A DNA stretch of 64,000 bases, taken from Globodera rostochiensis. Taxonomy: Eukaryota; Nematoda; Chromadorea; Rhabditida; Heteroderidae. Location: assembly GCA_018350325.1 (NCBI GenBank), contig JAEVLN010000023.1:1260894-1324893 (forward strand). Direction: 5' to 3'. Every line of letters starts with the position of its first letter. Position 1 is the first letter of the stretch. The notes below the pieces were generated by a model. That model saw only the letters and a list, made by a program, of their open reading frames with translations. It made no database searches and was not told where the DNA came from. Position numbers and translations under genes: made by a program. Positions 1 through 64,000 of this stretch are shown piece by piece.

Positions 1-1036
1 TTCTCGTGTTCTTGATGCTTCAACGAAAGCTGATCAATGGAAACTGAAAAAGTGAAATAAAAAAATTAATTATTTTTGGGCAAAGATTTTTAAATTCAAA
101 CAATTTACCCTTCAGTTTTTGTGTCAACGAGTCGATGGTCTGTTGCTGTTTGTTCTGATACTTCTCCATCTTTGTCTGCAGAGCCCCCATTTGTTCTTCA
201 AGCTTTTTGTCGAAAGATTCTTTCATGTTCTTCAATTCCTTTTTCATCTGATGCAATTCTTCCTTTAACAGTGAATAAGCAACCCCAAAAACATCAAAAA
301 ATTTTACTAAAATTCTGACTTTTTGAATAGGGTTTTAAATGCATTTTCAAGCGGCTTAAAGAGATAAAAGCTTGAATATTAAGCCGAAAATGGGCAGTCT
401 CCAGTTTTTCCTTGGCCTGCTTCATGCCCAACAATGCCAGCAGTTCACCCCAACCGATCTTTTAAGGCAAAGTAAAAAATAATAATCCTTTTTTATGATA
501 AAAACTGCAAAATTCTATTTTGGTCCATCCCTGTCCCCAACCGATCTTTAAAGTAAAAAACAAATTCATTTTTATGATTAAAACCGCGAAATTTGTTTGT
601 TTTTTTTGACTAAATATAAAACTCACCTCCAATTGGGCAGTGTTTGTTTGTTGCCCATCTTTAGCAGCCGCCGATTCGTTTCCACCTCCGTGTTCTGCTG
701 CAATTTTGCCCCGATCGTCCGCAGCTGCTTCTAATTACAGAATTAAACAAAAATGAAAAAAATAAATCGTTTAAATGTTTATTAATTACCCAACAAATCG
801 AAACTGGCGCTTGAAGTTGGTGAATTGGTCGATTGTTGACGTTCCAATTCGGCAATTCTGGCAAGCAAAATTCGCACTTGTTCGGATGGCTCCAAATTAG
901 AGAACGTTGACCCCAAATTTCCTTAAAATATTGGCAATTAAAAGGATTTTAATTTAATATTAAAAATCGATCGAAATTTCTTACTCTGATCAGCTGTTAT
1001 GTCCCCTGCAGTGGTTGATTTCGGCGAAATTGACAT
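1..1036 (-). CDS. 5' part of a coiled-coil (SPRY-family) gene, runs off the window
   Basis: Five or more exons read leftward from an ATG at 1036. They lie at 985-1036, 790-921, 627-730, about 109-262 and about 1-42, with GT-AG borders. The phases of the first three fit together (MSISPKSTTAGDITADQ, then EQVRILLARIAELERQQ, then a Gly/Ala-rich acidic exon). The next exons carry a heptad-rich stretch (HQMKKELKNMKESF) and the start of [11 protein letters not shown]. The same exon set heads the SPRY genes at 2,762 and 30,553, so a SPRY domain probably follows to the left of base 1; this is inference. A further candidate exon near 420-465 (GELLALLGMKQAKEKLET) is uncertain. No signal peptide is seen. 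Intactness cannot be judged. Confidence 0.6.
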
Positions 1037-2761
1037 GTTAAATTTACTATAAAATTTTAAGTTTTAGTTCTAAAATGAGAAAATTTTAAAAACTAAACAT
1101 TTAGGTAACCGTTTTGAATGAATTGACATATTTATTTTACTACATAGTAAATTTAATTCTTTTTTTTTCAAAAAATCATTGATATTGAAATCATTCTGAT
1201 CATATTCGTGATCAGCGAGCTCGAAACCCCCCCCCCCCCTCCGGGTACTTCAGAAATGCGCCAAACCCTCTTAAAACGTTTTTTTGTAGGACCTGTAAAC
1301 TCTAACGATTGCCGTACACTAACTTTTACCAATTAAGTAAATGCCAAAAAAGAGCAATCGATATAATAAAACATATTTGGGGGGATACGAAGGGGGCATT
1401 TTTGCACAAAATGTGTGGAGTAACCATAAATGAATTGACCGTTCAAAGGGGGCGAGGGGGGGGGGGAATGACCTGTAAACAATTGTTGTGGACGGGGGAT
1501 GATTGGCGCGCCAACAAAATTTAAAATGTAATTTTTTGCAAATTTTAGACGGCACAAATCGCTTTGTGTCTCACACTTCAGTGCCAGCAATTGAAGTCTA
1601 TAGTAGAGTAGCACGGGCCCGTTTTGGAAAACCCCGGGACCGGGACCAACCGGCGGTACTTTTCAAGGGAAACATTTTTTTTGTTCAATGGGAAAACAAA
1701 TTTTTTTTTTTATATTCAAAGTATCTCCCTCATTTTCTTTTCACCTTTAATTGCATCATCATCATTCTTTTTTTTGAGAATTCTGCTTTACTATTGGGGA
1801 AATTTTTTTGATATTTTGACTCAATTTTGATAGAAAAGACACTACTAGTTCGAATTTCGTGGAAGACGGACATTCCAGCTCGAATTTATTTTGTCCTAAC
1901 TTTTTTCAAACCCAACCAAATCAAACAACTTTTGACTTGTCTTGACTCTCTTGCTAGAGGCCTGCTTGCTTTCGATTTTAAAAAGAATTCATTTTTAAGT
2001 ATTCTTGAAAAAAATCCCGTTACAAAATTACGGGGGGATTCTTCTGGACATAATCTTTGTTAATTTTCTATTATTGTGATGAAATTGTTGTTTACAAAAA
2101 AAAAGAATGAAGAAAAAAAGGACGACGGTGAAAAAAACTCCCAAAATCTCTGTTTCTCTCCTCTATATTTATCTTTTATTTCACACAAAAAAAGCGAGTG
2201 ATGTTTTTGTCCATTGTTTATTAAAAACTCGACGAAATCCACTCGATGAAATGTCGGCGCCTCCGTATCTGTCCTTATTTATAAGATTTGTTCTTTTTTG
2301 AGGGATGCCAAACTTATAAATTTTAAAGGTTCTTATTTATGAGATCGATCAGTTGGGTGGGCTTTATGTAGGTGAATTCAATTCGATGTTTTGCAAAATC
2401 CGTCGACATTTTGATGATTTTAATTGTAAGATGCGAAAAAAGTTTCTGGAAATTGTTAGAATTCGGGACCGGAGTTCGAAGTTCAGTTGAAACGGAGTCA
2501 GGTTCGGCTTCTACGACTCCGAAAACCCTTTAAAATTCTGTTATCACATAACAAACAAACCACCCAATTGTTGACAGGTCATTCATTCCCTCTACCCCTT
2601 TGACCTGTCAACTCACTTCTGTTTCTCTACACATTTGGCAAGTACCTCCCCCGCATTCAAAAAATATGATATCGATTACCAACGGTTAAAGCATTTTTTA
2701 AACATATGTGTATGTATGTCATTTTAGAAAGTAAAAAATTGGAATTTTGTAGTAAATTAAC
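1037..2761. other. AT-rich intergenic stretch, no gene recognised
   Basis: Short open frames here have no splice context or recognisable motif. It holds homopolymer runs (C-run near 1228-1241, G-run near 1456-1466) and near 1614-1660 a fragment of the dispersed CCCGGGACCGGGACC-type repeat seen better at 16,481 and 53,575. Confidence 0.5.
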
Positions 2762-4400
2762 ATGGACCTTACTGAAGAAGTGCGTATTTTACGGGACAAA
2801 ATTGCCCAATTGGAACGCCAACAAACGAGCAATTTGCCAACCTCCTCAAGTGCCGGTTTCGATTTGGTTGCACAAAGTGGAAAGCGTAGAAAAATAGAAG
2901 GAAATGATGAAATGGAAGAATGGAAAAGAGTTGCGAAATTGGAGCACGAAAAGGTGAATATATTTTCTAACAAAATCATTTCATTTTTTTCTTTGCCATT
3001 TGTTCAGGATGCACTCCGCGCCGAGTTGGAACATCAAAAACTGCAAAATGCTTACAACGAGCTAGCCGCAGAGCTAAAAATAAAGGAATTAAAGCAGCAA
3101 CTGAACCAAATGGGTAAGATTTTTACCATAAAAAAGCGAAAAGAATTCAGCTTTTTAGTTTCCATTTTCAGTTTTTGTTGATGCAAAGTGATCAGAAGGC
3201 ATTGCTGGACAGACTTAATGGACTTGAGCAAAAGCAAACGGCAAATTCTGAACAACAAAAAGCTGATCAAACATTTTTGGGGCAATTGGTTGAAGAACAG
3301 AACAAAAAGTTTGAGGAACAGAAAGAAACGGACAAAAGAATGCTTCAAAAACAAATGGACAAATTAAGAAACAGTTCGAAAAAAGAGTTTGAAAAGGTTG
3401 GAAATATGGACAAATATGTAATTTAAGATCGCAATTTTTAATTAAATAATTAAAGGGAATCAATCAGCTGAAGGGCGAACTGAGTGCAAAAATGGAGCAG
3501 TATCAGAAAGAACAGCAACTGAACATTGTCGACTTGCGAAAGACAGTTACCGTGTTAAATGGGGCAATTGGAAAAGGTGATTTCAACAAAAATTTGTACA
3601 GAACTCGAAAATTCCTTGGTCTTTGATCAAAATTTTCAAAAATTTGCCGATTTTCAATTTTTTTTTTCTTTTGAAAACTTCTGGGGTGAGGGGGTCGGCG
3701 GTGCCGATAGGCGTCGCCGAGAAAATTTTGATGGTCCAAAGTTGCTAAATTTTTGTAACATTTTGCCAAGGAATTTGCTGGAACGTTTTCAAAATTGCGG
3801 GACGGTGGATCCCGCATTTCTCCCGTTTCCTCTAAAATCCCGCTCGGCAAAAAAGTGCGGGATCGGGAGCGGGAATCCCGCACTTTTCCCGCGGGAATCC
3901 CGTTCCCTCCCGTCTCTTGTTTGGATTTTAATATTTTAAAACAATAAAATTTATATTTTAATAGGGCTTACACTCCTAAACTTTTGGACGCCATCATCTG
4001 CGTTTAAGACAATTGCAATCGTCTGTCTGGACCAATTGATCGTCGAATATGTTGGAAAAAAGCAACGTAAACATTTATCTGTTGCCATTTTTTGAATCAG
4101 CTCTTTTTCAGGAGCTCGAACAATCCTGGCTAAAATGCCAATTCCGAAAAAGGATTCCGGCATTTTCTATTACGAAGTGGAAATATTAGCGAAAAGAGGG
4201 TAAATAAATTTTAGAGCTTCAGAATAAATTTGAACCATTTTCCTTTGAAAAATATATTTAGCGCTCTGAACTTTGGGCTTGGGACCAAACAAATGCGATT
4301 GAATGAATGGATAGGAGAGCATGAAGGCACATATGTATACGAAGAAGATGGCACAATCATTTACACAAAAAACGGCGAACGTTTGGGTGAGAAAGAATAA
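2762..4400 (+). pseudogene. Broken coiled-coil/SPRY gene, cut off where the satellite begins
   Basis: Exons: 2762-2953 (MDLTEEVRILRDKIAQLERQ), 3008-3113, about 3160-3398, about 3455-3576 ([17 protein letters not shown]), then SPRY exons from about 3963 (GLTLLNFWTPSS), about 4111 (GIFYYEVEILAKRG) and about 4261 to 4400. Defects are visible. The codons for the family motif VSIDQ at 3160-3171 appear to have lost one base, which shifts the frame. The last SPRY exon jumps from YEEDGT to [11 protein letters not shown], losing about 35 residues including the usual FWGH...GDVIGCG segment. The usual final exon (DT...FPCVSLG...IADEI) is absent, because the satellite starts about 170 bp downstream. Only the start and the coiled coil look whole. 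Family assignment is strong; function is unknown. Confidence 0.75.
3577..3955. repeat. GC-rich interspersed repeats inside the pseudogene intron
   Basis: This stretch separates the coiled-coil exons from the SPRY exons. It holds the hairpin repeat TCGGCGGTGCCGATAGGCG (about 3694-3720) and a cluster of CCCGCA/GCGGGA inverted words at about 3800-3910. Both motifs recur elsewhere in the window, so I read this as inserted repeat material rather than exon. Confidence 0.55.
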
Positions 4401-4988
4401 TACTTGGGCAATTCATTTTTATGAATATAATACACAAAAAATTATGTAAATTACTGTTGCTGAAATTTAAGAAACTAAGTTTTTGTTAAATTTTTTTTGT
4501 TTTTATTTGAACACACTGCCGGTTAAAATAAATAATTTCGCAAAAAAACCGTCGTCGTTTTTGTTGCACCCAGAATTGGGAATTTTGTGAAGTTTATGTG
4601 TATTCCTAATAATTATTTCACAAGGGAGACCAACAATTCTAATTCATTAAAATAAGCTTTTTTCCCAGTTGTTTTTCGTAGTTTTCTTGAAATTCTGAGA
4701 CTCAAATGGGAATTTTGTAAAGTTTATGTGTAATTCCTAATAATTATTTCACAAGAGAGACCTACAATTCTAATTCATTAAAATAAGCTTTTTTCCCAGT
4801 TGTTTTTCGTAGTTTTCTTGAAATTCTGAGACTCAAATGGGAATTTTGTAAAGTTTATGATAATTATTTCACAAGGGAGACCAACAATTCTAATTCATTA
4901 AAATAAGCTTTTTTCCCAGTTGTTTTTCGTAGTTTTCTTGAAATTCTGAGACTCAAATGGGAATTTTGTGAAGTTTATGTGTAATTCC

Positions 4989-5683
4989 CAGGGCTGCTAC
5001 TTTTAGGTAAGAAAAATTGGAGAATAGGTACCTAAATAGGTGAGAAAAAATGCCAAAATAGGTACTAAATAGGTACAAAAACCGTGAAATAGGTACAAAA
5101 ATAGGTAAGTAAAAAATTTTTACCGAAAATTTTTAAACATCAAACAAAAAAAGGGATTATAAATAAAAGCATATTTTGGGGTTTCGAGCATATTTTGGCA
5201 TTTTTCATCGATTTCTGACTGTTTTAAAAAAATAATTCATATTTAACGATAGCCTTTTAGTCATTTTCGAAAAAAATCCATAAAACTCGCATAAAAATAA
5301 GGAAACAAATTCGGCGCTGAAAAGGCCGCGCCCAAATGGCGCTGGAGCCGAAATGGCCAGAGTGATGAGTTGACCTGGCGTTTAAAACTACCGGAATTGC
5401 CATTTTTCGGTATTTTTGGTGCACATTTTGGCTTTTTTTTTGGCATTTTCAGCAGAATTATATAAAAAAAATTAAAAAACATGAAAATAGGTAACAAAAA
5501 GGTCGAAATAGGTAGAAAATAGGTACCTAGGTAATAGGTATAAAAAAGCCGAAATAGGTAAAAATAGTTATTATAAAGTCCATTCTAGGAGCCTCAAATT
5601 GAGCTAAAAACGTGTTTTTCGTGCTTAACTCAGCGTGCAAAGCTCGCAGAAAAATAGGTATTTACCTAAAAGTAGCAGCCCTG
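4989..5683. mobile_element. hAT-type non-autonomous element, satellite copy 1
   Basis: The 695-bp element has terminal inverted repeats CAGGGCTGCTACTTTTAGG / CCTAAAAGTAGCAGCCCTG and is flanked by the 8-bp direct repeat GTAATTCC (4981-4988 and 5684-5691), the target size of hAT transposons. Near both ends the word AATAGGTA recurs many times, as expected of subterminal transposase-binding repeats. No transposase frame is present; a 78-codon antisense frame has no recognisable motif. Confidence 0.9.
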
Positions 5684-6458
5684 GTAATTCCTAATAATTA
5701 TTTCACAAGAGAGACCTACAATTCTAATTCTAAGCTTTTTTCCCAGTTGTTTTTCGTAGTTTTTTTGAAATTCTGAGACTCAAATGGGAATTTTGTAAAG
5801 TTTATGTGTAATCCTAATAATTATTTCACAAGAGAGACCTACAATTCTAATTCATTAAAATAAGCTTTTTTCCCAGTTGTTTTTCGTAGTTTTCTTGAAA
5901 TTCTGAGACTCAAATGGGAATTTTGTAAAGTTTATGTGTAATTCCTAATAATTATTTCACAAGAGAGACCTACAATTCTAATTCATTAAAATAAGCTTTT
6001 TTCCCAGTTGTTTTTCGTAGTTTTCTTGAAATTCTGAGACTCAAATGGGAATTTTGTGAAGTTTATGTGTAATTCCTAATAATTATTTCACAAGGGAGAC
6101 CAACAATTCTAATTCATTAAAATAAGCTTTTTTCCCAGTTGTTTTTCGTAGTTTTCTTGAAATTCTGAGACTCAAATGGGAATTTTGTAAAGTTTATGTG
6201 TAATTCCTAATAATTATTTCACAAGAGAGACCTACAATTCTAATTCATTAAAATAAGCTTTTTTCCCAGTTGTTTTTCGTAGTTTTCTTGAAATTCTGAG
6301 ACTCAAATGGGAATTTTGTAAAGTTTATGATAATTATTTCACAAGGGAGACCAACAATTCTAATTCATTAAAATAAGCTTTTTTCCCAGTTGTTTTTCGT
6401 AGTTTTCTTGAAATTCTGAGACTCAAATGGGAATTTTGTGAAGTTTATGTGTAATTCC

Positions 6459-7154
6459 CAGGGCTGCTACTTTTAGGTAAGAAAAATTGGAGAATAGGTA
6501 CCTAAATAGGTGAGAAAAAATGCCAAAATAGGTACTAAATAGGTACAAAAACCGTGAAATAGGTACAAAAATAGGTAAGTAAAAATTTTTACCGAAAATT
6601 TTTAAACATCAAACAAAAAAAGGGATTATAAATAAAAGCATATTTTGGGGTTTCGAGCATATTTTGGCATTTTTCATCGATTTCTGACTGTTTTAAAAAA
6701 ATAATTCATATTTAACGATAGCCTTTTAGTCATTTTCGAAAAAAAATCCATAAAACTCGCATAAAAATAAGGAAACAAATTCGGCGCTGAAAAGGCCGCG
6801 CCCAAATGGCGCTGGAGCCGAAATGGCCAGAGTGATGAGTTGACCTGGCGTTTAAAACTACCGGAATTGCCATTTTTCGGTATTTTTGGTGCACATTTTG
6901 GCTTTTTTTTTTGGCATTTTCAGCAGAATTATATAAAAAAAATTAAAAAACATGAAAATAGGTAACAAAAAGGTCGAAATAGGTAGAAAATAGGTACCTA
7001 GGTAATAGGTATAAAAAAGCCGAAATAGGTAAAAATAGTTATTATAAAGTCCATTCTAGGAGCCTCAAATTGAGCTAAAAACGTGTTTTTCGTGCTTAAC
7101 TCAGCGTGCAAAGCTCGCAGAAAAATAGGTATTTACCTAAAAGTAGCAGCCCTG
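6459..7154. mobile_element. hAT-type non-autonomous element, satellite copy 2
   Basis: A 696-bp copy nearly identical to 4989-5683, in the same orientation with the same GTAATTCC flanks (6451-6458 and 7155-7162). The monomer on its right has the same deletion (TTCTAATTCTAAGC) as the other copies. This shows joint amplification with the satellite rather than independent insertion. Confidence 0.9.
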
Positions 7155-8202
7155 GTAATTCCTAATAATTATTTCACAAGAGAGACCTACAATTCTAATT
7201 CTAAGCTTTTTTCCCAGTTGTTTTTCGTAGTTTTTTTGAAATTCTGAGACTCAAATGGGAATTTTGTAAAGTTTATGTGTAATCCTAATAATTATTTCAC
7301 AAGAGAGACCTACAATTCTAATTCATTAAAGTAAGCTTTTTTCCCAGTTGTTTTTCGTAGTTTTCTTGAAATTCTGAGACTCAAATGGGAATTTTGTAAA
7401 GTTTATGTGTAATTCCTAATAATTATTTCACAAGAGAGACCTACAATTCTAATTCATTAAAATAAGCTTTTTTCCCAGTTGTTTTTCGTAGTTTTCTTGA
7501 AATTCTGAGACTCAAATGGGAATTTTGTGAAGTTTATGTGTAATTCCTAATAATTATTTCACAAGGGAGACCAACAATTCTAATTCATTAAAATAAGCTT
7601 TTTTCCCAGTTGTTTTTCGTAGTTTTCTTGAAATTCTGAGACTCAAATGGGAATTTTGTGAAGTTTATGTGTAATTCCTAATAATTATTTCACAAGGGAG
7701 ACCAACAATTCTAATTCATTAAAATAAGCTTTTTTCCCAGTTGTTTTTCGTAGTTTTCTTGAAATTCTGAGACTCAAATGGGAATTTTGTGAAGTTTATG
7801 TGTAATTCCTAATAATTATTTCACAAGGGAGACCAACAATTTTAATTCATTAAAATAAGCTTTTTTCCCAGTTGTTTTTCGTAGTTTTCTTGAAATTCTG
7901 AGACTCAAATGGGAATTTTGTGAAGTTTATGTGTAATTCCTAATAATTATTTCACAAGAGAGACCTACAATTCTAATTCATTAAAATAAGCTTTTTTCCC
8001 AGTTGTTTTTCGTAGTTTTCTTGAAATTCTGAGACTCAAATGGGAATTTTGTAAAGTTTATGTGTAATTCCTAATAATTATTTCACAAGAGAGACCTACA
8101 ATTCTAATTCATTAAAATAAGCTTTTTTCCCAGTTGTTTTTCGTAGTTTTCTTGAAATTCTGAGACTCAAATGGGAATTTTGTGAAGTTTATGTGTAATT
8201 CC

Positions 8203-8897
8203 CAGGGCTGCTACTTTTAGGTAAGAAAAATTGGAGAATAGGTACCTAAATAGGTGAGAAAAAATGCCAAAATAGGTACTAAATAGGTACAAAAACCGTG
8301 AAATAGGTACAAAAATAGGTAAGTAAAAAATTCTTACCGAAAATTTTTAAACATCAAACAAAAAAAGGGATTATAAATAAAAGCATATTTTGGGGTTTCG
8401 AGCATATTTTGGCATTTTTCATCGATTTCTGACTGTTTTAAAAAAATAATTCATATTTAACGATAGCCTTTTAGTCATTTTCGAAAAAAATCCATAAAAC
8501 TCGCATAAAAATAAGGAAACAAATTCGGCGCTGAAAAGGCCGCGCCCAAATGGCGCTGGAGCCGAAATGGCCAGAGTGATGAGTTGACCTGGCGTTTAAA
8601 ACTACCGGAATTGCCATTTTTCGGTATTTTTGGTGCACATTTTGGCTTTTTTTTTGGCATTTTCAGCAGAATTATATAAAAAAAATTAAAAAACATGAAA
8701 ATAGGTAACAAAAAGGTCGAAATAGGTAGAAAATAGGTACCTAGGTAATAGGTATAAAAAAGCCGAAATAGGTAAAAATAGTTATTATAAAGTCCATTCT
8801 AGGAGCCTCAAATTGAGCTAAAAACGTGTTTTTCGTGCTTAACTCAGCGTGCAAAGCTCGCAGAAAAATAGGTATTTACCTAAAAGTAGCAGCCCTG
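8203..8897. mobile_element. hAT-type non-autonomous element, satellite copy 3
   Basis: Third copy, 695 bp, same orientation, same 8-bp GTAATTCC flanks and same private right-hand monomer variants (deleted TTCTAATTCTAAGC monomer, then GTGTAATCCTAAT). Copy starts are 1,470 and 1,744 bp apart; the difference is about two monomers. Confidence 0.9.
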
Positions 8898-11800
8898 GTA
8901 ATTCCTAATAATTATTTCACAAGAGAGACCTACAATTCTAATTCTAAGCTTTTTTCCCAGTTGTTTTTCGTAGTTTTTTTGAAATTCTGAGACTCAAATG
9001 GGAATTTTGTAAAGTTTATGTGTAATCCTAATAATTATTTCACAAGAGAGACCTACAATTCTAATTCATTAAAATAAGCTTTTTTCCCAGTTGTTTTTCG
9101 TAGTTTTCTTGAAATTCTGAGACTCAAATGGCAATTTTGTGAAGTTTATGTGTAATTCCTAATAATTATTTCACAAGGGAGACCAACAATTCTAATTCAT
9201 TAAAATAAGCTTTTTTCCCAGTTGTTTTTCGTAGTTTTCTTGAAATTCTGAGATTCAAATGGGAATTTTGTGAAGTTTATGTGTAATTCCTAATAATTAT
9301 TTCACAAGGGAGACCAACAATTCTAATTCATTAAAATAAGCTTTTTTCCCAGTTGTGTTTCGTAGTTTTCTTGAAATTCTGAGACTCAAATGGGAATTTT
9401 GTGAAGTTTATGTGTAATTCCTAATAATTATTTCACAAGAGAGACCTACAATTCTAATTCATTAAAATAAGCTTTTTTCCCAGTTGTTTTTCGTAGTTTT
9501 CTTGAAATTCTGAGACTCAAATGGGAATTTTGTGAAGTTTATGTGTAATTCCTAATAATTATTTCACAAGGGAGACCAACAATTCTAATTCATTAAAATA
9601 AGCTTTTTTCCCAGTTGTTTTTCGTAGTTTTCTTGAAATTCTGAGACTCAAATGGGAATTTTGTAAAGTTTATGTGTAATTCCTAATAATTATTTCACAA
9701 GAGAGACCTACAATTCTAATTCATTAAAATAAGCTTTTTTCCCAGTTGTTTTTCGTAGTTTTCTTGAAATTCTGAGACTCAAATGGGAATTTTGTAAAGT
9801 TTATGATAATTATTTCACAAGAGAGACCTACAATTCTAATTCATTAAAATAAGCTTTTTTCCCAGTTGTTTTTCGTAGTTTTCTTGAAATTCTGAGACTC
9901 AAATGGGAATTTTGTGAAGTTTATGTATAATTCCTAATAATTATTTCACAAGAGAGACCTACAATTCTAATTCATTAAAATAAGCTTTTTTCCCAGTTGT
10001 TTTTCGTAGTTTTCTTGAAATTCTGAGACTCAAATGGGAATTTTGTGAAGTTTATGTGTAATTCCTAATAATTATTTCACAAGGGAGACCAACAATTCTA
10101 ATTCATTAAAATAAGCTTTTTTCCCAGTTGTTTTTCGTAGTTTTCTTGAAATTCTGAGACTCAAATGGGAATTTTGTGAAGTTTATGTGTAATTCCTAAT
10201 AATTATTTCACAAGGGAGACCAACAATTCTAATTCATTAAAATAAGCTTTTTTCCCAGTTGTGTTTCGTAGTTTTCTTGAAATTCTGAGACTCAAATGGG
10301 AATTTTGTGAAGTTTATGTGTAATTCCTAATAATTATTTCACAAGAGAGACCTACAATTCTAATTCATTAAAATAAGCTTTTTTCCCAGTTGTTTTTCGT
10401 AGTTTTCTTGAAATTCTGAGACTCAAATGGGAATTTTGTGAAGTTTATGTGTAATTCCTAATAATTATTTCACAAGGGAGACCAACAATTCTAATTCATT
10501 AAAATAAGCTTTTTTCCCAGTTGTTTTTCGTAGTTTTCTTGAAATTCTGAGACTCAAATGGGAATTTTGTAAAGTTTATGTGTAATTCCTAATAATTATT
10601 TCACAAGGGAGACCAACAATTCTAATTCATTAAAATAAGCTTTTTTCCCAGTTGTTTTTCGTAGTTTTCTTGAAATTCTGAGATTCAAATGGGAATTTTG
10701 TGAAGTTTATGTGTAATTCCTAATAATTATTTCACAAGAGAGACCTACAATTCTAATTCATTAAAATAAGCTTTTTTCCCAGTTGTTTTTCGTAGTTTTC
10801 TTGAAATTCTGAGACTCAAATGGGAATTTTGTGAAGTTTATGTGTAATTCCTAATAATTATTTCACAAGGGAGACCAACAATTCTAATTCATTAAAATAA
10901 GCTTTTTTCCCAGTTGTTTTTCGTAGTTTTCTTGAAATTCTGAGACTCAAATGGGAATTTTGTGAAGTTTATGTATAATTCCTAATAATTATTTCACAAG
11001 AGAGACCTACAATTCTAATTCATTAAAATAAGCTTTTTTCCCAGTTGTTTTTCGTAGTTTTCTTGAAATTCTGAGACTCAAATGGGAATTTTGTGAAGTT
11101 TATGTGTAATTCCTAATAATTATTTCACAAGGGAGACCAACAATTCTAATTCATTAAAATAAGCTTTTTTTCCCAGTTGTTTTTCGTAGTTTTCTTGAAA
11201 TTCTGAGACTCAAATGGGAATTTTGTGAAGTTTATGTGTAATTCCTAATAATTATTTCACAAGGGAGACCAACAATTCTAATTCATTAAAATAAGCTTTT
11301 TTCCCAGTTGTGTTTCGTAGTTTTCTTGAAATTCTGAGACTCAAATGGGAATTTTGTGAAGTTTATGTGTAATTCCTAATAATTATTTCACAAGAGAGAC
11401 CTACAATTCTAATTCATTAAAATAAGCTTTTTTCCCAGTTGTTTTTCGTAGTTTTCTTGAAATTCTGAGACTCAAATGGGAATTTTGTGAAGTTTATGTG
11501 TAATTCCTAATAATTATTTCACAAGGGAGACCAACAATTCTAATTCATTAAAATAAGCTTTTTTCCCAGTTGTTTTTCGTAGTTTTCTTGAAATTCTGAG
11601 ACTCAAATGGGAATTTTGTAAAGTTTATGTGTAATTCCTAATAATTATTTCACAAGGGAGACCAACAATTCTAATTCATTAAAATAAGCTTTTTTCCCAG
11701 TTGTTTTTCGTAGTTTTCTTGAAATTCTGAGATTCAAATGGGAATTTTGTGAAGTTTATGTGTAATTCCTAATAATTATTTCACAAGAGAGACCTACAAT

Positions 11801-12152
11801 TCTAATTCATTAAAATAAGCTTTTTTCCCAGTTGTTTTTCGTAGTTTTCTTGAAATTCTGAGACTCAAATGGGAATTTTGTGAAGTTTATGTGTAATTCC
11901 TAATAATTATTTCACAAGGGAGACCAACAATTCTAATTCATTAAAATAAGCTTTTTTCCCAGTTGTTTTTCGTAGTTTTCTTGAAATTCTGAGACTCAAA
12001 GTCCTCCGATGGTTTTTGCTTCTTAAAAAACATTTCGGGGGGAGGCAAGATAAAGAGCTTTTTGTAGAAAGTTATTTGCCTTGAGTTTTTATTTCCGAGA
12101 ATGTTCAATGAGAAATTTGGTCGAACGCTTTTAAATAATTTCCAACTCTTAC

Positions 12153-12450
12153 AGAGCAAAATGTCAAGCCGGGCACCGTCATTGACAAGTCCGTTGTCAG
12201 TTCCCAATGGACCGAATTCTTTTTGGTGCCACAACGCGCTCTTCACTTAGGCCATCAACTCATTTTTTCGCTCACTGCCCTTCCGTCGCCCGTATGAATG
12301 GACCGTTTGAATTAAAAAAGCCTTTTAAATTTTTAGGTGTTTATTGCGTTGGAATTCGTAAGTTTTTTAGGAAAGCGCATGGAGATGTTGGAGGAGGCGT
12401 TGGGAAACATTTCGTGGGACATTTTGAACCCGTCCAAGGGATTCTCATAA
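12153..12450 (+). pseudogene. Argonaute PIWI-domain remnant
   Basis: After an acceptor at 12152-12154 the frame reads EQNVKPGTVIDKSVVSSQ, then TEFFLVPQRAL, and continues as HLGHQLIFSLTALPSPV to a stop at 12295-12297. PGT.ID..V.....EFFLV.Q.AL is the PIWI segment just before the GT-KP strand, and LGHQ..SLTALPSPV matches the later CHxxQ...SLPxPVY segment. The roughly 40 residues normally between them are missing. A second piece, 12337-12450 after another TTTTAG, encodes KRMEMLEEALGNISWD to a stop and may be an unrelated or C-terminal exon. Argonautes bind small guide RNAs; this copy cannot fold as a PIWI domain. Family identity is from memory of the consensus. Confidence 0.65.
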
Positions 12451-12849
12451 ATTTGAATGAACGGTGTGCGTAGCGACGAACAAAAATTTTTTAGAAAAAA
12501 TCTTAGGAAAAAATTTAGGTTTTCTTGGAGCAATTTTCAAACAGAACCACTTCTAGGGTTTCTTAGGTACTAACCCTAATATAATGAAAAATGTGCGGAA
12601 AACTGTTAAACCGATTATTGAAACAGTTTAAGATTTTTAAAACATGCTTGTTTTATGAATTGAATAAAAGAATTTGTTTTCAGAAGGCGCTCCAAGCGAA
12701 TGGCATCGTTCATTTTGTTTTTGGTTGGTTTTGTTTAAATTTGTTTATTATCAATTTTTTGGAAACATTGACGTAAAATAAAATTTGATAAAATAAAATT
12801 TGATGGAATTGGCATCCCGTGTTGGAGGGGGGGGGGGGGGGTCTGACTC

Positions 12850-14703
12850 CTCCTAGTGCATTTATTTATTTATTTTATTCGGCATCAAAGGAAATGCATA
12901 AAATTGCAAATCACTGACATGATGGGCACTGGGGCGGATTATATATGAGACTTCAAGACAATTGGATCAATTTTTGTTAGAGCCAAGGAGAGTTTGGGTC
13001 GGGGCAGCTTTAAGAAAGAGTGTTTGATTTTGAAAGTTTGGGGGTTTGTTGACCAGCTCACGGGGAAGACAGTTCCATCTATCAATACAGCGATTAACGA
13101 ATAGATTGGAGGTGATGGGGGACTTTTTATTTTTGTAAATTTGGAATGGATGTTTACGACTGGGGCGTTCAGAGAATTTGAGAATATCTTAGGGATTGAT
13201 GTGTGTGTGATTATGACAAATTTTGTGAACTAAACATAAATCGTTGATGAGGCGACGGAACGCCAAGGGCTCAAGTTTGAACACAGAAAGACGTTGTTCA
13301 TAGGAACATTTGGCGATATGACATTTGACTAGAGCTCTTCGGGTGAAAAACTTTTGGAGACAGGGTTTCTATAGGCAAAACCCAAAAAGTGGAAAACGAG
13401 TTCAAACCCGTGGAAAAAACGTGGAAATTTTTTTTAAAAACGTGGAAAAAACGTGGGAAATTTTTTAAAGCCTTTAATTTAATATAAATTGCTCGAACAA
13501 TCATTAACTAGCATATTTATCCCCACTTTTCACCATTTTAAGCAATTTTGGTTGAGAAAGAAAGTAATTATGGCTTGGGGACAAGTCAAATCGGAGTTAA
13601 ACTTGAAATTTTTTGGGGGGGGGGGTGGGCAGTTGATCTGAAAAATGATTATTAGGGGATGAGTTGGATCCTTTTTTAAGGCATTTTTGTTAAGAAATTT
13701 TCAATAAATGCTTTTTTGCAAATTCTGCTTTACTTCTGGGGGGGGGGGGTCGGCGGTGCCGATAGGCGCCGCCGAGAAAATTTTGAGTTTTGACTCAATT
13801 TGTTAAGAGATTTGCAACCAAAAATTTTAAAAATGCGGCAATTTTTTTGAAGCTTTTTAGAATGGGAGAGGCCCCGGCGGTGCAGACAGGCGCCGGCGCC
13901 TCCGGAAAAAAATTTGAGTTTTTTTGAGTCCTCTATATTGGCGAAAATGTTTACAAATTTTTAAAATATATCCTATAAATTGAGAGAAAGTCCATTCGAT
14001 ACTAAACCGTGGAAAAAACGTGGCAAAAAATCCTAAAACGTGGAAAACGTGGCAGCTTTAAGAAACGTGGAAAAACCGTGGAAAAGGAACCCAAAACTTG
14101 CGAATTTCCACGTTTCCGCACATATATAGAAACCCTGTTTGGAGACGCTCGACTTTGGCTGACAATTTTTTATATGAGTGGTTCCAGACAGCAGAGGCAT
14201 ATTCAATGAGTGGACGGATGTATAATACACACCATTTATTCAAACTATCTATGGAGTTTTGCAATTGGGGGGAGTGGGAGTGACCGTTGTGGGAAGTAAA
14301 GATTTTAATATCATTGGCGTACATTCGAATGTTGGTGTGGGAGTTGATTGAGGACGTTATATCATTGATATAAATTATGAAAAGCAGAGGTCCTAGAACC
14401 GAGCCTTGTGGTACACCCGAGCGGATTGGATAAGGGGAGGAGATGGAGTCTTCGACCTTGACAACAAATGACCGTTCAGTAAGAAAATTGCGAATCCAAC
14501 GGAGTAATTTGCCACGAATGCCTATCCAGTGCAGCTTATAGAGGAGATATTCATGCGGAACAAAATCGAAAGCTCGGCATAGATCAATGTAAATACAATC
14601 AATACATTTGCCATCGAGAAGCGAGTTTCCCCAGGATTCGAGAGTGGAGATAAGTTGAGTGACCGTGGATCTTTTGGGAAGAAATCCGAATTGGTTTACA
14701 AAG
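12850..14703 (-). mobile_element. Non-LTR retrotransposon (LINE) 3' fragment, split by a MITE
   Basis: Read leftward, 14,703 to 14,138 encodes reverse transcriptase motifs in order: QFGFLPKRSTVTQL, YIDLCRAFDFVPH, SGVPQGSVLGPLLFIIYIND, then MYANDIKIF, where the expected Y/F-A-D-D catalytic box has become YAND. A jump from NKWCVLYI to RPLIEYASAVWN marks a deletion. The frame resumes beyond the inserted element at 13,360 with YEQRLSVFKLEPLAFRRLI and DRWNCLPRELVN, has a stop in between (HINP-stop-DIL), and ends near 12,870 in a (AATAAA)n tail typical of LINEs. Jockey/CR1-like clade by motif style. It is dead: active-site change, stop, deletion and interruption. Confidence 0.85.
13361..14137. mobile_element. 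777-bp hAT-type MITE inside the LINE
   Basis: Ends CAGGGTTTCTATAGGC and ...TATATAGAAACCCTG form inverted repeats. The flanking 8-bp direct repeat TTTGGAGA (13353-13360 and 14138-14145) lies inside LINE coding sequence, so the insertion is younger than the LINE. Both ends carry repeated GTGGAAAAAACGTGG words. The interior also contains two copies of the GC-rich hairpin repeat (about 13,749 and 13,875), so it may be composite. Confidence 0.85.
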
Positions 14704-14749
14704 GATCAACGATAAGCTCCAACTATTTAAATTATATGAAGCGCACCTT

Positions 14750-16034
14750 CTATTTACAAAACTTGACTAAAAATGCGTTTGTTTGCGTCCTTTGGAAAAA
14801 TTGTCCCCGGCATTGTCCGTTTTTTCCTTTACTACTACATTAAAACAAAGCTAAAAACCAGAAATTCACACTTTTTGATTTTGCACCAGCAAGCCTTGTA
14901 TATTTGTAGAATTATGCAAAGATTTGACATCATCCGCCATCCAACACCGCTAAAAAACGAGGAAATTGTTGTCATTTGCAGGCATCAAAACAAGCGCCTC
15001 TTTGTTGTCAATAAAACTGCTCAGCATCTGCTAAACGGAATCCAGCGAACGTCAATGCCCTAAAATATTATTAAATGAAATTCAATTGATTGAAATTGCT
15101 TTCTTAACCATGTTTGCGGAGACCTTTTTCATCTTGTAGTAGAATAAATTCTTCAGCAGAACGATGAAACTTTCGTATTTTTCTGATTGCCTTCTTTACG
15201 CGTTAAATCTCACAAAAACCATCCAATAACTTCAATCCATTATAAACTGCCGATACCCATAAAAGATGAAATAAAATGTTTAATTAAAACGCCAGTTGAA
15301 TCCGGTGTGTAAAGCATTGTTGAGATTCAAAGCACGTTAGCCATGTTGATACTTCATTGCTGATTCATCGTCTTGTAAAATGATATGTTTTTGTTTCCTC
15401 CGATTTTGTAGTCAGTGAGTACCTTTTTTGGGGACGTTATCAAAATAATGGGTGGGTAAAATGTAAATGTTATAACTTTAAATAAGTTACTCAAATCTTC
15501 TGTGAATTAATCAGGGGGCTGAGTCAGACCGCTACCTAAATCTACGCTTGAAGTTCATCTGATTGGAGTCTTTTTTTTCTTTTTCCATCGCATCCGCTTT
15601 CTCGTTTTTTTGAGCTACTATAGTTTTTTCATGAATGCCAGAGTTGTTGGGTTACCATATGGTTTTTGGGTGTTATAGGTATTCGCTTTTTCGGACATAT
15701 AATGCCTTTTTATTAAATATTAATGTGCGGACCCAGAAAAGATAAGTACCATGAATTATGTATTTTGTTGCGGAATGGTAAATCAAATAGTTGGATGGAA
15801 AATGTATGGTTTGAAGGAAAGGAATGGCTCTATAATCAATAAATGAAATAGTGTACGTCAGAGAAAGAGAAATTCGGGTTTCCTAATTTGCTTTGGTTAC
15901 AGCTGTGCATCGCCGCATCCGCCGTTTGCGGGCTGCGCATATGAGGGCAGCACGGTTTAAATTTTATTGTCAATATTAAATTTAGTATTTTGCAACTCGA
16001 ATTTGATCTGGCATAAAAAATAAAATCATTTCAG
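14750..16034. other. Mostly unrecognised; one 96-codon frame at 14,773-15,063
   Basis: The plus-strand frame 14773-15063 ends FDIIRHPTPLKNEEIVVICRHQ... and is arginine/lysine-rich; I do not recognise it and see no splice partner. The rest is AT-rich with no repeat structure I can name. A possible exon near 15,900 (AVHRRIRRLRAAHMRAAR) precedes the M41 gene but is unsupported. Confidence 0.3.
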
Positions 16035-17012
16035 GGACTCAACGCCGGCACGCAACCCGATCTTGCGAATCGGATTGCCATGCATGAGAGCGGGCATGTA
16101 TTTGCCTTTTGGCTCATGCGCGAAGCGGATGCAGTGACAAGCGTAAGTACAATTCTTCGAGTTGTGGGAAAAAGCAATTTAGGTCACTGTGCTCCAGGTG
16201 GGCCTGAACCTTGGGTGTACATACACCGCCGGAAGGGCGGAGTACACCCACGGGCAGCTGTTTGCCCGCTTGTGTGGCGTGCTCGGTGAGGTTAATAATA
16301 TGGGGAATGGTTTCAATTAAATACATGTTTGATTAAACTAAGAATAATTTTAACGACAAAATTTTAATTGGTTTGCCAGGCGGTGCAATGGCCGAGCTCG
16401 TCCGTTACGGCACACACGCCCTGGCGATAGACGATTACGTGAAAGCGCAACAGATCGCGCACACAATCGTCAGTAAATTATAGAGTAGGCCGGGCCGGAT
16501 TTTTGGGGTAGAAACGGGATCGGGATTGAGAAATTTAAAAAACGGGATTTTATGAGTGGGAATATTCATCAAATCCCGGCCCAAAAACCCGGGACTAATG
16601 GTCAAAAACAAAGATTTGAAATTTTGAAAAAACCGGGATTTTATAAGGTGAAAATTCAGTCCAAAAATTGGGGACTTCAGTACTAGTCCCCGTCCCGCCC
16701 TACTCTACTAAATTACCAAACTTATATACGACTATACTTATAAACAAGGTCTATCGTTTCGTGGAGAACGCCTACCAAACTGCCATCTTCTCGATGGCAA
16801 CTTTGCCCATGGCTGCGGGGACCCAGCCAAGGATAAATTCCTTGCTTTTTGAATCAAAAAGAATTGTCCTGGCTGGGTTCGAAAACCCACAGACATGGAC
16901 TCGTCTGGTGGAAGTAAATACTCAACATTGAGATATAAAATGTTTTCTGTTTATATAGCTCGCCGATCATCTGGTTGACGTCGGCAGCATGACTCGGAAT
17001 GAGCTTGTCGCG
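16035..17012 (+). CDS. M41 metallopeptidase (FtsH/AFG3-like) domain exons, partial
   Basis: Three exons join in frame: 16035-16142 (DLANRIAMHESGHVFAFWLM), 16183-16285 (GLNLGCTYTAGRAEYTHGQL) and 16380-16472 (GGAMAELVRYGTHALAIDDY). HESGH is the HExxH zinc motif, and YTHGQL..RL...LGGAMAE matches the conserved peptidase segment of FtsH/AFG3L2/YME1. Later exons, about 16742 (VYRFVENAYQTA), 16880-16914 (NPQTWTRLVE) and 16961-17012 (LADHLVDVGSMTRNELVA), fit the family's C-terminal helices. These proteases degrade membrane and misfolded proteins in mitochondria. No AAA ATPase exons are seen upstream, so this is a partial or degenerate copy. A MITE sits directly behind the donor of the third exon. Confidence 0.6.
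16481..16707. mobile_element. 227-bp hAT-type MITE in an intron
   Basis: Ends TAGAGTAGGCCGGGCCGG and ...GTCCCGCCCTACTCTA. The 8-bp flanks differ at one position (GTAAATTA at 16473-16480, CTAAATTA at 16708-16715). The left flank is the first eight bases of the intron, so the element lies immediately after a splice donor. The interior has repeated ACGGGATTTT / AAATCCCGG words. Related fragments are at 19,525-19,620 and 53,575-53,771. Confidence 0.8.
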
Positions 17013-17019
17013 TAAATTA

Positions 17020-17580
17020 TTTTTATAAAAGAAATAAATAATAATTTTTTGCTTACTCATCCGTCGACTCTTTGGGCCATTGTGCACGTCCTTCCGCAAC
17101 AATTGGCTTCTGCCCCCGGCGCTCCCTGTACTGCTCGGTGGATTGCTCGGTTCAAACACGTCTTTGCTTCATTCGTTTCTGGCCGGAAGGGCGGGCACAG
17201 CGGCGCCACAGACCTCCGGGAGTACGTTAGGGACAGTTGCTTGGGAGGGATATAATAAATAATTAAATCATAACCAACTGCTTAGGTGTTTACCTTTTAT
17301 GTTCAGCTCCAGTTTCTCGCCCAACTGCTTTCCGGTCGTGTTTCCGCAGGTGCTACCGAAATGGGGGAGTTGAGATTGGAGGCGGACTTGGTGGTGGCGG
17401 ACTCCAAACTCACTGGCATCACTCTCCGCACAAATCCCGTGCTCTCAAACGAGGACCGTTTGACGCGTTGAAAGCGCTGTGGGAAGAAACCGGCAGCGAG
17501 CGCGAGTTGATCTTCAAGGCTCAGGACTGTTATTATTTTTTTAAATTTTAATAATGTCTTTATTGCAATTTTTGTAAACC
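17020..17580 (+). other. Possible exons of unknown gene(s)
   Basis: Candidate plus-strand exons between the M41 exons and LSM5: about 17058-17245 and about 17290-17471 (MGELRLEADLVVADSKLTGI), followed by FDALKALWEETGSERELIFK near 17,455-17,518. GC content and codon use look coding, and borders such as TTTACCTTTTATGTTCAG are acceptor-like. I do not recognise a family, nor can I tell whether they belong to the M41 gene. Confidence 0.3.
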
Positions 17581-18077
17581 ATAGGCAAAGGACTTCCTAA
17601 ACCGTAGTGAATCCGTCCACCCTTTTGCCGTTGGAACTGATCGACAAATGTGTGGGCTCCAAAATATGGGTGATTATGAAGAATGAGAAGGAAATTGGTA
17701 AGCATTCTCTTTGAATGAATTAATAGCACGGAGTTATAAGACTTTTTTATAAGTCCTTTGTTTTATTTGGAGTCGATTCCAATTTTATAACAGCAAAACA
17801 GCTTTTTATACAAGAAATATAGAAAAAATGAAATTCTTGTGTTGGGATTTGATGGAAATTTTATCCATTTTTAGTTGGGACATTGGTGGGTTTCGACTAG
17901 AGACCGGTCAGTTTTAGTCGAGACGAGATGTCGAGACGAGATTTTTCGAGAATCTCGGATCTCGAAAAATCTCGACCCGGAACAGTCGAGATTCGAGATT
18001 TTTGATGAAATTTTTTTGGAATTATTTTATTTATCGAAAAAATAAATTTAACCAATCGCAAGGAGAAAAAGTTTAAT

Positions 18078-18437
18078 TCAGTAATGATAGTTGACAATGG
18101 GGAGTGCTCTTTTCAAAAAAAATGCTAGAAGGCCACGACTACGCTTTGGGGAAGGCGGGCGAAGAAAATCTAGTGTTGTTTCTTCTTCAAAGTCAAAAGC
18201 AGCTGCCTCAGATACATCCAAGAACGTTTCAGCAGATGCTCCATTCGAATCCAATGCCTCCAATTCGGCTTCGTGCAGCTGCCTGGTGATTTTTTGTTTT
18301 ACTAAATTATAGGCCTTCTCTAGCACAATTTTTCGATAGTAGCTTTCGTCTTTCAATTGGTCTTTAAAAGCCATTTTTGCACTTGGTGAGTTGAGTGAGC
18401 CGAAAGAAATGAGATTTTCGCATACATAATTTATCAC
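18078..18437 (-). CDS. Second open frame of the hAT element (119 codons)
   Basis: The frame contains MAFKDQLKDESYYRKIVLEK, then an acidic/aromatic stretch (AAAFDFEEETTLDFLRPPSP) followed by KRSR, which looks like the Pro/basic linker found between helical segments of hAT transposases. This is likely but not proven to be a downstream piece of the same transposase as 18509-18811, with the catalytic part deleted. Confidence 0.45.
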   Translation of the reverse strand: MINYVCENLISFGSLNSPSAKMAFKDQLKDESYYRKIVLEKAYNLVKQKITRQLHEAELEALDSNGASAETFLDVSEAAAFDFEEETTLDFLRPPSPKRSRGLLAFFLKRALPIVNYHY

Positions 18438-18508
18438 TCTTTTGTCTGATGCTGAGAGCCCTCCTAAATGGGTTTCGAGAAGATATTAGAAAATCAAACA
18501 GAATAATT

Positions 18509-18811
18509 TCAACCTCCACTAGCGACATTCACAAATTTATCGAGTTGTCCTTGTTGCCCTTGCATCTGCCTTTCTTTTCCGGATTCCAGTTGCAGAAACT
18601 GCCTGCATTCTTCGCTGTCTTTGTGCTTTGTCTTCAAGTGATGAATCAGGCCCTTTGTGTTTGAACCCTTTGTCTTGATTTTAAACTTTTCTTCGCCGCT
18701 GGACTTGCAAAGTTCACATTCTGCTTCGTCTTTGCACAATTTAGAAAAAAACTTTCTATTAGTTCCGGAAATACAAATTTTTCGAACAATCGATTCGCCG
18801 TGACCGGGCAT
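18509..18811 (-). CDS. BED zinc-finger N-terminus of a hAT transposase (remnant)
   Basis: The frame starts MPGHGESIVRKICISGTNRK and contains a C-x2-C pair (AECELC) followed about 24 residues later by H-x5-H (HHLKTKH). Together with the preceding aromatic FFSKL this is the layout of a BED finger, the DNA-binding domain at the N-terminus of many hAT transposases. It is followed by a polar Gln-rich linker and a stop or junction. The dimerisation and catalytic domains are missing. It sits wholly inside the hAT element. Confidence 0.75.
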   Translation of the reverse strand: MPGHGESIVRKICISGTNRKFFSKLCKDEAECELCKSSGEEKFKIKTKGSNTKGLIHHLKTKHKDSEECRQFLQLESGKERQMQGQQGQLDKFVNVASGG

Positions 18812-19599
18812 TTATTTAAATCTGTCAAACCAATAAAAATAATTAAACAAATAAACATAAGACAACCAGGCAATTAGGCCGCGGAGGGAATTTTTTACAT
18901 AAAAATTGGCAATTTTTGTTAAGAGAAAGCGTTGTTTTCATGAAAAATTTTGGAGTCGAGATCGAGAATCTCGAGCTTCTTTCGAGCGAGACTCGAGACG
19001 AGATTCTCGAAAAAATCTCGGATCTCGAAAAATCTCGAAAATTCAGTTTTATTCGAGACGAGATGTCGAGACGAGATTTCTCGAGAATCTCGTCGAGATT
19101 TTTCGAGATTTCGAGACGAGATCTCGTCTCGACCGGTCTCTAGTTTCGACGACTACGTGAACATGGTCATGGAGGACGTGGTGAAATGTTGATATAGTAT
19201 ATGACAAAAGGAAGTAACTGAATGGAGCTTGAATTGCATTTGCAATGAACTTCGTTGCCTAAAATTGATTTATTTTCAGTATGAACGAACGCCAGAGGGG
19301 AAAAGGGTGACGAAGTTGGATCTTCGACAGGGCGCAATGAGTCTGCCCCGCAAGTTCGAGCTGGCCTTGGCCTTAAATGGAAGCGTAAAGTTTCATTAAA
19401 AAAAATCACAACTTTGAGCCTAAAATAGTGTTTTTTCTATTCGTTCCCCAGTTCGATAAGTTTGACAGCCGAAGGTGACAAGAAGGGAGCTGATCTGATG
19501 AGAGTCAGGACTCGCTGATCGGAGATTGGGAACCCCGGGACTGGGATTAAGAAAATTAAAAACCCGGTTTTTATAAGGGGGGAAAATTAATCAAATCCC

Positions 19600-20135
19600 G
19601 GTCAAAAAAACCCGGGAGATTTTCGAAGACTTGCGAGAAATCGAGACAAACATTTCAGTCCCAGGATGGTTTCAGAAACAACACCAACACAACATTGACT
19701 AGTCCGCAGAGATGGAGCTACTGAACGTGGATTATTTGCAAAGTGATCAGACGGCTGCAAAGTGATCAGACGGCATTGCTGGAAAGACAACAACAAAAAA
19801 CTGATCAAAAAGCACTGAGTGCACCGATTGATCAAGTGGGTTTAAACTTTAAAGGCAGTTGTGTTGGATGGAAGCGAATCGGGCACAAAAGAAAGCCCCC
19901 CGGGCGAAAAAGGACTAATGAAAAAAATAAAGAAAAATAATGGTAAAATCCTAAAATGTAATAGACACTCTATTTTTAAACATTATCCTTAATTTAAATT
20001 AAATAATTCAAGGGAACGAGTCAACTGAAGGAAGAACCGAGTGCAAAGATGATGTAGGAGTGTCAGAACCAACAGCAACAAAACATCGACGCGTTAACTG
20101 AAGGACGAAAGGGAAATGGTGGGGCAATTGTTTTT
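19600..20135 (+). pseudogene. Relic of coiled-coil exons (second copy of the 21.0-21.5 kb block)
   Basis: From about 19,650 the sequence matches 21,115-21,290 closely: [26 protein letters not shown], followed by the same non-coding tail. From about 20,012 it matches 21,374-21,480 and 48,704-48,810 (GTSQLKEE..., [17 protein letters not shown]). An in-frame TAG lies in the second piece (GATGATGTAGGAG), and a 15-bp duplication is seen at 19,741-19,770 (AAAGTGATCAGACGG twice). No SPRY exons follow. A fragment of the CCCGGGACTGGGATT repeat lies at about 19,525-19,620. Confidence 0.6.
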
Positions 20136-20825
20136 TAATTATGCCCTTTTTATGGCAAATGCCATTATTTTGAAAATTTGCCCTTACATTTGCCATTTCT
20201 TGGAACTTAGGGAAAATTCCAACAAACAAACAAAATGTGGTCTTCTTACCGCTCGCGGGTGCCACCATATTGTCCTGGAAAGAAACCGCGCGCAAAATTC
20301 CAAAATTTTGAAAAAGAAAATTTTTTCTCAGCGTAGGGGGAAAAAGAGAAAAATAACCTCGCAAATGTAATTTTTGGACCAATTTTTTTTCTAAACAAAT
20401 TGAGCCAAAATGTCGAAAATTTTGCCGGCGGCGCCTACCGGCGCCGCCGGACCTCTCCCTTCCCTAAAAAGCATCAAAAAAAAGCGAATTTTTAAAATTT
20501 CGGTAGCAAATCTGTTAACAAATCGAACAAAAAATTCCAAAATTTTCTCGGCGGCGCCTATCGGCACCGCCGACCCACCCGCCCCTCGCCTAAAGAGTAG
20601 TTGAAAAAATTGCGCGCGAAAAAAAATGGGTGGCGCTCAGTTGGCTTGTCATTTGAGCGCCGGCGCTCTGGCGTACAACATCGCACCCGAAATCTCGGCG
20701 ACCCTACCCCTACCCGCCCTAACATCGCTCCCCCCCCCTTGGCCATCTATGTTTTATTTTTAATCGAATTTATTTTGTCCATTTTATGTCATTTAATTTT
20801 ATTTGTTTCTTTTTTTAAATTTCAG
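20136..20825. repeat. Interspersed repeats with GC-rich hairpins
   Basis: Two copies of the GC hairpin (about 20,424-20,452 GGCGGCGCCTACCGGCGCCG and about 20,546-20,572 GGCGGCGCCTATCGGCACCG) lie in minus orientation, each preceded by the usual AATTTGTTAAC / GAAAATTTT context in reverse. No gene is recognised. Confidence 0.5.
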
Positions 20826-21933
20826 AGCAAATGAATCAAATGCGACTCGAAATGGCTGAAGCGGACACTTTGCACGGTCAAAACGACGAAATTGAGCCGA
20901 ACAATGACAAAGAATCCACGGCTGATCAACAGGAGGACGATCAATTGGAAGTGAGTTTATTTTTGATTGTGGAAATATTGCCTTTTTATTGTGATAGAAT
21001 TAGAATTGAAGGGAGAAGAGCCCGCAAAGATGGAGGAGTTTCAGAAACAACAGCAACACAACATTGACGAGTCCGCAAAGATGGAGGAGTTTCAGAAACA
21101 GCAGCCACAACATTGGCGAGTCCGCAAAAATGGAGCAACTGAACATGGACTATTTGAAAATTGATCAGAAAGTATTGCTGGAAAGACAACAACAAAAAAC
21201 AGATCAAAAAGCACTGAGTGCGCCGATTGATCAAGTGGGTTTAAACTTAAAAGGCAGTTTTGTTGGATAGCTGAATCGGGCATAAAAGAAAGCCCCCCGG
21301 GCCAAAAAGGAATCCCAAAATGTAACAGTACAGTACCGGTGACCAACTCTATTTTTAAGCATTATCCTTAAGGCAACGAGTCAACTGATGGAGAAGTACC
21401 AGAATCAACAGCAACAGAACACATTGACGCGTTGACTGAAGCACGAAAGGGAAATGGTGGGCAATTGTTGTTTAATTTAAATCGATTAAAATAGTAATAA
21501 TTAGGGCTCGGATTTATATGCACATGCATATTTTTTCCTGAACTGGGAACAGCCTAAAATGCACGAAAAACGTGTTTTCAACTTGTTTTGAGCTTCTAGA
21601 AGCATTTTCATGTTGTATATTTGCATATTTGTGCATATTTCGCTATTTATGTTCATATTTTGGCATTTTGCAAAAATTAGTGATCTTGGCATGAAATGGA
21701 AGTTTTGGGGTCACGAGGTCGAGGGATGTGACCACGCCACCGAAACTTTTTATAGACTGAAGGGGGGGGGGGGTAGAGAAATCGAATTTAATATTTGTTT
21801 TGCAGAGACTGACGGTTTGCTTGTCAATATTGCCGTCGATTTGTTTCCATGCGTTTGGTTGGGCATGCCTGGCAACAAAATTGAAGCGAATTTTGGTCCA
21901 AACTTCAAATTCAACATTGCCGACGAGATTTAG
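20826..21933 (+). pseudogene. Coiled-coil/SPRY gene relic missing most of the SPRY domain
   Basis: After TTTAAATTTCAG the first exon (ATG at 20831) reads MNQMRLEMAEADTLHGQNDE and ends QLE|GTGAGT near 20,950. A repeated KMEEFQKQQ coiled-coil exon starts near 21,005, with a duplicated KMEEFQKQQQ unit. Further pieces lie at about 21,374-21,480. A SPRY shard [14 protein letters not shown] is at about 21,693-21,735, and the usual last exon ([19 protein letters not shown] to NIADEI) ends at 21,933. The SPRY start exons and the GDVVGCG exon are absent; MITE-like AT-rich sequence (about 21,505-21,680) occupies that interval. Confidence 0.7.
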
Positions 21934-21999
21934 AAACTGAAAAATTAGCGGATTTGTAATTATACTGTTGAAGATTACGGTCATTTATTTTTTCATTGT

Positions 22000-23946
22000 C
22001 GATTAATGCATTTTTAAATTTAATAAATTTAATGAAATAAAATATTTCCGCAGAAAAAGTTTAAAATTGTAAACAAAAAACTTCGGACTTTCGGCATTAA
22101 ATGTCTTCAATATTTCGCAAAATTAAACAACAATAAAATTTGGTCTTTTTAACCCCTCCCCCTCCCACCGGTAGTGCTATCATTTTGCCCTGGAATGTGC
22201 TCTTAGACGAGAATTCTCAAAAAAATTAATTAATTTTGAACTAGAGTTGCACCCGACCCCGATTCCCTATTTGAACATAAATTAAAAATTTTTCGTAAAA
22301 GTCACGGGTTTTAAAACTAGGGTTGCTCCCGACCCCCGACTTTCCCGCCCCGAGAGGTAGGGGAGCAACCCTATTTTGAATTGTAAAGGTCACGGGTTTT
22401 TCGGATCTCGATCTCGGGTCAAGTCTCAAGTCTCGGTTAATTAGGTCTCAGCTCTCGAGCATCACACTACAGCAAGTGATCGGACAGTGAAAAATGATTT
22501 TTTATATTTATTTTTCTTTGGAAAGATACGGTCGATGGCTTTTAACCAGGGTGCGCATCGAAAATTTTTGAAAATAAGGACATCAAGGGCAAAAAAAAAG
22601 ATTTTGGGGTCCGAAATAAGGACATTTAACAAAACGTTTTAAAATATACTAAATCTTATTTTTTCGCACGAAATGTGCGTTTTAACCATATTTCTCTACA
22701 CCAACAATTTTTTTCAATATTCGGGGTTGGAAATTGCTCCCATGGATTTCGAAAATTTTGGCGATTTTCGCTTTTCAAAAATGCAATTTTTTTTTTTTGC
22801 GAATTTTGCTTTAGTAGGGGGGGGGGGTCGGCGGTGCCGATAGGCGCCGCCGAGAACATTTTGAATTATTGACTCAATTTGTTAAGGGATTTGCAACCAA
22901 AAATGTACCTTTTTTTTTGAAGTTTTTTAGGAATGGGAAGGGTCGGCGGTGCCGATAGGCGCCACCGGAAATTTTTTTGATTTTCGACTCAATTTGGTAA
23001 GAAAATTGGTCCAAAAATGAGAATTATCCTGAAAATCATTGGGCACCGGGAAGTTTAGGCACCGCAATACAAATTTAAAAAATAAAATTTTAAATTTTCG
23101 CCATCTTATGTTCTCATAAACACTTTGGAGCTGTTATCGTAAGCATTTCAAAACCATTATGGCTTAAAGTGATTTTCCTCCTTGGCCATGAGGTTTTAAA
23201 ACAGTTGAAGATTTCTAGTCCCGGTTTTCCCGATCCCGGTTCAAATGCTGGTCCCGGTCCCGGTTTTCACGGTCCCGCGGTCTCCCAAAAATCCCCGTTC
23301 CGACCAAATCTAATTAGACTCAATAGTTTTGTTTATCGAAAATTAAATTCAATGCAATAATGTACAAAACAAGTCAAGAATGAATGATAGAGGGAGGAGT
23401 TTGTCCAAAAAAATCTTTTGAAAAAACGGAATTAAATGAAGTTTAAAAGTTTTTTAAAACAATTTATTTTAATAATATTGTGTTTACAATATTCACTTTT
23501 TAACAACAAAAAAGTTAAAAACCCTGATTTTTTTGTTTTGATACGAACCTTGGTTATATTGACTAAAAAGTCGCTCTAATTCTAAAATTTTTTAAGAATA
23601 CTATTTTTGGACTTCTCTGGTAAACCCTGTTTCTTCTATGGAAAGCAAGAATAATCATATGCATAGCCAGTCGCCCATGGAACGCGTAAACCTTAGGACA
23701 CTTTTGTGCCTGGAACATCGAACGACCGGCAAAGCCTCCAACAACAACAACAACAACAAAAATCGAGAGTTCAATTTCATTTTGGCAATTTAAGATGAGC
23801 GTAAAACGCTTGTCTGTTTTCAAGGAAAATTTGACAAATTCAAAAACAAAATGAATTGATAAAATGCTTTAATGGATAAAGGAACAAAAACTAAATGAGA
23901 GCGTAAACTTCAACAACAAAACCACAAATCCCCTCGTTCTTCAGTT
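22000..23946. repeat. No gene; several small repeats
   Basis: Includes a 56-bp palindromic MITE-like element at 22,318-22,373 (ends TAGGGTTGCTCCC / GGGAGCAACCCTA), two GC hairpin repeats (about 22,828 and 22,944), a CCCGGTT-rich fragment at 23,215-23,300 and a short (AAC)n run at 23,738. The rest is AT-rich without a supportable frame. Confidence 0.5.
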
Positions 23947-24656
23947 CTAAATATCATCCGGCAATGTTCCATTGGAAATCCGCCCAAAGTTTGCCTCGAG
24001 CTTGTCGAAGCTAAATCGGAGCGTAACGCACGGAAACAAATCGGCGATATCGGCAGGATTCACAAACATGCCGGTAGTGTCTGCAAAAAAACAAATAAAT
24101 AAAAGCAAAAAATAAAGTGTATTTCTTAAAAATAAAAATCCCTTAATTTTTTCTCACCCCAACGCTCCCTCTGAAAATCCAACACGGCGACTAACGGGCA
24201 TTTATCTGGTAGCAAGTCCAATGTGAATCCGGCTATAGCTAAAAATTTATTTAATTATTTAAAAGAAAATGCCTCTAATTTGTCATTTTGAGTCTCAACT
24301 ATTTTAACTTACATTGGTTTCGCTTGTTTCGCTAGTTTCGCGAAACGTGCCGGTCCAGAAGTTGCTTCCGACAATGCAGCGATGAAGGTCCCGCATCCGA
24401 CAACGTCGCCAACGCCAAATGGAGGCTTTCCGGTGATAAACCAATGGCCATGGGAAGATTGCAATGCGTCCTCGACATCGTGATCCCAAAACGTGCCATC
24501 GCTTTCGTATGCGAAAGTGCCCGCAAACCTTCTTAATAAAATCACTTTAACAGAATAATGTTTACCCCAATCCCCCGTAGTATAAGGGCCCAATGAGCGC
24601 GAGGCCGGGGTGACATGCACTGCAATCCCATCGATTTTGTGCCATTGATTTGATCT
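23947..24656 (-). pseudogene. Divergent SPRY gene relic
   Basis: Leftward exons: about 24,550-24,656 (NQWHKIDGIAVHV...GDWG), about 24,309-24,535 (FAGTFAYESDGTFWDHDVED, HGHWFITGKPPFGVGDVVGC), about 24,160-24,230, and the last exon about 23,947-24,083 (ADLFPCVTLRFSFDKLEANF). The order of SPRY segments matches the intact gene at 28,958-30,553, but the exon carrying the W-H-S-V-L-A / FYYEV strand is missing. The middle exon reads into a stop (LAKQAKPM) instead of its donor, and the first exon keeps only the tryptophan and a few positions. No coiled-coil exons are attached. Confidence 0.65.
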
Positions 24657-24699
24657 GAAAGTTAAAGCTTATTATCAGGTGAATTGGGAAGACGATAGA

Positions 24700-25489
24700 A
24701 TGATGAGTAGGGCCCGGATTTTAAGGGCTTTACCTATTTTTTTGCCCCACTCATAACTAAGACCCGGGTTTTTATGCACTAAAAATCCCAAAATAAGCGC
24801 CTAAAACAGGCACTAAAATCCCAAATTAAGCACTAAAGGTCCAAAATACCAAATTAGGCAATAGTGAGGTTAAACGATAAAATTTCCGACTAAAAATATG
24901 TTTTTCGTGCATAAAAAAAATTGACAAATGGTCAATTTTCTATAATTTTAAGGGTTCAAAAGGTGCCCATTTTGGACGTGGGGGGACGAAATATGGTTGT
25001 ATAAATGAAAGTGGAAGAAAATATGTGGGGCAGAGATGAACAAAGAAAGAAATGAAAATTGATGGAAAAGTTGGCCCCTGGGGGGAGGGGGTGGGAGGGC
25101 AAAAGATGCAAAGATGAATGGGATAGGTAAATAGGTATGTGAAGGAGGTGGGGGGGGGAGAAGCGGGGGGGGGGGGCAAATGCGATAACAATGTTTATGG
25201 AAATAATTCGGGGGAGGGGGAGTTGGTGGACGAAATATGGTTGGATGAATGAAATGGAAGAAAGGGATGGAATATGAATGAAGAGAAGTGGACGTAAGAA
25301 GGGTTAAGTGGAAGAATATAAAGAGGTGGGTTGAGGGGATCAATGAAGAAAAATGCTGGCTGTTTGATGATATGTCTACTTCGCCATCATAACACCAGCA
25401 GCAGGCAGCAGCAGAAGAGGACACATTTGAATCGTCGTCTGCTGCTTCAGATGTGTTGAAGGCCATCATTTTCTGGCAGCCCTGCTCTT
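24700..25489. repeat. MITE-like sequence and G-rich low-complexity DNA
   Basis: About 24,709-24,915 carries CCCGGATTTTAAGGGCTTTACC and recurring AATAAGCACTAAA words, matching 34,279-34,480. About 24,975-25,210 and 25,330 are G-rich (runs such as GGGGGGG), with simple GGAAG/GAATG periodicity. The 173-codon antisense frame across it (Pro/Ser/Phe-rich) is a composition artefact. Confidence 0.5.
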
Positions 25490-25736
25490 ACTCCCCCCCC
25501 CTTCCCACGGCTACCGGTCCGAACAGACTGATGCCGAACTGGCACGACTCCATGAAGAGGAACGGCAAATTTTGATTAAGCTGAAAGTGCTCGAGGTCAA
25601 AACGTTTGACGGCGTCGTGGAAGGCAAATATGCATCGAATTTGGTCGGAGAGACGGCTGAATTGTGCTACAACTTGAACTTGTTTTACAAGGAGCACGGA
25701 AGCTGTGTGAAGTTCTCGAGTTTTCATTTTTTTTGA
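25490..25736 (+). CDS. Unrecognised open frame shared with a block at 34.5 kb
   Basis: An uninterrupted frame from about 25,494 reads YRSEQTDAELARLHEEERQI, then LIKLKVLEVKTFDGVVEGKY, then NLVGETAELCYNLNLF and KEHGSCVKF to TGA at 25,734-25,736. The copy at 34,490-34,760 has the same sequence but is interrupted by a MITE and stops. No start codon context or family is clear. It may be an exon of a lost gene carried on a duplicated block. Confidence 0.4.
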
Positions 25737-26374
25737 TCGAAAATTCGGGTTTCGCCAAGGAAAGTTTGACTTTTTCTGATAGTTTTACACAAACACACGG
25801 GGGATGGACGGTCACCTCCATCTCCCGCCATGTCCCGTCTTAAGACAAAGGTGGCTAACCAATTCTTAGATTTATGTGGCGGCCCTTTTGAACACTGCTC
25901 TCCCCCATTTATTGCTAATCCCTCAAATGATGGACCGAAGAATCACCAATTTTTTCATACGGGGACTGGAAAGGCATTTTTGGGAGGTCGAATTTAAAAG
26001 TTTTAAGCGCGTTTTGAGCGGGACCACCTAATTCAATGAATTTTGCAAATATGTAAAAAGAAATTGGTATATGAACAAATAAACTGAGAGAGTCCGGGAT
26101 GGCTCCATGACATTTCCGCCGGTAGGGCTTGTTTCAGCGCAATACACGGATGGACACGGACGGATAGGAAAGTCAAACCCGAGCATATCCGTATTTTTGA
26201 GTACCAATGTTATTATAAGCCGAGGCCAGGCGGTGGTCTTGCGTACCTTTTGACAAAACAGGTACTTATTTATCGTTTTGCCTGCGCATACACATCTCCC
26301 ATTAATAAAAGTGTTTAACTAAATGTTCAAATATTTTTTAATTAAAATGAGTGCAAAAAATAATTTTTAAAAAA

Positions 26375-26863
26375 TTAATCCCATCTTTCTGAATGACCGT
26401 AATCTTCCACAACAACGCCATAAATCCGCTTGTTTTTCAGTTTATAAATCTCTTTGCCAATGTTGAATTGGAACTTTGGCCCGAAATTTGCTTCAATTTT
26501 GATGCCAGGATTGCCCAACGATTCTGAAGCATTCTTTTGTCCGTTTCCTTTTGTTCCTCAAACTTTTTGTTCTGTTTTTCAACTAACTGCTCCAAAAAGT
26601 TGTTCAGTTGCCGTTCACGTTCATTGAATTGCTTAAAAAGTTGTGTAAACGCGAACACGGCATTGGCATTGACATTAGCCGACCCTTTAAGCCTAATCAG
26701 AATTCACCGTTGGCTTTTGCTCAAGTGCATTAAGTCGTTTAAGCAATGCTTTCTGATCACTTTGCATCAACAAAAACTGATCAATGGAAACGAGCTTCTG
26801 CTGGTCCTCATTTAACCAGCCAATTTTCTCTTCCAGTTTCTCATATTCGGTCAAATTTGACAT
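26375..26863 (-). pseudogene. SPRY-family relic: coiled coil fused directly to the SPRY tail
   Basis: ATG at 26863 opens [20 protein letters not shown], close to the start of the intact gene at 30,553, then reaches an early stop (KPTVNSD, TAG). After a gap a second frame has FKQFNERERQLNNFLEQL and [14 protein letters not shown]. It runs straight into [20 protein letters not shown] in another frame, which is the last SPRY exon, ending at TAA 26,375-26,377. Four SPRY exons are deleted and the joint shifts frame. The roughly 300 bp upstream are conserved with the region upstream of 30,553. Confidence 0.7.
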
Positions 26864-27129
26864 GCTAATTTCTACAATTGGAAATATTATTAACAAAACA
26901 TAAACCAAATCACAAGACTTTAACTTAAATTTAGAGAGAATCTCCACTAAATGAGAGAGTTTTTGAAAAAAATAAATGAATGTTTTAACCGTTTAAAATG
27001 AAATAACATATTTATAGACTGACTTAAAGTTGGGATTATCTTATAAATATTTGAATGAATTTTTGCGGTTTAACCCGGAGAATTGTGAGAATAAAATTTC
27101 TTAATTTTTTTACAATTTAAACCTTTTTT

Positions 27130-27680
27130 TTATGTTTGCAACTAAACCAATCCCGCGTGTGATTTTTAGGGACACCCGACTTTTTAAACTGGAATTTCAG
27201 GGTAAATGTTGGCTCTATTTTAGGGAATACGGTAGGCTGCTTTCCGTGTTTCTGATCAAAAAATCCCGGTCAATAATGCTGAAAGCAACTGGCGGTTCCG
27301 TGATTGGGACCAGCGAAGAGATAATTGCCAGCGGCCAAAAAAGTCGCCGTCCACATTAATGCCCGGGGGGGGGCAAGTGAAGAGGAGAAATTCGAAATTA
27401 ATCTAAATGCCAAGTTCAAAAGGCTGGTTTCAGAAAATTAGGAGATCAATTCATAATTACCTATATTTGAATACTAATTAAAGCTTTTGAGTACAGATTG
27501 CGACGGATCTCCGCAGCGCGGCCGTGTCATCGGTGGACAAATAAATTGGCGGTGTCTGCAAATAAAAACAAAAAAAATAATTTAAATAAATATTTAGTTT
27601 CTTAAGTTCCTTAAAATTTTTCAAGAATTCGGATAAAACCTTGAAAGATTTAAAAAAACCAATATGTTTCATCGTTTAAT
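27130..27680. repeat. Duplicated block, also at 30.9 kb and 32.0 kb
   Basis: 27,130-27,205 repeats 30,905-30,980 almost exactly (TGTTTGCAACTAAACCAATC). 27,240-27,560 matches 32,000-32,290 and, around TTGCCAGCGGCCAAAAA, the palindrome-arm frame at 46,074/47,251. The minus strand keeps broken coding such as FGRWQLSLRWSQ and AALRRSVAICTQK. It is a degenerate family member, not an intact gene. Confidence 0.5.
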
Positions 27681-27855
27681 TTATGCCCCCAAACTGATAT
27701 TCCTATTCGGCACAATGCAAATCAAAAAAAAATTAAATGGAAAATGCGGAACTTGTTTGAATTTTGGTCTGAGATTTGAAATCGATGAATTGATAAAAAT
27801 GGTTTGATCAACAAAGATAAACAAACGATCGTAATCGTCGACAACATTTTAAATT

Positions 27856-28455
27856 TTAAATCTCATCGGCAATGTTGAATTGGAACTTCGGCCCGAAATT
27901 TGCTTCAATTTTGGTGTCAGGATTGCCCAACGAAACGCATGGGAATAAATCGGCGGCAAAATCGACAATGGCGGTGTCTACAAAAACAAATATTAAACAA
28001 AAATTAAGCGGAAATAATTCCAAAACCCTCCCCCTAAACAATTATTATTAGGGCTAAGATTTTTAGTTAAGAAAAATCTCTAAATTTAACTAAATAGTGA
28101 CGAAAAAAGTGCCAAAATTGTGGTCAAAATCCGGGTTCATAAGCAAAAATAGTGATAAAAAATGTGCATAAAAATAATAATAATAGCTTAAAAACCTATT
28201 TTTTCATTTTTTGGACAAAAAGTTTTTTAGTTACGAATAATGACCGTTAAAATGACAAAATTTCCGATTAAAAACCATGTTTTCGTGCATAACACGACAA
28301 AACAACGCTGCAGAAAAAATATTTTTTTAAAAATGAATTGCTCCCAAAATTTTTATTCTTTTTCACCCAAACGCTCCCCGTTTTTTGTGTAAATAATTTG
28401 CCCATTTTTGGCGCCGCATCTGACGACGTTGCCGACGCCAAATTTGGGCTTTCCA
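27856..28455 (-). pseudogene. SPRY 3' fragment (two exons) with a repeat in its intron
   Basis: Last exon 27,856 to about 27,977: [20 protein letters not shown] to NIADEI and TAA. The previous exon, about 28,362-28,455, reads [20 protein letters not shown] and YTKNGERLG with a G|GTGAG donor. About 28,045-28,330 between them holds AT-rich MITE-like sequence (GGGCTAAGATTTTTAG). Nothing of the coiled coil or SPRY start lies upstream. Confidence 0.65.
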
Positions 28456-28957
28456 TAAATTATATATATTTATTATTTAAGCTTATACAAACGAGATAAT
28501 TAAATTAAAAGTTGCGGCGAATTATGCATGAACACAGAAAAGATTTTTCACTTTTTTTGCCGTGAATATTGGCATTTTGGTTTAGAAAAGACAACCCGGA
28601 GGGCTCGAGGATTTATATAAAAGCTTTGTGAGGGCCAAATGTGCAACAAAAACGACGACGGTTTTTTTGCGAAAATATTTTATTTCATTTTAAAAATGAT
28701 TAAAGTTTATTTTTAATTTGTAATTAAAGTATTATGACCCAAATGTTTAAAATGCTACCCGTAATAGGCCAAAAAATTCGTCATTTGACAAATGCTAAAA
28801 GCCAGATTAAATTTCTTAACGAACAGATTGCAAAACGACAACGGAAATCAAATCAAACAAATTTGAAAACAAAAAAATTCAATTAAAATTGATCGAAAGA
28901 ATCCTTCCAAATAAAAATAAAAACAAATCAATTTTCACTGTCCGCGCGGCTTCCTCA

Positions 28958-30553
28958 TCATAATTTGTATCTGAAGTTTGGACCAAATTTTGCTCTAATT
29001 TCGTCGTCAGAGCCCCGCAACGAAACGCATGGAAACAAATCGACGGCAAAAGAGACAAATAAATTGGCGGTGTCTGCAAAAATAAATTAAATTTAAAAAC
29101 AAAATTACCCTTTTAATTTAATTCTTTCTCACCCAAACGCTGTCCATTTTTTGTGTAAATAATTTGGCGAGTTGCCAAATTGACGCCGCAGCCGATGACG
29201 TCGCCGACGCCAAACGAAGTCTTTCCAGCAATGTACGGACGTCCATAGGCGCAGTGGGAGCATCCCTCAACCGCGTGACCCCAAAAAGTGCCATAGCTTC
29301 CGTATCCGTAAGTGCCTTCGGGACCTCCAACACTTTTGTCCAATGGCATTCGTTTGGTCGCGAATCCAATGAAAACATCGCTAAATACAACTTTCTTCAA
29401 AGGAAAATGCTTTTAAAGCATTTTGAAGCTCAACTATTTATTTATTTATTTTATTTACCTGCTTTTCGCTAACACATTCACTTCGTAGTAGAAAATGCCA
29501 AAATATTCTTTTGGAATTGGCTCAACAGCGAGGACAGAATGCCACACTAAAAAGTAAGCGGAAAATAAACTCTTTACATTAACCTTTTAAACCAAAATCT
29601 TTACCCAAATTATCTCCATTCTTTTCAACAATCAATCGATCGGGCTCAGAGAGCGTCAGGTCCTTGGGGCATGCAGCGGAATCCCATCGATTTTGTGGGG
29701 TCAGGCCTAATGATTGTATTTATTTATACCTATATTTATTATTTTGAATTAAATTTTATTTTTCAAAACTGAAAGGAAAGCATTTAAACAACAATTTCTC
29801 TACCATTTCTCTTCAACGCGTCGATGTTCTGTTTCTGTTGTTTCTGACACTCCTCCAATTCGGCGACATCCTTTTCCCGTTGTCCTTTCATCTCGTCCAT
29901 TTGCTTCTTGTGAGCATTTGACAGTTTCTCGAGTTCCCCCTGATGCTTCAACGAAAGCTGATCAATGGAAACTGAAACGGTGAAATAAATGAATTATTTG
30001 GGAAAGAAAAAAATGATTAATGCAGCACACTATCAAAGGTAAAAAGGATTTTCCAAATTCAACCAAATTTACCCTTCAGTTTTTTTGCCAACTCGTCGGT
30101 CTGCTGCTGTTTGTTCTGACACTTCTCCAACTCGGCTCGGAGTGCCTTCTGAACAATTGACAAGAAAAAATGAAATGTTTTTGTTAGAAAATATATTCAC
30201 ACATTTTCGAACTCGAATTTTGCAAGACTTTTCCATTCCTCCATTTGTTCAAGCTGTTTGCCGACCAATTCTTTCGTGTTCTTCAATTCCTCTTTCGTCT
30301 GATGCAATTCGTCCTTTAACAAAACCCAAAATAAATCAAATCACGAAGCACTCACAATCTGTGCTTTTTGATCAGTTTTTTGTTGTTCAGCATTTGCCGT
30401 TTGCTTTTGCTCCAGTGCATTAAGTCGTTGAAGCAATGCTTTCTGATCACTTTGCATCAACAAAAACTGATCGACGGAAACGAGCTTCTGCTGGTCCTCA
30501 TTTAACCAGCCAATTTTCTCTTGCAATTTCTCGAATTCGGTCAAATTTGACAT
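28958..30553 (-). CDS. Coiled-coil SPRY-domain protein, apparently intact, 368 aa
   Basis: Exons (leftward): 30356-30553, 30203-30313, 30073-30148, 29804-29971, 29605-29706, 29459-29546, 29133-29380, 28958-29073. All borders are GT-AG and the lengths sum to 1,107 bases with matching phases. The protein starts [20 protein letters not shown]. Residues about 1-185 are heptad-rich ([41 protein letters not shown]), with no signal peptide. The SPRY domain covers about 186-368 ([72 protein letters not shown]). SPRY domains bind protein partners; in cyst nematodes related proteins are secreted or cytosolic RBP/SPRYSECs. The C-terminus is FGPNFRYKL instead of ...FNIADEI, about five residues short through a frame change. 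Function unknown. Confidence 0.85.
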
Positions 30554-31033
30554 GCTAATTTCTACAAAATTTGAAATCTTATTAACGAATGGAACACATA
30601 AGCAAATCACCAGACTTTAACTTAAATTTATAGAGAATTTCCACTAAAATGAGAGAGTTTTTTAAATAATAAATGACATATTTATAGGCTGAAAGTTGGA
30701 GTTATATTATAAATTGAAAGGATTTTTGCGGTGGGCAAATTGTTGACCTGAAAAGGGGGGGGGGGGATGGAGGGCATTCACTTTTTTGTGGGGAATTAAT
30801 CTCTTTTTATTATATAAATTTGAATTGTTTATTTGCCCCCAGCAAAATGTTGACCCGGAGAATTGTGAGAATAAAATTTCTTAATTTTTTTACACTTTAA
30901 ACCTTTTTTTATGTTTGCAACTAAACCAATCCCGCGTGTGATTTTTAGAGACACCCGACTTTTTAAATTGGAATTTCAGTTTTAACATTGAAAAAATAGG
31001 GAATGTTTTAATTTTGTTACACACTGTATGTAT

Positions 31034-31216
31034 CAGGGATGTAAATAGCGCCGAAAAAAAGCGATCGGCGATATGCGATATCGAATTTTAAATGCGATAA
31101 CGATATTCGATTGGCGATAAAACCATTTTCCAATGCAATAGCGATATGCGATATACCCAAAAAAGGCGATAAATGCGATATATATCGCGCGATAGCGATA
31201 ACGATTTACATCCCTG
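31034..31216. mobile_element. 183-bp hAT-type MITE
   Basis: Ends CAGGGATGTAAATAGCG and ...ACGATTTACATCCCTG. The interior is dense in GCGATA/TATCGC words. Flanks are GTATGTAT (31026-31033) and ATATGTAT (31217-31224), an 8-bp target duplication with one change. A related fragment occurs at about 56,573-56,715 (GGGATG...TACCGCGCGATATTTACC). Confidence 0.8.
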
Positions 31217-31224
31217 ATATGTAT

Positions 31225-31279
31225 TAGTGATGCACGAGACCCAAAATTTCCCGAGACTCGAGACTCTCGTGCATCACTA
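31225..31279. mobile_element. 55-bp hairpin MITE stacked next to the previous one
   Basis: TAGTGATGCACGAGAC and GTCTCGTGCATCACTA-type ends form one near-perfect hairpin. The element is flanked by ATATGTAT on the left (also the right flank of the 31,034 element) and GTATGTAC on the right. Confidence 0.65.
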
Positions 31280-31349
31280 GTATGTACATATGTGCTAATT
31301 TCAGATGCCCCCAATCAGTGCATTTCGTCCCTATTGCTCCGTTGAGCGG

Positions 31350-31856
31350 CTAATATGTTGTCAAATCGCAGCGGACACCCCCATTTATTCTGTCCCAAAA
31401 TAGCTTTTTCGGCCTATTCATTTCACCCGGCCGGACGCAAAGTTTGCCTTTTTGGCCAACTTTCCCGATTCGACCATCCCCAAAATTTGATAATTTCCAA
31501 AATTGGTATGAGCTGCTTTCATCAACCAAAAGGCCCTCAGGATTTTCGTGCCCCCTTGTGCCCATCACCTTCGGCGAGACTTCTGTGGGCCCAAAGATGT
31601 TGTCAACACTTTTTTGTGTTCCATTGTCCCCCCCCCCCGACTTGAGGGCAAGTGGAATTAACATTTGCGGAAAAAAATGAAGAGAGGGAGTAAAAAGAAA
31701 ATGAACGAACCCCGAAAAGCCCCAGAGGGCGGATTTGTATTGGTTGATCCCCCCGGGAGAAGCATTGAAAATGATGCAATTGGCAGAAAAAGGAGGCGGG
31801 CGGGTTTTGGAACCCGCACAATTAGTGATGATTAGGAGGGGTGAGTGGTCGTGCAC
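31350..31856 (-). CDS. Hypothetical 168-codon frame
   Basis: Open frame ending GRIGKVGQKGKLCVRPGEMN, then KKLFWDRINGGVRCDLTTY. The motif FGxGRxxKxxQKGKLC also occurs in the palindrome frames at 45,666-45,962 and 47,363-47,659 (FGGGRMEKIVQKGKLCIGQN), which shows a shared ancestral segment. No start context, intron pattern or family is recognised. It may be an exon or a repeat-derived frame. Confidence 0.35.
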   Translation of the reverse strand: MHDHSPLLIITNCAGSKTRPPPFSANCIIFNASPGGINQYKSALWGFSGFVHFLFTPSLHFFPQMLIPLALKSGGGDNGTQKSVDNIFGPTEVSPKVMGTRGHENPEGLLVDESSSYQFWKLSNFGDGRIGKVGQKGKLCVRPGEMNRPKKLFWDRINGGVRCDLTTY

Positions 31857-32503
31857 CAGAGATGTAGCCGGATTCCGGACTTTTGAGAAAAAAAAATCCG
31901 AAATTTAGCCGGAAATTTTACAAAAAGTAATTATAATAAAGTGATTAATGGATAAAACTGATAGTTTTTAATCGTCAACAACAACATATAATAGTTATAT
32001 CTTTTCCCAATTTTAAATGCTATTGGCAAAAATGTCGCCGTCCACGTCAGTGCCCGGGGGGTGGCTGGTGAGGAGGAGGAGACAAATTCGAAATTATTAA
32101 TCTAAATGCCAAGTTCAAAAGGCTGGTCTCAGCAAATTGGGAGATTAATTCATAATTACCTATATTTAATACTAATTAAAACTTTTGTGTACAAATTGCG
32201 ACGGATCTCCGCAGCGTGGCCGTGTCAGCGGTGGGCAAACTATGCAGTCGGCGAGGCGGGAGTACGCGGCATTTTCACGTCCACCCAAAGTGCCAAAACG
32301 CTATCACGACGTTAATCACCACTGACTGATCAATTAATTAATCACAAAATTAATCTTAATCTACAACAACAAAAAGAACAATCCTCATTTTTCAGTTTTA
32401 ACTCTCATTATTTTGTCGAGCTCAAAATTGATGCTGATCAAAAAGTAATTATAATAAAGTGATCAATGGATAAAACTGATCGGTTTAACAACAACAAATA
32501 ATG

Positions 32504-33062
32504 TTATATCTTTTTTCCAATGGGTCCAAAATTCGCTTCAATTTTGTTGCCAGGCTTGCCCAACGAAACGCATGGAAACAAATTGGCGGTAAAAGAGACA
32601 AATAAATTGGCGGTGTCTGCAAATCAAAACAAAAAATAATTTAAACAAAAATTTAGTTTTTAAAAAAAATAGACACAAATAAATTTAGGAAAAAATAGCA
32701 TAACCCTCCCACAACACTTATATTATGTCCACGAATTGGTTTGGCGATGATGCTTTTTGCCCCCCTCCCTTTTTTCGTGCATTTTTGAACAATTTGTGCA
32801 ATAAAAAAGATTTTTGGAACTTTCGAATTCGCGTTTGCGGGCTTCCCGAATTTTGTTGAACGGGAGGGAAGTCAAATTTGCCCCGTCCGTGTAACCAAAT
32901 GACATTTGCGTCGTTTTTTTATAAAATGAATTGGCCCCAAAATTTTTATTTTTTCTCACCCAAACGCTCCCCGTTTAGCGTGTAAATAATTTGGCCATTT
33001 TCCAAATTGACGCCACAGCCGATGACGTCGCCGACGCCAAACGAAGGCTTTTTCTTTGATTA
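32504..33062 (-). pseudogene. SPRY 3' fragment with extra sequence between its two exons
   Basis: Last exon 32,504 to about 32,618 ([20 protein letters not shown] to FGPIGKKI and TAA). Exon about 32,966-33,062 reads [31 protein letters not shown], with a GTGAG donor. The intron between holds an unrelated minus-strand frame (about 32,730-32,940) with SFGYTDGANLTSLPF, REARKREFESS and a C-x2-C (FYCTNC) that I do not recognise. Everything upstream of the GDVIGCG exon is missing. Confidence 0.6.
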
Positions 33063-33659
33063 AAGGACGTCGTTATTTTGTAAAAACATCAATTTTTGTT
33101 TATTTGAAAATTGCAAAAATTATATATAATTAGCTTTTACTCTATTTTCAAACCATTTCAACTGCTGGCTTTTATTTTTAATAGTTTTATTTTATATAAA
33201 TTACTATTGTTTTTAAATCGAACTTATGCCACTTGAGATTTAACAAGTAACATAAAAGTGAATAAATTCTCGAGATACTTAAAAAATCTCGGTAAAATTT
33301 CGTTGATCGATCTCAAAAAAATTTACATTGTTGATCAGTTTTAGGGCGATTTTTGGTCCTCATTTGTCAGTGCGAATGATAAAATGATGATGATCTTTCG
33401 CCACAACGAAATTCTTGAAAAAGATTAAGTGCGTCTCTTGCTCAATTGAAACAGTTTTTTGGTGGCGATGCGCAATTAATTGGCCCATAAAATGTGTGAA
33501 TTTTGCACGATTTGATGGACACGAACGCTCGGGGAGGTGCCAATTTTTTGATCAATTTTTATTCCCTTTTTTTGTGCGGTTGAAAAGAATTCGTCCGAAC
33601 ATCCAGTTATACGACGTAATCATGATGTGCTGATCAAAAAAAAAAAATTGGTTAAACCT
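33063..33659. other. AT-rich upstream region, nothing recognised
   Basis: No supportable coding region. This lies immediately upstream of the TATA-containing promoter of the Gly/Tyr-rich gene and may hold its upstream control sequences; no specific motif is claimed. A short ACCGAGATTTTTTAAG / CTCGAGATACTTAAAAAATC inverted piece sits near 33,270. Confidence 0.4.
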
Positions 33660-33666
33660 TATAAAA
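33660..33666 (+). promoter_or_regulatory. TATA box of the Gly/Tyr-rich gene
   Basis: TATAAAA lies 77 bp before the ATG at 33,743, a usual TATA-to-start distance for a short 5' UTR. Few other genes in the window have such an element near the start. It fits a strongly and specifically expressed small secreted protein; this is inference. Confidence 0.55.
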
Positions 33667-33742
33667 TGGGGGGCTAGTGTCCGTCAATGTCCCACTCAAA
33701 CAAACTCTTCATTTAACCTCCTCCCCGAGACTGAACGCGATA

Positions 33743-34168
33743 ATGAGCTCTACAACCGTCTTGATCATGCTGATTCTGGTGGCCAGTGCCTTCGTTGTGC
33801 AAGCCGACGCTGGATGGTTTAAAGCATATAACGGCTATGGCTACGATGGAAGCGCAGCCGCGGCCGCGTCGGCGGGCTATGGCGGCTACGGTGGCTACGG
33901 CGGCTACAGTGGCTACGGCGGCTACGGTGGAAGCGCGGTCGCGGCCGCGTCGGCGGGCTATGGCGGCTACGGTGGCTACGGCGGCTACAGTGGCTACAGC
34001 GGCTACGGTGGAAGCGCAGTCGCAGCCGCGTCGGCGGGCTACGGTGGCTACCGTGGCTACAGCGGATACGGTGGCTACCGTGGCTACGGTGGAGGCGCGG
34101 TTGCAGCCGCGGCCGCGTCGGCGGGCTACGGTGGCTACGGCGGTTGCGCAGGTTGCGGACGCAAATAA
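33743..34168 (+). CDS. Small secreted Gly/Tyr/Ala-rich repeat protein, 141 aa
   Basis: The ATG at 33,743 begins MSSTTVLIMLILVASAFVVQ, a clear signal peptide with probable cleavage after ADA (about residue 23). I chose this over an upstream GTG because of the signal peptide and TATA spacing. The mature part has three to four tandem units of about 28-37 residues: a poly-Ala block (SAVAAASAG or longer) followed by GYGGYGGYGGYSGYGGYGG with occasional Arg (GYRGYSGYGGYRGYGGG). The tail is GGCAGCGRK with two Cys. Such composition is known in silks, shell and eggshell matrix and cuticle-associated proteins; the role here is not shown. It is a single exon. AATAAA overlaps the stop codon (34164-34169). 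Frames on the other strand mirror the same repeat and are not genes. Confidence 0.8.
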   Translation: MSSTTVLIMLILVASAFVVQADAGWFKAYNGYGYDGSAAAAASAGYGGYGGYGGYSGYGGYGGSAVAAASAGYGGYGGYGGYSGYSGYGGSAVAAASAGYGGYRGYSGYGGYRGYGGGAVAAAAASAGYGGYGGCAGCGRK

Positions 34169-34269
34169 ACGCGCACCGTCGGGCAAAAAAAGAAAAAGGC
34201 GCACGAAGGATGGACAAATTTTACCAAAAGCATTTTTACCCCCCCCCCCCGTGCTGTTGTACATATTAT

Positions 34270-34860
34270 AGAGTGATGAGTATGGCCCGGATTTTTTAAG
34301 GGCTTTACCTATTTTTTTGCACATGCTTTCCAAAGTAAAAATTATATATTAGCACTTGTCGAGAAATGCCAAAATAAGCATTAAAAATCACGATAAGCGC
34401 CTAAAATAAGCACTAAAAGGAGAAAAAAATGCCAAAATATGCACTAAAGGTCCAAAAGTACCAGAATAGGCAATAAAAGTGAGGTTGGCCACGGCAAATT
34501 TTAATTAAGCTGAAAGTGCTCGAGGGTAGAGCCCGGTCGAGATCGAAAATCTCGACGAGATTCTCGAAAAATCTCGACCTCAAGATCTCGCTCGAAGCTC
34601 AAGTCCGGGCTCTACTCGAGGGCAAAACGGTTGACTGCGTCGCGGAGGGCAAATAAGCACCGAATTTGGTCGGAGAGACGGCTGAATCGTGCTACAAATT
34701 GAACTTGTTGTACAAGGAGCAGAAGAAGTCGGAAGCTTTGTGAAATGTTCTTCGAGTTGTCAATTTTGTGCTTTTTTTGATTGGAAATTGGGGTTTCGCC
34801 AAGGAAAGTTGGGCTTTTTCTGATCATCTTACATTAATCAGCTAACATCTTTAGTGCAGT
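34270..34860 (+). pseudogene. Damaged second copy of the 24.7-25.8 kb block
   Basis: 34,279-34,480 matches the MITE-like sequence at 24,709-24,860 (GGCCCGGATTTTTTAAGGGC, AATAAGCACTAAAA). 34,490-34,820 matches the 25,560-25,790 frame (GGCAAATTTTAATTAAGC, CTGAAAGTGCTCGAGG, then the segment for LVGETAE), but it is split by the MITE at 34,527-34,614 and has in-frame stops (GGCAAATAAGCACCG). Order and orientation are as at 25 kb. Confidence 0.6.
34527..34614. mobile_element. 88-bp hAT-type MITE with perfect 8-bp target duplication
   Basis: Ends TAGAGCCCGG / CCGGGCTCTA enclose TCGAGATCGAAAATCTCG-type words. The 8-bp CTCGAGGG is repeated at 34519-34526 and 34615-34622. The related block at 25,590-25,600 reads GTGCTCGAGGTCAAAACG without the element, so it serves as an empty site. 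Confidence 0.95.
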
Positions 34861-36898
34861 GTTCCCCGAACTCATCTAATTCTTAGATTTGTATATGGCG
34901 GTCCCTTTGATCACCGTTCTCCCCCATTAGCTTCTATAATCCCTCAATGGCGGTCCCTTTGATCGCGGCTCTCGCCAATAGCTGCTATACGGAAGCTGTG
35001 TGAATTGTTTTTTGGTTTTTCAATTTTTTTTGTGCCTTTTTTTTGATCGGAAATTGGGGGCTTGCCAAGGAAATTTAGGCTTTTCTGATCGTTTTTTAAC
35101 ATTTTTATAACTCGAGACTGACTAAATTAAATGTGAAATTTTAGGGGAAGCTCAAATAGAAACTTTCTGATCATATTTATTTTTTCAGAATTTTAAACCA
35201 ATATATTTTTCGCCAATAAAATACTAGCCAACCAAAAGTGGTCGTTTTTCCTTAATTTTTCAAAAATAACAACCGATTCAAAAAGCCGCTTTAAATTTTC
35301 ATTTTTTATTTTTTATTGACGAATTACTTTGAACTTAATTTTTAACTTTTTAATGCCAAGAATTGATACGCGTTATTTTAACTTTTAATAAACTTTTAAC
35401 AAGTTAAAAGTGAGATTTGGTATAGGGCTCAGCAGAGGATGCTGCGCCATTTCGCCTCCAATAGAGCCGCTGGGATTGAGCAGTGATATCCCTCAAATGA
35501 TTAACCGAAAGTGAAAACGAATTTTTTAGGTTGGGACCGCCGGGGGCGCCGATGTTATTTATCTCTTATCATTTCATACAGGAACGGGTTGAGTAAAATG
35601 AAAAGTGACTCTAAAATGCAAACTTAGGCGCTGAATACAATACCACGTTTAAATCGGTTTATAAAGCCGCTTGTTGTGTAGCGCCCGAGGCGTGCAGGCC
35701 TCCGCAGAAAGTTGCAACAGAATTTGTGATTAAAAGGAATTGTTTGGGAGTTCGAATTTAAAAGCTTTACGCGCGTTTTGGAGCGGGATTAATTCACTTT
35801 AATGAATTTTGTCAATATTAAAAGTAATTTTGTATATGAACGAATGAACTAAGAGAGTACGGGATATTTGAAAGAAAAAACAATTTGTAATAATTATCTC
35901 ATTATTGTCTTTGCCTGCGAAGCAATTACTGCCCCCCCCCCTCAAAAAAAAGTAAATGACTAAATTTATTGTTAATTCGAGGAGAGTTCCAGTCAGTGTG
36001 CCGTGAACCCTACTCTCAACGGCATTTGCTTCTCATCTCAATTGTGTCCGGCGTCGACCGAAGCAACCAATTCCAAATGCCGGCTATGGAAACGGAGAAA
36101 ACATTTAATTTTAGGTTCATTCAAAAATTCGGGAAATTGAAAATTGTAAAAAGTGCCATTTTACGCCATATTTTGGTGCATTTTTTGGCTTTTGTTTGGA
36201 GCATATAAATCCGTTCCCTGTTAATTTACTCCAAAAATTTTAAATATTTTAATTATAATTTTACTTTGAAAGTGTTAAACTTCCGGAGGGGGGGGGGGGT
36301 AAAAGGAGCGCATTTTGTTATTGTTTAATTTTGCGAAATATTGGAGACATTTAATGCCGAAGGTCCGAAGTAGAGAGTCCGTTTCCCCCCTTTTTTCAGT
36401 CTATAAAAAAGTTTTAAAAGTTTGTTAACAATTTAAAAGTGCTCCGAAATGGCTGTTCTGCTGACGGCGAGTCGGTGGAGGTCAGTGGCTGGCAAAGTGC
36501 CAGCTTTGTGAGGGCCAAATATGCAACAAAAACGACGCGAAAATATTTTATTTCATTTAAATTTGAAAATGTTGCAAAAAGTTTGTTTTAATTTTAATTT
36601 AAAATTGCGCAGTTTCAACGGCTTTTTTTATTAGACGGTAAAAATGTTCTTAAATTTAAAAACTATTCCAAACATTCAGCGAGTCCGGCATGGAAAACGC
36701 GGAAAACGCGGCAACGCAAGAGTAAATAAAATTTTAATTTTTAAATAGCTGCAATTTTTTCAAATACTCAAAATTATTTTTATTGAAAATTATAATTAAA
36801 AATATTCGCAAGCAATATTTTTATTAAAAATTGTAATTTCAAATCATTTAAATATTTGCAAATATTCTATATAATTAATTTAAAATCATTTTAATTTA
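34861..36898. other. No gene recognised; contains a duplicated non-coding block
   Basis: 35,730-35,865 matches 25,955-26,095 (GTTCGAATTTAAAAG...TTTTACGCGCG, then AATGAACTAAGAGAGTAC). A homopolymer G run is at about 36,288. A frame at 35,969-36,208 has no recognisable motif. The last 400 bp are AT-rich. Confidence 0.4.
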
Positions 36899-37165
36899 CA
36901 TTCACGGCTTCAGTGCCATCTAAAGATCATTTGACAGAAAGGCAAGCGTGAATTGTTTGTGGAAATTGGCATTTTGACCAAAAAAATGTTACATTTGTCA
37001 GTTTCCAATTTGTCAACGGAATCCCATCGATTTTTTCGGGTTACATTCTGGGGCAACAGCTTCTTTCTAAATTAGTAAATGCTTTGGCCGACAATGAAAA
37101 ATAAATGATAAAACGACCGTAATCTTCAACAGTATAATCACAAATCCGCTAATTTTCAGTTTCTT

Positions 37166-40100
37166 CTAAATCTCATCGGCAATGTTGTATTTGAAGTTTG
37201 GACCAAAATTCGCTTCAATTTTGGTGCCAGGCATGTCCAACGTAACGCATGGAAACAAATTGTCGGCAGATTCGACAAGCAACCCGTCAGTGTCTGCAAA
37301 AATAAAATAAACATTAAAGTCGCCCCCCCCTTTATTAACCATACTAAATCAGTGTGTCCGTATGTTTGTCCTTTATTGAATGAAATTTTTTTTGACACGA
37401 AAACATTTTTTGATGGGAGGGAAAAATAAGAGAGCAAAAAAACGAAGAGAGAGAAGAAAGAGAGCGAGGGACATACTGTGTAGAGTTGTTATTGCTTTGT
37501 TAAAAACAAACAAGCAAAGACATTTTTTATACTTTATTAAACAACAATTTCAACACAATAATGGAAAATTTAACAAAAATTACGTAAAGAAGAATCCCGT
37601 TTTCCCGTTTGTGATAGAATTATTTTCAATAAAAGGGATTTATCTAAAAGTAATTATTTCTTAAAATCGAGTCAAGGGTCAGTGCAAGTAAGTGTTAAGG
37701 CAAGTCAAGAGTCTAGGCAACTCAAGAGTTAAGGCAAGTTAAGAGCCAAAGCAAGTCAAATCAAGGCTGTTGAGCCAAGGCAAGTCAAGAATTAAGGCAA
37801 GTCAAGGCAGTCGAGCCAAGGCAAGTCAAGAATTAAGGCAAGTCAAGGCAGTCGAGCCAAGGCAAGTCAAGGCAGTCAAGACTCTAGGCAAGTCAAATCA
37901 AGGCAAGAGTAAGAGTCAAAGCAAGTCGAGATTCATTCACGAGCCAGGTCAAGAGTCAAGGCAGTCGAGCCAATGCAAGTCAAGAGCCAAGTCAAGGCAG
38001 TCAAGAGTCTAGGCAAGTCAAGAGCCAAGGCAAGAGTAAGAGTCAAAGCAAGTCGAGATTAATTCACGAGCCAGGTCAAGAGACAAGGCAGTCAAGCCAA
38101 GGCGAGTCAAGGCAGTTGAGTCAAAGCAAGTCAAGAACCAAGGTAAGTCAAAGCAAGTCGAGATTCAACGAAAGCCAAGAGTCAAAACAAGAGTAGGGCA
38201 AAATCAAGGCAAGAGTAAAAGCCAAAGCAAGTAGATTCAATCACGAGTCAAGAAGAGTCAGAGCAAGAGTCAAGGCAAGTCAAGAGTTAAGCAAGTCAAG
38301 GCAAGTCAAGAATCGAAGCAAGTCAAGAGTCAGGGCAGAGTCAAGGCAAGTCAAAAGTCAAATCAAGAGTCAGAGCAAGAGTCAAGGCAAGTCATGAGTT
38401 AAATCAAGGCAAGAGTAAAAGTCAAAACAAGTTGAGATTCAATCACGAGTCAAGAGTCAAAGCAAGAGTCAAGGCAAGTCAAGGTTAGGCAAGACAAGGG
38501 AAGTCAAGAATCAAGGCAAGTCAAGAGTTAAGCAAGTCAAGAATCAAAGCAATCGAAATTCAACTCAAGTCAAGAGTCAGGGCAGAGTCAAAGGCAAGTC
38601 AAGAGTCAAAGCAAGTTGAAATTCAAGTCAAGAGTCAGGGCAAGCGTCAAAGCAAGTCAAGAGTCAAATCGAAACAGGAGTAAGAGTCAAAGCAATTAAA
38701 TTCAATCACGAGTCAAGTCAAGAGTCAGGGCAAGAGTCAAGTCAAGAATCAAGGCAAGTGAAGCGTCAGAGAAAAGTCAGCGCAAGAGTCAAGTCAAGAA
38801 TCAAGGCAAATCAAGAGTAAGTGAATCAAAAGTTAAAGAAGTCAAGAGCCAAGGCAAGTCAAAAATTCAACGCAAGTCAAGAGTCAGAGCAAGAGAAAGC
38901 AAGTCAAGAATCAAGGCAAGTCACGCGTCAGAAGAGTCAAGGCAAGTCAAGAAGCAAGGCAAGTGAAGAGTCAAGGCAAGTTGAAATTCAACGCAAGTCA
39001 AGAGTCATGGCAAGTCAAGACTCAAAGAAGTTAAGAGTCAAGGCAACAGAAAAAATTTAAACAAAAAAAAATAAAGACAATAAAGAGCGGTTGGGTGCCG
39101 CGAAGCGGCAGCCAAACGCTCGTCTACTATACTAAATCAGTGTGTCCGTCTGTATGTTTGTCCCGTTTTGAATGAAATTTTTTTTGACACGAAAATTTTT
39201 GGTGGTGGAAAAAGAGAGCCAAAAAACGAAGAGAGTAAGGAAAGAGAGCGAGGGACGACATATTGTGTTAGTTGTTTTTGCTTTGTTAAAAACAAACAAC
39301 TAAAGACATTTTTATTTTATTAAACAGCAATTTCAACACAATAATGGAAAATGTAACAAAAATCACGTCAAGAAGAATCCCGTTTTTCCCGTTTGTGATA
39401 GAATTATTTTCAAAAAAGGGATTTTATCTAAAAGTAATTATTTCTTAAAATCGAGTCAAGGGTCAGTGTAAGTCAAGAGTTAAGGCAAGTGTCAAGGAAG
39501 GTCAAAAGTGAAAACAAGAGAAAGAGTTAAAGCATAGTTGAGTTGAGAATTAATGCAAGGCAAGTCACGAATCAAAGCAAGTCGAGATTCAACAAATCAC
39601 GAGTCAAAGCAAGTCGAGATTCAAAACAAGTCGAGATTTAAGAGTCAACTCAAGAGTAAGCCAATTCAAGTAAGAGTCAGGGCAGCGTCAAGGCAAGTCG
39701 AGAGTCAAATCAAGAGTCCGGGCGCGTCAAGGCAAGTCAAGATTAAAAAGTCAAGTCAAGAGTAAGCCAAGGCAAGTAAAAGCAAGTCAAGAGTCAAATC
39801 AAGTCGAGATTCAAAATAAGTCGAGATTTAAGAGTCAAGTCAAGAGTAAGCCGATGCAAGTAAGAGTCAGGGCAGTGTCAAGGCAAGTCAAGAGTCAAAT
39901 CAAGAGTCAGGGCAGCGTCAAGGCAAGTCAAAAGCCAAATCAAGTCTTGACTCAAGAGTCAAATCAAGGCATGAGTCAGGGCAAAAATCAAGAGTCGACG
40001 CAAGTCAAGAGTCAACGCAAGTCGAGATTCAATGCAAGCTAAAAGTCGTCAAGCCAAGAGTCAATGCAAGTCAAAAGTGAAAACAAGAGAAAGAGTTGAA

Positions 40101-43100
40101 GCATAGTCGAGTTGAGAATCAATGCAAGGCAAGGCAAAGTAAGCAAGTCGAGATTAACACAAGTCACGAATCAAAGCAAGTCGAGATTCAACGCAAATCA
40201 CGAGTCAAAGCAAGTCGAGATTCAACGCAAATCACGAGTCAAAGCAAGTCGAGATTCAACGCAAGTAAAGGGCAGGGCAAGTCAAGAGTCAAATCAAGGC
40301 ATGAGTCAGGGCAAAAATCAAGAGTCAATGGAAGTCAAGAGACAAGGCAGGTCAAGAAGCAATGCAGTAAGTCGACGCAAGTCAAGAGTCAACGCAAGTC
40401 GAGATTTAATGAAAGCTAAGAGTCGTCAAGTCAAGATTCAATGCAAGTCAAAAGTGAAACAAGAGAAAGAGTTAAAGCATAGTTGAGTTGAGAATTAATG
40501 CAAGGCAAGTCAAGAGGCAAGTCGAGATTCAACGCAAGTAAAGAGTAAATCAAGAGTAAAGCCTAGAGCCAAGGAAAGTCAAAGCAAGACAAGAGTCAAA
40601 GTAGTCGAGATCAAGGGGAAAAGTTTTATACCAAAAGATGAAAGACAATGAAGAGCGGTTGGGTGCCGCGAAGGGGCAGCCAAGCGCTCGTTAACTATAC
40701 TAAACCAGTGTGTCCTCCAGTGTGTTTGTCCCGTTTTGAATGGATTTTTTATTCACACGAAAACTTTTTATGGGTGTGAAAAATAAGAGAGCAAAAAAAC
40801 GAAGAGAGTGAAGAAAGAGAGCGAGGGGCAGACTGTGTAGAGTTGTTATTGCTTTGTTAAAAACAAACAAGCAAAGACTTTTTTTACTTTAGTAAACAGT
40901 AATTTCAACATAATAATTGAAAATTTAACAAAAATCACATCAAGAAGAATCCCGTTTCCCATTTGTGACAGGATTTTTTTCAAAGAAAAAGGATTATCTA
41001 CTTACTTAAAAATAATTATTTCTTAAAAGCGAGTCAAGGGTCAGTGTAAGTCAAGAGTTAAGGCAAGTGTCAAGGAAAGTCAAGAGTCAAATCAAGGCAA
41101 GAGTCAAAGTAAGTCGAAGTTTAAGAGTCAAGTCGAGAGTAAGCCGAGACAAGTAAGAGTCAGGGCAAAGTCAAGGCAAGTCAAGATTTAAGAGTCAAGT
41201 CAAGAGTAAGCCGAGACAAGTAAGAGTCAGGGCAGTGTCAAGGCAAGTCAAGAGTCAAATCAAGAGTCAGGGCAGCGTCAAGGCAAGTCAAGAGTCAGAT
41301 TAAGTCGAGATTCAAAACAAGTCGAGATTTAAGAGTCAAGTCAAGAGTAAGCCGAGGCAAGTAAGAGTCAGGGCAGCGTCAAGGCAAGTCAAGAGTCAAA
41401 TCAAGAGTCAGGGCAGCGTCAAGGCAAGTCAAGAGTCAAATCAATAGTAAGTCGGGTCACGTCAAGAGTCAGTGCAAAGTCAAGGCATGTAAGAGTCAAC
41501 AAGGCAAGAGTCGGGGCAAAAATCAAGAGTCAACGGAAGTAAAGAGCAAGGCAGGCGAAAAAGCAATGCAAGTCAAAAGTCGACGCAACTCAAGAGTTAA
41601 ATAGAGGCAAAGTCAAAGCAAGTCGAGATTTAACGCAAGCCGAGTCAAGACTCAAATCAAAAGTCAGGGCAAGTGACAAGGCAAGCCAAAAGTCAAATCA
41701 AGGCAAGAGTCGGAGCAAAAATCAAGAGTCAAGGCAGGCGAAGAAGCAATGAAAGTCAAAAGGCGACGAAAGTCAAGAGTCAAGGCATTCAACGCAAGTC
41801 ACGAATCAAAGCAAGTCAAGATTCAGCGCAAATCACGAGTCAAAGCAAGTCGAGATTCAACGCAAGTAAAAAGGCAAGGCAAGTCAAGAGTCAAATCAAG
41901 GCATGAGTCAGGGCAAAAATCAAGAGTCAATGGAAGTCAAGAGACAAGGCAGGTCAAGAAGCAATGCAGTAAGTCGAGGCAAGTCAAGAGTCAACGCAAG
42001 TCGAGATTTAATGCAAGCTAAGAGTCGTCAAGTCAAGACTCAATGCAAGTCAAAAGTGAAAACAAGAGAAAGAGTTAAAGCATAGTTGAGTTGAGAATTA
42101 ATGCAAGGCAAGTCAAGAGGCAAGTCGAGATTCAACGCAAGTAAAGAGTAAATCAAGAGTAAAGCCTAGAGCCAAGGAAAGTCAAAGTAGTCGAGATCAA
42201 GGGGAATTTTGTCTGGACATTTGCGACATAAGTCAAAATTGACGCTTTTTTATGACTAAAATTTGTATTCTTTCTCACCCAAGCGCTGTTCGTTTAGCGC
42301 GTAAATAATTTGGCCATTTTTAACGCCGCAGCCGACGACGTCGTCTTTCTCAAACGAAGGCTTTCCGTCTATGAAAGGACGCCCATTGACGTGGGTACAT
42401 CCCTCAACTTCGTGACCCAAAAATGTGCCATCGCTTCCGTATCCGTAAGTGCCTTCGTGATATCCAACAAATTCGTCCAATGGCATTCGTTCGGTTGCAA
42501 GTCCAATGGAAATAAAGCTAAATATAATATTTTAAAGCACAACAAATGTTTTATAAATAAATTACCTTATTTTCTCTATGATTTTCACTTCGAAATAGGA
42601 AATGCCGAAAGGATTTTCCAGAAGTCGATTTTCAGCCAACACAGAGCTCCACCCCTCTGAAAATTGAGTTAATTCAACAATTTAAATAAACCCTTTTAAT
42701 CAAAATGTTTACCCGAATTCTCTCCATTATGTTGGACAACCAATTGACCGGGCTCAGAGAGCGCGAGATTGTCGTGACAATCATCGGAATCCCACCGATT
42801 GATTAGCCCTAAGGAAATATAATTTTCATTTTTCTAAATATTAAAGCTAACTGAGGCCTAAAAGGCAGAATTTCCGAACTATGAACAAAAAATTTAGACC
42901 TAAATTACCAAGCTTCAGCAAGTAGCTGATGTTCAGCTGCTGTTCTTTCTGATACTTCTCCAGTATGTCATCAATTTCAACGAATTTGTTAGCATTTGAC
43001 AATTTCTGTTGCTCCAATTCGGCGAATTTGTTGGCATTCGACTGTTTTTGCTCCTCCAATTCGGCAACGACAATCGCTTAAAAAATCAAATAAAATTTGT

Positions 43101-44533
43101 TAACCATTTTAATACATTTACCATTTTGCGCATTCAATCGATGGACCGTATAAATGACAAAAATAAGCAGAACAATTGCGCACGCGATGCCAGCGATTCG
43201 ATAAGGATCTGTGTAACGTCCAAAAGTTGGCTAACGAATTAAAGAAAGTTTAAATGATTCCAATTGTTTTGTTAGAGATTGACGGAACTGGCATTCCCCC
43301 CGGGCTTTTTTTGGGAGAGTTCCCCCGCCGAGCCTTAGTAGCGCTGTTCGTAAGTCTTGGGGTCTCGGGTTTCGGGACGGTATATAATTCTTATTTTTCA
43401 AAATTTAATGCTAAAATGATGCCTAAAAGACGGGGGAATTTCCAATTTTAGAAGCTAAATTTTCTTTTTACCATTTTCCAATTCGGCGACGACCATCGCT
43501 TGGACAGACTTCAGAGATTCAGCCATTTTGAGTCGCATTTCATTCATTTTCTCTGAAATTTACCCAAACAAATGGTATAAATCGACAAAAGAAATTCAAT
43601 CGAAAATAAAATTGTTAAATTTCGAAGTCGATAAAAAGATATTTTAGGGGTATTCGAGGGCTTAGATTCTGAATCTAACATTTATTCGACCAATTCCGAA
43701 CCCCGGACCCGAAGACCCGAATTAGAACAATTTTCAAAAAATCAAAATTTTCCAAAAAACAATTGGCCTTTTTTTAACAACATTACAACGAAAAGGCAAG
43801 TAATGATCGAATTCAGCTTTTTAAACAATTTAGAGGCCAAAATTGTTTTTTGGAAAAATTTGATTTTTCGAAAATTGTTCTAATTCGGGTCTTCGGGTCC
43901 GGGGTTCGGAATTAGTCGAATAAATGTTAGATTCAGAATCTACGCCCTCGAATACCCCTAGAAAAATCTTTTTATCGACCGCTAATCGTCGACATGGGCA
44001 ACCCCGGCCTCCCCGACTTTCCCGCCCCGAAGGGTCGGGGACCAACCCTACCTGAAAGACCGGGGGAATTTCCAATTTTTGAAACAAAATTTTCTTTTTT
44101 ACCAATTCCCAATTCGGCGACGACCATCGCTTTGACAGACTTCAGAGATTCAGCCATTTTTCCTTTTTGTTTATCAGTCAATTGAAGGGCCGTATAAATG
44201 ATGAAAATAAGCAGAGCAATTGTCCCCGCGATTCGAAAAAGATCTAACAAATAAAGTCCAAAAGGTTGGCTTACGATATTTTAAGGGAAGTTTTCTTACC
44301 GTATAGCCCCCATTGATCCGCCCGAGCTAAAATTGTGACCAAATTCTTAATCTTGCCAATTTTGCCACCAATTTCCACTTTTCAAAATAAAATTATTACT
44401 ATTTTAATACATTTACCATCTTTTTTTATTGAAAGCATTTAAATTAAACAACAATTGCCCCACCATTTCCCTTTCGTGCTTCAGGCAACGCGTCAATGTT
44501 CTGTTGCTGTTGGTTCTGAAACTCCTCCGCCAT
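37166..44533 (-). CDS. Membrane-anchored coiled-coil SPRY protein, left palindrome copy, 392 aa
   Basis: Exons leftward: 44464-44533, 44300-44377, 44103-44243, 43472-43552, 43122-43208, 42909-43076, 42713-42808, 42566-42656, 42279-42517, 37166-37293. They sum to 1,179 bases with every intron in phase 1. Architecture: a short start ([11 protein letters not shown]), a first hydrophobic segment ([20 protein letters not shown]), a linker with KMAESLKSV, a second hydrophobic segment ([20 protein letters not shown]), coiled coil ([16 protein letters not shown]), then SPRY ([10 protein letters not shown] to NIADEI). The final intron is about 4,985 bp because of a tandem-array insertion. SPRY exon 3 reads [38 protein letters not shown], unlike the right copy. 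The start is the first in-frame ATG of the 5' exon; an upstream exon cannot be excluded. Expression is unproven. Confidence 0.75.
37331..42204 (+). repeat. 4.9-kb tandem array of a Helitron/HINE-like unit with a purine-rich minisatellite
   Basis: Three head-to-tail units. Each has a conserved roughly 330-bp head (TACTAAATCAGTGTGTCCG, AGAGAGCGAGGGACA, TTGTTAAAAACAAACAAGC) at about 37,343, 39,121 and 40,691. Each continues in 1.1-1.4 kb of imperfect GTCAAGAGTCAAGGCAA minisatellite; units 1 and 2 end in a strong hairpin (39085-39121 and 40653-40689; core TGCCGC-GAA-GCGGCA). The layout (conserved head, internal minisatellite, 3' stem-loop, head-to-tail copies) resembles Helitron-derived HINE/DINE-1 elements, but no CTRR end or target A|T could be fixed. 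Lys/Ser/Gln-rich open frames inside are artefacts of the repeat. Confidence 0.7.
43622..43985. repeat. Fold-back element in an intron, left-arm copy
   Basis: Mirror of 49,293-49,648. Arms of about 146 bp start TCGATAAAAAGAT..TAGGGG and meet at AATTGTTTTTTGGAAAA, with a roughly 60-bp loop containing TTCGTTGTAATGTTGTTAAA in reverse. It lies in the intron 43,553-44,102. Confidence 0.75.
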
Positions 44534-44944
44534 CTTTGCACTCAGTTCGCCCTTCAGTTGACTCGTTCCCTTAAATTATTTAATTTAAATTAAGGATAAT
44601 GCTAACATCGGTACAATGTTCTGACACTCAATTTATGTAGTTTAAAAAAACCTTGAAAAAAGAGACGTAATAAAGGCAAAAAAGTAATAACATCGAAACA
44701 GAAACTGGGTCAGACACGAAAAAAAGCAACCACAACTCAATTCATTTACGTAGGTAAAATTAAAAGAGACCAAAATTTTGAAATTCCTAGATTTGGATTT
44801 CAGGGAGGCGCCTGGACTAATTTCCTGGTCCGAAGTCCAGGAAACCCCATTTGGGAAGGGGGGGGGGGACAGATAGTATCGTTCTTTTGGGTTTTGTAGA
44901 GAATTTTTGATCAATTTGGTGTTAGCATCAGAAGTTATGCTTAC

Positions 44945-45051
44945 CAGGGTGACCACCTGTCAAACCCAAAAATCAGGAATTAAGCTGAAAAATCAGGAAA
45001 ACACCCTAAAATCAGGAAAAACCTGACAAATCAGGTACTCTGGTCACCCTG
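44945..45051. mobile_element. 107-bp hAT-type MITE, left-arm copy
   Basis: Ends CAGGGTGACCA / TGGTCACCCTG; the interior has repeated AAATCAGGAAAA words. The 8-bp ATGCTTAC is repeated at 44937-44944 and 45052-45059. Confidence 0.9.
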
Positions 45052-45673
45052 ATGCTTACATGAATTTTTCGGAATTTTGAAATGCCTATAAAAAGGTTAA
45101 GGCCTCTGGAAAAAAGTGGCTTTACTTTTGGGGAACACCTTATTTCTGATTAAAAAAACACAAAAAATTTTCAGAGGATTTTGCACAATTGGTGATGAAA
45201 ATATGGAAATTAGAGTAGAATCTTCCTATTTATGTCGCTAACAGCATCAGATGAGGGTAATTAAAATATAAAATGATTATGAGCCCTGGAGTTTACTAAA
45301 TGAATGAATGGCGTTATCAGACGGGTGGGGGGGGGATGCAATTACAATTTTTATGGAAAGAAATGGTGCAAAATGATTATGATCCCTGCTGGAATTAGTC
45401 ATCATCCAATAATACTAACTCATACTAATTCAGTCGCGAACGTACAAATATTTTTTTAAAAGATAAGAGCATCATAAAAAAAGAGTCAACGAATTTTTCA
45501 CTCTGCATTGCACCGCCGTTTTTATTAGTAAACAATATTTCATCACAATAATGTAAAATTGACAAAAAAAGCGCCTCAAAAAAAGTCAAGCCAGTCAAGA
45601 ATTGAAAATAAAAAGAAACTACTAATCAAAACTCCAAATTTCTTCCAGGCTCCATGATGTAGTGGCTAACAAA

Positions 45674-45756
45674 TTCGAGAGTCTCGGTCTCGAGTCTCGG
45701 TGTCATTTCTCGGTCTCGACTCTCGAGTCTCGGTAAATTTCAAGTCTCGAGCATCC
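45674..45756. mobile_element. 83-bp CTCGAGA-type MITE, left-arm copy
   Basis: TCGAGAGTCTCGGTCTCG-type ends; flanked by CTAACAAA at 45666-45673 and 45757-45764. Removing it joins TAGTGGCTAACAAATAAGCG, a tRNA-like stretch. Confidence 0.8.
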
Positions 45757-46073
45757 CTAACAAATAAGCGTTGCATTGGGGAATGTGAGTGTTCAAATCC
45801 GGAATGAAAAAAAATATAGTTTAAAAGGTCGACGAGTAATTTTTCGGTTCGCCCGAGACCGAGAGCCCATTCATTTTGGCCGATGCAAAGTTTGCCCTTT
45901 TGGACAATTTTTTCCATTCGGCCACCCCCGAAAATTTGTTTAATATCCGAAATTTGGTTCAATTTATAAGTTTAATTATTTAAACTATAAATTTACTAAA
46001 TAAAATGCGTTTGGTGTTCTTCCATTGTGTGTGTGCATTTTTGTATTAATAATTCGACAAAATTTGCTGTCGA

Positions 46074-46466
46074 TCAATTCATCTTGCAACATTCGGCTTT
46101 ATCCTCCTCCAAGAAGAGATCACTTCTGATCAAAAAATCCCGGTCAATAATGCTAAAAGCAACTGGCGGTTTGTTTTGGGACCAGCGAACAGATAATTGC
46201 CAGCGGCCAAAAATGTCGCCGTCCACGTCAATGCCCGGGGGGAGAGGGGCAGGTGAAAAGGAGACAAATTCGAATAAATAAAATGCCATGTTCATAAGCG
46301 AAAGTGCCAAAACGCTTTTGAGTCCCGAATTTTCTTTAGGAATAAATTTATTTTTCACTAATTTCAAATTAAAATAAAAATTTTCCATTTTAATACGCCT
46401 TTTAAGGCTTCTTCTGGGTCGATTTGTGTCAGCTCTGCCGAAATAAATGCGTTGTCGAGCAAACAC
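46074..46466 (-). CDS. Hypothetical frame near the palindrome centre, left copy
   Basis: Mirror of 46,859-47,251; about 130 residues are shared (FARQRIYFGRADTNRPRR, DVDGDIFGRWQLSVRWSQNK, SIIDRDFLIRSDLFLEEDKA). The frame is open further upstream into the spacer, which is probably chance. Broken relatives lie at 27.3 kb and 32.05 kb. Confidence 0.4.
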   Translation of the reverse strand: MFARQRIYFGRADTNRPRRSLKRRIKMENFYFNLKLVKNKFIPKENSGLKSVLALSLMNMAFYLFEFVSFSPAPLPPGIDVDGDIFGRWQLSVRWSQNKPPVAFSIIDRDFLIRSDLFLEEDKAECCKMN

Positions 46467-46477
46467 CGAGAGGAAAA

Positions 46478-46847
46478 CTTTTGAATTCGCGTTTTTTATT
46501 TTGTTTTTTGAGAAAAAAACCATAGAGTGGCACTTTTGCTTTGCAAAATTCGTAATTATTGACAATTCCTTAACAAGTTTCGATAAAATCTTCAAATATT
46601 CCCCGGCGGCGCTTATCGGCGGCAGTTCATCGATTGCAAAAATATTTTTTATTTTAACAATTTTGTAATGAAAAAACAATTATGCCGATGGTATTTAAAA
46701 TTGGAAAATTTCATTAATCACTTTATTATAATTACTTTTTGATCAGCATCAATTTTGAGCTCGACAAAATAATGAGAGTTTAAAACTTGGCGATTAACGG
46801 CGCTGTTCTGTGGTGCCCATTTTTGATCTGAACGCCAAATGGCACAA
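46478..46847. repeat. 370-bp unique spacer of the palindrome
   Basis: The two arms meet here. The spacer is not itself palindromic. Its 46,705-46,785 part is the reverse complement of 32,400-32,480 (ATTTTGTCGAGCTCAAAATT, AAAAAGTAATTATAATAAAG). It also contains a CCCCGGCGGCGCTTATCGG piece of the GC hairpin repeat near 46,602. Confidence 0.85.
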
Positions 46848-46858
46848 TTTTCCTCTCG

Positions 46859-47251
46859 GTGTTTGCTCGACAACGCATTTATTTCGGCAGAGCTGACACA
46901 AATCGACCCAGAAGAAGCCTTAAAAGGCGTATTAAAATGGAAAATTTTTATTTTAATTTGAAATTAGTGAAAAATAAATTTATTCCTAAAGAAAATTCGG
47001 GACTCAAAAGCGTTTTGGCACTTTCGCTTATGAACATGGCATTTTATTTATTCGAATTTGTCTCCTTTTCACCTGCCCCTCTCCCCCCGGGCATTGACGT
47101 GGACGGCGACATTTTTGGCCGCTGGCAATTATCTGTTCGCTGGTCCCAAAACAAACCGCCAGTTGCTTTTAGCATTATTGACCGGGATTTTTTGATCAGA
47201 AGTGATCTCTTCTTGGAGGAGGATAAAGCCGAATGTTGCAAGATGAATTGA
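46859..47251 (+). CDS. Hypothetical 130-aa frame near the palindrome centre, right copy
   Basis: Single open frame with MENFYFNLKLVKNKFIPKEN, a hydrophobic stretch (LKSVLALSLMNMAFYLFEFV) and a polar tail (GRWQLSVRWSQNKPPVAFSI). The same segment occurs in degraded form at 27,240-27,400 and 32,030-32,100, so it belongs to a small repeated family. I do not recognise it. The start codon is uncertain. Confidence 0.45.
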   Translation: MFARQRIYFGRADTNRPRRSLKRRIKMENFYFNLKLVKNKFIPKENSGLKSVLALSLMNMAFYLFEFVSFSPAPLPPGIDVDGDIFGRWQLSVRWSQNKPPVAFSIIDRDFLIRSDLFLEEDKAECCKMN

Positions 47252-47362
47252 TCGACAGCAAATTTTGTCGAATTATTAATACAAAAATGCACACACACAA
47301 TGGAAGAACACCAAACGCATTTTATTTAGTAAATTTATAGTTTAAATAATTAAACTTATAAA

Positions 47363-47659
47363 TTGAACCAAATTTCGGATATTAAACAAATTTTCGGGGG
47401 TGGCCGAATGGAAAAAATTGTCCAAAAGGGCAAACTTTGCATCGGCCAAAATGAATGGGCTCTCGGTCTCGGGCGAACCGAAAAATTACTCGTCGACCTT
47501 TTAAACTATATTTTTTTTCATTCCGGATTTGAACACTCACATTCCCCAATGCAACGCTTATTTGTTAGGGATGCTCGAGACTTGAAATTTACCGAGACTC
47601 GAGAGTCGAGACCGAGAAATGACACCGAGACTCGAGACCGAGACTCTCGAATTTGTTAG
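47363..47659 (+). CDS. Hypothetical 98-codon frame (mirrored at 45,666-45,962), partly MITE-derived
   Basis: Reads MNQISDIKQIFGGGRMEKIV and QKGKLCIGQNEWALGLG. The last 30 codons are the MITE at 47,569. The FGGGR..KIVQKGKLC motif also appears at 31,350-31,856, which supports an old coding origin, but nothing identifies a function. Confidence 0.3.
   Translation: MNQISDIKQIFGGGRMEKIVQKGKLCIGQNEWALGLGRTEKLLVDLLNYIFFHSGFEHSHSPMQRLFVRDARDLKFTETRESRPRNDTETRDRDSRIC
47569..47651. mobile_element. 83-bp CTCGAGA-type MITE, right-arm copy
   Basis: Mirror of 45674-45756 with TTTGTTAG flanks at 47561-47568 and 47652-47659. Confidence 0.8.
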
Positions 47660-48276
47660 CCACTACATCATGGAGCCTGGAAGAAATTTGGAGTTTTGAT
47701 TAGTAGTTTCTTTTTATTTTCAATTCTTGACTGGCTTGACTTTTTTTGAGGCGCTTTTTTTGTCAATTTTACATTATTGTGATGAAATATTGTTTACTAA
47801 TAAAAACGGCGGTGCAATGCAGAGTGAAAAATTCGTTGACTCTTTTTTTATGATGCTCTTATCTTTTAAAAAAATATTTGTACGTTCGCGACTGAATTAG
47901 TATGAGTTAGTATTATTGGATGATGACTAATTCCAGCAGGGATCATAATCATTTTGCACCATTTCTTTCCATAAAAATTGTAATTGCATCCCCCCCCCAC
48001 CCGTCTGATAACGCCATTCATTCATTTAGTAAACTCCAGGGCTCATAATCATTTTATATTTTAATTACCCTCATCTGATGCTGTTAGCGACATAAATAGG
48101 AAGATTCTACTCTAATTTCCATATTTTCATCACCAATTGTGCAAAATCCTCTGAAAATTTTTTGTGTTTTTTTAATCGAAAAATAAGATGTTCCCCAAAA
48201 GTATAAAGCCACTTTTTTCCAGAGGCCTTAACCTTTTTATAGGCATTTCAAAATTCCGAAAAATTCATGTAAGCAT

Positions 48277-48384
48277 CAGGGTGACCAGAGTACCTGATTT
48301 GTCAGGTTTTTCCTGATTTTAGGGTGTTTTCCTGATTTTTCAGCTTCAATTCCTGATTTTTGGGTTTGACAGGTGGTCACCCTG
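48277..48384. mobile_element. 108-bp hAT-type MITE, right-arm copy
   Basis: Mirror image of 44945-45051, flanked by GTAAGCAT at 48269-48276 and 48385-48392. Its presence in both arms dates the insertion before arm duplication or homogenisation. Confidence 0.9.
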
Positions 48385-48738
48385 GTAAGCATAACTTTTG
48401 ATGCTAACACCAAATTGATCAAAAATTCTCTACAAAACCCAAAAGAACGTACTATCTGTCCCCCCCCACCCACCCAAATGGGGTTTCCTGGACTTTCGGT
48501 TGGGTCTCTTTTAATTTTACCTACGTAAATGAATTGAGTTGTGGTTGCCTTTTTTCGTGTCTGACCCAGTTTCTGTTTCGATGTTATTACTTTTTTGCCT
48601 TTATTACGTCTCTTTTTTCAAGGTTTTTTTAAACTACATAAATTGAGTGTCAGAACATTGTACCTGTTAGCATTATCCTTAATTTAAATTAAATAATTAA
48701 AGGGAACGAGTCAACTGAAGGGCGAACTGAGTGCAAAG

Positions 48739-51251
48739 ATGGCGGAGGAGTTTCAGAACCAACAGCAACAGAACATTGACGCGTTGCCTGAAGCACGAAA
48801 GGGAAATGGTGGGGCAATTGTTGTTTAATTTAAATGCTTTCAATAAAAAAAGATGGTAAATGTATTAAAATAGTAATAATTTTATTTTGAAAAGTGGAAA
48901 TTGGTGGCAAAATTGGCAAGATTAAGAATTTGGTTACAATTTTAGCTCGGGCGGATCAATGGGGGCTATACGGTAGGAAAACTTTCCTTAAAATATCGTA
49001 AGCCAACCTTTTGGACTTTATTTGTTAGATCTTTTTCGAATCGCGGGGACAATTGCTCTGCTTATTTTCATCATTTATACGGCCCTTCAATTGACTGATA
49101 AACAAAAAGGAAAAATGGCTGAATCTCTGAAGTCTGTCAAAGCGATGGTCGTCGCCGAATTGGGAATTGGTAAAAAAGAAAATTTTGTTTCAAAAATTGG
49201 AAATTCCCCCGGTCTTTCAGGTAGGGTTGGTCCCCGACCCTTCGGGGCGGGAAAGTCGGGGAGGCCGGGGTTGCCCATGTCGACGATTAGCGGTCGATAA
49301 AAAGATTTTTCTAGGGGTATTCGAGGGCGTAGATTCTGAATCTAACATTTATTCGACTAATTCCGAACCCCGGACCCGAAGACCCGAATTAGAACAATTT
49401 TCGAAAAATCAAATTTTTCCAAAAAACAATTTTGGCCTCTAAATTGTTTAAAAAGCTGAATTCGATCATTACTTGCCTTTTCGTTGTAATGTTGTTAAAA
49501 AAAGGCCAAAATTGTTTTTTGGAAAATTTTGATTTTTTGAAAATTGTTCTAATTCGGGTCTTCGGGTCCGGGGTTCGGAATTGGTCGAATAAATGTTAGA
49601 TTCAGAATCTAAGCCCTCGAATACCCCTAAAATATCTTTTTATCGACTTCGAAATTTAACAATTTTATTTTCGATTGAATTTCTTTTGTCGATTTATACC
49701 ATTTGTTTGGGTAAATTTCAGAGAAAATGAATGAAATGCGACTCAAAATGGCTGAATCTCTGAAGTCTGTCCAAGCGATGGTCGTCGCCGAATTGGAAAA
49801 TGGTAAAAAGAAAATTTAGCTTCTAAAATTCCCCCGTCTTTTAGGCATCATTTTAGCATTAAATTTTGAAAAATAAGAATTATATACCGTCCCGAAACCC
49901 GAGACCCCAAGACTTACGAACAGCGCTACTAAGGCTCGGCGGGGGAACTCTCCCAAAAAAAGCCCAGGGGGAATGCCAGTTCCGTCAATCTCTAACAAAA
50001 CAATTGGAATCATTTAAACTTTCTTTAATTCGTTAGCCAACTTTTGGACGTTACACAGATCCTTATCGAATCGCTGGCATCGCGTGCGCAATTGTTCTGC
50101 TTATTTTTGTCATTTATACGGTCCATCGATTGAATGCGCAAAATGGTAAATGTATTAAAATGGTTAACAAATTTTATTTGATTTTTTAAGCGATTGTCGT
50201 TGCCGAATTGGAGGAGCAAAAACAGTCGAATGCCAACAAATTCGCCGAATTGGAGCAACAGAAATTGTCAAATGCTAACAAATTCGTTGAAATTGATGAC
50301 ATACTGGAGAAGTATCAGAAAGAACAGCAGCTGAACATCAGCTACTTGCTGAAGCTTGGTAATTTAGGTCTTTCGGAAATTCTGCCTTTTAGGCCTCAGT
50401 TAGCTTTAATATTTAGAAAAATGAAAATTATATTTCCTTAGGGCTAATCAATCGGTGGGATTCCGATGATTGTCACGACAATCTCGCGCTCTCTGAGCCC
50501 GGTCAATTGGTTGTCCAACATAATGGAGAGAATTCGGGTAAACATTTTGATTAAAAGGGTTTATTTAATTTGTTGAATTAACTCAATTTTCAGAGGGGTG
50601 GAGCTCTGTGTTGGCTGAAAATCGACTTCCGGCAAATCCTTTCGGCATTTTTTATTTCGAAGTGACAATCTTAGAGAAAACAGGGTAATTTATAAATATT
50701 AACATTTGTTGTGCTTTAAAATATTATATTTAGCGCTATTTTGATTGGACTTGCGAAAGTACAAATGCGCACGGACGAATATGTTGGACGTGACGAAGGC
50801 ACTTTCGGATACGGAAGCGATGGCACATTTTGGGGTCACGAGGTCGAGGGATGTTCCAACGACGACAATGGACGTCCTTTCATCGATGGAAAGCTTCCGT
50901 TTGAGGATGGCGACGTCGTCGGCTGCGGCGTCAAAAATGGCCAAATTATTTACGCGCTAAACGAACAGCGCTTGGGTGAGAAAGAATACAAATTTTAGGC
51001 ATAAAAAAGCGTCAATTTTGACTTATGGCGCAAATTTCCAGACAAAATTGTTCAAAAAATGCAAGAATAAGGGGCAAGACTTAAAAGGGGGGGGCCGACT
51101 TTAATGTTTATTTATTTTTGCAGACACTGACGGTTTGCTTGTCGAATCTGCCGACGATTTGTTTCCATGCGTTTCGTTGGGCATGCCTGGCACCAAAATT
51201 GAAGCAAATTTTGGTCCAAACTTCAAATTCAACATTGCCGATGAGATTTAG
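48739..51251 (+). CDS. Membrane-anchored coiled-coil SPRY protein, right palindrome copy, 393 aa
   Basis: Exons: 48739-48808, 48895-48972, 49029-49169, 49722-49802, 50059-50145, 50191-50358, 50442-50537, 50594-50684, 50734-50975, 51124-51251. They sum to 1,182 bases; all nine introns are phase 1, and all acceptors are AG. The domains are the same as in the left copy: two copies of a hydrophobic (R-I-A-G...LLIF.IYT) plus M-V-V-A-E-L-E cassette, a coiled coil, then a complete SPRY ([114 protein letters not shown]). The hydrophobic segment may serve as signal anchor or signal peptide, which would route the SPRY outside the cytosol; this is inference. The last intron is 148 bp. Confidence 0.8.
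49293..49648. repeat. Fold-back element in an intron, right-arm copy
   Basis: Inverted arms 49,293-49,438 and 49,502-49,648 share GGGGTATTCGAGGGC, TAGATTCTGAATCTAA and CCGAACCCCGGACCCGAAG, separated by a 63-bp loop. It sits in intron 49,170-49,721 beside a short GC-rich inverted unit (49,218-49,280, GGGTTGGTCCCCGACC) like the one at 22,318. No open frame. Confidence 0.8.
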
Positions 51252-51535
51252 AAGAAACTGAAAATTAGCGGATTTGTGATTATACTGTTGAAGATTACGG
51301 TCGTTTTATCATTTATTTTTCTTTGTCGGCCAAAGCATTTACTAATTTAGAAAGAAGCTGTTGCCCCAGAATGTAACCCGAAAAAATCGATGGGATTCCG
51401 TTGACAAATTGGGAACTGACAAATGAAAAAGATTTTTTAACATTTTTTTTTGATCAAAATGCCAATTTCCACAAACAATTCACGCTTGCATTCTGTCAAA
51501 TGGATCTTCAGATGATGCACTGAAGCCGTGAATGA

Positions 51536-53170
51536 AAAGTTTAATCCGGCACAATATGTAGCAGATTATCCGTTAATAGAATAGCTTTCAAGCCTAAGCT
51601 TAAACCTAGGTCTAAGCTAGCTTAGGTTTAGGCCTGAGCCTAACCCAAATTTGCCTCGTGCGGCAGGGAGGCAAAATGCCCTATATATTTCCACTCTTGC
51701 CATAATTTTGCCATATTTTAGAACTTAGTGAAAATTTCGTATTTTTGAGGGAAAAATGAGAATTCCCGAAAAAAGTGTCTATGATTCGTACAATTTGAAG
51801 TTTTTGGTTGCAATTTCTTAACAAATTGAGTCAAAAATTCAAAATTTTCTCGCCGACGCCTATCGGCACCACCGACCCCCCCCCCCAGAAGTGAAGCAAA
51901 ATTTTAAAAAAATCATTGGTTTTTTTTTGTAAATTCCTCAAGAAAATATTTTTGACCCCTCGGTGCCATAAAAATGCCATATTTTGGAGCCGGTTGCCAT
52001 ATTTAACCGCAGTTGCGTGATCGGACTTGAGGATTGATCGAGAATCTCGAAAAAATCTCGTCGAGATTTACCGAGATTCCGATCGAGAATTTCGATCTAA
52101 TTTTAAGACAGTGTAACTGCAGCGGAACTGGCTGAGACCGCCTCGTTGGAGAACTGTTTGGCTCGGGTGATGTCATTGCGGGAAGAGTTTGTATAGCAGC
52201 AAAGTGTGCCACGGCACCAACAATGGGCGGAGCATTCAAAAGGCGCACTGAACAGCAGCCAATCTCCGCAGCCGTTGATTACTTCGGCCATTTCTTCGGA
52301 GTGCGTCTTTTTGTGCCGTACACCAAAATGGTAATACAATTAGCCCGGACAGGATTTACCAGGACTCCTGCTGATCCGGAATCCTCGTCTAACAAATAAG
52401 CACCAGGCATGGACGGCAAAAAAGGAAAAAAAAGCGAATTAATTCATTTGTACAAATCATAAAAGCCAAAACCATTTAAACAAATTAACAGACAACTCTA
52501 ATTTTACAGACATGCTTTTAGCATACCCAAGCCAAATTTTTGAGTTGTTCACTCATTTTGGGGTAAATTCAATTTTTTTAAATTCTTTACTCTCTAACTC
52601 GAAAAAATCGTATAAAACCAAATAAATTTTGTTATAAATAAAAGAGTATTTTGTTTCTGAGCTCTGTACAAAAAATCAGGAAAATCTGCACATTTAAAAA
52701 AATTTCCCACATACGAAGTGCGCCCAACTCGATTTTCAGTGTAAATTTTTTTTACTGATGACAGAATGCCAAAGATTTATTATTACCAACAATTCGTTCA
52801 AACATTAATTCGCTTTTTTTGCCTTTTTTCCGTCCATGCAGGATTAGCAGGCTTTATTAGAGCCCGGACAGGATCGAAGTCCGGACAGGATTTACCAAGG
52901 CTTCTGATCCGGAATCTCCTGGTATTTTCGTCGAAGTCGAAGCACCAGGATCAGAATATCCTGAAAAACCAGGATTTTGATTCGGATAAATCCTGATCCT
53001 GGTCATTTCTAAAATCCTGATCCTGATCCGGGGTTTTTCAAAAAGCCGGGCTTTAAACACAATACAGGCAAAATGAGTGCCAAAACAAATGCTTTCGAAT
53101 TTGATGAGTTGCCATTTGCTTTTGACGGCGTTTTTTTGAGCCGTAATTTTGAGACCTCCCAAATTTCTTT
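51536..53170. other. No gene recognised; repeats present
   Basis: Contains a GC hairpin repeat (about 51,852-51,880), a short inverted CTAAGCT/AGCTTAG stretch (51,590-51,650), TCTCGAGA-type words (52,035-52,100) and a CCGGACAGGATTTACCA-type repeat at 52,345-52,400 and 52,857-53,050 (ends TAGAGCCCGG / CCGGGCTTTA, no clear target duplication). A plus-strand stretch 52,130-52,330 (GELFGSGDVIAGRVCIAAKC in one frame) could be an exon but is not recognised. Confidence 0.4.
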
Positions 53171-53491
53171 ATGGCTCCGTTGGGCGAGCGACAGGAAAAT
53201 CGGCAAAAGATTTGTGGCACAGCGGTTATATTCGAGTGGCTATTCCAGCGATTGGCGGAGAAGTTCAAGTGCCCGGAGGAGCCTGAACCGCAGTGGATTG
53301 TGGAGAAGATGGACGATATTGGGCACAAGGGTAGGGAGGAGCGCAGGCAAATTGGGGATGAACGAGACTTGAATTTATTAAAAAGGAGACAACCAAAAGG
53401 CCAGGGGCACTTCGCGTCTCGAGAATTTGACTCTCGACAACTCTATCGAGGAAGCTTCTGTTCGAGAATCTCGAAAAACTTGAAACGTTAA
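53171..53491 (+). CDS. Hypothetical protein, 106 codons, 3' end in a repeat
   Basis: The frame starts MAPLGERQENRQKICGTAVI and continues FEWLFQRLAEKFKCPEEPEP, QWIVEKMDDIGHKGREERRQ, a soluble amphipathic sequence with coding-like codon use. An overlapping frame from 53,073 (MSAKTNAFEFDELPFAFDGV) may be the true N-terminus joined by a frameshift or a missed intron. The last 25 codons run into TCTCGAGA repeat sequence, so the native C-terminus is probably lost. Family not recognised. Confidence 0.4.
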   Translation: MAPLGERQENRQKICGTAVIFEWLFQRLAEKFKCPEEPEPQWIVEKMDDIGHKGREERRQIGDERDLNLLKRRQPKGQGHFASREFDSRQLYRGSFCSRISKNLKR

Positions 53492-53574
53492 AATTTGTTT
53501 AGAAAGCTTATTTCTCAATGAGATCTTGTTTGATCTATCTTTGGCAGAGTTATACCCATTCGCCAATTTTTTAT

Positions 53575-53771
53575 TTGAGTTGGACGAGGATTTTTGAAAA
53601 ACCCGGGATCGGGAAAAATCCCGATCAAAAAAACCGGGACTATGGACAAAAAGAAATGTTTTGTAAAAAATCGGGATTATATTTGAGGGTTTTAAAAACC
53701 GGGATCAAAATTTGAGTACCAAGATAGAAAAATGGACAATTTAGTACCAGTCCCGGCCTCGTCCAACTCTA
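53575..53771. mobile_element. MITE of the CCCGGGATCGGG family
   Basis: Ends GAGTTGGACGAGG / CCTCGTCCAACTC. The interior has AACCCGGGATCGGG and AAAAACCGGGATCAAAA words, like 16,481-16,707. No clear target duplication was found. Confidence 0.65.
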
Positions 53772-53922
53772 GAATTCAGCGAGAAAAGCGAACAATCGCA
53801 AAATTACAGGGGGTGTGGGAAAAGCGTAAGAACATTTTTTATTTTTTTACATTTCGTGGAGAAAGGATTCCTTGCGCACTGTGCCGCCATTGTTTCCGCC
53901 ACTCTTAGGCCGATGATTTTGA

Positions 53923-54207
53923 ATGTTTGATGACGAGGACAAGTTAAGGCGGCAGCTCGGAATCGAAATTGGACAACCCATTTTTTTCGGCACAGAAAAA
54001 AAGAAAGAAAGAATAGCTGCCCAAACTTTTCGACTTAACCACCCCCCTATTATTGCACCAATTCTGTCCTCCAGCTGTGAGTTGTATAATTGCGACAACA
54101 AAAGAGGTGCACACAACGATTTTTTTCGTGAAAATGACGGCATAAATATCGTTTTATCAAATAAAAAAAAATCGAACATTAAAAAACGAAAACACCTGCT
54201 GAATTGA
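53923..54207 (+). CDS. Hypothetical 94-codon frame
   Basis: Starts MFDDEDKLRRQLGIEIGQPI, then FFGTEKKKERIAAQTFRLNH, and ends in a basic tail (NKKKSNIKKRKHLLN). The charge pattern is protein-like, but no family, splice partner or homologous copy was found. The longer antisense frame over it is hydrophobic by composition and was not preferred. Confidence 0.3.
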   Translation: MFDDEDKLRRQLGIEIGQPIFFGTEKKKERIAAQTFRLNHPPIIAPILSSSCELYNCDNKRGAHNDFFRENDGINIVLSNKKKSNIKKRKHLLN

Positions 54208-54825
54208 CAGAACGAAATAAAGCTTTTAGTCATGTCACAATGAGAGATTATAGAAATACGAGTAAGCTGAAAGAAAGCACAAAAATTTGAGACCTGAAAA
54301 TCACAAATTGTTTTTACCATTCTGAATTGGAGGGGGGGGGGGGGGGGAGCTGACTAGATCGGATATCGGTGACTGATCAGAAATAGGTCGAGTTTTGGTC
54401 GGTTTAGAAAAATGATCACAAATTTGTTATTTCGATTTTCGTTTTCAATAGGGTCAAGCGATCAGATATTATGCCCTCTTCCATTGATTCAGACGAAATT
54501 GACATTTTAAAATTTTTTTGTTTTAAGATTATATCATTTATATCATCTGTAGACAATAATTTATGTTCTTTTTTAAAAACAAATCAGAATTTACTAGAAA
54601 AACACCGGTTTTGTTTAATTAAATGAAAACCAAAGGAACATTCATACGGCAACAGAAGAAGCCAACAATTTTTGTGTCAATTAATCGATTTTTCCGTTTA
54701 AATTCCATCCATCAAATTCCATCCGCCATGCACTCACTTGGCCCTGCCTTTGCCTCATCCATCCTGACCTTAGAAAATTTGAAAATTTTGAAAGAATTTC
54801 ATTCATTTACCCGTCGCCGATGTCC
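54208..54825. other. AT-rich stretch, nothing recognised
   Basis: Contains a 16-bp G run (about 54,332-54,347). The frame at 54,623-54,880 overlaps the 3' end of the gene on the opposite strand and has no independent support. Confidence 0.4.
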
Positions 54826-56000
54826 CTATTCGTTGAATTTTATGGAGATGCGATTCCATTGTCGGTGCCATTCCCACTGAATTGCCTCCCCCTCCCAATT
54901 GGCCCATTTGTCCTCTTCTCGCCCAATCGGACAACGCACCAACAGCCATTTGCCTCCTTTTATTTGTCGAAATGTCAATCGCTCCCCCGTCAAATTGTCC
55001 TTCAGCTCAAATGGCATAAAATTATCGTAAAAAACAATCTCAAAAATGATGATGATGAAATTGACCGACTCCGAAGCATTGACAAAGGCCTAAACGAAGG
55101 GAATAATTGCTCTCAAACTGAATTATAAAAATGAAATTACGCTTTTGAGCTCTTCAATTCCTCTCGAATAATGCAAAGAACAGTGAAGTATCTTCGGAAG
55201 ACCATCCCCGAGGGGGGTGAGCAACCATTTGGCCATGGCTTGGTTAGAAGCAGCAGCGGCGTTGTCGTCGGCCAGCAAATCGGGAAAAAGTCCAGAGGAA
55301 TCGATCGATCGAAGCTTTGCGCAATTGCAAAGAATCGCCGGAGAGAATTGTCGCAAACGGCCGAGAACGGAGGAGCCCGACAAACGAAGTCCGCAAATGT
55401 TGCCATTGACCAAAGGCCAAAACTTTTCGCAAATAATTTCCCAGCTGCGACTTTGGTCGACGGAGGTATAAATTGCAACAGTTGTCCCGGAAGAGATCAA
55501 AAGACGTTTAAGAAATTCGATGACGGTTTGGTCGACATATCTGAATTATCACAAGATTGTTAAAATAAAAGTGTTTTTTTAAATGGTAATTACCTTATCC
55601 AAATCAATTCGAATCCGATCACTTTGCCTGGAAACGGTTCCTGAGGAATTGGCTGCCGTTTGCCAGTGCGTTTGTTGACAATTTGTGCGCCGTTCCCGTC
55701 AGTTGCGCGACGAATTTGCAGCCGACCCAACGACCATTTTCTCGACTTGAAATGGACGTCCACCAAAGCGTCCAATCGATCACTGATCAGCGCCATTTTC
55801 AGTCCGAGCTCAAAAGGGTCAATGAAGGCGAAAATCGAGCCATCAAACTGAAAGTTGAGACTTACTGTATATTCTAAAAGAGAACCCCCGGGGGCTGCTA
55901 TTTAGTATATACGGCATTGCTTTATTTTGATCATTAAGAAATAAACTCACATTCCCTCCATTTGCTGTTGCTGCTCGTCGTCGCTTTCGTTGTCCGACAT
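54826..56000 (-). CDS. F-box-like expanded-family protein, about 320 aa
   Basis: Exons leftward: about 55952-56000 ([16 protein letters not shown]), 55594-55847 ([40 protein letters not shown]), 55141-55540 ([56 protein letters not shown]) and 54826-55089 ([52 protein letters not shown], to NE and TAG). Exons 2-4 join in phase with GT-AG introns of 53 and 51 bp. From memory of Globodera predictions, this wording ([12 protein letters not shown]...[24 protein letters not shown]) marks a large family annotated as F-box-domain or F-box-associated. The join of exon 1 to exon 2 is unresolved: the 104-bp gap begins with GTGAGT but leaves two unpaired bases, so a microexon or a defect is possible. 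Function unknown. Confidence 0.7.
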
Positions 56001-56933
56001 TTTTATAAATTAATTTTGACTTTCCGATATAGATTTAAATGGGTTAAATTATATTTATGATGGAATGACAAAAAATGTATTCCAAAAGCCCCGCAAAATC
56101 ATCCGTAGAAATGTTTTTGATGGATGTGTTGGGGAAGAATGATTACATATTTGGGGAATAGAAAATGTTTTTCATTCTTTTGAGACCCAACAAAATATAA
56201 AATTGATATTATTTATGTATGTATTTGTTTGTCGGTTGCGAGGAATAATTTTTGAATGGTCAATGGTCAACAACAACAATCATTGTGTACTTGAGTGTGG
56301 ATGGGGGGGGGATGTACTCTGATCAAAATATTGGGAGGGGGGGGGGGGAGGTGCTCATTTGTTAGCAGCATCGCCCTCAAATTTGTCCTTTGGTAATTGT
56401 CCCAACTTTTCATTGTAAATTCGTTATTTCGCTCAAAAATTTTTCTCTTATTAATAATACTTAAAGCATTAATGATTTAACTATTATTTATCTAATTAAC
56501 GTTTTTACACTAAAAAAAATTTTTTTCCCTGAAAATTGATTATAATTTGAATTTACAAGAATTTCATACAATTAGGGATGAAAAATTGTGCGGATTTTCT
56601 GCATTTTATAACATTAAAATATTTAAAATCACGGGATGGGAACCGCTACCGGTACCGCGCGATATTTACCGCAGTTATCGCCTTTTTTGGGCATATCGCA
56701 TACCGCATGTCGCCTTCGGACAAATTTAGCTCTTTTGGGTGGAGGGAAGCTGAGGAAGACTGCTAATTTAACAGCGGATGAGTCGAGAGGACGAAAGGGG
56801 GTTGGGGTGGTTTGGAGGGCCCTCTGTTTCACGGGGGAAGCCAGTGGCAGTTGTCAGAGGGGATGTGTCGCGTTTAATTTTTGATGACCCGAAGAGGCGA
56901 TAATTTGAGACAATTTATTCTTTTTGGGGGTAC
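56001..56933. other. No gene recognised; upstream region and a GCGATA-type repeat fragment
   Basis: Lies 5' of the F-box-like gene. 56,573-56,715 resembles the MITE at 31,034 (TACCGCGCGATATTTACCGC, GGGCATATCGCATACCGCA). G runs are at 56,306 and 56,336. Confidence 0.4.
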
Positions 56934-56955
56934 CTCAAACTTGGGTAATTAAACC
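56934..56955 (-). ncRNA. Exact SL1 spliced-leader sequence (candidate SL RNA gene or SL-tagged retrocopy)
   Basis: The minus strand matches the nematode SL1 leader at 22 of 22 bases (GGTTTAATTACC ... CAAGTTTGAG). SL1 is donated by trans-splicing to the 5' end of many nematode mRNAs. The next bases are GTACCCCC, so a splice donor GT follows as in true SL RNA genes. I do not see a convincing Sm-binding site in the next 80 bases; AAATTATCG is the best candidate, followed by a weak CCTCTTCGGG stem. It may be a genuine divergent SL RNA gene, a pseudogene, or the 5' end of a reverse-transcribed trans-spliced mRNA. The match is certain; the interpretation is not. Confidence 0.6.
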
Positions 56956-57719
56956 GCTCGGACGATGGGGATGAAATGGGACATGCGTGAAAAGGAGGAC
57001 GGCACAAAATGGGGGGGGGGAGTTGAACAATGGGGTAAATGAGTGAAAATGTGGGGGGTAAATGGGGGGGGGGGGAGGGGAATTTAGGGAAAATGTGATG
57101 GGGACAAATGGGGTGGGGAAGGAGGAGGTAACAACGGCACTTGGACGAGGGCGGATGAGCGGGCTCGTCCGAGGGGCACGTCCGAGAATGGGGCCGGCGG
57201 ACGGTGTACACGAGCGGGGCCAATGGCGGGTAGGGCACGAGCGGGGCCAATGGCGGGCAGGGCACATGAGCGGGGCCAATGGCGGGTGGCGAACAAATGT
57301 GTTCCAGTTGAAATGTGGTGTGAAGGTGATTTGGCTGGGCTTTTATAGCCTCTTTTCTACGGTGCCAACGTTTTTGTTTACTATTAAAATTGGTTTGTCC
57401 TAATTTTGATTCACACTTTTTGCCCATTTTGCCCATTTTATTTCCATAACATTTCATTTCTTTCCGTAACCTTTCTCAAATTTTGTTTTGTTCCTTCCTT
57501 TTTGCCACTTTAGATTATTCATTTCAATAAATTTTAATATCATTTTTTGTCCGACATTTGTCGGCCCACTTTTTGTTATTTCCCTATTGTTGTTTTGCAC
57601 TTTTTGGGAACATTTTATTTTAGTATTAGATGCTTATTCATTTTTTCTCGCCCTTTCCATTCATTCATTTATTTCTTTCATTCATTTATCTTATTTATTT
57701 CATTTCAATTTTTATTAAT
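56956..57719. repeat. G-rich low-complexity DNA with a 27-bp minisatellite
   Basis: 57,214-57,295 holds three tandem units of GAGCGGGGCCAATGGCGGG plus TAGGGCAC or similar. G runs are at 57,009 and 57,066. Long antisense Pro/His/Arg-rich frames are repeat artefacts. If a retrotransposon LTR lies between here and 57,770, I could not define its ends. Confidence 0.5.
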
Positions 57720-60700
57720 TTATAATTTTTTATTATTTTTATTTTTACTCTTTAAGTTTTTAATTAATTTAGTCGAATTTCGCGTGCTCGCGACACTCCC
57801 GAAACGGAGAGCTTTTGGTCGTATTTGACGCCTTTTACGAGAGCAACATATGGAGTAAATAAATGGGAGTATGAAAGGGATGAATAAAATTAGAAAAGTT
57901 AAAAACAGTATTGCTATAAGAATTTGGAGCCAATTAAACTGTAAAAATGAACTTATGAATTTTAGTATTTCGCTGACTTGGTCAAAGGTTGTACCGGTTA
58001 TCGGTTCTTCAATACTATTGTTAGTTACTACCGATTTTTTGTCTTGTTGAACAATATAGATTAACTTGGCTTCCAATGTTATCGTTGTAGTGCCGTCGGG
58101 GCACGTAACCGAACAACTTTCTTTTATTGTTTCATTGTGGTAATTAAGTTGAATCTGTTGGGGGTTTCCTTTGGTGTCACAATGTACTTGGATTTTTTGA
58201 GACGGACACTGGATATTGGCTAATGCTGTTCCGAAGTTAGTTTGACACGATAATGTCCAATTTGCACCATTCGAGCAGGAGTAACAACCTTCTAATGATT
58301 TAGTGGTGATAGTACAAGTATTCTTGTCGTAGATAGCTTTAACTTTGTGGCCTTTGAGCGTGATTTGCATTTGAAGAGCGCTGGTTTGTCGGATTTTAGC
58401 CTTTAATTGGGATTCAAAATAAACATGAGCGCCTTGGGTATCAAGAGGTAGAAGGTTTTCCGATTTTTGAAACATTTTCGGTAATGGATTTTCTTCACAT
58501 TCACAGTGCACGATGGAATCTCCTCCATGGCATTGACAAGCTTCGGGTGGGAAGGTACATTGAAAATTGGTGGCCTTTGCCTTGTTTTCACATCGTAAAC
58601 TGTTAGTTAATAAGTGATCATTGTCCACAATGATTATTTTGTCGTTGGTTCGGTCAATTATAAATTTCGACCCAAAGAGTGGAGTGGGGGGAATAGAAGT
58701 AGAAGTTAAGGTGACTGATATGGATTTGTCATTTGGATTTCCATGATGGGTAAGAATACCAGGTTTTAATTCCATCAGGAATACCTGTTTGTTGTCAAAG
58801 GACAGCTTAGTCGATGCAAGTATTGTCCAACTGGGGCATTTTATAACTTCATAGAGGTTATTATCTTTTGGTTCTGCGTAAGTTCGATAAAATAGACATC
58901 CGTCAACGGCAAGAAAGCATTCACAGTGCCATCCTCCGCAAGATGGAACACAGTATGAATAACCGGGTTGATCATTGACATACTTACTGACGCCTGGATT
59001 TCTCTGGCTCATTGTCAGTTTTTGGCAAAATTGTCCAGTACAGTCGCCCGAACCTGAGCATCTTTTTTGGGATGATGATGAAAGTTGATAGTTCCTCATG
59101 AAGTATTCTGACTTTTCGTCACAGACTATCGCGAGGTTATCAATCAAAATTTGAAGAGTTTCCATTGTTTTGTTTGTTTTCGTGTTTTGAAGTTTTAAAC
59201 AAGTCATGTGCTCGGGTGTGACTGAAATTTGGGTTGTTTGGTCATAGGTACACTCGATGTGACCGTCTTGGCTAACAGCACAATCATTGGTTCCGGCGAC
59301 GAGATTTGTTGTTTCGTCACAAGCAGTTATTTCTGGAATATTAAGAAGAGGAATAAAGGCAGAAATAAATAATGTCAAAAGAATGAGTGGTTTTCTTTTT
59401 GATTTAATAATTTTCATTTTTTTTTGTTTTCCTCTACAACAGTTATGAAGACATTGAAATATCCGGTGTATAATCGAAAAAATTAGTTTGATAATTTTTA
59501 AACTTAAGGTGATGATATAGAGTGTAAGTAGGAGGGTAGCCAGAATTAAGGCCCAATGAACTTGGCCTATACATTGTGGGTTTCGGATATATTCCATACA
59601 GAGTTGGCACGTTATTAATTCACAGACTGGTGAGGCTTGACAAGAAATATATTTGTTCTCAGATGGACCTTTGGTTTTGACGAATTGGAGGGTTATATTA
59701 TAGACTTTTGCTATGATTGAGACAGGAAAAGAAACAATTTCTTTTTCCTGAAGCAAATTTTTAATAACAACGCTGTAGTCTCCGGTAAAAAGTCGCAGTT
59801 CTTTGACGTCAGTGATAGAATAAATCATAACTCCGCCAGTAACGCATTTAATTAAATTTTCAAATTTTGAGTCGTTCGCCGCTCTTTTGTTTCTTGATTG
59901 TGAGTGTTCAGAGTGTGCAATTGTATAATATTTAAGTTTAACGTTTCCCCATGCTTTGATTAATATTTTTTCATTCTCAGATTTTATATAATAAGTTTTT
60001 TCGTATGGCTCGTAATAGCAAAATTTTGTTCCATAGGTTTGTTTGATGCAGGGGTATTTCTGGCAGTATATGGGAGTACCAATCGTAAGATTGCCCTCCC
60101 CCAGACAGCGGAAGTCGTCTTTGGAGTTTGTTTGCGAATGAATTAGATTTAGGTTGTGTACAAAAAAAATAGAATGGTTAATAAGCATTATTGTATTAAA
60201 AAATTTTCTGTAGGCTTTCGAACAAGAATTTGTACGTATAAATGAACAAACAGTTGAAAAAAGAGGGGGAAGAAATGAATGGGGTGGAATAGAGTGTTCG
60301 AATTTAATGGGTATTGTATTTGAAGAAGCAAAACTGCAATCATGTGACCACGAGGGGCAAGCACAACGCGGACCACAATAAGGGGGATAATTGAAACGAA
60401 TATGGCCAGAGACACAGGATAAGTGTCGAAAGCAAAATTCGCTAGTTCTTTTATTTTGTTTTATAATGAAACCGGTATTTGAACAATAAGTAGTGAATTT
60501 TGTTTCCCATAACTTCGAAGTTTCATTATCAGGGCATTTATATGGGTGGCTAAGGCAAGCGGTGATAAGGCTAAGAAGAGTTATGATTGTTAGAGAAGTT
60601 GAAGGAATGTCGAATAAAATTGATGGTTTAGTAGGATTATTTACAACAAACTGGCTTGGAGCAGATTTGTCGGGAGAGCATTCTGCAATTTCTGGTTTCA

Positions 60701-63219
60701 GTTTTCTAAGGTTGGGAGGGTTTTTGATAGATTTTGGTGTTGACAAACGGGTAAGTGCCACCAAAGTTTCTTCGAAATCAGAATCATTGGGAGTTATTTC
60801 TAAGGGATAAATTAATTTTAGAAGACGATTGATTGTATGTTTATTTGCCAGTTCAATAGACGCGCCGCGAGTAAGACCGTCCGAACCATTAAATAGAGAT
60901 TTGATTATGCCTGTTTTCCAAAGTGCTCGGGGGGTGTCTTCATGGATTAAAACAACATCATTAATTGCGGGAAGGGATTTATTGCATAATTTTGGATTTT
61001 TATTTTCAGTTTTATAGCGTTCTCTTAAGCTCGGAATATATTCTTCAGTCCAGATTTTCCAATAACCGTCTAAGAGGGTTGTTGATTTCTTCCATAATTC
61101 GAGTTTTTGATCATAAGAGGTTGGTTGGAAAACGAAATTGGGATCTTTGGCTTCATTCTCCTCTAAGATTGGAGGAATGCAGATGTTTTTATGGGGGAGA
61201 ATGAAATCGATTGGTCGCAGAATTTTGTAAGAGTCAATATCGTCGTAAATAAAAGTGAGAGGACGTGAATTTACTAAAGCTTCAATTTCGCATAGAAGTG
61301 TATGAAAAGAATCAAAATTAATGAGTTTCCTTCCGATCAGTTTTTTCATCGCACTTTTTACATTAAGATTCAATCTTTCAATAGCGCCGTTTTGCCATGG
61401 GGCCAATTCGATTGAAAAATGCCAATTAATTTTTTCCGATAAAAAATAATGTTTGATTGTCGGATCGTTTAGGACTTCTTTTAATTTCAAGGTTTCTGGT
61501 AAAATTTTAGACGCGAGTTTTAATTGAGCCGCGTTATCACTCCAAACATTCTTTGGGGTACCTTTTCGAGAAATGAAGCGCCGAAAGGCATTAAGAAATT
61601 GGTCGACAGATAGGGAGGTTACTAATTCCAAATGTATCGCTCTTGTCGTAAAACAGGTGAGAAGAAGAATCCAACATTTGTCAGTGAAAGCTTTTAGTTG
61701 TATTGGACCCATATAGTCGAGACCGACGTTTTGAAAAGGTCCACTCATTTGAACGCGTGATTTTGGTAAAGGAGGCATTTCTGGTTGCTTGAAAGGTTGT
61801 GCATTATAACGTCTGCAGTATACGCAGGTCTTTCTAATTTGGTCAATAATACGGCGAGCCTTTGGAATCCAAAAGATTTTACGTAATTCAGCTAGGATTG
61901 TCATTGTGCCAGAGTGCAAATTGTGCTCATGATAGTCCATAATCAACAAGTGGGTTCCTTTGTGTTTCCGTGGCAAGAAAATTGGGTGAATCCCTTGTAT
62001 TTGTGCATTTTTTAGTCTTCCTCCGCATTTATAAATATCGTCTGAGCTTTGGTAAATACCAAGTTGTCTCTGTTCCTCAGGAGTAGGCTTCATCTCCTTT
62101 TGGATAAATCGAATGAGTAATTTTTCAGCCATTAGTTTTACAATTAATTGATTTTTGAAGGTATTTTGATCAAACTTTTCATTAAATTTATTAGAGTTTT
62201 TAAATTTGAAGTGAACGAATTGGAGAAAAACTTTAGCATACTGTATTAATTTTTGCCACGAATTGAATTTACTCCATTCTATGAAAAGAACGGGGGTTGA
62301 ATTGAGCGTCAAATTTATTTGGGTAGTTTCAATTTCATCATCGAAACTGAAGAAGGATGAATTTTCTTGTTCTGGGTTAAAATTTTCAAAACTGTGGGGA
62401 GGCCAATTTTCTTTATCCATTTTTAACCATTTCGGACCATGCCACCATAACGCGGAATTTTTTAATTCAGTAATAGTCATGCCTCTCGAGGCTAAGTCAG
62501 CCGGATTGTCCGAGGATTTTACATAATAAAAATTCAAATTAATTTCAGTCATGATTTGTCGGATTTCAGATACACGGTTTTTGATGAAAGTAGGCAATTC
62601 CTTTTTACTTTTTACCCAACTCAAAACACATTTAGAGTCAGACCAGACAAGAATGTTGTCGATAGTCAATTTTGATTCTTTCACGAGGAATTTTGCGGCA
62701 CGAGCTGCGATTAGAAGGCCCAATAATTCGAGTTTAGGAATTGTTAATCCCTTTAAAGGGGTGAGTCTCGTTTTAGAAAAGACAAGATTTACTTTATCAT
62801 AAGTTTGTAGGTAGACTGCTGTTGCAAAAGCTAATTCAGAAGCATCTGAGAAAACGTGTAATTGAGTGAAATTTTGATGTGGTTTGATGAAAGGGGAGCG
62901 AATGATTAGGATTTCGTCGGATTTAGCAATTGAATTCCATTCTGATATTTCTTCTTCATTGAGTTTGTCATCCCATGTTTTATTAGCTTTCCAAAGTCTT
63001 TGAAAGAAAAGTTTAAATTGTAGTACAGCAGGGGAAATCCAGCCCATGGGGTCGAAATTTCTGGCGATTAAAGTTAATATTTGTCTCTTCGTTGTGTCTG
63101 TATTAATTGGTGGAATATTTAAAGTCATTTTTAGCTCGTCTGTGTTCACGTCCCATTTTATTCCAAGCATCTTTGTTACTTTGGGGATTTCTGCTCCTTC
63201 TAATCTTTGAATTTCTTAA
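57720..63219 (-). CDS. BEL/Pao retrotransposon Pol-Env polyprotein, 5'-truncated
   Basis: One frame of about 1,830 codons, opening at the junction near 63,216 (first ATG 63,170). In order: the Pao connection/A17 region after the reverse transcriptase (MLGIKWDVNTDELKMTL); RNase H (HVFSDASE at about residue 105, KLELLGL, WSDSKC at about 178); the integrase zinc finger (HNLHSG...CVYC) and DDE core (GLDYMGP near 483, WSDNAAQ near 545, NGAIERLN near 597); and the DUF5641-like segment (DVVLIHEDTPRALW near 743). Then an envelope-like part: signal or TM near 855-873, a Cys-rich ectodomain, a basic RNKR site near 1,092, TM near 1,210-1,235, a second signal-like helix near 1,260-1,280, a second Cys-rich ectodomain with GCYSC, and a C-terminal TM near 1,736-1,765. 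This two-glycoprotein order resembles the phlebovirus-like Env of some nematode BEL/Pao elements. Gag, protease and the RT core are absent. Confidence 0.9.
57771..58548. repeat. Direct repeat partner of 63,223-64,000
   Basis: At least 778 bp, apparently identical. The left border is AGTCGAATTTCGCGTGCTCG; the right border is beyond the window in the other copy. Confidence 0.95.
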
Positions 63220-63222
63220 TTT

Positions 63223-64000
63223 AGTCGAATTTCGCGTGCTCGCGACACTCCCGAAACGGAGAGCTTTTGGTCGTATTTGACGCCTTTTACGAGAGCAACA
63301 TATGGAGTAAATAAATGGGAGTATGAAAGGGATGAATAAAATTAGAAAAGTTAAAAACAGTATTGCTATAAGAATTTGGAGCCAATTAAACTGTAAAAAT
63401 GAACTTATGAATTTTAGTATTTCGCTGACTTGGTCAAAGGTTGTACCGGTTATCGGTTCTTCAATACTATTGTTAGTTACTACCGATTTTTTGTCTTGTT
63501 GAACAATATAGATTAACTTGGCTTCCAATGTTATCGTTGTAGTGCCGTCGGGGCACGTAACCGAACAACTTTCTTTTATTGTTTCATTGTGGTAATTAAG
63601 TTGAATCTGTTGGGGGTTTCCTTTGGTGTCACAATGTACTTGGATTTTTTGAGACGGACACTGGATATTGGCTAATGCTGTTCCGAAGTTAGTTTGACAC
63701 GATAATGTCCAATTTGCACCATTCGAGCAGGAGTAACAACCTTCTAATGATTTAGTGGTGATAGTACAAGTATTCTTGTCGTAGATAGCTTTAACTTTGT
63801 GGCCTTTGAGCGTGATTTGCATTTGAAGAGCGCTGGTTTGTCGGATTTTAGCCTTTAATTGGGATTCAAAATAAACATGAGCGCCTTGGGTATCAAGAGG
63901 TAGAAGGTTTTCCGATTTTTGAAACATTTTCGGTAATGGATTTTCTTCACATTCACAGTGCACGATGGAATCTCCTCCATGGCATTGACAAGCTTCGGGT
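63223..64000 (-). pseudogene. Second copy of the env C-terminus, runs off the window
   Basis: Bases 63,223-64,000 repeat 57,771-58,548 with no difference I could find (offset 5,452 bp, same orientation). The minus-strand frame is the last third of Env (TM and cytoplasmic tail), then continues without a stop into the first bases of the neighbouring Pol in another frame. The normal 3' end (AT-rich sequence after 57,770) is missing. So the env end of one copy is joined directly to the middle of pol of the next. Confidence 0.85.

Follow-up and report, generated by a model that had tools for sequence, protein, structure and literature searches.

An inverted pair of SPRY genes in Globodera rostochiensis, near-identical towards its centre and diverged in its SPRY exons

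Two divergently transcribed SPRY genes, both open, lie in an inverted duplication at 36,895-51,538 of a stretch of the Globodera rostochiensis genome, and they raise the question of how two copies came to agree in their 5' coding ends and to differ in their SPRY ends. The window, meaning the whole 64-kb stretch analysed here, is the final 64 kb of contig C16 (which ends at 1,324,893) in an assembly of 92.6 Mb and 80 contigs. The initial annotation had read the locus as a palindrome, and arm-to-arm alignment recovered all of its elements in the assembly: the arms, the spacer and the genes on opposite strands. The parts are listed below (window coordinates, unstranded unless a strand is given).

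46478..46847: spacer, 370 bp, unique, the palindrome centre; the arms stop at 46,477 and 46,848
46,848-51,538: arm B overall
46848..50629: arm B inner segment, putatively homogenised, 14 of 3,775 aligned sites substituted relative to arm A
50630..50910, + strand: arm B divergent block, SPRY exons 2-3, 43 of 277 aligned sites differing from arm A
50734..50800, + strand: most diverged stretch, the 5' part of SPRY exon 3, A-B identity 0.746
50911..51538: arm B outer end, from the remainder of SPRY exon 3 through the last intron and last exon into the 3' flank, with 17 differences in 573 aligned sites
46,477 down to 36,895: arm A overall, with an insert at 37,331-42,204
42621..46477: arm A counterpart of the inner segment, by alignment
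42344..42620, - strand: arm A counterpart of the divergent block, by alignment and segmentation
42205..42343: arm A outer end on the centre side of the insert, by alignment
37331..42204: arm A insert, 4,874 bp, in the last intron of the arm A gene; arm B is without it
36895..37330: arm A outer end past the insert, containing the last exon

At the position of the insert, arm B has 38 different bases (51050-51087), and the last exon lies beyond this point in both arms. Most of the insert consists of a degenerate tandem repeat whose unit is close to 17 bp, and several long open frames that the insert yields are probably spurious. Between the inner segments one indel of 55 bp and several small ones were found, and the flanks outside the arms have only scattered short repeats in common. 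Elsewhere in the window, 4574-12000 is occupied by a large satellite array whose unit measures 131 bp, with AATAGGTA-type repeats interspersed, and other SPRY exon copies are present at 21792-21986 and 28961-29692; in 200 aligned columns, the last exon at 21.8 kb shows 91.5% identity to its arm B counterpart.

Both genes point their 5' ends to the palindrome centre, and their exons were placed as follows.

48739..51251, + strand: arm B gene in its minimal reading, nine coding exons, 367 codons
48739-48808, 49029-49169, 49722-49802, 50059-50145, 50191-50358, + strand: arm B exons 1-5
50442-50537 (SPRY 1), 50594-50684 (SPRY 2), 50734-50975 (SPRY 3), 51124-51251 (last), + strand: arm B exons 6-9
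37166..44533, - strand: arm A gene, same exons, mapped splice signals conserved
44533-44464, 44243-44103, 43552-43472, 43208-43122, 43076-42909, - strand: arm A exons 1-5
42808-42713, 42656-42566, 42517-42279, 37293-37166, - strand: arm A exons 6-9

The arm A gene is one codon shorter, the difference falling in SPRY exon 3. Ten exons and 392 and 393 codons had been proposed initially; the frames are open as stated, and the exact structure was not reproduced in our minimal reading of nine exons and 367 codons, although the larger count is compatible with two annotated G. rostochiensis proteins, P0001 of B type (400 aa) and P0002 of A type (412 aa). Each of these corresponds to one arm, SPRY exons 2-3 being of the B version in P0001 and of the A version in P0002, and the models of both proteins add a 9-codon cassette exon and extra 5' exon sequence (for arm B, the P0001 model places the cassette at 48945 and the additional sequence at 48703 and 47287). 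The best protein relatives, annotated in the same species, show 98% identity at 97% coverage of the query and 89% at 94%. The donor site of the cassette exon (48945-48976) is among the few inner-arm differences, arm A having GTAAGA where arm B has GTAGGA, and given this difference its splicing could differ between the copies. Two further statements about the reading frames held as well: the first six exons are alike in both arms (100% identical in the minimal reading), and identity is complete in the mirrored frames, which measure 77, 84, 92 and 98 codons.

The N-terminal half of the minimal protein contains two membrane-type hydrophobic segments (hydropathy windows of 2.16 at residue 25 and 2.52 at residue 102), encoded in arm B by the exons 49029-49169 and 50059-50145, respectively, and is predicted with modest confidence to form long helices. 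The C-terminal part gave a confidently predicted SPRY fold, with the model weak outside it (mean pLDDT 72, pTM 0.48 overall), and its nearest solved structure is the cyst-nematode SPRY protein 8bv0, chain B of which was the top match both by sequence (2.6e-21) and by fold (1.8e-19, 48% identity). In Pfam searches with single exons, SPRY scored 21-22 bits (E about 2e-4 to 3e-4), a partial domain under the cut-off of 26.3, and relatives of the arm genes carry PF00622; neither the ORF 46850-47248 nor any exon piece besides SPRY exon 3 reached the cut-off of a Pfam family. A repeat of about 380 bp (49293-49671), lying in the intron whose flanking exons end at 49169 and begin at 49722, has dozens of genome matches at roughly 66-82%, many in both orientations; it is an imperfect inverted repeat, since it matches its own reverse complement at 85-86%.

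Over the whole arms, A and B differ by 74 substitutions, which are distributed very unevenly. A three-segment description was preferred (BIC 619, against 767 for one segment and 624 for four and five), with divergence of 0.4% in the inner arm, 15.5% in the SPRY block and about 3% in the outer end. On the centre side, substitutions number 6/1,644 in the inner non-coding part, 6/1,197 in the region of exons 1-2 and 2/893 in that of exons 3-6; they rise to 8/93 in SPRY exon 2 with its edges, 3/46 in the intron and 33/240 in SPRY exon 3, and further out amount to 3/73 and 1/36 in the last intron, 6/127 in the last exon and 6/271 in the 3' flank. The first 1,331 aligned sites from the centre carry no substitution at all, and even within the inner segment the contrast of 0/1,330 with 14/2,404 sites is significant (p = 0.003). 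As to the SPRY exons themselves, the differences noted initially were borne out: 7 of 31 codons differ in exon 2, counting the codon split over the 3' splice site, and exon 3 shows 18 replacement codons, a one-codon indel and 7 silent codons, its first full codon, outside that count, being a further replacement (A in B, F in A).

The initial annotation had also suggested that homogenisation was unequal along the arms, and this is supported by the comparison of outer with inner non-coding sites (13/426, including 3/46 from the intron inside the block, versus 14/3,734; p = 6e-7), as well as by a G. pallida relative that suggests an old split (see below). The pattern is not purely a SPRY island, because the last exon and the 3' flank, at about 3%, also exceed the inner arm, and with three levels of divergence the arms resemble a mosaic of at least three ages. 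The real oddity is the identity of everything centre-ward, not the difference in the SPRY exons.

The G. pallida protein P0011 is one of three proteins with the marks YALNEQR and LKLG among 120 listed of 377 found. A and B agree at 100% in the second membrane-type exon, the coiled-coil-like exon and the first SPRY exon, and there P0011 matches them at 81, 80 and 69%. In SPRY exon 2 the A-P0011 identity is 86% and that of A-B 83%, and in the variable part of SPRY exon 3 A and B are 69% identical to each other, versus 62 and 57% to P0011. Compared at the protein level, and with this one relative as the basis for the age of the duplication, the pattern suggests what would be expected of an old duplication with recently refreshed inner arms. 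The orthology of P0011 depends on the two marks, since the G. rostochiensis paralogue P0010 is slightly nearer to A and B in two of the three exons (82 vs 80% and 73 vs 69%). SPRY exon 3 of P0011 has a mosaic look: a central block of 31 residues is identical at 27/31 positions to the paralogue P0020 (genome copy C23_3036, matched by eye), the next best of the 120 listed proteins reaching 21/31, and the end matches A and B. Short SPRY segments have therefore probably been exchanged between paralogues in this lineage.

Such exchange bears on the first alternative, namely that the palindrome is young, with arms only about 0.4% apart, and that the SPRY end of one arm was overwritten by a paralogue since lost or absent from the assembly. 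We consider this rather unlikely. It would account for a sharply bounded block of 281 bp that is more diverged than either side, and for the first part of SPRY exon 3, in which A and B are 75% identical and B ranks just 37th of 42 for A; the block in P0011 likewise indicates that exchange seems to happen. Replacement by a donor paralogue, one of the two readings put forward initially, nevertheless fails for the block as a whole at the sensitivity used. Queries of about 500 bp over the block returned the other arm as the top genome match of each arm (89%), and the next match was C67:2168440 (80 and 79%), so a whole-block donor was ruled out among the 40 best candidates scored per search. Moreover, a B-specific 32-mer had no second copy in the genome at up to 3 mismatches, the arms are mutually closest among 43 aligned sequences for SPRY exon 2 and for the whole of exon 3, and a single event leaves the 3% divergence of the last exon and 3' flank unexplained unless the tract reached that far. 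For the first 130 bp of SPRY exon 3, a short and recent donor was rejected as well, the best non-arm matches being 86-87% and coming from C67 for both arms. What survives of the donor idea is the short tract: given the odd first third of SPRY exon 3 and the exchange-like block in P0011, short donor tracts are possible there.

The distribution of derived states was examined with C67 as the outgroup. Of the 41 sites that differ, C67 has the A base at 16, the B base at 15 and neither at 10 (hand count), so the derived changes are spread evenly over the arms. In a set of 41 paralogue sequences placed in the correct orientation, nine states of B and eight of A are missing or almost missing, and both counts fit two long-diverged lineages. 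Four adjacent B-only bases lie within the most diverged stretch, at 50769-50772, where the A state is kept in 40-41 of 41 paralogues; they alter a conserved motif and resemble a single multi-base event. In the max-descent test, A as the child of B and another paralogue reached the floor of 2,000 shuffles for the eight paralogues shown, and with B as the child the smallest p was 0.05. The test is not decisive, because B-only changes at sites where A keeps the family state mimic the signal; the floor result for A also fits ectopic patches. A segregation of private sites within SPRY exon 3, B-only early and A-only late (p = 0.0097), was set aside because p becomes 0.06 if the four adjacent B bases are counted as one event.

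The second alternative is that the duplication is recent and that positive selection then rapidly changed the SPRY binding face in both copies. We regard it as quite improbable, although it has some attraction: replacement codons and the codon indel outnumber silent codons in SPRY exon 3, 9/9 B-only sites (four of them adjacent) fall in replacement codons, and positive selection on SPRY loops is published for secreted relatives (PMC5071358). The differences had been described as mostly non-synonymous, which is true of the counts and not of the rates, dS (0.19) in SPRY exon 3 being no lower than dN (0.13). For SPRY exons 2 and 3 together, 29/257 replacement and 10/73 silent sites differ (p = 0.54), and the silent sites exceed the outer-arm non-coding divergence (p = 6e-4). 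Selection at the protein level would leave silent divergence unraised, yet the silent sites have diverged. The A-B dN/dS of 0.73 in SPRY exon 3 is also typical of the family, the medians against 37 paralogues being 0.69 for A and 1.09 for B (39/43 sequences were used, four being dropped for stops, short length or a missing motif), and the enrichment of differences in predicted loops (21/82 positions) over predicted strands (9/59) is not significant (p = 0.15). An adaptive diversification particular to this pair, as the initial annotation had it, is thus unsupported; family-typical dN/dS together with silent divergence means that the copies differ as ordinary members of a fast-evolving family.

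That family is very large, with at least 150 scored matches to PF00622 in the assembly. Three more inverted SPRY pairs, chosen for near-equal scores or identities on opposite strands, were checked.

C67 pair: arms of 4,498 bp as seen, cut by the fetched stretch, 100.000% identical, spacer near 490 bp
C19 pair: arms of 926 bp, 99.8% identical
C6 pair: arms of about 0.8 kb, 95.5% identical, some 11 kb apart

The C67 palindrome is either very young or an assembly foldback, and since its SPRY exons are identical a difference at the SPRY end is not a rule. The weakest alternative for the present locus, an assembly artefact in the form of a foldback read or of two haplotypes joined head to head near the contig end, draws on the position of the window at the end of C16 and on the perfect identity of the C67 arms, as a foldback would give, and is highly improbable in view of the 74 substitutions, the 55-bp indel and the 4.9-kb replacement that separate the arms, of outer flanks sharing just scattered short repeats, of both protein types being annotated (though possibly from the same assembly) and of the fact that no third near-identical copy was returned across 92.6 Mb.

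The reading we prefer, at a probability of roughly 0.58, is an older inverted duplication whose inner part was refreshed by arm-to-arm conversion and whose SPRY end escaped or was patched by short ectopic exchange. One SPRY gene would have been duplicated in inverted orientation, giving a palindrome of divergent copies with their 5' ends to the centre. To judge from the divergence profile, arm-to-arm gene conversion would then have acted most strongly near the centre, where it would preserve near-identity in the upstream region, in the N-terminal exons (membrane-type and coiled-coil-like) and in the first SPRY exon. The outer end, SPRY exons 2-3 and beyond, would have been homogenised less recently and would consequently show the older, family-typical SPRY divergence at silent and replacement sites alike. 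The 4.9-kb heterology in the adjoining intron may help to halt conversion. Two proteins with a common N-terminal half and distinct SPRY heads would be expected as products, and the heads might differ in binding.

An edge that simply escaped homogenisation, the plain alternative mentioned in the initial annotation, is the best single component of this explanation. A simple centre-to-edge gradient nevertheless fails to explain the value of about 3% in the last exon and 3' flank, as SPRY exons 2-3 would have to be older or more foreign than both neighbouring sides. Either an earlier conversion that also refreshed the outermost part, or other paralogues that patched short stretches of SPRY exon 3, would suffice for the lower outer divergence.

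Taken further, small SPRY palindromes might serve as a constant-plus-variable device, in which conversion would keep two divergent genes uniform in their regulatory DNA and N-terminal anchor and the distal SPRY exons would escape, gathering variation from mutation and paralogue patches. If this were true, each palindrome would give a pair of receptors or adaptors built on one chassis and bearing distinct binding heads; we think it unlikely and offer it as speculation. The locus is in any case a small natural example of an apparent conversion boundary lying inside a coding domain, so that the two genes of one pair share their N-terminal half and differ in their SPRY heads. With three further inverted pairs at hand, a family-wide survey of arm profiles could test how the SPRY family expands and diversifies.

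The palindrome proteins are related to the SPRYSEC effectors of potato cyst nematodes in SPRY fold and sequence, 8bv0 being such a relative, and differ from them in their two membrane-type hydrophobic segments. There is also no clear signal peptide at the MAEEF start or in the P0001 model, both of which begin hydrophilic; P0002 uses a different, hydrophobic first exon. PMC5071358 and PMC4901422 give about 300 SPRY proteins for G. pallida, of which about one tenth or fewer are counted as secreted effectors by a signal peptide and the lack of transmembrane segments, with at least two DOG boxes within 500 bp upstream as a further filter (PMC4901422). In the 500 bp upstream, no DOG box was found before the MAEEF start in either arm and one before the 47287 start in arm B. 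Judged by sequence, the palindrome genes would fall outside the secreted-effector filter described in PMC4901422, and fit the much larger set of SPRY proteins that are left out of the secreted-effector count.

Among the literature matches listed, from a collection that lacks most subscription papers, no title or abstract opening deals with palindromes of SPRY genes in cyst nematodes. For the sex chromosomes of mammals (PMC8981503) and willow (PMC7023750), palindromes are described whose arms undergo gene conversion with each other. The present arms resemble them in being near-identical through presumed conversion, and differ in being of kilobase scale and uniform in the inner part alone. The closest parallel is found in Caenorhabditis, where long inverted repeats with divergent or convergent paralogue pairs are known and gene conversion is among the proposed mechanisms (Zhao et al. 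2007, PMC1803023); a further mark of that class is a structure kept between species while its sequences diverge. The C. briggsae pair CBG13231/CBG13232 is 100% identical over 297 nt and 59.6% identical overall (PMC1803023), and the G. rostochiensis pair is like it in having 5' coding ends that are alike and 3' coding ends that have diverged. Divergent paralogues, near-identical intergenic arms and a short spacer (370 bp here) are common to both systems, whereas the SPRY gene and the 4.9-kb intronic insert in one arm set the present case apart. The Globodera SPRY palindrome thus adds to a known class of inverted paralogue pairs.
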